DNA of 32,685 nucleotides, from contig CANJNJ010000052.1 of the NCBI GenBank assembly GCA_947474995.1, forward strand, positions 1-32,685, read 5' to 3'. Under the pieces are notes generated by a model. The model was not told the origin of the DNA. It searched no databases and saw nothing but the letters and a program-made list of their open reading frames with translations. Made by a program: the position numbers and the translations under genes. The DNA comes from Opitutaceae bacterium. GTDB taxonomy: Bacteria; Verrucomicrobiota; Verrucomicrobiia; Opitutales; Opitutaceae. Position 1 is the first letter of the stretch. Every line of letters begins with the position of its first letter. Positions 1 through 32,685 of this stretch are shown piece after piece.

Positions 1-1161
<1,161 letters not shown>

Positions 1162-1304
1162 TCATTGGCAAGAGGCCGAACGGTGAGTGAACCACGCCGC
1201 GAGACGAGGGGAAGGCGAAAACGTGTCACGATCACAATGCCGGACGCACCTTTATTATCAGTCCAGCCGCGCCGGTGGTGCGCTCCCCGGATCCAACTAG
1301 GATG

Positions 1305-1338
1305 CCAAATCCATGTCGCGGCCGCGACATGGATTTGG
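1305..1338. repeat. 34-bp perfect palindrome
   Basis: The left half CCAAATCCATGTCGCGG is followed directly by its exact reverse complement, with the dyad centre between 1321 and 1322 in a GCGGCCGC core. There is no loop and no T-run, so it is not a typical intrinsic terminator. It could be an extruding cruciform, a protein-binding site or a copy of a genome-wide palindromic repeat. Confidence 0.85.
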
Positions 1339-1379
1339 TCATGCTGAAGGGGGCGGATTTGCCTTGCGTCCGGGGCGGA

Positions 1380-1407
1380 GCGCAGGTTCGCGGCCGCGCT
1401 CCTGCGC
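1380..1407. repeat. REP-like palindrome
   Basis: Arms GCGCAGG (1380-1386) and CCTGCGC (1401-1407) enclose an inner dyad CGCGGCCGCG. Read on the minus strand it gives GCAGGAGCGCGGCCGCGAAC, which resembles the consensus of proteobacterial REP elements (GTAGGAGCG...CGCGAAC). The resemblance is from memory and the family assignment is tentative. Confidence 0.5.
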
Positions 1408-1547
1408 CCAGGGCGCTGCCGGCAAGAAAGTGAACGGGGCCGGCAAATCGGCCGACCGCGTTGAACGGCGAAGTTGGTCGCGACTGAACCTGACCGACAT
1501 GGCCGTCCCAGCTGCGACAGGTCAGCAGGCTCGGCCAATGGCCGCCG

Positions 1548-2573
1548 TCAAAACGGCACTTTGGATGCACCAATATTGTGCAGGAAACGCCGGAACGGAC
1601 TCATGGTCTTCGGTCGCGCACCGTCCGGGATCTGCTTGTGAAATCCCCGGTCCGAGGCGGTCTTGCCCACGGAGACGCCGTCGTAATTGCGGGTGCTGAC
1701 CGTTTCCAAGCTCAGCAGTTCGAGCGGTACCTGATCCAAATGGCCTTCGTAGGCGGCCGCATGCAAGGGGGTGTCCCCGTTGTCGTTCCGGGTCAGCAGC
1801 AGGTCACCGGTGAGCTGCTTGACTGGGATCTTGTTGAGTTGGCCGGTTTCCGCCGCCGCGTGGATGGCGGTGAACCCGCTTTTGCTGGCGAGCACAAGAT
1901 TGTCGTGGCTCAAAAGCGGCGACGGAATTTGCTCGAGGTGCCCGGAAATGGCGGCCGCGTGGAAAACCGTGTCGCCGGCGCTCGTCGTTTCCCGCAGGGC
2001 CGCCTGAGTCAGAAACGCGGGCGGCACTTGGTCCAAGTGGCCGTTGAAGGCGCCAACGTGCAGGACGGTTTCGCCGCCGAGATTCTTCTGGGCGAAATTT
2101 TCGGCCGTGAGGTGCTGCGCCGGAATCCGATTGAGCGCTCCGTTTTCGATGGCCTCGTGCAGCAGCGTGTTGCCGACATCGGTCCGCCGGAGAATGACCT
2201 CGGCCGTCAGGAGCCCCGTCGGAAGCTGGTCCAGGTGACCATGGGCGGCGGCGAGATGAAAGACGCTAATCCCGGCGTTGCTGCGAATCGCCAGGGTTTC
2301 CTCCGTCAGGCGGGCGGGGGGGATTTGATCCAGGTGGCCACCGATGGCCGCGTGGTGGAGCGGCGTGTAGCCCGCGTCGTTCTTGAATGCCAGGTTTTCG
2401 CCCGTGAGGGCGGCGGCAGGCAGGTCGCGCAGCCGGCCGCACTTAGCGGCGACGTGAAGCGGGGTGTTCCCCGCGGCATTGCGGGCCGTCAGCCGTTCGG
2501 CGGTAAAGGCCGTGGCGGGCAGACTGGTAAAGGAGCCGTCCCGAATGGCGGCATTCAAATCGACGTTTTCCAT
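1548..2573 (-). CDS. Ankyrin-like repeat protein with 33-residue IP-x3-LT repeats
   Basis: The protein has 341 residues and no signal peptide or membrane segment, so it is probably cytosolic. Ankyrin repeats mediate protein-protein contacts; the partner is unknown. After a short N-terminal lead, about nine repeats of 33 residues follow the pattern G-HLDQIP-x3-LT-x-E-x-L-x-x-RN-x-x-GxTxLHxAA. The GxTxLHxAA part is the canonical ankyrin helix-turn-helix. The second half (IPxxxLTxExL) replaces the usual ankyrin beta-hairpin and outer helix, so standard models may catch only some repeats. The last repeat decays into a basic tail ending RRFLHNIGASKVPF. The open frame extends upstream to 3353 without homology; I chose ATG 2573, where the repeat-like sequence begins, with GGTGAGCGAG just upstream. 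It is divergent from the receiver gene at 2721. Confidence 0.85.
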   Translation of the reverse strand: MENVDLNAAIRDGSFTSLPATAFTAERLTARNAAGNTPLHVAAKCGRLRDLPAAALTGENLAFKNDAGYTPLHHAAIGGHLDQIPPARLTEETLAIRSNAGISVFHLAAAHGHLDQLPTGLLTAEVILRRTDVGNTLLHEAIENGALNRIPAQHLTAENFAQKNLGGETVLHVGAFNGHLDQVPPAFLTQAALRETTSAGDTVFHAAAISGHLEQIPSPLLSHDNLVLASKSGFTAIHAAAETGQLNKIPVKQLTGDLLLTRNDNGDTPLHAAAYEGHLDQVPLELLSLETVSTRNYDGVSVGKTASDRGFHKQIPDGARPKTMSPFRRFLHNIGASKVPF

Positions 2574-2720
2574 CTCGCTCACCCCAGAGGAAACGCAACC
2601 CGCCCGGCGAGGCAACCAAATCTCTGGCGTAGTTTCACCCAGGGACCCGAGGGGAGGGGCCCCGGCGCCCCCCATGGTTTCGGTTTGCCAAGGCGGGGGA
2701 CAAAAACAGAGTCGGGGGTG

Positions 2721-3170
2721 ATGAACGAGACTGATCCGAAGGTGGCAGCTCCCACGGTGTCCGCGAAAGCTGCGGCGCAACCGAAAGATGCGATCCTGCT
2801 GGTGGACGACGAAGCGGCGCTGCTGGAGGTTTTCTCGGCAGCGCTTTCCCCCCTGTTTGATGTCTCGACGGCGTCGAACGCCCGCGACGCGGACTTTCAG
2901 CTGCAGAAGAAAAATTTCAAAGTCGTCGTGGCGGATCACCTCATGCCCGGCGGCAACGGCATGAATTTTCTCGTGCGTGCGCGGGAGGAATTTCCCCACA
3001 TGCAGCGCATCCTGGTCACGGGCTACATGAAGCCCGAAATGCTGTTGCGCAGTGTGAATGAGGCGGCGCTCTTTCGCTATCTGCTGAAGCCGGTGGCGAT
3101 GACCGAGTTGATCAAAGTCGTGCAGGATGCCGCCAGGGCGTACAACGCCAGCGTGGCCGCGAAGAATTAA
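2721..3170 (+). CDS. Stand-alone response regulator receiver protein (first of tandem pair)
   Basis: This is a 149-residue single-domain response regulator: a 22-residue Ala/Lys-rich lead, one CheY-like receiver (about residues 23-145) and no output domain. All catalytic positions are present: acidic pair D29/D30 in LLVDDE, phospho-acceptor D72 in VVADHLMPGGNG, switch T100 in ILVTGY and K123 in YLLKPV. The DHLMPG-x-x-G and TGY patterns resemble receivers of RpfG/HD-GYP-type regulators. It should be phosphorylated by a histidine kinase encoded elsewhere, since none is in the window. ATG 2721 follows a GGGGGTG that can serve as ribosome binding site. A second receiver begins 14 bases after its stop, so the two are probably co-transcribed. 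Confidence 0.9.
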   Translation: MNETDPKVAAPTVSAKAAAQPKDAILLVDDEAALLEVFSAALSPLFDVSTASNARDADFQLQKKNFKVVVADHLMPGGNGMNFLVRAREEFPHMQRILVTGYMKPEMLLRSVNEAALFRYLLKPVAMTELIKVVQDAARAYNASVAAKN

Positions 3171-3184
3171 CGCGGCAGCGTCCC

Positions 3185-3601
3185 ATGGTGAATCCGAACG
3201 CGGGGACTGCCGGCAAGGCGCCGAGCGCGGTGTTGCTCGTGGATGATGAGGCGGCGCTGCTCCAGTCCCTCCGGCTCGGCCTCGAGTGGGAATTCGACCT
3301 GGATCTCGCGAGTTCGGCGGCCGAGGCGGAACTCCTGATGGCGACGCGGTCATCCGGGGTGGTCGTGTGCGACCACCTGATGCCGGGCGAAGAGGGGCTG
3401 CAATTTCTCAGCCGCGCGAGTGAACGCTTTCCGCGGACGGCGCGTATCCTGATCACGGGTTACATGAACCCCGAGTTGCTTTCGCGCAGCGTGGCGCGGG
3501 CCCGCCTGTCGGCCTGCATTTTGAAGCCGGTTCGGGCCGCGGAACTGGCGACGGCGATTCGCGCGGCAATGAAACCGGTCGGCGCTCCGCCGGCCCCGTG
3601 A
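3185..3601 (+). CDS. Stand-alone response regulator receiver protein (second of tandem pair)
   Basis: A 138-residue single receiver domain, paralogous to its upstream neighbour: both share LLVDDEAALL, DHLMPG, RxLxTGYMxPExLxRSV and LKPV. Phosphorylation residues are complete: D20/D21, D63, T91 and K114. The C-terminus is a short Pro/Ala tail (GAPPAP) with no output domain. The pair looks like a local duplication that has diverged to roughly half identity by eye. Two receivers next to each other with no kinase fit a phosphorelay or a phosphate-sink arrangement, but the sequence does not show which. The downstream 170 bases before the uvrA stop codon hold no gene I can support. Confidence 0.88.
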   Translation: MVNPNAGTAGKAPSAVLLVDDEAALLQSLRLGLEWEFDLDLASSAAEAELLMATRSSGVVVCDHLMPGEEGLQFLSRASERFPRTARILITGYMNPELLSRSVARARLSACILKPVRAAELATAIRAAMKPVGAPPAP

Positions 3602-3770
3602 TGGGGGCTATTTTGCCGCGAAAAGAGATCGCGGTGTACGATGGAGCAGTCTGGGTCCGTGCACTTGTCGGCTTCCTCCGCGGAAAAGACCGGCGCCCCC
3701 GGCCGCGCGCTGGCGACGAACTGGGCCGGGACGAAGGCACCTGAGAACCGCGAAGGCGGCAGGGGGGCGG

Positions 3771-6700
3771 CTATGAAGCCGACGATAATTTCGCGCGCAA
3801 GTAAGGCGCGGTGGGACTGCCGCGGACTTTGAGCAGGCCAGCCAGCGGACCTTGATAAAGGAGTTCGCCACCGTCGGGACCGCCCACCGGGCCGAGTTCG
3901 ATTATGTAGTCGGCCTCCGCCAGGAGATCGAGATGGTGCTCAATCACGACGACCGTGTGGCCTTGGTCGACGAGGGAGTGCAGCACGCGGATGAGCTTTT
4001 CGCAGTCGCTCAGGTGCAGCCCGATGGTCGGCTCCTCAAGCAAATAGAAATTTCGCGGCCGCTCGCCGCGGCTGCGTTCCCGATAGGTGGCCAGGCCCGT
4101 CGAGAGCTCCGTGACAAGTTTCAGTCGTTGGGCTTCGCCGCCGGAAAGCGTGGGCGAACTCTGACCGAGCGTGAGGTAACCCAGGCCGCAATCGACCATG
4201 AGTTGGCAGACCTGGGAGAGCTGCGAATGAAAACTGAAGAACGTCGCGGCCTCCTCGAACGTCAGCTGCAGTACCTCGCCAATGTTTTTTCCCTTCCATC
4301 CGATGTCAGCAAGTTCGGCGCTGTACCGCGAACCGCGGCAATCGTCGCACGGCAGATAGGTGTCGGCCATGAACGCCATCTCGAGCTTGATCCGGCCGGC
4401 GCCCGAGCAGGTCGGGCAGCGGCCGCCGGCGGTGTTGAAGGAAAAGCGCGAGGCGGAATAGCCGCGGATTTTGGACTCCGGCAGCGAGGCGAAAAATTCC
4501 CGGATGATGTCAAAGATGCCCAGGTAGGTCGCGGGCGTGGAGCGCGGCGTCTTGCCGATGGGCGATTGGTCGACCTCGATCACTTGCTTGAAGCCATGGG
4601 CGCCGCGCAACTCGGTGAAGGGCGGTGGAGCGTTGAGGACGGAGAGTTGTGCGTCGGAAGAATCGAAACCCGTCGCCTTCACAAAAGTCCGGCCGGGGAG
4701 AAGGGGCTTTTGCGACGTGATGGCCTGCGCGATGGCGGGATTGAGGAGGTCGCGAAAGAGCGTGGATTTGCCCGCGCCACTCGCGCCCGCCACCATCACG
4801 AGGCGGCCGAGGGGAAAGCGGAGATCGAAGCCCTTGAGGTTGCGAAAGCGGGCGCCCTTCAACTCGAGCCACGTCCGTTTGGCTCCGGGCGACTCGAGCT
4901 GGCGGTATTCACCGCGCAGGGGGTGCGCGATGCCTTTGGCCAGGAAGACACCGGTGAGGGATTTCTGGCTGCGTTTGATCTCGGCGGGCGTCCCCATCAT
5001 CAGCAGTTCGCCGCCGTGGATGCCGGCACCGGGGCCGAGATCGATGATGCAGTCGGCCTGCTCCATCAGCCCCTCGTCGTGCTCAACCACGAGGAGCGTG
5101 TTGCCCTTTTCCCGCAGCGTGCGAAGCGTGGCAATGAGCTGATCGTTGTCGCGGGCGTGCAGTCCGATGCTCGGCTCATCGAGCACGTAGAGCACGCCCG
5201 AGAGATTGGAGCCGAGTTGCGCGGCCAGCCGGATGCGCTGGGCCTCACCGCCGGAAAGCGTTTCCGTTGGACGATCCAGCGAAAGGTAGGCGAGTCCCAC
5301 GTGGTCGAGGAATTTGAGCCGCTCGCTGATTTGTGGGACGATGTCCTGCACGATCAACCGGCCGCGCGCATCGAGCTTGAGCCGGGCCAGGTGAGTGAGG
5401 AGCTGGGAAGGCGTGCTGCGCAGTAATTCGGGCAGGGACAGCGCGACCGTTTGGCGGCCGCGGCCACGCACATTTAGTTTCACGGCCCGGCCGATCCGGT
5501 TGAGGCGCGCGCCGGCGCAGTCGGGGCACGACTGACCCTCTTCGGCGACCTCGTCGATGGAGGTGACCCCAAATTCGCGCAAGCGTACCGCGGGATCACT
5601 CTCGTCATCGTCCACCGGCTCGAGCATCCAGGGGAAAACGCGTCCGTGTCCACGGCAGGTCGGACACCAGCCGCGCGGCGAGTTGAAGGAGAAATTTTTC
5701 GGGTCGAGCTCGGGAAAACTCTCGCCGGTCTCGATGTCGGTGCGGGTCGTTGAAAACCACGACAGCACGTCGCCGAGCTCCGTCAGAAGAAAGCACGAAC
5801 CCTTGCCCAAACGAAGAGCGCTCTCAAGGGCGTCGTTAGGAGCGTTTAAGGTTTTAGGTTTAAGGGGTAAGGTCGGGGAAGCCCTCTTGCTTACCCCTAA
5901 AACCTTACTCCCTGAACTGGTCGTCGCCGACCGCAGGTCGGCGACGACGACCTCAATATCGTGCTCGCTGTGGCGATCCAGTTTTTGAAAGGCATCGACG
6001 CGGGTCAGCCGGCCGTCGGCCCGCATCAGTTCGTAGCCCTGGCGGCCAATCCAGGTAGCGATGGGCTGATGGTGGCCTTTGCGTCCGCGGATAAGGGGCG
6101 CGCAGAGGTAGAGATGGCGGGCGCGCCGGGCCTTGGGCGTGGCGAGCACGCGGGCGAGCAGCTGCTTGAGGGCCCCCGGGGAAAGCGGCGTGACCGGTCG
6201 ATCCGACTCGGGATGATGCTGAATGCCGAGGCGTGCGTAGAGGAGGCGGAGATACTGGGCGACCTCGGTGATCGTCGCGACCGTGGACTTGCGGGAACCG
6301 CGCGTGATGCGCTGTTCGATGGCGACGGTGGGCGGAATGCCGGTGATGCGATCGATCGCCGGGCGCGGCAGCTGCTCGACGAACTGCCGGGCATAGGACG
6401 ACATCGATTCCATGAACCGGCGCTGCCCCTCGGCGAAGACGATGTCGAAGGCGAGGGTGGACTTGCCGGACCCCGAGACGCCCGTGACGACGTTGAGCTG
6501 GCGGTGGGGAATCGAGAGGGAAAGATTCTTCAGGTTGTTCTCCCGCGCTCCGGTGATCACCAGAGCGCCGGTGGTGAGCGGCAGGGCCGATTGATAAGAC
6601 GCGGCCGCTTCGGCGGCGATGGGTTCCGCCGCGTCACCGTCCGAGTGACCCAGGGCCGCGCGCAGGAATGGCGAGGTCGCGGTGGTCGTCGCGGCGACGG

Positions 6701-9596
6701 ACTCGGGCGAACCCTCGGCGACGATGCGCCCGCCCTCGGCGCCGGCGTCGGGACCGATTTCGATCAACCAGTCGGCCGATTTCAGGACGTCGAGGTTGTG
6801 CTCGATGATGATCAGACTGTGCCCGCGCGCGACGAGCGCCTGCAGCACTTCGAGCAGCCGCTTCACGTCGTGCCGATGCAATCCCGTGGTCGGCTCGTCG
6901 AGTAAGAGGAGCGCGCCACCGGAATTCTGCAATTTGAGAGCTGAAATCTGCGATTCCTCGGCGACAAAGCCGCCGAGGTACCGGACGAGCTTGAGCCGCT
7001 GGGACTCACCGCCGCTCAGCGTATTCAGCGGCTGCCCCAGCGTCAGGTAGCCGAGTCCGACCGAATCGAGACTGCCGAGGCGTTTCCGGATTGCCGCGTG
7101 TGCGGCAAAAAGGGGAAGGGCATCCGCCACGCTGGTGGCCAGAAGTTCCGCCACGGATCGGCCATTCCACTGGATGGCGAGCACCTCGGGCTTGAAGCGA
7201 CGGCCCTCGCACACGGGGCACGGTACAAAGACGTCCGAGAGAAACTGCATTTCCACGCGCTCGTAACCGAGCCCGAGGCAATGGTCGCAGCGACCCTCCC
7301 CGCTGTTGAACGAAAAACTCGAAGGACTGAAGCCGGCCTCCTGCGCGGCGGGTGTTTCCGCGTAAAGTTCGCGGATGAGTTCCCACGCCTCGGTGTAGAC
7401 GGCCGGATTGGAGCGGGGCGTCCGCGAGAGCGGCGACTGGTCGACGAGGACAATCTCACTCAAGCCCTCGGCTCCGGTGATCGAGCCGATCGTGGCGGGA
7501 TCCTCCGTGAGTTGGAGGCGCTGCGTCAGCAGGCCCTGATAGATGACGTTGTCCAGCAGGGTCGACTTGCCGGAGCCGGACACGCCGCTGAGGCAGACAA
7601 AACGCTGGAGCGGGAGGCGGAAGGAAAGAGCGGTGAGGTTGTGTTTTGTGACACCCGTGAACGTGAGCCACTTCTGGGCGTCATTTTTGCCGGGCAACGC
7701 CACCGGGCGTCGTTGTGGTGGCAGACCGATCGTCTCGCGTCCCGAAAAATAGGCGCCGGTGATGCTGCGAGGCGCGATGAGCAGTTCTTCCACGGGGCCT
7801 TGAAACACGATGTTTCCGCCGCGGCTGCCGGGTTCGGGGCCGACTTCGATCACGTGATCGGCGGCGCGGATCATGGCCTCGTCATGCTCGACCACGACGA
7901 CGGTGTTACCCACATCCGCCAGCGTGCGGATGATGGCAATCAGGCGATTGATGTCGCGGGGATGCAGTCCCACGCTCGGTTCATCGAGGACGAAGAGCGT
8001 GTCCACGAGCGACGTGCCGAGGCAGCCGGTCAGGTTGACGCGCTGGACCTCGCCACCGGAAAGAGTTTTCGAGGTGCGGTCCAGCGTAAGATAGCCGAGT
8101 CCCACCTGCTCGAGATACCGCAACCGGGTGAGAATCGACTCGAACGCAATCGTCCCACTCCGCCCCTCGGTCGACCCCGCCGGTTTGTCATCTAATAGAT
8201 GACAAGTGGCGAGGCGCTGCAGGAAATCCGCGACGGGGAGCAGGTAGAGTTCGGGGAGGGTGAGGCCCTGCCATTGCCAACAGAGCGCTTCTGGTTGCAG
8301 ACGGCGTCCGCCGCAATCCGGACAAGGATTGTAGGCCCGATAGCGCGAAAGATAGACGCGCACGTGCATCTTGTAGGTGTTCTTTTCGAGCCACCGGAAA
8401 AAGCCCTTCAGTCCATACCAAAACTTGGGCCACGTTTTGCCATTTTCTTCGCCGTAGCCGGGCTCGCCGTCGATGACGTAGGTCTGCTGCTCCGACGTGA
8501 GCGAGGCGAAGGGAACGTCGGTGGGGATCTTTTTCTTCTTCGCAAAAACCAGCAGATCCTTCTTCGAGTCCCCGTAGACTTCGCTTTCCCAGCACTTGAT
8601 GGCTCCGTGATCGATCGAAAGGCCGTGATCGGGCATCGCGAGCCGGTAATCGATCTCAATGACCCGGCCGAAGCCCCGGCACTTCGGGCAGGCGCCGAGC
8701 GGCGAGTTGAACGAGAAGAGGGCCGGGGTCGCCGGCCGGAAAGTCCGGCCCGACTTCGGTGAACGCAGGCCGCGCGCGTGATGCCCGGTCTCGGCCAAAT
8801 GGCCGTCCGCGACCTCGCCAAAGCTGAAGACCTCGCCCTGCCCGAAGTGGAGCGCCGTTTCGGCGGCTTCGAGAAAACGGGCCTGGTTCGCCTCGGTCAG
8901 GGCGAGCCGATCCTGTACGACAAAAATATGCTCCGCGGTCTTGAGTTCCGCGGCGGGTTTCGCGCCGAGCAAATCGTCAATGCGGAACGCCTGGTTCCCG
9001 GTCTTCGCGGCGGGAACGAGGACGCGCGTGTAGCCCTGATTTTTGAGATTGGGGAGCATTTCCTCCCACGGCAGGCTCGCCGGGCGGCGGACGCGAAAGG
9101 CCAGGACGACGGTCGTTCCGGAAAGCGCGGCCCGCGCTTTCCGCCAGATGGACTGCGGATTGCCGTCTGCGATTTTTTCGCCGGTCTCGGGATCAAAGCA
9201 CTCCGCCACGTGGCTGAACCACACTTTGCAGTAGTCCGCCAGTTCGGTCATGGTCCCGACGGTCGAGCGCGAGGTCTTGACCGTGTTGGTCTGCTCGATC
9301 GCGATCGACGGCCGGATGTTCTCAATCGAGTCGACCTTGGGTTTGTCGAGGAGATCGAGAAACTGCCGCGTGTAAGCGCTGAAGGTTTCGACGTACCGGC
9401 GTTGTCCCTCGGCGTGGAGGGTGTCAAAAACCAGCGACGATTTGCCGGCCCCGCTCAGGCCGGTCACCGCGATGTACCCGCCCAGCGGCACGTCGAGATC
9501 GAAACCCTTGAGGTTGTTCTGGCGGACGCCGCGCAGGCGGATGCACTCAGGTCTGGTCGGTCGGGAAGCAGGAACGGACTTGGGCACCCGTCTCAC
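3771..9596 (-). CDS. uvrA: Double-length UvrA: tandem fusion with four ABC ATPase modules
   Basis: UvrA is the damage-recognition ATPase of nucleotide excision repair. A normal UvrA has about 940 residues and two ABC modules; this chain has about 1941 and is two UvrA units in tandem. Walker A motifs are GLSGAGKSS (about residue 46), GVSGSGKST (about 670), GVSGSGKST (about 1037) and GASGAGKST (about 1602). LSGGE signatures lie near 510, 858, 1445 and 1815. Each unit keeps the zinc modules (CPKC/CPDC and CDHC/CPVC; CPTC/CPDC and CPTC/CDDC) and a region where the UvrB-binding domain sits, closer to the standard form in unit 2 ([11 protein letters not shown]). The last Walker B reads YLLEEPT instead of LDEPT. 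Unit 2 contains an in-frame insertion of repeat-like DNA (5820-5950). The frame extends to TTG 9677, but that codon lies inside a hairpin; I chose GTG 9596 (GTG 9587 is also possible), just ahead of the conserved [17 protein letters not shown]. Similar long UvrAs are, to my recollection, known in Verrucomicrobia and Planctomycetes. Confidence 0.93.
5847..5907. repeat. AT-rich imperfect inverted repeat inside uvrA
   Basis: The left arm (5847-5871) reads TAAGGTTTTAGG, six extra bases, then GGGTAAG. The right arm CTTACCCCTAAAACCTTA (5890-5907) is its reverse complement apart from those extra bases. Base composition is far lower in GC than the surrounding gene. It is translated in frame as part of a loop insertion in the second UvrA unit, in the stretch [19 protein letters not shown]. 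The same kind of AAACCTAAAAC string occurs in the leuC-leuD spacer. Confidence 0.75.
5920..5948. repeat. Perfect hairpin inside uvrA, REP-like
   Basis: Arms of 13 bases (5920-5932 and 5936-5948) pair perfectly around a GCA loop; the left arm is GTCGTCGCCGACC. The outer ends TCGTCG/CGACGA are the same as those of the intergenic double hairpin at 15127-15189. It lies immediately next to the AT-rich inverted repeat and is translated as VADLRSATT. Confidence 0.8.
8185..8205. repeat. Short AT-rich perfect inverted repeat inside uvrA
   Basis: Arms TTGTCATCTA and TAGATGACAA flank a single A. It is translated in frame as CHLLDDK in a loop ahead of the first LSGGE motif. Its low GC stands out from the surrounding coding sequence. 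Confidence 0.6.
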
Positions 9597-9670
9597 GAAG
9601 TGAAGAGCGGAACGGAAGGCAACCCGATGCGCAAGAATACGGGCGCCGCCCGCGATCGGGCGAGGAGCCG

Positions 9671-9701
9671 GGCCCAAGTGAAAGGCGAAACGACTTGGGC
9701 C
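9671..9701 (-). terminator. Hairpin between deoR-type gene and uvrA
   Basis: The 9-bp arms GGCCCAAGT (9671-9679) and ACTTGGGCC (9693-9701) form a stem with a 13-base loop directly after the regulator stop codon. There is no T-run on the minus strand, so it may slow or protect transcripts rather than end them. It overlaps the TTG at 9677 that would otherwise be the longest uvrA start. Confidence 0.45.
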
Positions 9702-9710
9702 GTGGCGGCG

Positions 9711-10505
9711 TCAAGCCCGCTCCTGCGCCCGGCTGCGGCGGGACTCCGCAAGCGTCAGGTTGGCGCCGGCCGAATTGATCGCCTTGATGACCTCTGGCGA
9801 CGGGCGCGTATCGGTGACAATCGTAAAGCGGGGCCCGAAAGGCGCGATCAGGCTGAGCGCCTTGCGCCCGAACTTCGTGCCATCAAGCGCGAAGATCGTC
9901 CGTTCCGAGGCGGCGATCATCTTGCGCTGCACGGCGATCATGAGCGCGTTGTGGTTCCAGATGCCGTTCTCCGTAATCCCGGCGCCGCCGAGAATCGCGA
10001 GATCGGCATGGATCTGCTCAATCGATTGTTCGCACTGCGGGCCGACGAGCACGGCGAGCCGGCCGCAAATGCTGCCGCCGGTCACCAGGGTTTCCACGTT
10101 GCCGATTTCACCGAAAAGCGTGGCGACGGGCAGGGAGTTGGTGATGACGCGCACGCGCTTCTCCGCGAGCAGTCGCGCCACGGCGTAGGTCGTGGTGCCG
10201 GCGTCGAGGATGACGGTCATGCCGGGTTGGATTTGTTCGGCGACCAAGCCGGCGATGGCAAATTTCTGGTCGGCCTGCCGTTGGATGCCGGTGAGAAAAT
10301 CGTACTCTTGGGTCAGCGCGTCCGTCTCGATCAACGAGGCGCCGCCATGATGCCGGCGCACGAGGCCGCGGGATTCGAGCGTATCGAGCACCCGGCGCAC
10401 CGTGGAGATCGAACCGCCAAAATGCGTCGCGAGCGTGCGCAGGTCGGCGTACTTGTGCTCGAGGATGTGCCGCTCGATGAGGTCGGTGCGCTGCTTGTTG
10501 GTCAT
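9711..10505 (-). CDS. DeoR-family transcriptional regulator
   Basis: A 264-residue cytosolic DNA-binding protein. Residues 5-55 form the DeoR winged helix-turn-helix (TDLIERHILEHKYADLRTLA ... STVRRVLDTLESRGLVRRHHGGA). The remainder is the DeoR C-terminal sensor domain, related to ribose-5-phosphate isomerase, with DAGTTTYAVARLL, the TNS motif, LVTGG and LGGAGI. Family members usually repress sugar-phosphate metabolism genes and are released by a phosphorylated sugar; the target here is not evident, as no sugar kinase or catabolic operon adjoins it. ATG 10505 was chosen because the HTH begins right after it; the 112 upstream codons of open frame are not conserved-looking and overlap the glycosyltransferase gene in another frame. 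Its last codons contain GCGCAGGAGCGGGCTTGA, which resembles a REP element and may have replaced the original C-terminus. Confidence 0.9.
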   Translation of the reverse strand: MTNKQRTDLIERHILEHKYADLRTLATHFGGSISTVRRVLDTLESRGLVRRHHGGASLIETDALTQEYDFLTGIQRQADQKFAIAGLVAEQIQPGMTVILDAGTTTYAVARLLAEKRVRVITNSLPVATLFGEIGNVETLVTGGSICGRLAVLVGPQCEQSIEQIHADLAILGGAGITENGIWNHNALMIAVQRKMIAASERTIFALDGTKFGRKALSLIAPFGPRFTIVTDTRPSPEVIKAINSAGANLTLAESRRSRAQERA

Positions 10506-10581
10506 GATCGGAAACCGCTCGGCAAGAACAGCCGAATCGACACGAAAGCGCAAGCAAGGGCGCCACGCGGGGGCGGAGTGG

Positions 10582-11676
10582 TCAACCCAGGCGGCGAAAG
10601 AGTTCGAGATACGCCGCGACTTGCCGTTCGGGGTCGAACGTCGTGCGCGCATAGGCGCGCGCTTCCCCCTGCAGCGCGGCGCGGGCGGTCGCGGACCGTG
10701 CGGTGAGCCGCACAATCGCCGCGCCAAATTCGTCCCGATGATTCCGGGCGATGGGCCAGCCGGTGCGTCCCGGGATGCCGCACTCGCGAATGCCCTGCGC
10801 CTCATAAGCGACGAAGGGTACGCCGTGGGCCTGGGCTTCAATCAGAAAATTAGAGAGGGCCTCGCTCCAGGAAGCATGCACCGCGACATCGGCCGCCGCA
10901 TAGAGCGGTGACGGATTGCGCTGAAAGCCGAGAAATTTTACTCGGTCGCCGAGGCCGCGGGCGCGCACCAGGCGCTCGCAGGTCCGGCGCGCCGGTCCGT
11001 CGCCCGCCAGCCAGAGCTGCCAGTCGAGTCCGGCGGGCAAGCGCGCCGCGATTTCGATCAACTCACGCTGATTCTTCTCCGGACGAAACATCGCGACGCA
11101 AACCAGCACCAGCGTGGCCGGGCCGGCGCCGAACCGGGTCCGAACGCTGGCGCGCTCGGCCGCGACTTCGCCGCCGGTCGCGCTGGAGGCGGGCGGGAAC
11201 ACCAGGGCGTTGGGGATGACGGAGGTTTTCTCCGCGGGAAGGGCGTAGTCCCGGACAAGGGTTTCGCGGGCCTCGTGCCCATTGGCCACCACGTGCCGGC
11301 AGTGCTGGAGCGAGCGACGGAAGAGCCACGGCAACTTTTTGCCAGTGCGCATCGTGGCGACAACGGGTCCGGGGCGCTGGGCCTGCAGGTGGCCGGCATA
11401 ACAATTGGCCATCCGGCCCATGCAAAGGATCACGTCGGGTGCCAGCTTCGCACTGAACGGCGCGAGGCCGGGAGCGAACCAATCGAGGCCCAGGTTGAAC
11501 GGCTGCAGCACGTGGTGGGCCACGCGCTCGCTGAGCGTCCCCGCCAGGGGGCCGCCCGGGCGAAAGGTGGCGAGGGTCACGGCATGACCGGCGGCGGCAA
11601 ACGCGTTCGAGAGCAGCACCGTCTGGCGCTCGGTGCCGCCACTGCGGAGGTAGTCCTGGACCGTGAGGATTTTCAT
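10582..11676 (-). CDS. GT4-like glycosyltransferase
   Basis: A 364-residue GT-B fold glycosyltransferase of the group 1 (GT4) type. The N-terminal domain has the typical GGTERQTVLLSNAFAAAGHAV opening in two pieces (GGTERQ, then LSNAFAAAGHAVTLAT). The C-terminal domain starts at VLVCVAMFRPEKNQRELI, continues with LAGDGPARR, VKFLGFQRNPSPLYAAADV and HASWSEALSNFLIEAQAHGVPFVAY. The conserved donor-binding E-x7-E motif is present as EALSNFLIE. It probably transfers a sugar from a nucleotide donor onto a lipid or surface glycan at the cytoplasmic face; donor and acceptor cannot be told. The start is ATG 11676. The gene stops 76 bases before the DeoR-type gene, on the same strand, so the two may form one transcript. 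It is divergent from the membrane protein gene at 11718. Confidence 0.9.
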   Translation of the reverse strand: MKILTVQDYLRSGGTERQTVLLSNAFAAAGHAVTLATFRPGGPLAGTLSERVAHHVLQPFNLGLDWFAPGLAPFSAKLAPDVILCMGRMANCYAGHLQAQRPGPVVATMRTGKKLPWLFRRSLQHCRHVVANGHEARETLVRDYALPAEKTSVIPNALVFPPASSATGGEVAAERASVRTRFGAGPATLVLVCVAMFRPEKNQRELIEIAARLPAGLDWQLWLAGDGPARRTCERLVRARGLGDRVKFLGFQRNPSPLYAAADVAVHASWSEALSNFLIEAQAHGVPFVAYEAQGIRECGIPGRTGWPIARNHRDEFGAAIVRLTARSATARAALQGEARAYARTTFDPERQVAAYLELFRRLG

Positions 11677-11717
11677 TGCCCGGTGAAACGACAGGGCGAT
11701 GGTTGGATTCTCACGCT

Positions 11718-12128
11718 GTGACCTCCTCCTTGAAACAACTGCTCGTGCGCTGGGTCGTGCTCGCCCTGGGGGTGACGCTCGCGACGAAAGTCGTGCATGG
11801 CATCAGCTGCGACGATGGCGTCACGCTCCTCGCCGTCGTGGCGCTGTTGAGCTTCTTCAACGCGATTCTGAAGCCGCTGCTGGTGCTGTTTACGCTGCCA
11901 TTCATTCTGGTGACGATGGGCCTGGGTATCGTGGTGATCAATGCCTTGTTATTCCTGCTGGTCGCAAAACTGGTGGAGGGCTTTCACGTGGCGGGGTTCT
12001 GGTCGGCGGTGTGGGGTTCACTGGTCATCAGTATTACCAATCTACTCATTAGTTCGTTCCTGCGGCCATCCCAGCCGGCCGCGCGGCCGCCCGCCAAAGC
12101 AAAACGGGATGATGTGATCGATATCTGA
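11718..12128 (+). CDS. Four-helix membrane protein, phage holin 4 superfamily IV-like (YvlD type)
   Basis: A 136-residue integral membrane protein with four predicted helices: LLVRWVVLALGVTLATKVV, VTLLAVVALLSFFNAIL, VLFTLPFILVTMGLGIVVIN with ALLFLLVAKLV, and the last in FWSAVWGSLVISITNLLI. The patterns FNAILKPLL, TLPFILVTMGL, NALLFLLVAKLVEGFHVAGFW are those of PF04020/COG1950, a family named after a mycobacteriophage holin but common in chromosomes and not known to lyse cells. The C-terminal tail is cytosolic and charged (KAKRDDVIDI). The start is uncertain: the open frame begins with TTG 11676, and GTG 11718 or TTG 11730 fit better with the first helix. It diverges from the glycosyltransferase, with only about 40 bases between them. 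Confidence 0.82.
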   Translation: MTSSLKQLLVRWVVLALGVTLATKVVHGISCDDGVTLLAVVALLSFFNAILKPLLVLFTLPFILVTMGLGIVVINALLFLLVAKLVEGFHVAGFWSAVWGSLVISITNLLISSFLRPSQPAARPPAKAKRDDVIDI

Positions 12129-12139
12129 TTGAGTTGAGC

Positions 12140-12221
12140 GTTGGAGGTTGAAAGTTGAAGGACCGGACGGCCAGAGGCTCCATTGCCTTCAACTTTCCCC
12201 TTTCCCTCTTCAACCTTCAAC
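12140..12221. repeat. Long imperfect inverted repeat upstream of lpdA
   Basis: The left arm 12140-12161 reads GTTGGAGGTTGAAAGTTGAA (first 20 bases). The right arm 12186-12221 is its reverse complement except for a 14-base CT-rich insertion (CCCCTTTCCCTCTT). The sequence is built from GTTGAA/TTCAAC units and has low GC. It sits between the membrane protein gene and lpdA and could form a stem that ends or stabilises transcripts. Confidence 0.7.
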
Positions 12222-12280
12222 TTCGCGAGCCGACCTAATTTCCGTTTGACGGTTGATTGGTGGGTGGCGACGTTGGCCGA

Positions 12281-13687
12281 ATGGCTGAAACTGTGGAATA
12301 CGATCTCATCGTCATCGGGGGCGGACCGGCGGGCTACGCGGGCGCCATTCGCGCCGGGCAGCTGGGGAAAAAAGTTGCGTGCATCGAACTCGAACGCGCC
12401 GGCGGCACCTGCCTGAACTGGGGCTGTATTCCGACGAAAGCGCTCCTCAAGAGCGCGGAGTTCTACCGCTCGCTCCAGAAGGCGGCGACTTTTGGGATTT
12501 CCGTGAAGGACGTGGGGTTTGATTTTGCCCAGGTGATGGATCGTTCCCGCGGCGTCGCCGGCCAGATGACCAAGGGCGTCGAGTTCCTTTTGCGCAAAAA
12601 CAAGGTGGATTACTTTGTCGGCCGGGCCCAGGTCACCGTCCCCGGCATGGTCGAAATCACCGCGGGCGAGCACAAGGGGAAGTTCTTCAAGACGAAGAAC
12701 GTCCTGCTCGCCACGGGCTGCAAACCGCGGCAACTGCCCGGGATCGCGGTCGATGGCGCCCGCGTGCTGACCTCGCGCGAAGCGCTCGAGCCGCGCCCGA
12801 ATCCGCCCAAGTCGATCGTCATCATCGGGGCCGGCGCGATCGGCGTGGAGTTCGCTTATTTCTACAATGCCTTCGGGTCGAAAGTGACGCTCGTCGAAAT
12901 GCTGCCGCAGGTTGTGCCGGTGGAAGACGAGGATGTGGCCCGGGCGCTGCAACGCTCCTTTGAAAAGCAGGGCATCACGGTTCACGTCGGCACCAAGGTC
13001 GAAAACGTGCGCGTCGGAAAAACCAAGGTGGAGCTTTCGCTCGTGAAAAACGGCGAGACCAACTCCACCGAACTCGAGGCCGAGACGTTGCTGGTGGCGA
13101 TTGGCGTCGTGCCGAATCTCGAGGGCGCGCTGGCGAAGAACCTGACCCTGGAACTCGACCGCGGTTACGTGAAGGTAAACGACAACTACGAGAGCAGCGT
13201 GAAAGGCATCTACGCGGCGGGAGACATCATCGGGCCACCCTGGCTCGCGCACGTGGCGACGTTTGAGGCGGTCAACGCGGTGGCGGGCATGTTCGGCCAT
13301 CCGCACGCCGGGCGGGTGAAGATTTTCCCCGGTTGCACCTACTGCCAGCCGCAAATTGCCAGCGTGGGTCTGACGGAAAAGACGGCGAAGGAAAAGAAAC
13401 TCGACTACAAGGTCGGCAAGTTTCCGTTCACGGCCTCGGGCAAGGCGGTGGCGGCGGGCGATACCGAGGGCTTTGTCAAAGTCGTCAGCGACGCCAAGAC
13501 CGGGGAGATTTACGGCGCGCACATTCTGGGCCACGAGGCGCCGGAGTTGATTGCGGAATATGTGCTCGCGATGAACCTGGAGGCTTCGGTCGACGAGGTG
13601 CACCGCTCGATCCACGCCCATCCGACGCTGAGCGAGGCACTGATGGAGGCCGCGGCGGCGACAAGTGGCGAGGCGATCCACATCTGA
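12281..13687 (+). CDS. lpdA: Dihydrolipoyl dehydrogenase (E3)
   Basis: This FAD flavoprotein reoxidises dihydrolipoamide with NAD+ in 2-oxoacid dehydrogenase complexes and the glycine cleavage system. It has 468 residues, the usual length. Visible motifs are the FAD-binding GGGPAGYAGAIRAGQLG (residues 13-29), the redox disulfide GGTCLNWGCIPTK (C44/C49), the NAD-binding GAGAIGVEFAYFYNAFGSKV near residue 185, the second FAD motif GIYAAGDIIGPPWLAH and the C-terminal catalytic HAHPTLSEAL. ATG 12281 starts right at the flavoprotein fold; the frame opens with TTG 12257, but nothing supports the eight extra residues. No E1 or E2 genes adjoin it, so it is a stand-alone E3, probably shared between complexes. 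A weak hairpin plus T-run follows at 13693. Confidence 0.96.
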   Translation: MAETVEYDLIVIGGGPAGYAGAIRAGQLGKKVACIELERAGGTCLNWGCIPTKALLKSAEFYRSLQKAATFGISVKDVGFDFAQVMDRSRGVAGQMTKGVEFLLRKNKVDYFVGRAQVTVPGMVEITAGEHKGKFFKTKNVLLATGCKPRQLPGIAVDGARVLTSREALEPRPNPPKSIVIIGAGAIGVEFAYFYNAFGSKVTLVEMLPQVVPVEDEDVARALQRSFEKQGITVHVGTKVENVRVGKTKVELSLVKNGETNSTELEAETLLVAIGVVPNLEGALAKNLTLELDRGYVKVNDNYESSVKGIYAAGDIIGPPWLAHVATFEAVNAVAGMFGHPHAGRVKIFPGCTYCQPQIASVGLTEKTAKEKKLDYKVGKFPFTASGKAVAAGDTEGFVKVVSDAKTGEIYGAHILGHEAPELIAEYVLAMNLEASVDEVHRSIHAHPTLSEALMEAAAATSGEAIHI

Positions 13688-13692
13688 GAGGC

Positions 13693-13719
13693 TTTCGCGG
13701 CGCGAAATCATTGTTTTTT
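13693..13719 (+). terminator. Possible intrinsic terminator after lpdA
   Basis: A short stem TTTCGC/GCGAAA with loop GGC (13693-13707) starts five bases after the lpdA stop and is followed by ATCATTGTTTTTT. The stem is short and the T-run starts a few bases late, so strength is doubtful. Confidence 0.45.
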
Positions 13720-13838
13720 GACGGGATAATCCGGCCGGCTGGCTCCCCGGTGTTGGGGCACTGTTTAACCGGCGGCCTTTGACCGAGGAGCAACCGGTAA
13801 GGCTGGCCGTCCGGAGCGGGCCGGTTATTTATGGGCAC

Positions 13839-15086
13839 ATGCACAAACTGAATTTTTGGTGCAGGGTGCCAGAGGGCGGAACGAGGCGGGTGTTCCGTCA
13901 GGCCAAAGCGGGTCTGATGGCCGTTCTCGCCGGCGTGGTATTTGGCGAGGCGGCCGAAGTGAAGGGCACGGCCAGAGCCGTGGAGGCGCCCGATCCGGTC
14001 AAAGCGCTCGTGGCGCAACTGGCCTTAGATAAGTACCAGGCGACCATCAAGGCGCTGACGCAATTTGGTGATCGCCGCGAGGGCACCGAGCGGAACCGGG
14101 CCGCGGTTGATTGGATTGAGGCGCAGTTACGGAGCTACGGTTATGCGACCGAGCGAATCAAATATGACTACTTTCCGACCGACCCCCGCCGGCCGAGCGG
14201 CCCGGTGGTTCGTCCGGGGGTGGCGGAAGGAGGCGGAAAGATTCGCGGGCAACGCACCCGCTTGGGCGTCAACACCGATCCCCTTAAGCAGCCGGACGAA
14301 AAATTGCGCGCGTTGAACAAGCCGGGGAGTGTCCCGGGGGCGCGGGAAGAAGTTTTTTGCACGAAGGTCGGCACGACGCATCCCGAGGAAATGTATATCA
14401 TCGCCGCGCACCTGGACGGCATCGGCTGGGGGGAAGCGGCGAACGACGACGGCTCCGGCACGGCGCTGGTGATGGAAATCGCGCGGATTCTCGGTGCGCC
14501 GGGCGTGCAGTCGGAGCGCACGATTCGTTTTTGTCTGTGGAACAATGAGGAGACCGGGCTCCAGGGCGCGCGGGCCTACGTCGATCAGCGCGCGACAGGG
14601 CAGGGTCGGGAAGTTCCCGCGGGCTCGGGCAAATATCCGGAGCCCAGATGGCTCGGGATGATTCAGCACGACATGCTGCTTTTTGATCACGGCATGCCGC
14701 GCCCTGACGGTACGATGAGCCCGGAGCAGCGGCCCGAGGCCGACGTGAACGTGGAGTTTCAATCCACCGCCAAGATGGCGGATGGGGCGATGAAGCTCGC
14801 GTGGTTTTTCCAGGCGGCCAACGAAAAGTATGCGACCGATTATCCGGTGACGGTCGGGCCGCACATGACCAACACCGACAGCACCCCCTTTATGGACCTG
14901 GTGCCTGCGATCAGCCTGCGCGAAAATGAGCGCGGCATGCACATCGGGGCAGGCTGGGATCCGCAGTGGCACCAGCCAACGGACGTTTATGCCGCCTACA
15001 GCGAAAAGGATTTTCTTCTGGGGCTGAACGCCGCGCAGACGACGCTGAGCGCGATCGCGTTGCTGGCGGGGGTGAGCGTGGAATAG
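13839..15086 (+). CDS. M28-family zinc peptidase, exported
   Basis: A 415-residue peptidase of the M28 (aminopeptidase Y/Ap1-like) family. The co-catalytic zinc site is complete: H191 and D193 in AAHLDGIG, D203/D204 in ANDDGSG, E237/E238 in WNNEETG, D278 in QHDM and H378 in WHQPTD. It probably releases N-terminal residues from peptides outside the cytoplasm: the N-terminus carries basic residues followed by a hydrophobic stretch AGLMAVLAGVVFGEAAEVKG, consistent with a signal sequence. The start is uncertain; the frame opens with TTG 13779, and ATG 13839 is the first ATG, but ATG 13918 right at the hydrophobic stretch is also possible. No strong ribosome binding site decides this. It is convergent with the pyrophosphatase gene. 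Confidence 0.87.
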   Translation: MHKLNFWCRVPEGGTRRVFRQAKAGLMAVLAGVVFGEAAEVKGTARAVEAPDPVKALVAQLALDKYQATIKALTQFGDRREGTERNRAAVDWIEAQLRSYGYATERIKYDYFPTDPRRPSGPVVRPGVAEGGGKIRGQRTRLGVNTDPLKQPDEKLRALNKPGSVPGAREEVFCTKVGTTHPEEMYIIAAHLDGIGWGEAANDDGSGTALVMEIARILGAPGVQSERTIRFCLWNNEETGLQGARAYVDQRATGQGREVPAGSGKYPEPRWLGMIQHDMLLFDHGMPRPDGTMSPEQRPEADVNVEFQSTAKMADGAMKLAWFFQAANEKYATDYPVTVGPHMTNTDSTPFMDLVPAISLRENERGMHIGAGWDPQWHQPTDVYAAYSEKDFLLGLNAAQTTLSAIALLAGVSVE

Positions 15087-15126
15087 GAAATGGCCGGAGA
15101 TGGTCCGGATCGAAGCAGGCTGGCGC

Positions 15127-15189
15127 TCGTCGTTCCGCCGTTAGGCGGAATCGGGGCCGACAATCATCCGCCGAAAGGCGGGACGACGA
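15127..15189. repeat. Double-hairpin palindromic element (REP/BIME-like)
   Basis: It lies in the convergent spacer between the peptidase and pyrophosphatase genes. Outer arms TCGTCGTTCCGCC (15127-15139) and GGCGGGACGACGA (15177-15189) pair over 13 positions with one T-G. Inside them are two tetraloop hairpins, TTCCGCC-GTTA-GGCGGAA (15133-15150) and CCGCC-GAAA-GGCGG (15168-15181). The element can fold either as one long stem or as two small hairpins. The ends match those of the hairpin inside uvrA. Confidence 0.75.
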
Positions 15190-15227
15190 ACTCGGCGCGT
15201 CCGTGGCGCTGAAATGGTGGACGCGTT

Positions 15228-16970
15228 TCACCGCCGCTTGCGGAAGGGCGCGGCGCTGCGCGAGGTCGGCAACACTCCTTCGGCGGCCATTTCTTTTACG
15301 AGGCCGGTGAGATACGGGATCAGCTGCTTTTTGCGGCTGACGATGCCGGGCAGGTCGAAGATTTCGTTCTGCTCGACGTGGGGATAAGTAATCCGGCGGA
15401 TTAACTCCGGATCGCCTTTGACGATGAGGAGCGAGTTTTGGGTGTTGATGTCGGTGATCAGGAGCGCGGCAAAGAAGAGACGTTCGTCTTCGCGCAGATC
15501 GGCCACGGCCTCGGTGATGGGCTTCGCGTGCTGCCAGAAATTGCCAAAGCCGAGTTCCTCCACCTGCGACACCGCGAAGCGGAGGCCCTCTTCTTCGTAA
15601 ATCTTGAAATCCGAGCGTACGACCTTCTCGGGCGGACTCGCGAGGATGACGGAACCCGAATTAAAGATTTCATCGGCGAGTTGCTTGGAGGCCACCCCGG
15701 CGATCTCGGAGAGCCAGGCCAGGAGGATGGCGTCCTTGCCCGTCGCGGTCGGGCCGTTCAGATGCAACGTGTCGGAGATTAATCCGGACATCATGATCCC
15801 GGCAATGGAGGGCGAAGGCTGCAGCCCGTCGCGGCGAAAGAGGTCCGCGACGATAGTGCAGGTCGAGCCCACGGGCTCGTTGATGAAGAGAATGGGCTGC
15901 GCGGTCTGGACGGCTCCGAGGCGGTGGTGGTCGATGATCTCGACGATGGTGACTTCCTCGGCGCCGGGAACCGCCTGCGTGAGTTCGTTGTGGTCGACCA
16001 GGACCAGCCGCACGGGGGGTGGCTTGAGTACGTCGGTCTTGGTGAGAAATCCAATCAACGTGCCGTTGTCTGACGTCACCGGGTAGGCGTGGATCGTGCC
16101 GGAGGAGAATTTTTTTCGCACGTCGGCGATCCGGGTGTCGGCACTCAAGGTGGCGACATCGCGCTCGATGATGTGCTCGATGGTCGAGGCCGTGCGGACG
16201 ACCCACGACGTCGTGGCGGAGTCGTAGGGGCTGACAATCAGGCTGACGCCTTTGGCGCGGGCGAGCGCGAGCGTGTCATCGTCGACGGCGAGATCGCTCG
16301 TGATGACGAGGGCGCGAATGCCGAGCTCGATGGCGCGATGCTGGATGTCGCGGCGATCCCCGACGATGATGATGGCCTGGGACGCGGGGATGCTTTCGCG
16401 GATGGAAACGCTCCAGAAGGAACGAATATCCATCGTGCCGAGGCGGACAAAGAGCTGCTCAATTTTTTCCTCGCCCACGAGGTGCAGCGGGCGGGCGTGA
16501 AGCGCCCGCGTAATATGGGCGAGCGACGTGGTGACCTGCCGCATCGTGCGGGGATCGCTGACCCGGGGAATGAAGACGCCGCCGAGGGCCGAAAGGGAGA
16601 CGACTCCGACGACGACCCGATCGGCCGACGTGACGGGGAGCACGCGGATGTGGTGGCGATCGATGATCTCGAGCGCTTCGGCACAGGTGGCGGTTTCCGA
16701 AACGGAAATGACTTCCGTGGCCATCATGTCGCGCACCCGGGGCGATACGTCCGTGAGGTAGTAGGGCAGGGGCTGGCGGAACCGGGCGAGAATGGTGTCG
16801 ATCCGCGCGTTGGAGTTGCCGCAGCGCGCCGCCATGAAACCCTTTTCGCCGCGCGCCTCCTTGTAGGCGGCATAGGCGATCGCCGAGCAGATCGCGTCGG
16901 CGTCGGGATTCTTGTGCCCGACGACAAAGGTGGTCTGGCCGGGCAAGCCGGAGGGCGCGGAGGCAGTCAT
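15228..16970 (-). CDS. ppaC: Family II inorganic pyrophosphatase with CBS-DRTGG-CBS regulatory insert
   Basis: It hydrolyses pyrophosphate to two phosphates in the cytosol, with Mn2+ or Co2+ as preferred metal. Domains over 580 residues: DHH part 1 with GHKNPDADAICSA (residues 18-30), first CBS domain (about 77-130), DRTGG-like segment (about 160-250), second CBS domain (about 265-320), DHH part 2 with LVDHNE and EIIDHHRLG, and the DHHA2 domain ending in the SRKKQ substrate motif. The insertion between LPYYLTDVSP and DHN is the arrangement of the CBS-PPases, known to be inhibited by AMP/ADP and activated by ATP or diadenosine polyphosphates. ATG 16970 begins just ahead of the conserved fold. 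The gene is alone on its strand here, about 50 bases after the prepilin terminator. Confidence 0.93.
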   Translation of the reverse strand: MTASAPSGLPGQTTFVVGHKNPDADAICSAIAYAAYKEARGEKGFMAARCGNSNARIDTILARFRQPLPYYLTDVSPRVRDMMATEVISVSETATCAEALEIIDRHHIRVLPVTSADRVVVGVVSLSALGGVFIPRVSDPRTMRQVTTSLAHITRALHARPLHLVGEEKIEQLFVRLGTMDIRSFWSVSIRESIPASQAIIIVGDRRDIQHRAIELGIRALVITSDLAVDDDTLALARAKGVSLIVSPYDSATTSWVVRTASTIEHIIERDVATLSADTRIADVRKKFSSGTIHAYPVTSDNGTLIGFLTKTDVLKPPPVRLVLVDHNELTQAVPGAEEVTIVEIIDHHRLGAVQTAQPILFINEPVGSTCTIVADLFRRDGLQPSPSIAGIMMSGLISDTLHLNGPTATGKDAILLAWLSEIAGVASKQLADEIFNSGSVILASPPEKVVRSDFKIYEEEGLRFAVSQVEELGFGNFWQHAKPITEAVADLREDERLFFAALLITDINTQNSLLIVKGDPELIRRITYPHVEQNEIFDLPGIVSRKKQLIPYLTGLVKEMAAEGVLPTSRSAAPFRKRR

Positions 16971-17014
16971 GGACGGGTAAACATGAACGGCCCCGCCGAC
17001 CGGGGGAAGCGGGA

Positions 17015-17045
17015 AATAAAAAAGCCCGGTCGCGCGCGACCGGGC
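17015..17045 (-). terminator. Intrinsic terminator of the prepilin gene
   Basis: A perfect dyad GCCCGGTCGC/GCGACCGGGC (17024-17045), read on the minus strand, is followed at once by TTTTTTATTT. It lies about 25 bases after the prepilin stop codon and isolates that gene from the pyrophosphatase gene downstream on the same strand. Confidence 0.9.
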
Positions 17046-17069
17046 GGTATAATTATAATTGGGATGAAG

Positions 17070-17903
17070 TTACGGACCACGAGCGGCCGCGGTTCCGGCG
17101 GCCCGACCGAGAATCGTGCCGGCGCCGGGCCCGGTGGGAGGAATGCCAAAGATAAAGCCGGCGACGGGAATGGCCTGCTGCACGTTGTTTGTCTTCCGCG
17201 CGCTGTTGTTTGAGGTGAAAATCCCGGCCGTCGCGTTGGCGCCAGCGTTGCTGTAGAAAGCGACATTGCCACCGAGAAAGCCGATGTAGCCGCCGGAATC
17301 CTTATAGGTCCCGCTGGTGAGGCTCCAGGTGCCGTTGGTCTGAAGTCCGCGAGTCCAGGCGATCGGCGTGGCCGGAGTGTCGCTCATCTTGAGCCCGCTG
17401 GCGAACTCCCAGGCGAGCGACTTGCCGGTCATGCTCGGATCCAGAGTGCGCTTGGTGGCGTCGGTGGTATTGATAATGGAAACGGGATAGACCCCGGCGA
17501 AAAACGGATCGGTCTTGGAAAACCAGAACGTGGGATCGGTCAGGATGCCGCTCCGGGCGAGGATGCCCGGCCAAAGCAGGGCCTGGGTGGCGTTGGTCAG
17601 CGTGGTGGCGGGAATCGTGCGCGGGTTGGGCAGCTGATCGTTGTTCTCGCCGGCGTAGATTTGGGCGGCTTTGACGATTTCGCGCAGATTGTTGCCATCG
17701 ACGGCGCGCTGCGCCTTGTCGCGGGCGGAACCGACCGTCGGAATCACAATGGCCGCGAGGATTCCGATGATCGCGATGACCGTCAGCAACTCAATCAGCG
17801 TAAAGCCGCCTGGGCTCGGGCGGGCGGACGGGGTGCCGAGTTTAACTCGGCTGCCAGAGGCAAACTTGCGGGAAGGGGAGACGCGACTTGATGGGATTCG
17901 CAT
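17070..17903 (-). CDS. Prepilin-like protein with type IV N-terminal methylation motif
   Basis: A 277-residue pseudopilin-like protein. A long basic leader of 33 residues ends in PSPGG, then comes FTLIELLTVIAIIGILAAIV, the class III signal with cleavage G33/F34 and Glu at +5. The prepilin peptidase PilD would cut and methylate it, and the hydrophobic helix would anchor it in the inner membrane or a pseudopilus. The mature part has SARDKAQR...NLREIVKAAQIYAGENND, then a C-terminal GGYIGFLGGNVAFYSN that resembles the H-X9-DG region of planctomycete/verrucomicrobial pseudopilins but lacks the His and Asp. The gene is solitary: no pilus assembly genes adjoin it. It starts at ATG 17903, diverges from ilvE and ends at a strong terminator. 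Confidence 0.9.
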   Translation of the reverse strand: MRIPSSRVSPSRKFASGSRVKLGTPSARPSPGGFTLIELLTVIAIIGILAAIVIPTVGSARDKAQRAVDGNNLREIVKAAQIYAGENNDQLPNPRTIPATTLTNATQALLWPGILARSGILTDPTFWFSKTDPFFAGVYPVSIINTTDATKRTLDPSMTGKSLAWEFASGLKMSDTPATPIAWTRGLQTNGTWSLTSGTYKDSGGYIGFLGGNVAFYSNAGANATAGIFTSNNSARKTNNVQQAIPVAGFIFGIPPTGPGAGTILGRAAGTAAARGP

Positions 17904-18038
17904 GTTAAGAAGTTAGGGGCAGGCAGCTGGGAGAGACGCGGCAAACGCCGAGACAGTTTCGGCGAAAAATGTCGGGCACAAGCAGATTATCCTGCCGCGG
18001 GCTCGACAAAACTTTTTTTGCACCCCTAGGCTGGGGGA
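17904..18038. promoter_or_regulatory. Divergent promoter region between prepilin and ilvE genes
   Basis: These 135 bases must hold promoters for both directions. On the minus strand a GATAAT hexamer (about 17980-17985) could be a -10 box for the prepilin gene, though no -35 stands at 16-18 bases. On the plus strand TCGACA (18003-18008), 18 bases, then TAGGCT is a weak candidate for ilvE, followed closely by GGGGGA before the ATG. Neither match is strong. Confidence 0.35.
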
Positions 18039-18905
18039 ATGAAGATTTATCTCGACGGTAAGTTCGTCGACCGCAACGACGCCAAGGTTTCCGTGTTTGA
18101 CCACGGCCTGCTCTACGGTGACGGCGTCTTTGAGGGTATTCGTCTCTACGGAGGGAACATCTTCCGCCTCGAAGAGCACCTCGAGCGGCTCGAGTATTCG
18201 GCCAAGGCCATCATGCTCCAGCTGCCGTTGACCCGGGCGCAGTTTAGCGAGGCGACCTGCGAAACCTGCCGTCAGAACGGCCTGACGGATGCCTACATTC
18301 GGCTGGTGGTCACCCGCGGCGTCGGCGACCTCGGCCTGGCGCCATGGTCCTGCCCGACTCCCACGGTCTTTATCATTGCCAGCAAGATATCCCTCTACCC
18401 GGCCGAGCACTACGAGAACGGCCTGGCCATCGTCACGGTACCGACACGCCGCATCAATGCCGCGGCGTTGCCGCCGACGATCAAGTCGTTAAACTACATG
18501 AACAACATCCTCGGCAAGATCGAGGCCCGCCAATTTGGAGCCTTGGAGGCAATCATGCTCAACGATCAGGGCTACGTGGCAGAGTGTACCGCCGACAATG
18601 TGTTTATCGTACACAAGGGTGAACTCCTGACTCCAGGGGCGTCCCAGGGGGCGTTGAAGGGCGTGACGCGTTCAACGATTTTTGATCTGGCGAAAGAGCT
18701 TAATGTGCCGATTAGGGAAACCAACATGACGCGCTATGATATCTGGTGCGCGGACGAATGTTTCCTTACCGGGTCCGGCGCCGAGGTAATACCGGCGGTG
18801 AAGCTGGACGGCCGCGAAATCGGCACGGGTCGCCCCGGGCCGATCACGCAGCGCGTGCTGGCGGCGTTTCGCAAACGCGTGCTGGTCGAAGGCACCCGCA
18901 TCTAA
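18039..18905 (+). CDS. ilvE: Branched-chain amino acid aminotransferase (class IV)
   Basis: A PLP enzyme that transfers the amino group between glutamate and the 2-oxoacids of Leu, Ile and Val in the cytosol. It has 288 residues, the compact form of the fold-type IV family. Visible motifs: DHGLLYGDGVFEGIR near the N-terminus (substrate-site loop), the PLP lysine K149 in TIKSLNYMNNILGKIEA, EAIMLNDQGYVAECTADNVFIV with the PLP-holding Glu/Asn, and GVTRSTIFDLA. D-amino acid aminotransferase and ADC lyase share this fold; the full EGIRxY and LNY pattern favours IlvE. ATG 18039 follows GGGGGA at very short distance. The leucine genes leuC and leuD lie 12 kb away on the same strand. A TAATG junction couples the stop to a 37-codon open frame. 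Confidence 0.9.
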   Translation: MKIYLDGKFVDRNDAKVSVFDHGLLYGDGVFEGIRLYGGNIFRLEEHLERLEYSAKAIMLQLPLTRAQFSEATCETCRQNGLTDAYIRLVVTRGVGDLGLAPWSCPTPTVFIIASKISLYPAEHYENGLAIVTVPTRRINAAALPPTIKSLNYMNNILGKIEARQFGALEAIMLNDQGYVAECTADNVFIVHKGELLTPGASQGALKGVTRSTIFDLAKELNVPIRETNMTRYDIWCADECFLTGSGAEVIPAVKLDGREIGTGRPGPITQRVLAAFRKRVLVEGTRI

Positions 18906-19018
18906 TGGCCGGCCGAGGCGCCGCGACTTCCGGCGCTCGCGCGCTCAAGTTTTTGCGGCGCGTCACGATTGCACCCTTGGCGCAGGTCAACGGGTTCTTT
19001 CGGCGCAGGCGGGGATAG
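18905..19018 (+). CDS. Possible small ORF coupled to ilvE stop
   Basis: A 37-codon frame starts at the ATG of a TAATG overlap with the ilvE stop codon and ends with TAG 19016-19018. The peptide is basic (MAGRGAATSG..., ending NGFFRRRRG). Third positions are GC-rich, like the genes nearby. No family is recognised. The stop-start overlap suggests translational coupling, but such overlaps arise often by chance. Confidence 0.25.
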   Translation: MAGRGAATSGARALKFLRRVTIAPLAQVNGFFRRRRG

Positions 19019-19060
19019 AACATGCCCGCACTTGCCAGCGTGGAACTCTGTGGCATGTTC
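19018..19060 (+). promoter_or_regulatory. Spaced inverted repeat in the mcsA upstream region
   Basis: Perfect 9-base arms GAACATGCC (19018-19026) and GGCATGTTC (19052-19060) are 25 bases apart and lie 26 bases ahead of the mcsA ATG. They could be a two-site operator or the stem of a leader hairpin. It does not match the CtsR direct repeat (GGTCAAA) or the HrcA CIRCE element. Confidence 0.5.
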
Positions 19061-19085
19061 CGGGCAACACTCTTTTCTTAATTCC

Positions 19086-19592
19086 ATGGCCAACCCGCTG
19101 AAATGCGACCTTTGCTCCAAGCCCGCGACGGTGCACCTAACCCAAATCGTGAACAACAAGGTTCACAAGGTGGACCTGTGCGAAGCCTGTGCCCAAGCCA
19201 AAGGGGTGACGGACCCGAGCGGATTTTCGCTGGCCGATTTGTTGCTGAAGGCCTCGCTTAACCCCGAGGCGACGGCGGCGGGTGTGCGCTGTGAACACTG
19301 CGGCTTCACGCAGAACGACTTCAAGAAACACGGTCGCTTTGGCTGCCCGCTTTGCTACGAGACCTTCCGCGTCCTGGTCGAACCGATGCTCGAGAACATG
19401 CACCACGGCATCACGCACACGGGAAAGATCCCGCACCGGGCCCTCGAACGGAAAACCCTTTATGACCGGCTGACCAAGCTCGAGTTGGACCTGTCGGACG
19501 CCATCAAATCCGAGCGCTACGAAGACGCTGCCCGCACCCGCGATGAAATCAACCAAGTCAAACAAGCGGTCACCCCGAAGCTCACGCGCTGA
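19086..19592 (+). CDS. mcsA: McsA-like activator of protein arginine kinase
   Basis: In Bacillota McsA is the zinc-binding partner that activates the arginine kinase McsB and links it to ClpC. This protein has 168 residues. It has four Cys pairs making two zinc-binding units: C7/C10 with C32/C35, and C69/C72 with C87/C90. The C-terminal UVR motif (about residues 128-163) includes KLELDLSDAIKSERYEDAAR and RDEINQVK, the helical hairpin also found in UvrB, UvrC and ClpC. ATG 19086 starts directly ahead of the first zinc finger, though no clear Shine-Dalgarno precedes it; the open frame further upstream runs through the inverted repeat. mcsB begins four bases after its stop, so the two are surely co-transcribed. 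Confidence 0.92.
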   Translation: MANPLKCDLCSKPATVHLTQIVNNKVHKVDLCEACAQAKGVTDPSGFSLADLLLKASLNPEATAAGVRCEHCGFTQNDFKKHGRFGCPLCYETFRVLVEPMLENMHHGITHTGKIPHRALERKTLYDRLTKLELDLSDAIKSERYEDAARTRDEINQVKQAVTPKLTR

Positions 19593-19596
19593 CGCC

Positions 19597-20688
19597 ATGA
19601 CGATCTCGTCACTCATCGACTCCCCGTCCGAGCTGACTGATTCGACGAGCAGCAAGTCCGCCATCGTCCTGATGACGCGGGTGCGCTTGGCGCGAAATCT
19701 CACGGGTTTTTCGTTTCCCGGTTGGGCCAAGCCCGGGCAGCGTGAGGAAATTCTCGCAACCTGCCGCACGGCCGTGACCGCGACGCCGCAGATGAAACGC
19801 TGCTTCAATGTGGGGATCGGCGAATTGTCCGAGCTGGAGAAACAAATCCTGGTCGAGCGCCATCTCATCAGCCGCGAACTGAGCGGAGCCAAGGCGGGCG
19901 CCGGCGTCGTGATTAGCAAGGATCAGGCGTTTTCGGTGATGATGAACGAGGAGGATCACCTGCGTATTCAGGTCCTGCGGTCGGGCTTCCAGCTCAAGAA
20001 GGCCTGGAACGCGATCAACGACTTTGATTCGACCCTCGAGGAACACCTCGACTTCGCGTTTTCCCCGGCGCTCGGCTACCTCACCGCGTGTCCCACCAAT
20101 TTGGGCACGGCCATGCGGGCCTCGGCCATGATGCATTTGCCGGCGCTGGTGATTTCGAACCAGATGGAGAAAGTGGTGCGCGCCGTGAACCAACTCGGGA
20201 TGGTGGTGCGCGGACTGTTCGGGGAGGGCTCGGATGCCAGCGGCAGTATCTTTCAGATTTCCAACCAGACCACGCTCGGCGAGTCCGAGGAGGGCATCAT
20301 CAAGCGGCTCGGCAGCGTGCTGCAGTCGATCATCGAACACGAAGTCAACGCGCGCCAAAAGCTGCTGGAGGCGGACGCGGGCAAGCTGCTCGACAAGGTG
20401 GGTCGCGCTTACGGTATTCTCCAGAACAGCCATCTGCTAAGCTCGGGCGAGGCCATGAACCTGTTGTCCCTGATCCGCCTCGGCATCGACCTGGGCGCGT
20501 TCTCCGATTCGTATCGCTCCATGATCGATCGGCTCTTTATCGAAGCCCAGCCGGGGCACCTCCAGCACACGCAAAAAAGCGAGATTGAGCCCGGCAAGCG
20601 GGACGTGCTCCGGGCTGCCAGACTGCGTTCCGAGTTTGCCAATTTCGTCCGACCCGATTTTAATTTCACCCTGAACGGCAACAACTGA
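19597..20688 (+). CDS. mcsB: Protein arginine kinase McsB
   Basis: McsB phosphorylates arginines on damaged or misfolded proteins, marking them for ClpC-ClpP. It has 363 residues, the normal length, and a guanido-kinase catalytic domain. Visible elements: nucleotide-binding VLMTRVRLARNL, the NEEDHLRIQ loop with its catalytic Glu, CPTNLGTAMRASAMMHLP with the reactive C165 (C167 in Bacillus subtilis), GLFGEGSDASG and SNQTTLGESEEGII. The C-terminal domain carries RDVLRA at 335-340, the RDxxRA motif that binds phosphoarginine allosterically. There is no separate N-terminal domain as in eukaryotic arginine or creatine kinases. ATG 19597 lies four bases after the mcsA stop; upstream in-frame codons overlap mcsA. 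clpC follows after 21 bases. Confidence 0.95.
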   Translation: MTISSLIDSPSELTDSTSSKSAIVLMTRVRLARNLTGFSFPGWAKPGQREEILATCRTAVTATPQMKRCFNVGIGELSELEKQILVERHLISRELSGAKAGAGVVISKDQAFSVMMNEEDHLRIQVLRSGFQLKKAWNAINDFDSTLEEHLDFAFSPALGYLTACPTNLGTAMRASAMMHLPALVISNQMEKVVRAVNQLGMVVRGLFGEGSDASGSIFQISNQTTLGESEEGIIKRLGSVLQSIIEHEVNARQKLLEADAGKLLDKVGRAYGILQNSHLLSSGEAMNLLSLIRLGIDLGAFSDSYRSMIDRLFIEAQPGHLQHTQKSEIEPGKRDVLRAARLRSEFANFVRPDFNFTLNGNN

Positions 20689-20709
20689 TCTGACTTTTAT
20701 ACCCATCAC

Positions 20710-23235
20710 ATGTCGCAGGAACCGATGAACAACTTTACGCCCCGCGCGCAGCAAGTGCTCCAGTTGGCCCGCAAGGAAGCGGACCGCTTCCACCACAATT
20801 ATGTGGGCACCGAGCACATCCTGCTGGGGTTGATCAAATTGGGCCAGGGGGTGGCGGTCAGCGTCCTGCAGAAGATGGGGCTCGACCTCGAGACCGTCCG
20901 TTCGGCCGTCGAAAAGCAGGTGGGCACGGGCCAGGAAACGAAGACGCAGAACAGCATTCCTTACACGCCGCGCGTGAAAAAAGTCCTCGCGCTGGCCGGC
21001 AAGGAAGCGAAGACGCTCAATCATTCCTACGTCGGTACGGAGCATATCCTGCTCGGACTCCTGCGCGAAGGCGAGGGCGTGGCGGCGCGGGTTCTCAAGT
21101 CGCTGGACATTGATATCGAACGGACGCGAAACGAAATTCTGCGGGAATTGGATCCGCAGTTTTCCGGCAGCCAGGGTGGCGAAGGCGGCGAAGAAGCGAC
21201 GGCGGGCAACCCGCAGCGCCCCGGCGCCCAGCCCGAGGACAAAAAGGAAGTGAAGACGCCCGCCCTCAAGGCGTTTGGTCGGGATCTCACGGAACTCGCC
21301 CGCAAGGGGGAGATGGACCCGGTGGTCGGCCGCAAAAACGAAATCCGGCGGGTCATCCAGATTCTCTGCCGCCGCACGAAGAACAACCCGGTCCTCATCG
21401 GTGAAGCCGGGGTCGGCAAGACGGCGATCGTCGAAGGCCTCGCGCAGGAAATTGCCGCCGGCAACGTCCCCGAAATTCTTTTCGAGAAAAAAGTCATCAC
21501 GCTGGATCTCGCGCTGATGGTCGCCGGCACGAAGTACCGTGGACAGTTCGAAGAACGCATCAAGGCGGTGATGGACGAGATCAAGCGGGCGAAGAACATC
21601 ATCCTCTTTATCGACGAATTGCACACCATCGTCGGAGCCGGGGCCGCCGAGGGCGCCATGGACGCATCCAACATCTTCAAACCCGCCCTGTCCCGCGGCG
21701 AACTCCAGTGCGTGGGGGCCACGACACTGAATGAATACCGGAAGTACATCGAGAAGGACTCGGCGCTCGATCGTCGGTTCCAGTCGGTGAAGGTCGAGGC
21801 GCCGTCGGTCGACGACACGATCCTCATCCTGAAGGGCATCCGCTCGAAGTATGAGGATCACCACAAGGCGACGTTCTCGGACAAATCACTCGAGGCCGCC
21901 GCGAAGCTTTCCGACCGGTATATCACCGGTCGCTTCCTGCCCGACAAGGCCATCGATGTGATGGACGAGGCGGGGTCGCGGGCCCGCATCAGCGCGCTCA
22001 GCCGGCCGCCGGATATCGAAAGCCTGACGAAGGAGATCGAGGCGATCTGCGCCCAGAAGGAAAAAGCCATCAGCGAGCAGCACTTCGAGGAAGCGGCGAA
22101 ATTCCGCGATCAGGAAAAGCAGCTGCGCCTGAAACAGGAGCAAATCACCGAGCAGTGGAAAAAGCAGCGCGACGAGAAGCGCATCGCGATCGACGAGGAT
22201 CTGATGATGCAGGTCGTGGCCGACTGGACCGGCATCCCGATGAACCGGATGGAGAAAAAGGAGAGCGAGAAGCTGCTCGCGCTCGAAGGTGAACTCCAGA
22301 AGGCCGTCATCGGTCAGGAGATTGCCGCCAGTGCCATCGCCCGGGCGCTCAAGCGCTCGCGCGCGGATCTCAAGGATCCGCGCCGGCCCATTGGTTCGTT
22401 CATGTTTGTCGGTCCGACCGGCGTCGGCAAGACGATGCTCGCGAAGCAACTCGCCGCGCAGATTTTCGGCAACCAGGACGCGATCATCCAGATCGACATG
22501 TCCGAGTACATGGAGAAGTTCGCGGTTTCCCGACTGGTCGGCTCGCCTCCGGGCTACGTCGGCTACGAGGAAGGCGGCCAGCTCACCGAGTCCGTCCGGC
22601 GCAAGCCCTACGCCGTGGTGCTTTTCGACGAAGTCGAAAAGGCGCACCCGGATGTCATTCAATTGCTGTTGCAGATCCTGGAGGATGGGCGCCTGACCGA
22701 TTCGCTGGGCCGCACCGTGGATTTCCGCAACACGATCATCATCATGACGTCGAATGTCGGGGCTGCGCTGCTGCAACGGCAGACGTCGATGGGGTTTGCC
22801 GCTGCCGGTTCCAGTTTCAACGACGCGGAAAAGATGCGCGAGAAGGTGCTCGAGGAGGCCAAGCGGGTGTTCAAGCCCGAGTTCCTCAATCGCATCTCGG
22901 ACATTGTCTTCTTCCGGCCGCTGGATCGGAACGACTTGACCAAGATCGTCGAGCTCGAGCTCGCGAATTTCGTCAAACGGATCAGCGAGCGGAAGATCGC
23001 GCTCGAGTTCGCCCCCGAGGCCAAGGAGCTCTTCATCGAGAAGGGCTACGACGAAAAATATGGCGCGCGTCCGCTCCGGCGGGCGATCGAGCATTATCTC
23101 GAGGATCCCCTCGCCGAGGCGCTCCTGCGCGGCGAGGTCAAGGACGGCGAGCCCTGCCTGGTGACGCGCGATGGGGACAAGATTGTCTTCAAGCAGAAGA
23201 CGCCGCCGACGACTCCGAGCAATGTGACGCTGTAG
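20710..23235 (+). CDS. clpC: ClpC, AAA+ unfoldase of the Clp protease
   Basis: ClpC unfolds tagged proteins and feeds them to ClpP. This 841-residue chain has a double Clp-N domain (about 8-75 and 83-150), AAA-1 with Walker A GEAGVGKT (231-238) and [12 protein letters not shown], a UVR-containing middle domain (about 447-480), and AAA-2 with Walker A GPTGVGKT (568-575), [12 protein letters not shown] and [17 protein letters not shown]. The short middle domain separates it from ClpB. MGF (694-696) is in the place of the ClpP-docking loop. Aligned by eye to Bacillus subtilis ClpC, both phosphoarginine pockets are kept: T10/V16/E35 and T86/K90/E111. A 40-residue Gly/Glu-rich linker joins the Clp-N domain to AAA-1. 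ATG 20710 gives the expected N-terminus. It is the last gene of the mcsA-mcsB-clpC block. Confidence 0.96.
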
Positions 23236-23265
23236 CCTTGGCGAGCTGGCCGTGGCTTTAATCGA

Positions 23266-23300
23266 CCCTGTGTCCCGAATTTTCAGGGCACGGGGTTTTT
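23266..23300 (+). terminator. Intrinsic terminator after clpC
   Basis: CCCTGTGTCC (from 23266) pairs with GGGCACGGGG (23286-23295), ten pairs with two G-T, followed by TTTTT (23296-23300). It is placed correctly to end the clpC transcript, but it stops only four bases before the next start codon and contains the only GGGG that could act as that gene's ribosome binding site. Confidence 0.75.
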
Positions 23301-23304
23301 CCGG

Positions 23305-25116
23305 ATGAAAAGATGGGTGGCCGCCTCGTGTTTTTTGGCGGTGGCCGCGGCTGCCGCCGCGCAAGGCCTGCGGCTGCCGGAAGCCGAGGTGCTGCTGCCC
23401 CCGACCCTCCAGCGCTTGGCGGCGATTCAGGCGGCGGCGCAGCGTGATGGCTGGGCGCCGCAAACAGCGGGACTGCGCGCCGCGGCCAACCGCGCCTACG
23501 AACGCGAAAAGCTCGGTGCCGCGGAAGCGTGGTTCCTCGTGTACCGTTGGTCGGAGCTTTTCGGCCAACCCGAAAGTGTATTCTTGCCCAAATGGGTAAA
23601 GGCCGTGGAAGCGGCTAAGGTGGCGAATCCGAACATGCCGTCGCACTACCCGGCTGGCCCCAAGCCGCTCGGGGCCGCGCTGGCGCCGGAGCTCCAGGGC
23701 TGGCTGATCGGGAACACGCCTTTTTCCCAGGAGTTTTTCGCGTTGCTCAGTCCCGTCGATTACCTGCCGAACGTCTTCGGAATTCTCAACGCGCTGTACC
23801 TGCCGGACTCGGCCCGTTTCAAAACCTACGCCAACCTCGCGCTGGCGATTGCGGTGGTCTACGACGTCGCTCCGCCGCCCATTTGGCCGCACGGCCAGGT
23901 CACGGCCGAGGCTTTGCCGCGGAAACTGCCAGTGCCGCTGAGCGCCTTCACTTGGTGGATCAAGCAGGAGCAACTGGGGAAGACCTACCACCGGTTGTCG
24001 CGGCTGGGGGCCGACGAACTTCGTTTTGTGGTCGATGCGGCGGCGCCCCTGGCCGAACTCGAATGGTCGCAGGGGGTCGCGGACTATCCGCTCAGTGCCC
24101 TGGCCCAGGCGTATACGATGATTCGGTACCGCAACGATCGCGTGGCCAACGCCCGCCCCGTGTGGCCGGGACGCACCTACAAGCTGCCGGAAATTCTTTC
24201 CGCGGGCGGCATCTGCGCGGACCAGGCTTATTTTGCCACGCAGGTGGGGAAAGCCCGTGGCGTGCCGACGCTACTCATCTACGGGGCGGGCAATGACGGC
24301 CGCCACGCGTGGTTCGGCTACCTCGATGGCAATCAGAAATGGCAGCTCGATGCCGGTCGCTACGCGGAGCAAAGATTTGTCACGGGATTTGCCCGCGACC
24401 CGCAGACGTGGCGGGAATTTTCCGATCATGAATTAAAATTTCTTTCGGAGCGCTTTCGCGAACTACCCGCTTACCGGCAGTCCCGCGTCCACGCGGAATT
24501 CGCGGCCGATTACCTGGCCGCCGGGCAGTTCCCGGCGGCGGCGGCGGCGGCCCGCCGCGCGGTGACCTTGGAACGGCGCAATCAGCCGGGCTGGGAACTT
24601 CTCCTGGCGGCGGCGAAAGCGGAGGGCCGGGACGCAAAGACTATCGAGAATCTCCTGCGCGAAGCCGCGCTGGCGTTTCAACGCTACCCGGATCTGGAGG
24701 CCTTTTACGTGAATCGTACCGCTGAGAGCCTGCGGGGCCGCGGGCAAACCAGCGAGGCCGATGCGGAAGTGCGGCGGATCGCCATGCAGAACAAGAGCAC
24801 CCGGATTGACCTCAGTGTGCAGCAGAGCCGGGACCTCGTGCTCCGCGCCATGGCCACACAGCCGCTCGCCGAGCAAATTCGCACCTATAATTCCGTGGTC
24901 GACATGTACGGCCACGACGCAGGCATCGGATTTGTTGACGAGGTGGTGACGGTCTTCGTGGAGCACCTCCTGCAACTGCAGCGAACGGCGGAAGCCACCA
25001 GCGCCATTGAGCGCGCGCGCCGCACGTTGAAGGTGGAGGCGAACAGCCAGCTCGAATCGGAATTCACGCGATTGCGAAACGAAGTGAAAGTTCCGCGGGG
25101 TCGTGCGGGTGGTTAA
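23305..25116 (+). CDS. Exported transglutaminase-like (papain-fold) protein with helical repeat tail
   Basis: A 603-residue protein with an N-terminal signal peptide (MKRWVAASCFLAVAAAAAAQG). The middle holds a transglutaminase-like triad: C304 in SAGGICADQAYFA, H334 in GRHAWFGYLDG and D349 in WQLDAGRY. Such domains outside the cell act as peptidases, amidases or cross-linkers; the substrate is unknown. The region from about 390 onwards is alpha-helical and Ala-rich, with TPR-like stretches (EFAADYLAAGQFPAAAAAAR, LVLRAMATQPLAEQIRTYNS), though no clean TPR consensus is visible. The hydrophobic signal begins right at ATG 23305, supporting that start, despite its placement directly behind a terminator-like hairpin. 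The next gene is convergent, about 125 bases away. Confidence 0.8.
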   Translation: MKRWVAASCFLAVAAAAAAQGLRLPEAEVLLPPTLQRLAAIQAAAQRDGWAPQTAGLRAAANRAYEREKLGAAEAWFLVYRWSELFGQPESVFLPKWVKAVEAAKVANPNMPSHYPAGPKPLGAALAPELQGWLIGNTPFSQEFFALLSPVDYLPNVFGILNALYLPDSARFKTYANLALAIAVVYDVAPPPIWPHGQVTAEALPRKLPVPLSAFTWWIKQEQLGKTYHRLSRLGADELRFVVDAAAPLAELEWSQGVADYPLSALAQAYTMIRYRNDRVANARPVWPGRTYKLPEILSAGGICADQAYFATQVGKARGVPTLLIYGAGNDGRHAWFGYLDGNQKWQLDAGRYAEQRFVTGFARDPQTWREFSDHELKFLSERFRELPAYRQSRVHAEFAADYLAAGQFPAAAAAARRAVTLERRNQPGWELLLAAAKAEGRDAKTIENLLREAALAFQRYPDLEAFYVNRTAESLRGRGQTSEADAEVRRIAMQNKSTRIDLSVQQSRDLVLRAMATQPLAEQIRTYNSVVDMYGHDAGIGFVDEVVTVFVEHLLQLQRTAEATSAIERARRTLKVEANSQLESEFTRLRNEVKVPRGRAGG

Positions 25117-25242
25117 GGCCGGCCACGAACGGCCCAAAGCCGGTCCGACGGACGCGGCCGGGCTAAAACCTAATTGCCGGTAAACACCGTTCACCCGGGC
25201 TTCCGTTTGTCGGAGGCGATGCCCGAAGGTCGCCTGTGCCCG

Positions 25243-26142
25243 TCAGGCCCCGGCGACCGCCAAGAAGGCCGCCAGTGGCGGTTCCGGCTCCGGCGGCTGG
25301 CGCCAGCCCAGCACGAGCCGGCTTTCCGGCGCGGGCCCGCTGAGCGGGCGAAACGTGACCTCGGGCGGCAAGTGCTGCGCTTCCGAGGGCGTCATGAACG
25401 TGGCACCGAGTCCGGCGCGGACCAAGCCGATGCCATTCGCGCGCGGCCAGATCTCCTCGGCGATGCGGGGTGTGACCCCCACAGCCGCAAAGGCCGCGAG
25501 GATGCGATCATAAAAACCGGGGTTGTGGGCACGCGGAAAGAGCACGAAGGGCGTGGCCGCCAGCTCGCGCAAGCGCAACTTGGCGCGTCGCGCCAGCGCG
25601 TGCGTGGCCGGCAGCAGCACGCCGTTGCGTTCGCGCAAAAGCACCCGGGTCCGCAGTCCGGGGGTGGGTGCGTCGGGATGGAAAAACCCGCAGCCCAACT
25701 CGCCGGATTGCAACGCCACCAACTGCACCGAGGTGGGAGACTCCGTGAGTTCAAGGCGAATGCCCGGATGACGCTGGTGAAACTCCCGGAGGATGCGGGG
25801 CAGGACCGTTGCCATGGCCAGACCCGTGAAAGCGACGCGGACGCGGCCCGTCTGGCCGCCGGCGAGTGCTTGCAGGTCAGCCGGGATGGCGGCGAGACCC
25901 CGCAAGAGGGGCTCACTCTGCTCGAGCAGGAGGCGGCCGGCGGCCGTGACTTCCACGCCCCGGCGGGTGCGATTGAGCAGGTCGGCGTCGAGGGCGGTTT
26001 CCAGTTGCGCGATGGCGCGGCTGAGTGCCGGCTGGGCGATCGCGAGCGTTTCGGCGGCTTTCCGGAAATGCAGCTGGCGGGCGACCTCCCGGAAGTAAAC
26101 CAGGTGGCGCAGTTCAAAAGGGAATTGATACTCCCGCGGCAT
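25243..26142 (-). CDS. LysR-family transcriptional regulator
   Basis: A 299-residue regulator. Residues 9-67 form the LysR winged HTH: LRHLVYFREVARQLHFRKAA, then IAQPALSRAIAQLE, LNRTRRGVEVTAAG. The remainder is the periplasmic-binding-protein-like effector domain (GRVRVAFTGLAMATVLPRIL, GELGCGFFHPD, RAGLGATFM). The HTH is close to the CatM/BenM/TfdR-type subgroup, which usually activates catabolic genes on binding a small organic acid; this is a family-level inference. ATG 26142 was chosen over an in-frame GTG immediately before it. It is the last gene of the glycosyltransferase-lyase-transporter cluster on the minus strand, separated by 63 bases with two hairpins, so it is likely to regulate that cluster or be expressed with it. 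Confidence 0.92.
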   Translation of the reverse strand: MPREYQFPFELRHLVYFREVARQLHFRKAAETLAIAQPALSRAIAQLETALDADLLNRTRRGVEVTAAGRLLLEQSEPLLRGLAAIPADLQALAGGQTGRVRVAFTGLAMATVLPRILREFHQRHPGIRLELTESPTSVQLVALQSGELGCGFFHPDAPTPGLRTRVLLRERNGVLLPATHALARRAKLRLRELAATPFVLFPRAHNPGFYDRILAAFAAVGVTPRIAEEIWPRANGIGLVRAGLGATFMTPSEAQHLPPEVTFRPLSGPAPESRLVLGWRQPPEPEPPLAAFLAVAGA

Positions 26143-26172
26143 CACTGAGAGCTAAAGGAGCATTTATTGTTA

Positions 26173-26203
26173 TGGCAACGCCAGGCTGCCGACGCTGGCA
26201 GCC
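26173..26203 (-). terminator. Two small hairpins between MFS and LysR genes
   Basis: GGCTGCC/GGCAGCC (26184-26203, loop of six) begins three bases after the transporter stop codon, and TGGC-AAC-GCCA (26173-26183) follows at once. The minus strand then reads TAACAATAAATG without a T-run, so this may lower rather than abolish transcription into the LysR gene. Confidence 0.4.
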
Positions 26204-26205
26204 GC

Positions 26206-27516
26206 TCAAGCTCCGGTGGTTTGCGCGACGCGAGGCGGGGGCAGCCCGCCGGTCTTTTGGAGACGCTTGAGCACGAGAAAAAGCAGGAAGGCGGAAACCA
26301 GGAGGTTCCCCGCGGCAAACTGGAAGATGCGGCTGATGTCGATATGCGCATCGCGCAGGATTCCGCCGGCGTAGATTCCGATACCGCCCACGATGGCGCT
26401 GAAGAAACTGGAGATGCCCCAACTGGTCGCCCGGTAGCGGGCATCGACCAGCAGGCAGAGGATGGGCATCATGTTGGCGTCGGCAAAATAGCGGCCCAGC
26501 CCGTAAATCACGAGACCAGCCATGGCCAGGTTGAGCGTCGGAGCGTTGGTCAGCAGGAGCACGGCGGGAGCCGCGAGGCAAAGCCCGATCATCGGCACGA
26601 AAATCCGGCCCCGCTCGTCGGTACGGCTCCAGCGATCCGCCCAGATTCCGCCTAGCACGAGGCCGAAGAGAGCGGCCGAATTCAGATAAATCGTCGTGGA
26701 CATACCGGCCGTCCCTTGGCTGACGTTGAATTGCTCTTTGATGTAGGTGGGCATCCAGCCAATCATCGACCAACCGACGATCCCGAGCACACAGTTGTAC
26801 AGGAGCATCACGAGATAGCCGCGATTGGTGAAAAGGCTGCGGAAGGCTTCTCCCAAGCGAACCGGCGGCGAGTCCGTGCCGCCCGGCACGGCGGTCACTT
26901 CCGCGACGGGCGGGTCGCGCAACAGCAGCAGCAGGACGAGCGAGTAGCCGATGCCGATCAGGCCAAAGGCCTTGAGCGCGTAGGCCCAACCGGGGCCTTC
27001 CGCCAGCCAGCCGCCGAGGCCGCTCAAACCCGCTCCCGCCATTGCGCCGCTGAGCAGTATTCCCGAAGCGAGGGACCGCGTTGTCCCGCGGTGATAGTCT
27101 ACGACCAGAGCCACGGCCGCCGGAACACAGGCCACCTGGCTCACGGCGAGGAGGGCCCGCAACGCGAGGAGTTGGTCATACGTGCGGACGTAGGTCGTCA
27201 GCCAGGTGACCACCGACCACAGGAACACCGTGCCAAAAATTACCCGGGAACGATTGAAGCGATCGGCAAAATAGCCGGCGAAGGGACTGCCCATCCCGTA
27301 CACCACCAGCACGACGGACGTCAGCAGGCCAAACTGCGCCTCGGTCATCGGAATCGCCTCCTTGATCGAACCGCGCATGGTCGTGATCATCAACCGATCG
27401 AGGTAATTCAGGCAGCCGGTTACCCAGAGGAGACCGACGACCAGCCAGGCTTTGGGCGGAAGTTTTAGCGTGGCAGGCAAGGGGAGGGGAAGGGGCGGAC
27501 GCCGCGGAAGCGTCAC
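26206..27516 (-). CDS. MFS transporter, probably organic-anion/sugar-acid uptake
   Basis: A 436-residue inner-membrane carrier with about twelve helices. Family marks: NYLDRLMITTMRGSI in helix 1, the MFS loop 2-3 motif GYFADRFNRSRVIF, RALLAVSQVACVPAA in helix 4 and GGIWADRWSRTDERGR between helices 8 and 9. The pattern is that of the anion:cation symporter branch, whose members take up hexuronates, glucarate and similar acids with protons; the exact substrate is an inference. The start GTG 27516 overlaps the stop of the upstream lyase gene (GTGA), so it is translationally coupled to it. The N-terminus begins with a Pro-rich segment before helix 1. Pairing with an intracellular heparinase-like enzyme suggests it imports uronic-acid oligosaccharides or sugars. 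Confidence 0.9.
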   Translation of the reverse strand: MTLPRRPPLPLPLPATLKLPPKAWLVVGLLWVTGCLNYLDRLMITTMRGSIKEAIPMTEAQFGLLTSVVLVVYGMGSPFAGYFADRFNRSRVIFGTVFLWSVVTWLTTYVRTYDQLLALRALLAVSQVACVPAAVALVVDYHRGTTRSLASGILLSGAMAGAGLSGLGGWLAEGPGWAYALKAFGLIGIGYSLVLLLLLRDPPVAEVTAVPGGTDSPPVRLGEAFRSLFTNRGYLVMLLYNCVLGIVGWSMIGWMPTYIKEQFNVSQGTAGMSTTIYLNSAALFGLVLGGIWADRWSRTDERGRIFVPMIGLCLAAPAVLLLTNAPTLNLAMAGLVIYGLGRYFADANMMPILCLLVDARYRATSWGISSFFSAIVGGIGIYAGGILRDAHIDISRIFQFAAGNLLVSAFLLFLVLKRLQKTGGLPPPRVAQTTGA

Positions 27517-29462
27517 CGAGCGGCGAGGAGTTGAGTCGCGTCCCAGGGATCAGAGCGATCCGAAAGATGGACCACCAGTCCGCCTGCCGCGGGAAATTCC
27601 ACCCGCTGCACCCGTGCCGTGGCGCGGTACGGGTGAAAGACTGCCAGAAAAATGGTCCGGGAACCATTTCGGCGCCGCAGCAAAAAGCCGAATTCCGTCG
27701 TGGGCGGATTGGCCGGCGAAGTGCCGGTGAAGACTTGCTCGCCGGTGGCTTCCGGGAGCCAGCACTTCAGGCCAAACCGGCCCTCTTGCCACTGGAGCGT
27801 TGCAGGGCCCGTTGCGACTCGCGCGGAGACGCGGCTCAAATGCTGATAAGCGATTCCGCCGGTCACTGACGCCGCCGGCCGGCCGGGCGAGTCGGTCGTG
27901 AGCACGCCCGCGTTGTGATAAACCCAGTCGATCTGCCGTGGGACCGTGCACTCGACCTCAAATACGTCGACGAAATATTCCGGCCGGGTATGAACGGCGC
28001 GACGGAGTTTCACGCCTTCCCATTCCACGGCAACGACTGCGGAATCGCGGGTGAACGCCACGAGGGTCCCCTGGGCCGCTGGCTGGGATTCGCCGTCAAG
28101 CAGCACGGTGTTGTGGCTGAGTGTCTGCCGATACCAGGTCTCGAGCGAGGCGACGCCATAGCCCGGCGTGCCGAGGTCGGGAGAAAATCGCCAGCCATAC
28201 GCCGCACCGGTGAGACTCAACTTGTCGGGATGCCCATGGTGGCCGCCATGGGGCCCATATTTCACCAAGAGATCGACGTCCTCGGACGGGCGCAGCACCG
28301 CCAGGCCGGACGCGGGCAGATTGACACTCACCCTTGCCCGGGGGGCTTCTTCCGGCAGGGCCTCGGCCCCGAGGAGAAAAGCGAAGACGTTATCGCGCGG
28401 CACGGCACGATAAGCCTGGCGGAGCGTGGCGGCAAAGACGGGCGCTGGAAAAAGCTCAAAGCCCAACTCGTAAAAAGCGGGCGCCGGCGGCACGCCGTGA
28501 CAACACGGGCCGAGCACACTGGTGAAGTACCAGCAGTCGTTCGTGGCGGGAAGAGTGCCGTCGGGATAGGCACAGAGGATCGGCGCGAGGAGACTCTTCG
28601 CCACCGCGGGATCGCTCGTAATTTCTGTGCGGGCGTCATGCCGAAAAGCCAGCGCCGACATCAAGATCGCCCACACCGAGTAGAAGTGATAACTCATCGA
28701 GCCCTCGAACCACAGCCCGTCGTCCAGCAGGCCTTCCCGTAGCTGGGCCCGCTGGCCAAATTTGCCCTCGAGCGCAAAGGCGATGAAGTCGTCGCGATCC
28801 GCGATGTGTCCAATCGTCGCGATGGCGGCATTGTGCCAGCAGGTGAAGTTGTGGATGGCGCCGTAGCGGCGGCGCATCAGGTGTTCCGCAGCGGGCACGA
28901 GGAGGCGGGAAATGATTCCGTCTGATTCGCGGGCGGGAAGGGTTTCGGCAATCAACGTGTACGCCCAGGCGAGCGGAATGATCCAGACCGACTCGTCCAG
29001 CGTGGTATAGGTGGCGACACCGGGATTCTGACCGGTCCGCGCGCAGGTGGCGTAAAAGGCATAGCGCTCGGCATAGCCGAGCAAGATGCCGCGGACGGCT
29101 TCCCGATGTTTCGATTCTCCCTCGGCCTTCCAGAGCACCGCCAAACGCAGGGCCGATTCCGCGAGGTGATGATTGACGAACCAACGCCAGGCGGAGTCGA
29201 ACTTCTCGGCCGTGAACAAAGCCTCGTCGACCGGGCAGCGGTGCTCGGTCGGGCGATGCGGATCGAAACGCAGTTCGACGCCGTGTTCGGGACAAATGAA
29301 GTCGTGATAGTAACCGCCGGGCCTTTCCGGTACGTTTAGCCGCCGGGCGTAAAATTCATCGGCCTCGCGTCGAAGCCGTACGAGGGCCGGGCGAAATGCG
29401 GCGCTTTTGGCGCGACGGGCCAGATTCTCCAACTCCGCCGGCGTGAGAATGGGTCTAGGCAC
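27513..29462 (-). CDS. Heparinase II/III-family polysaccharide lyase-like protein, cytosolic
   Basis: A 649-residue protein of the heparinase II/III family, whose lyases cleave uronic-acid-containing glycans by beta-elimination. The N-terminal (alpha/alpha) toroid has RRYGAIHNFTCWHNAAIATI (around residue 206) and FEGSMSYHFYSVWA (around 254), giving candidate catalytic Asn/His and Tyr. The C-terminal beta-sandwich starts with KYGPHGGHHGHPDKLSLTG (around 400), the most conserved family stretch. A CPEHG...HRCPVD segment near residues 55-75 may bind metal. There is no signal peptide, so it would act on imported oligosaccharides. GTG 29462 is chosen because GGAGG stands six bases upstream; the longer frame to 29618 lies within the glycosyltransferase gene. 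It overlaps that gene by eight bases and the MFS gene by four. The substrate (alginate, ulvan, glycosaminoglycan) cannot be told. Confidence 0.87.
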   Translation of the reverse strand: MPRPILTPAELENLARRAKSAAFRPALVRLRREADEFYARRLNVPERPGGYYHDFICPEHGVELRFDPHRPTEHRCPVDEALFTAEKFDSAWRWFVNHHLAESALRLAVLWKAEGESKHREAVRGILLGYAERYAFYATCARTGQNPGVATYTTLDESVWIIPLAWAYTLIAETLPARESDGIISRLLVPAAEHLMRRRYGAIHNFTCWHNAAIATIGHIADRDDFIAFALEGKFGQRAQLREGLLDDGLWFEGSMSYHFYSVWAILMSALAFRHDARTEITSDPAVAKSLLAPILCAYPDGTLPATNDCWYFTSVLGPCCHGVPPAPAFYELGFELFPAPVFAATLRQAYRAVPRDNVFAFLLGAEALPEEAPRARVSVNLPASGLAVLRPSEDVDLLVKYGPHGGHHGHPDKLSLTGAAYGWRFSPDLGTPGYGVASLETWYRQTLSHNTVLLDGESQPAAQGTLVAFTRDSAVVAVEWEGVKLRRAVHTRPEYFVDVFEVECTVPRQIDWVYHNAGVLTTDSPGRPAASVTGGIAYQHLSRVSARVATGPATLQWQEGRFGLKCWLPEATGEQVFTGTSPANPPTTEFGFLLRRRNGSRTIFLAVFHPYRATARVQRVEFPAAGGLVVHLSDRSDPWDATQLLAAR

Positions 29463-30513
29463 GATAGGCCTCCAGCGTGGTACGGGCGATGCCATCCCAA
29501 GACAATTCGCGCAGCTTTTGCTCAATTCCGGGCCGGAGCGCGGCGCGGCGGATGCTGCGCGCGTTGGCCAGAGCCTGGCCCAGCGCGTCACGTCCGGCCG
29601 GTTCGTAGATGGCCCCAACCGAGGCGTCGACCAACTCGGGCAGGCAGCCGATCGCGGGCACCAGCACCGGGCAATGAAACGATAAAGCCGTGATGGCCGA
29701 ACCAGAGGTCAGGATATCGGTGAACGGAAACACCGCGACGTCGGCCGCGTTAAAGAACCACTGGAATTCCTCGTTGGGATAAAATTTTGATTCCGTCAGG
29801 ATGATGCGCGGGTCGGCATGGCGCGCTCGGTCGACCACCTGGGCGCCGTAGTCGCTGCAGATACGCGCGGCGAAGAGAAAGCGAAGATGATCGCCCTCGA
29901 GGCCGAGGAAGCTTTGGAGCAGCTGGTCGACGCCTTTGTTGGAGCGGACATTGCCGAAGAAAAGATAAACGAAGTGGCGGTCGTCGAAACCAAAGCGGGC
30001 GCGCGCTTCCGGCGGACTGACCACGTTCGGGTAGGCGTCGCAGAAATGCCCGTGCGGCGCCAGAAACACCCCGTGTGAGCGATGGAATGTTCGCGCGAGC
30101 AATCCTCGGGCATGTTCGCAATGGACAATCACGGCGCTCGCGCACGCGCTGATACCCAGCCGGGCGAGATGGTCGAGCTCGTGGGTCGTGCTGTCGTGGG
30201 GGTAGAGGTTGTGCATGGTCCACACGACCTTGTACCCGAGGGAACGCGCGAAAAAGAGGGCATCGACCAGGGAGGCGCAACGCCGGGTGGTCTCCTCTGG
30301 CGTGGCGCCCTGATAGAGCCCCGAAGGCCAGTGCAGGTGGAGGAGGTCGAATTTGTCCCGATGGGCGCGCAACCATTCGGGGGTGAGATTTTCCCGGAAA
30401 CCGGCGACGGAGCGAACGCCATGGGCCTCCATCGCCCGGGCGAGCAACGCGGCATAGGGATTGGCGCGATCCAGCGAGAGTCCATTCGGCTCCCAGAATA
30501 CCAGGGCTTGCAT
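29455..30513 (-). CDS. GT4-like glycosyltransferase heading the lyase-transporter cluster
   Basis: A 352-residue GT-B glycosyltransferase-like protein. N-terminal: [33 protein letters not shown] and [14 protein letters not shown], typical of group 1 enzymes acting on surface glycans. C-terminal: [20 protein letters not shown], then [20 protein letters not shown] and [20 protein letters not shown], which includes the donor-site region but has SGSAITA where E-x7-E is usually found, a variant seen in several GT families. Donor and acceptor are unknown. ATG 30513 was chosen over the TTG just before it. Its last eight bases overlap the start of the lyase gene, so a biosynthetic-type enzyme is co-translated with a degradative one, which is unusual. 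Confidence 0.87.
29457..29475 (-). promoter_or_regulatory. Shine-Dalgarno that fixes the lyase start
   Basis: On the minus strand GGAGG is followed by CCTATC and then GTG at 29462-29460, an ideal spacing inside the end of the glycosyltransferase gene. It decides the start of the heparinase-like gene against the longer ATG and upstream options. Confidence 0.75.
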
Positions 30514-30745
30514 CAAGGGTGAGGCGTCAGCGCCGGTCGGGCGGGGCGGACGGCTGATACTTAAGCGGCATCACGGAGGCCCAATAAAGTATTTCCCGGC
30601 ATGGCCATGGTCGGCTACACTGCACGTGCGAATGGGAGTTCAAGTTTGGGAATGGGCGTGCTGGTTCTTTGCGGACCGGCGGTCCGGCCCCGAGTGCGGG
30701 CTCCTAGCTCGCAACGCCCACCGGGGAATTTCAACCTCATTTCTC
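30514..30745 (+). promoter_or_regulatory. Divergent spacer and leuC leader
   Basis: 232 bases between the glycosyltransferase and leuC. A weak promoter candidate on the plus strand is TTAAGC (30561-30566) with TAAAGT (30585-30590), 18 bases apart. A 50-codon frame from ATG 30601 ends with TAA 30751-30753, overlapping the leuC ATG by eight bases; it contains GTG CTG GTT CTT (VLVL) just ahead of a small hairpin CGGACC-GGC-GGTCCG (30672-30686). The hairpin has no T-run. This resembles, but does not prove, a branched-chain amino acid leader. Confidence 0.35.
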
Positions 30746-32164
30746 ATGCCTAAAAACCTCTTCGAAAAAGTCTGGGACACCCACACCGTCCGCCAACTGC
30801 CCAGTGGGCAGACGCAATTGCTGATCGGGACGCATCTCATTCACGAGGTGACGAGCCCGCAGGCGTTCGGGATGCTGCGCGATCTCGGCCTGAAAGTCGC
30901 GATGCCGCATCGCACGTTTGCGACGGTGGATCACATCGTGCCGACCGATCAGTTTGCGGAGCCGTTTCGCGATCCGATGGCCCAGGAGATGATGAATGCG
31001 CTGCGGAAGAATTGCGCCGAATTTGACATCACGTTTTTCGACCGCGCGTCGGGCAAGCAGGGCATCGTCCATATCATCGGGCCGGAGCAGGGCATCACGC
31101 AGCCCGGCATGACGATCGCTTGCGGCGACTCGCACACCAGCACGCACGGCGCGTTTGGCGCGATCGCCTTTGGCACCGGCACCACGCAGATTCGCGATGT
31201 GCTGGCCACGCAGACGATGGCCTTGGGCCGGCTGAAGGTGCGGCGAATCAACGTGACCGGAAGGTTGCGCCCCGGCGTCTATGCCAAGGACGTCATCCTG
31301 CACATCATTCGCACGCTGGGCGTTAATGGGGGCACCGGGTTTGCCTACGAATACGGCGGCGAGGTTTTCGACCGATTCACGATGGAAGAGCGGATGACGG
31401 TCTGCAATATGTCCATCGAGGGGGGCGCCCGCGCGGGTTACGTCAATCCGGATGCCACGACTTTTGCCTATCTCAAGGGCCGGCCTTACGCGCCCAAAGG
31501 GGCGGCGTGGGACACGGCGGTCGTGCGCTGGCAGTCGTTCGCCAGCGATCCCGGCTGTCGTTACGACGACGTGGTAAACATCGCCGCGGCGGATATCGCG
31601 CCGACCGTCACCTGGGGCATCAACCCGGCGCAGGGTATCGCGATCAACGAGAACATTCCTGATCCAGCGAAGGCCAAGTCTGCCGACGAGAAGAGCTCCA
31701 TTGAGGAAGCGCTCGCCTATATGAAGCTGAAACCGGGTGCGCCCATCAAAGGAACCAAGATCGATGTGGCCTTCGTCGGTTCTTGCACCAATGGCCGGCT
31801 GAGCGATTTCCAGGAGATCGCCAAGTTCCTCAAGGGCAAGAAGGTCGCGGCCGGGGTCAAGGCGATCGCGGTGCCCGGCTCGCAAGGCGTCGGCGTACTT
31901 TGCGCCGAATTGGGCATCGACAAGGTCTTCCGTGAGGCGGGCTTTGAATGGCGGGAAGCCGGCTGCTCGATGTGCCTCGCCATGAATCCCGACAAGCTGG
32001 TCGGGGATCAACTCTGCGCGAGTTCTTCGAACCGCAATTTCAAGGGCCGCCAGGGCAGCCCGACCGGTCGGACGGTTCTGATGAGCCCGCTCATGGTGGC
32101 CGCCGCCGCGGTCACTGGCACCATTGCCGACGCCCGCGAAGTCTTCAGCGTCGCCGCCGCCTAA
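30746..32164 (+). CDS. leuC: 3-isopropylmalate dehydratase large subunit
   Basis: With LeuD this aconitase-family enzyme converts 2-isopropylmalate to 3-isopropylmalate in leucine synthesis. It has 472 residues, as expected for the bacterial form. The three cluster ligands of the [4Fe-4S] centre are C347 in GSCTNGR, C407 and C410 in GCSMC. Other family stretches: [37 protein letters not shown] and the C-terminal [12 protein letters not shown] 30746 begins the conserved [13 protein letters not shown]; upstream frame is leader sequence. leuD starts 46 bases downstream on the same strand, so both subunits are made from one message. Confidence 0.97.
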
Positions 32165-32210
32165 AACCCAAATCTCAAAACCTAAAACGTCGCTCCGAGC
32201 GAATTCTCCC
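32165..32210 (+). other. AT-rich leuC-leuD spacer
   Basis: The spacer reads AAACCCAAATCTCAAAACCT followed by AAAACGTCGCTCC and a low-GC end. The CAAATCTCAAAACCTAAAAC string resembles the low-GC tracts found inside uvrA (5850-5907 and 6922-6960). No clear ribosome binding site precedes the leuD ATG. Confidence 0.5.
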
Positions 32211-32685
32211 ATGGCTCTCGAAAAAATCACCCAGGTTGTTGGCCGCGGCGTCTATGTGCCCGGCAACGACATCGATACCGATCGCATCATCCCGGCGCGC
32301 TACCTCAAGTGCGTCACGTTTGATGGGCTCGGTGAATTCCTCTTCAATGACGTCCGCAAGAATCCGGACGGTTCGGAGAAGCCTCATCCCCTGAACGAAG
32401 CGCGCTTCAAAGAGGCCGAGATCCTTCTGTCCGGCGCCAACTTTGGCTGTGGCTCTTCGCGGGAACACGCGCCCCAGGCCATTCAGAAGCATGGATTCAA
32501 AGCGGTCGTGGCGGAGAGCTTTGCCGAAATTTTCTTCGGTAATTGCACGACGCTGGGCGTGCCGTGCGCCACAGCGGCGCGCGAGGATATCGCCAAGATC
32601 GCGGCGGCCATCGAAACGAATCCCGCCTTGGAAATCACCCTCGACGTCGCGCGCCAGGAAATCCGGTTTGGTCGTCAGACCGCCA
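32211..32685 (+). CDS. leuD: 3-isopropylmalate dehydratase small subunit, cut by window edge
   Basis: Small swivelling subunit of isopropylmalate isomerase, which closes over the LeuC active site. 158 codons are visible from ATG 32211 to the window end, of roughly 190-200. Marks: GRGVYVPGNDIDTDRIIPARYLK in two parts (NDIDTDRIIPARYLK), the substrate loop SGANFGCGSSREHAPQA and VVAESFAEIFFGNC. The order matches the aconitase swivel domain fully. It pairs with leuC, its immediate upstream neighbour. Confidence 0.96.
   Translation, partial: MALEKITQVVGRGVYVPGNDIDTDRIIPARYLKCVTFDGLGEFLFNDVRKNPDGSEKPHPLNEARFKEAEILLSGANFGCGSSREHAPQAIQKHGFKAVVAESFAEIFFGNCTTLGVPCATAAREDIAKIAAAIETNPALEITLDVARQEIRFGRQTA

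Follow-up and report, generated by a model that had tools for sequence, protein, structure and literature searches.

McsB-dependent arginine phosphorylation has been described as a Gram-positive bacterial system (PMC8370763), and its spread to other phyla has been called unclear (PMC9604228). Verrucomicrobial and chlamydial mcsB genes are already known from print. In Methylacidiphilum, mcsB and a neighbouring clpA homologue are reported to rise with groEL and dnaK on formic acid (PMC8024496), and the ClpCP2P1 protease of Chlamydia trachomatis, in the experiments described, degraded arginine-phosphorylated but not plain casein, while Bacillus subtilis McsAB did not raise the chaperone activity of chlamydial ClpC (PMC10128030).

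Here we analysed a 32,685-nucleotide stretch of DNA from an Opitutaceae-type verrucomicrobium (hereafter the window) in which mcsA, mcsB and clpC follow ilvE. We consider it likely that this locus encodes an ordinary McsA-McsB-ClpC quality-control system, inherited within Verrucomicrobiota, in which degradation by McsAB-ClpCP proceeds under CtsR-independent control. McsA would switch on McsB, which would phosphorylate arginines of proteins that are unfolded or targeted. The N-domain of ClpC would then bind the phosphoarginine mark, and the tagged protein would be degraded by ClpC-ClpP.

A conserved ilvE-mcsA-mcsB-clpC cluster

The window contains the following features:

ilvE, 18039..18905, forward strand: class IV branched-chain aminotransferase (NF006185 at 432 bits against a cut-off of 363; TIGR01122 also over cut-off; PF01063, E 6.5e-59)
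Promoter-like element before mcsA, 19028..19068, forward strand: conserved among close loci, putative function
mcsA, 19086..19592, forward strand: activator of protein-arginine kinase, with four CxxC pairs and a UVR motif
mcsB, 19597..20688, forward strand: protein-arginine kinase, with Cys165 and RDVLRA at 335-340
clpC, 20710..23235, forward strand: two-ring AAA+ unfoldase with Clp_N repeats, a UVR-type middle domain and a ClpP-type loop

The last three genes all start with ATG (19086, 19597 and 20710) and the clpC stop ends at 23235. Only 4 bp separate the mcsA stop from mcsB and 21 bp the mcsB stop from clpC, and the cluster may be transcribed as an operon.

The same arrangement is kept in many Verrucomicrobiota and Omnitrophota loci. 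Among 80 named loci, the best 80 of 585 confirmed and hence biased towards relatives of the window, ilvE closely precedes mcsA in 53 (21 not, 6 undecidable), mcsA closely precedes mcsB in 74 (with 3 negative and 3 undecidable loci) and clpC closely follows mcsB in 60 (with 17 negative and 3 undecidable loci; clpC positions were extrapolated from partial matches where needed), such that in most of these inspected loci the activator and unfoldase genes stand beside the kinase gene. At 17 of the 77 decidable loci in this set of the best 80 of 585, then, clpC is not close behind mcsB. Of the 288 genomes sampled from the phylum, 274 match the kinase domain PF00217, 220 of them strongly (E about 1e-50 or better) and 54 weakly, and the other 14 have no match; an McsB domain is present in 29/29 relatives. 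A single-protein query of viral contigs, which reaches only close relatives, gave no McsB match.

A sequence-only reading of the window had placed the three genes in this order behind ilvE and had guessed the phylum, both correctly. It also took the system to be noteworthy outside Bacillota; the system is indeed there, but it is unexceptional given the breadth of the kinase domain in the phylum and the mcsB genes already in print. Its observation that ilvE stands in place of ctsR likewise holds for position, but ilvE is part of a widely conserved cluster rather than a chance neighbour.

Transcriptional control upstream of mcsA

No CtsR match was found in the source genome, and CtsR-operator-like sites, searched with the tandem heptad pattern, occur in the window about as often as chance predicts (5 sites against 3.88), leaving neither a ctsR gene nor above-chance heptad operators for a CtsR (class III heat shock) regulon. 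The source assembly comprises 261 contigs and is 96% complete, so a gene scored absent could sit in a gap; the absence of CtsR extends, however, across the 288 genomes of the phylum, where the single profile match (HMM level) was rejected because the protein is an AraC-family regulator. In the named set, CtsR was found in 2/2 Paenibacillus genomes versus 0/38 others, and of 25 Bacillota loci, the best 25 from 58 genomes with a match, 24 have ctsR upstream. Among the control genomes, PF05848 matches Lactococcus only and PF00217 matches 0/14, although these genomes include B. subtilis, which gives matches for other families and is known to have both genes; the positive controls used instead were the two Paenibacillus genomes for CtsR and, for McsB, a protein-level search that matched 58/61 genomes of the Paenibacillus phylum. 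HrcA was matched in 0/19 genomes, the source genome included, which leaves HrcA/CIRCE control without its repressor there, and the proteobacterial RpoH (sigma-32) model TIGR02392 was exceeded in 0/19, the best score of the source genome being 170 against 323.1 bits. With neither CtsR nor HrcA found, transcription of mcsA is probably set by a CtsR-independent promoter. The sequence-only reading was thus right that ctsR is absent and, as follows from that absence, that control differs from CtsR-McsB switching.

What is new in our analysis is a conserved element directly upstream of mcsA, a putative promoter. Of 27 loci whose McsB identity is at least 77%, 25 carry the pattern CTTGCCAG-N12-TGGCATnnT ahead of mcsA, a count in which one genome appears twice with the same element; of the two loci outside the pattern, one has CTTGCCC and a spacer one longer and the other has TTGCAT. 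In the window the element comprises a -35-like TTGCCA (19032-19037), a 16-nt spacer and a -10-like CATGTT (19054-19059), overlapped by a dyad (TGCCA, 19033-19037; TGGCA, 19051-19055) and followed by a GGGCA block (19062-19066). The aligned elements were selected with a pattern in which most of the invariant letters are predetermined, with the repeated genome left out and one further locus omitted from one of the two alignments. Each of the 24 elements has both A2 and T6 of a sigma-70-type -10 at the fixed 16-nt spacing; of these two letters, the pattern had imposed the A alone. A sigma-70 consensus scan of 17500-25500 gave nothing that reached 9 of 12 matches and the element itself reaches 8 of 12 by our own count, so its reading as a promoter rests on conservation rather than on consensus. 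We suggest that the sigma-70-type -35 and -10 within this conserved 30-40 bp element drive transcription of mcsA, and that its dyad is perhaps bound by some regulator.

A shorter search pattern has one exact match in the source genome. CTTGCCA-N12..14-TGGCAT occurs at mcsA in 12 of 13 same-genus genomes and once elsewhere among them, and two genomes of the same order each carry one match away from mcsB. As a control, the reversed pattern matches 5 times in the same 13 genomes, and no regulon for the element is visible at this stringency.

Transcription of mcsA by sigma-54, with TGGCATG-N4-kTGCA serving as a -24/-12 promoter, seems to us rather unlikely. The -24 GG is invariant, although nearly fixed by the selection pattern, and the -12 GC, the pair under the tightest constraint in sigma-54 promoters, is present in 18/24 elements; it is missing from the other six, while the sigma-70-type A2 and T6 stay in every one. 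Expression in C. trachomatis speaks for sigma-54: its knock-down lowered mcsA 2.27-fold (mcsB has no entry in the data given), and a double sigma-28/sigma-54 knock-down lowered mcsA and mcsB 2.71- and 3.93-fold (PMC10597470). That the element is an RNA hairpin within the mcsA leader, working as a thermometer or attenuator, is most improbable and this reading was rejected, for although TGCCA and TGGCA could pair and the leader folds at -19.4 kcal/mol, this is no better than chance (z -1.17; 27/200 shuffles equally good), 0/5 pairs show compensatory changes in 23 sequences, all five being invariant, and the leader has no Rfam match.

Kinase, activator, unfoldase and phosphatase

Homology of McsA, McsB and ClpC to solved counterparts spans nearly the whole length of each protein. 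Protein-arginine kinases give the best PDB matches of McsB (E 9.7e-86 and 1.8e-83); the protein scores 224 bits for the phosphagen-kinase catalytic domain PF00217 and 397 bits for NF002194 'protein arginine kinase' (cut-off 385), and stays under the cut-off of the Bacillus-type equivalog NF053707 (386 against 500 bits). The reactive C165 lies within LTACPTN and equals Bacillus C167, and the phosphoarginine receptor RDxxRA reads RDVLRA at 335-340. Every aligned McsB row keeps the catalytic Cys, and almost every complete row keeps RDxxRA. A literature search returned no activity report for free-living verrucomicrobial McsB; from its sequence we predict that the window's McsB is an active protein-arginine kinase.

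The position of Bacillus R194, the autophosphorylated clamp of the closed B. subtilis McsB octamer, is occupied by Lys in the window's McsB, so that chamber-type regulation may differ. Arg stands there in 14/28 Bacillota rows and in 3/139 rows from Verrucomicrobiota and the rest, counted after six rows were dropped and with same-genome repeats included.

McsA matches chain B of 8wtb, a solved activator structure (E 3.5e-24), has four CxxC pairs (at 7, 32, 69 and 87) as well as a UVR motif (128-160), and its gene adjoins mcsB; like McsB it falls under its Bacillus-type equivalog cut-off (NF053706, 124.8 against 210 bits). ClpC matches Bacillus ClpC (E 3e-288) and combines Clp_N repeats, two AAA rings with two Walker A/B pairs, the middle domain, an MGF loop at 694 for ClpP and the phosphoarginine-pocket residues T10/V16/E35 and T86/K90/E111. 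The source genome encodes ClpP twice, in tig-clpP-clpX and as a second clpP, and ClpP was matched in 19/19 genomes.

Two low-molecular-weight phosphatases of family PF01451 were found in the source genome, one with the P-loop CTANICRS (Ile), encoded beside glyA, and an arsenate-reductase-like one with CTGNSCRS (Ser); 13 of the 42 PF01451 matches were read, these two included. The published mark of YwlE/PtpB arginine phosphatases is a Thr in position five of the P-loop (PX5) (PMC8001253). Neither protein has this Thr, and the PF01451 profile combined with this rule recognised no arginine phosphatase in the genome.

The residues that the sequence-only reading had named in McsB, McsA and ClpC were all located, and the clpP on which its proposal depended is there in two copies. 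Two of its statements went too far. The block cannot be called complete, since no Thr-type phosphatase was found. The ClpC pockets are not diagnostic of a working phosphoarginine pathway or a functional reader, because structures of ClpC1 keep the same residues and ClpC1 is mycobacterial, with no McsB homologue known there according to the source (PMC9604228).

These ClpC1 pockets, together with the lack of an arginine phosphatase signature among the genome's PF01451 proteins, would also fit a kinase whose mark is unused for degradation, McsB and McsA having another role and ClpC reading other signals. We regard this as improbable: of the 77 named loci that could be decided (among the best 80 of 585), 60 have mcsAB linked to clpC, and chlamydial ClpCP is reported to need arginine-phosphorylated casein in vitro (PMC10128030).

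Origin and comparison with known systems

Whether the genes are ancient or transferred, a question left by the sequence-only reading, was addressed with unrooted quick trees of McsB (four rows dropped) and ClpC (without loci whose clpC matches start after residue 60 or cover fewer than 251 residues). In the McsB tree the 28 Bacillota rows group together on a single branch (SH-aLRT 100), and Opitutaceae-type rows surround the window; the ClpC tree agrees on both points. The separate Bacillota branch in both trees makes a recent transfer unlikely. Horizontal transfer from Bacillota with loss of ctsR on the way could draw on the shared mcsA-mcsB-clpC order and on the horizontal acquisition suggested for chlamydial mcsAB (PMC10128030); it is very improbable in view of these trees, the wide spread of the kinase in the phylum and an ilvE linkage that is shared with Omnitrophota and was not found at the single Paenibacillus locus where this could be decided. 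A very ancient transfer from Bacillota may be compatible with the unrooted trees.

Going beyond inheritance within Verrucomicrobiota, we tentatively raise the possibility that a CtsR-less ilvE-mcsA-mcsB-clpC operon is ancestral on the Verrucomicrobiota/Omnitrophota side and that the arginine-phosphorylation mark predates CtsR. The dyad-bearing mcsA promoter might then answer to some regulator (or sigma-54), the eraser might be an enzyme other than the YwlE type, and chlamydial mcsAB would be the broken-up remainder of an inherited cluster, not the product of horizontal transfer; Chlamydia is usually placed in the PVC group. A phylum with kinase-domain matches in 274 of 288 genomes (54 of them weak) and no convincing CtsR offers non-pathogenic hosts in which to probe the system without its best-known target. 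Such hosts could reveal which regulator and phosphatase take over, and the same phylum bears on whether the chlamydial system is an old inheritance or a later acquisition.

The locus resembles the ctsR-mcsA-mcsB-clpC operon of B. subtilis and other Bacillota in gene order, catalytic Cys, RDxxRA, the CxxC/UVR activator, the ClpC pockets and ClpP. It differs in that ctsR is missing and ilvE takes its place, and, compared with B. subtilis, in the Lys at the R194 position of McsB, in that no Thr-type low-molecular-weight arginine phosphatase was found and in its separate promoter-like element. With C. trachomatis, compared through published accounts, it shares McsA/McsB, ClpC and two ClpP paralogues, but there mcsAB lies apart from clpC, whereas here they are adjacent (PMC10128030, PMC11708050). 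In Methylacidiphilum, too, mcsB (Minf_0242) adjoins a clpA homologue of ClpA/ClpC type (Minf_0241) and is induced with chaperones, a comparison that rests on expression, the text of that report containing neither CtsR nor McsA by term count (PMC8024496).

The cluster and its spread

The genome carrying the window as its contig C52 (5.24 Mb, 261 contigs, 96% complete) encodes the activator, kinase and unfoldase in real, intact open reading frames:

19086-19592, + strand, mcsA
19597-20688, + strand, mcsB, 4-bp gap after mcsA
20710-23235, + strand, clpC, 21-bp gap after mcsB

A single mcsB copy was found in the genome. McsB residues 19-347 align to solved proteins at 44-45% identity, and homology to a solved protein covers McsA residues 7-162 and ClpC residues 7-826; McsB scores above the NF002194 cut-off and below that of Bacillus-type NF053707, as McsA does for Bacillus-type NF053706. 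Read on the predicted proteins, McsB C165 and RDVLRA (335-340) carry exactly the numbers assigned by the sequence-only reading, which was just as exact on McsA's four CxxC pairs and on the six pocket residues of ClpC. Its guess of a verrucomicrobial host also holds: McsB is 83% identical to that of an uncultured Opitutae and 81% to that of an Opitutaceae assembly, and in the McsB tree the window lies inside a starred set of five Opitutaceae-type rows.

The cluster observation is confirmed, and its possession is ordinary for the phylum, making this a regulatory variant of a known system. PF00217 has a match in 274 of the phylum's 288 genomes and none in 14; by hand count 220 of the matches reach E ~2e-50 or better, the other 54 being weak (4e-43 to 2.5e-5), and the number of intact kinases may therefore be below 274. 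The mcsB protein query matched 29/29 relatives. Among the 80 named loci, the best 80 of 585, mcsA lies close upstream of mcsB in 74 (3 not, 3 undecidable at contig ends), clpC close downstream in 60 (17 not, 3 undecidable) and ilvE upstream of mcsA in 53 (21 not, 6 undecidable). These loci span Opitutales, Chthoniobacterales, Verrucomicrobiales, subdivision 3, Kiritimatiellae, Omnitrophota, Planctomycetota and two Paenibacillus; each is named here as in its record, and L120, L146 and L101 look mislabelled, falling with Verrucomicrobiota in the McsB tree.

Some lineages have weak kinase matches. In genus g34 PF00217 is strong in 12/22 genomes (E 4.1e-59 or better) and weak in 10/22 (E 4e-43 to 5e-6), and in family f29, genus g62, it is weak in 10/10; these weak proteins are possibly decaying or pseudokinases. 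All four planctomycetal McsB rows (L149, L155, L156, L160) have Asn for the Asp of the RDxxRA receptor. Elsewhere in the window, a 1968-aa protein (3771-9677, - strand) in which UvrA interaction stretches and ATPase regions each occur twice is apparently a double-length, tandem fused UvrA; chlamydial UvrA is likewise double-length. Another protein (15228-16970, - strand) combines DHH-DHHA2 with CBS and DRTGG domains, the architecture of a regulated family II pyrophosphatase.

Control of the cluster

The absence of ctsR, proposed from the sequence alone, was upheld: the CtsR profile had no match in the window's genome, and the lone weak piece among 288 genomes of the phylum proved to belong to an AraC-family regulator. 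Across 40 named genomes with mcsB, the model matched exactly the two Paenibacillus. Searches by tblastn with two Paenibacillus CtsR queries placed ctsR in the upstream flank, its expected position before mcsA, at 24 of 25 loci from the Paenibacillus phylum (the best 25 of 58 matching genomes), and found no CtsR at the non-Bacillota among 206 loci, where flanks were limited and some were not mcs loci. HrcA was found in 0/19 genomes, with a positive B. subtilis control, and no sigma factor in 19 genomes reached the proteobacterial RpoH cut-off. The B. subtilis control genome gave no McsB or CtsR match, yet matched for ClpP, HrcA and LMW phosphatases; the stretch with McsB and CtsR may be missing or masked there.

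By group, ilvE precedes mcsA in 7/7 loci recorded as Omnitrophota (5) or 'PVC group' (2), 0/4 planctomycetal loci, 0/1 decidable Paenibacillus locus and 46/67 remaining named loci (16 without it there, 5 undecidable). Of the loci with both genes, 23/91 Verrucomicrobiota-and-rest and 3/7 Omnitrophota/PVC loci have them at most 50 nt apart, often overlapping, which suggests co-transcription at those loci. In the closest relatives (McsB identity at least 77%) the gap is 105-524 nt (180 nt in the window) and holds a conserved element in an otherwise poorly conserved spacer.

This element, CTTGCCAG-N12-TGGCATnnT, lies ~50-57 bp upstream of the mcsA start codon (122-126 bp in loci L008 and L028) and is present in 25/27 loci, which hold one genome twice; the two exceptions are L084, with CTTGCCC and a spacer longer by one, and L068, with TTGCAT on the right side. 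The boxes TTGCCA and CATnnT stand at a fixed 16-nt distance, and the right box has A2 and T6 in 24/24 aligned elements, the A, but not the T, being already fixed by the selection pattern; on these grounds the element fits a sigma-70-type promoter. By eye, distant relatives keep the skeleton alone (for example TTGCGT-16-TATCCT in L026). The same boxes form a dyad, TGCCA-N13-TGGCA, and 18/24 elements have GC at the sigma-54-promoter position. The single match of CTTGCCA-N12..14-TGGCAT in the window's genome is at mcsA; the pattern also lies at mcsA in 12/13 same-genus genomes, with one extra match in these (reversed control pattern, 5 matches), so the element looks gene-specific. We infer that it is the mcsA promoter, with a probable overlapping operator. 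No support was found for an RNA role.

In Methylacidiphilum, mcsB is reported up 3.21-fold and the neighbouring clpA homologue 2.26-fold, with groEL and dnaK also up (PMC8024496). Open literature on McsB, McsA or phosphoarginine in Verrucomicrobia, Akkermansia, Chlamydia or Planctomycetes yielded this transcriptome and the chlamydial papers; among the papers listed, none described the ilvE-mcsA-mcsB-clpC cluster, a lack of ctsR across the phylum or the element. The testable remainder is the control of the cluster and the removal of the phosphoarginine mark.

Ancestry

Trees of McsB and ClpC against Bacillota, both quick and unrooted and so silent on the direction of very old events, place Bacillota on one separate branch (SH-aLRT 100 for 28 of 113 McsB and 26 of 83 ClpC rows, the latter tree with several long branches), which speaks against recent transfer. 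In the McsB tree the four Planctomycetota rows likewise occupy one side of a branch (SH-aLRT 100), Verrucomicrobiota group largely by order, Omnitrophota/PVC rows need three changes, and Bacillota join on the Omnitrophota and Planctomycetota side, outside Verrucomicrobiota. Flanking tRNAs have led to the suggestion that chlamydial mcsAB was acquired horizontally (PMC10128030); since the kinase is widespread in Verrucomicrobiota, inheritance is the simpler guess, one made apart from the trees, whose rows are all non-chlamydial.

Probable marking and degradation, and removal of the mark

Bacillus-like residues in kinase, activator and unfoldase, together with two ClpP, make a conventional cycle likely, in which McsAB would mark proteins and ClpCP degrade them. 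The ClpC pockets are present as the sequence-only reading described and nearly invariant across 102 Verrucomicrobiota-and-rest rows; its step from pockets to function did not stand, because ClpC1 structures keep them equally, so they are no proof of a running pathway. The two clpP genes are on contigs C39 (L051) and C22 (L052); one belongs to a tig-clpP-clpX run, in which tig and clpX were assigned by eye, and the other lies elsewhere.

As to removal of the mark, 'complete' is too strong a word for the block, since neither PF01451 phosphatase found carries the Thr of arginine phosphatases. One LMW phosphatase (contig C31, L049, 3338-3868) lies immediately upstream of glyA, a gene that B. subtilis ywlE is also near, and may be a ywlE ortholog with altered specificity. 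Its P-loop is CTANICRS, and CTAN(I/V)CRS recurs in 7/7 glyA-linked loci read; CTGNTCRS occurs in L041 (G018, same order) alone among 13 loci read. Thr at this position is reported as pArg-selective and Ile as pTyr-selective (PMC8001253). An apparent arsenic cluster (contig C53, L050, 804-2752) holds an arsenate-reductase-like protein (CTGNSCRS) with a small HTH regulator and an Acr3-like membrane transporter, both assigned by eye. An eraser of another, unrelated kind is possible.

Compared with Bacillus, the window's genome has no CtsR target for McsB and no Thr-type arginine phosphatase among its two PF01451 proteins. At R194, a clamp position of the B. subtilis McsB octamer, Lys stands here; R194K is reported to destabilise that octamer (PMC8370763), and R194 is also missing in 14/28 Bacillota rows. 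Chlamydia likewise has two ClpP, and its ClpC, as reported, requires a mixed ClpP1P2 core, gains no chaperone activity from added B. subtilis McsAB and degrades casein only when it is arginine-phosphorylated (PMC10128030).
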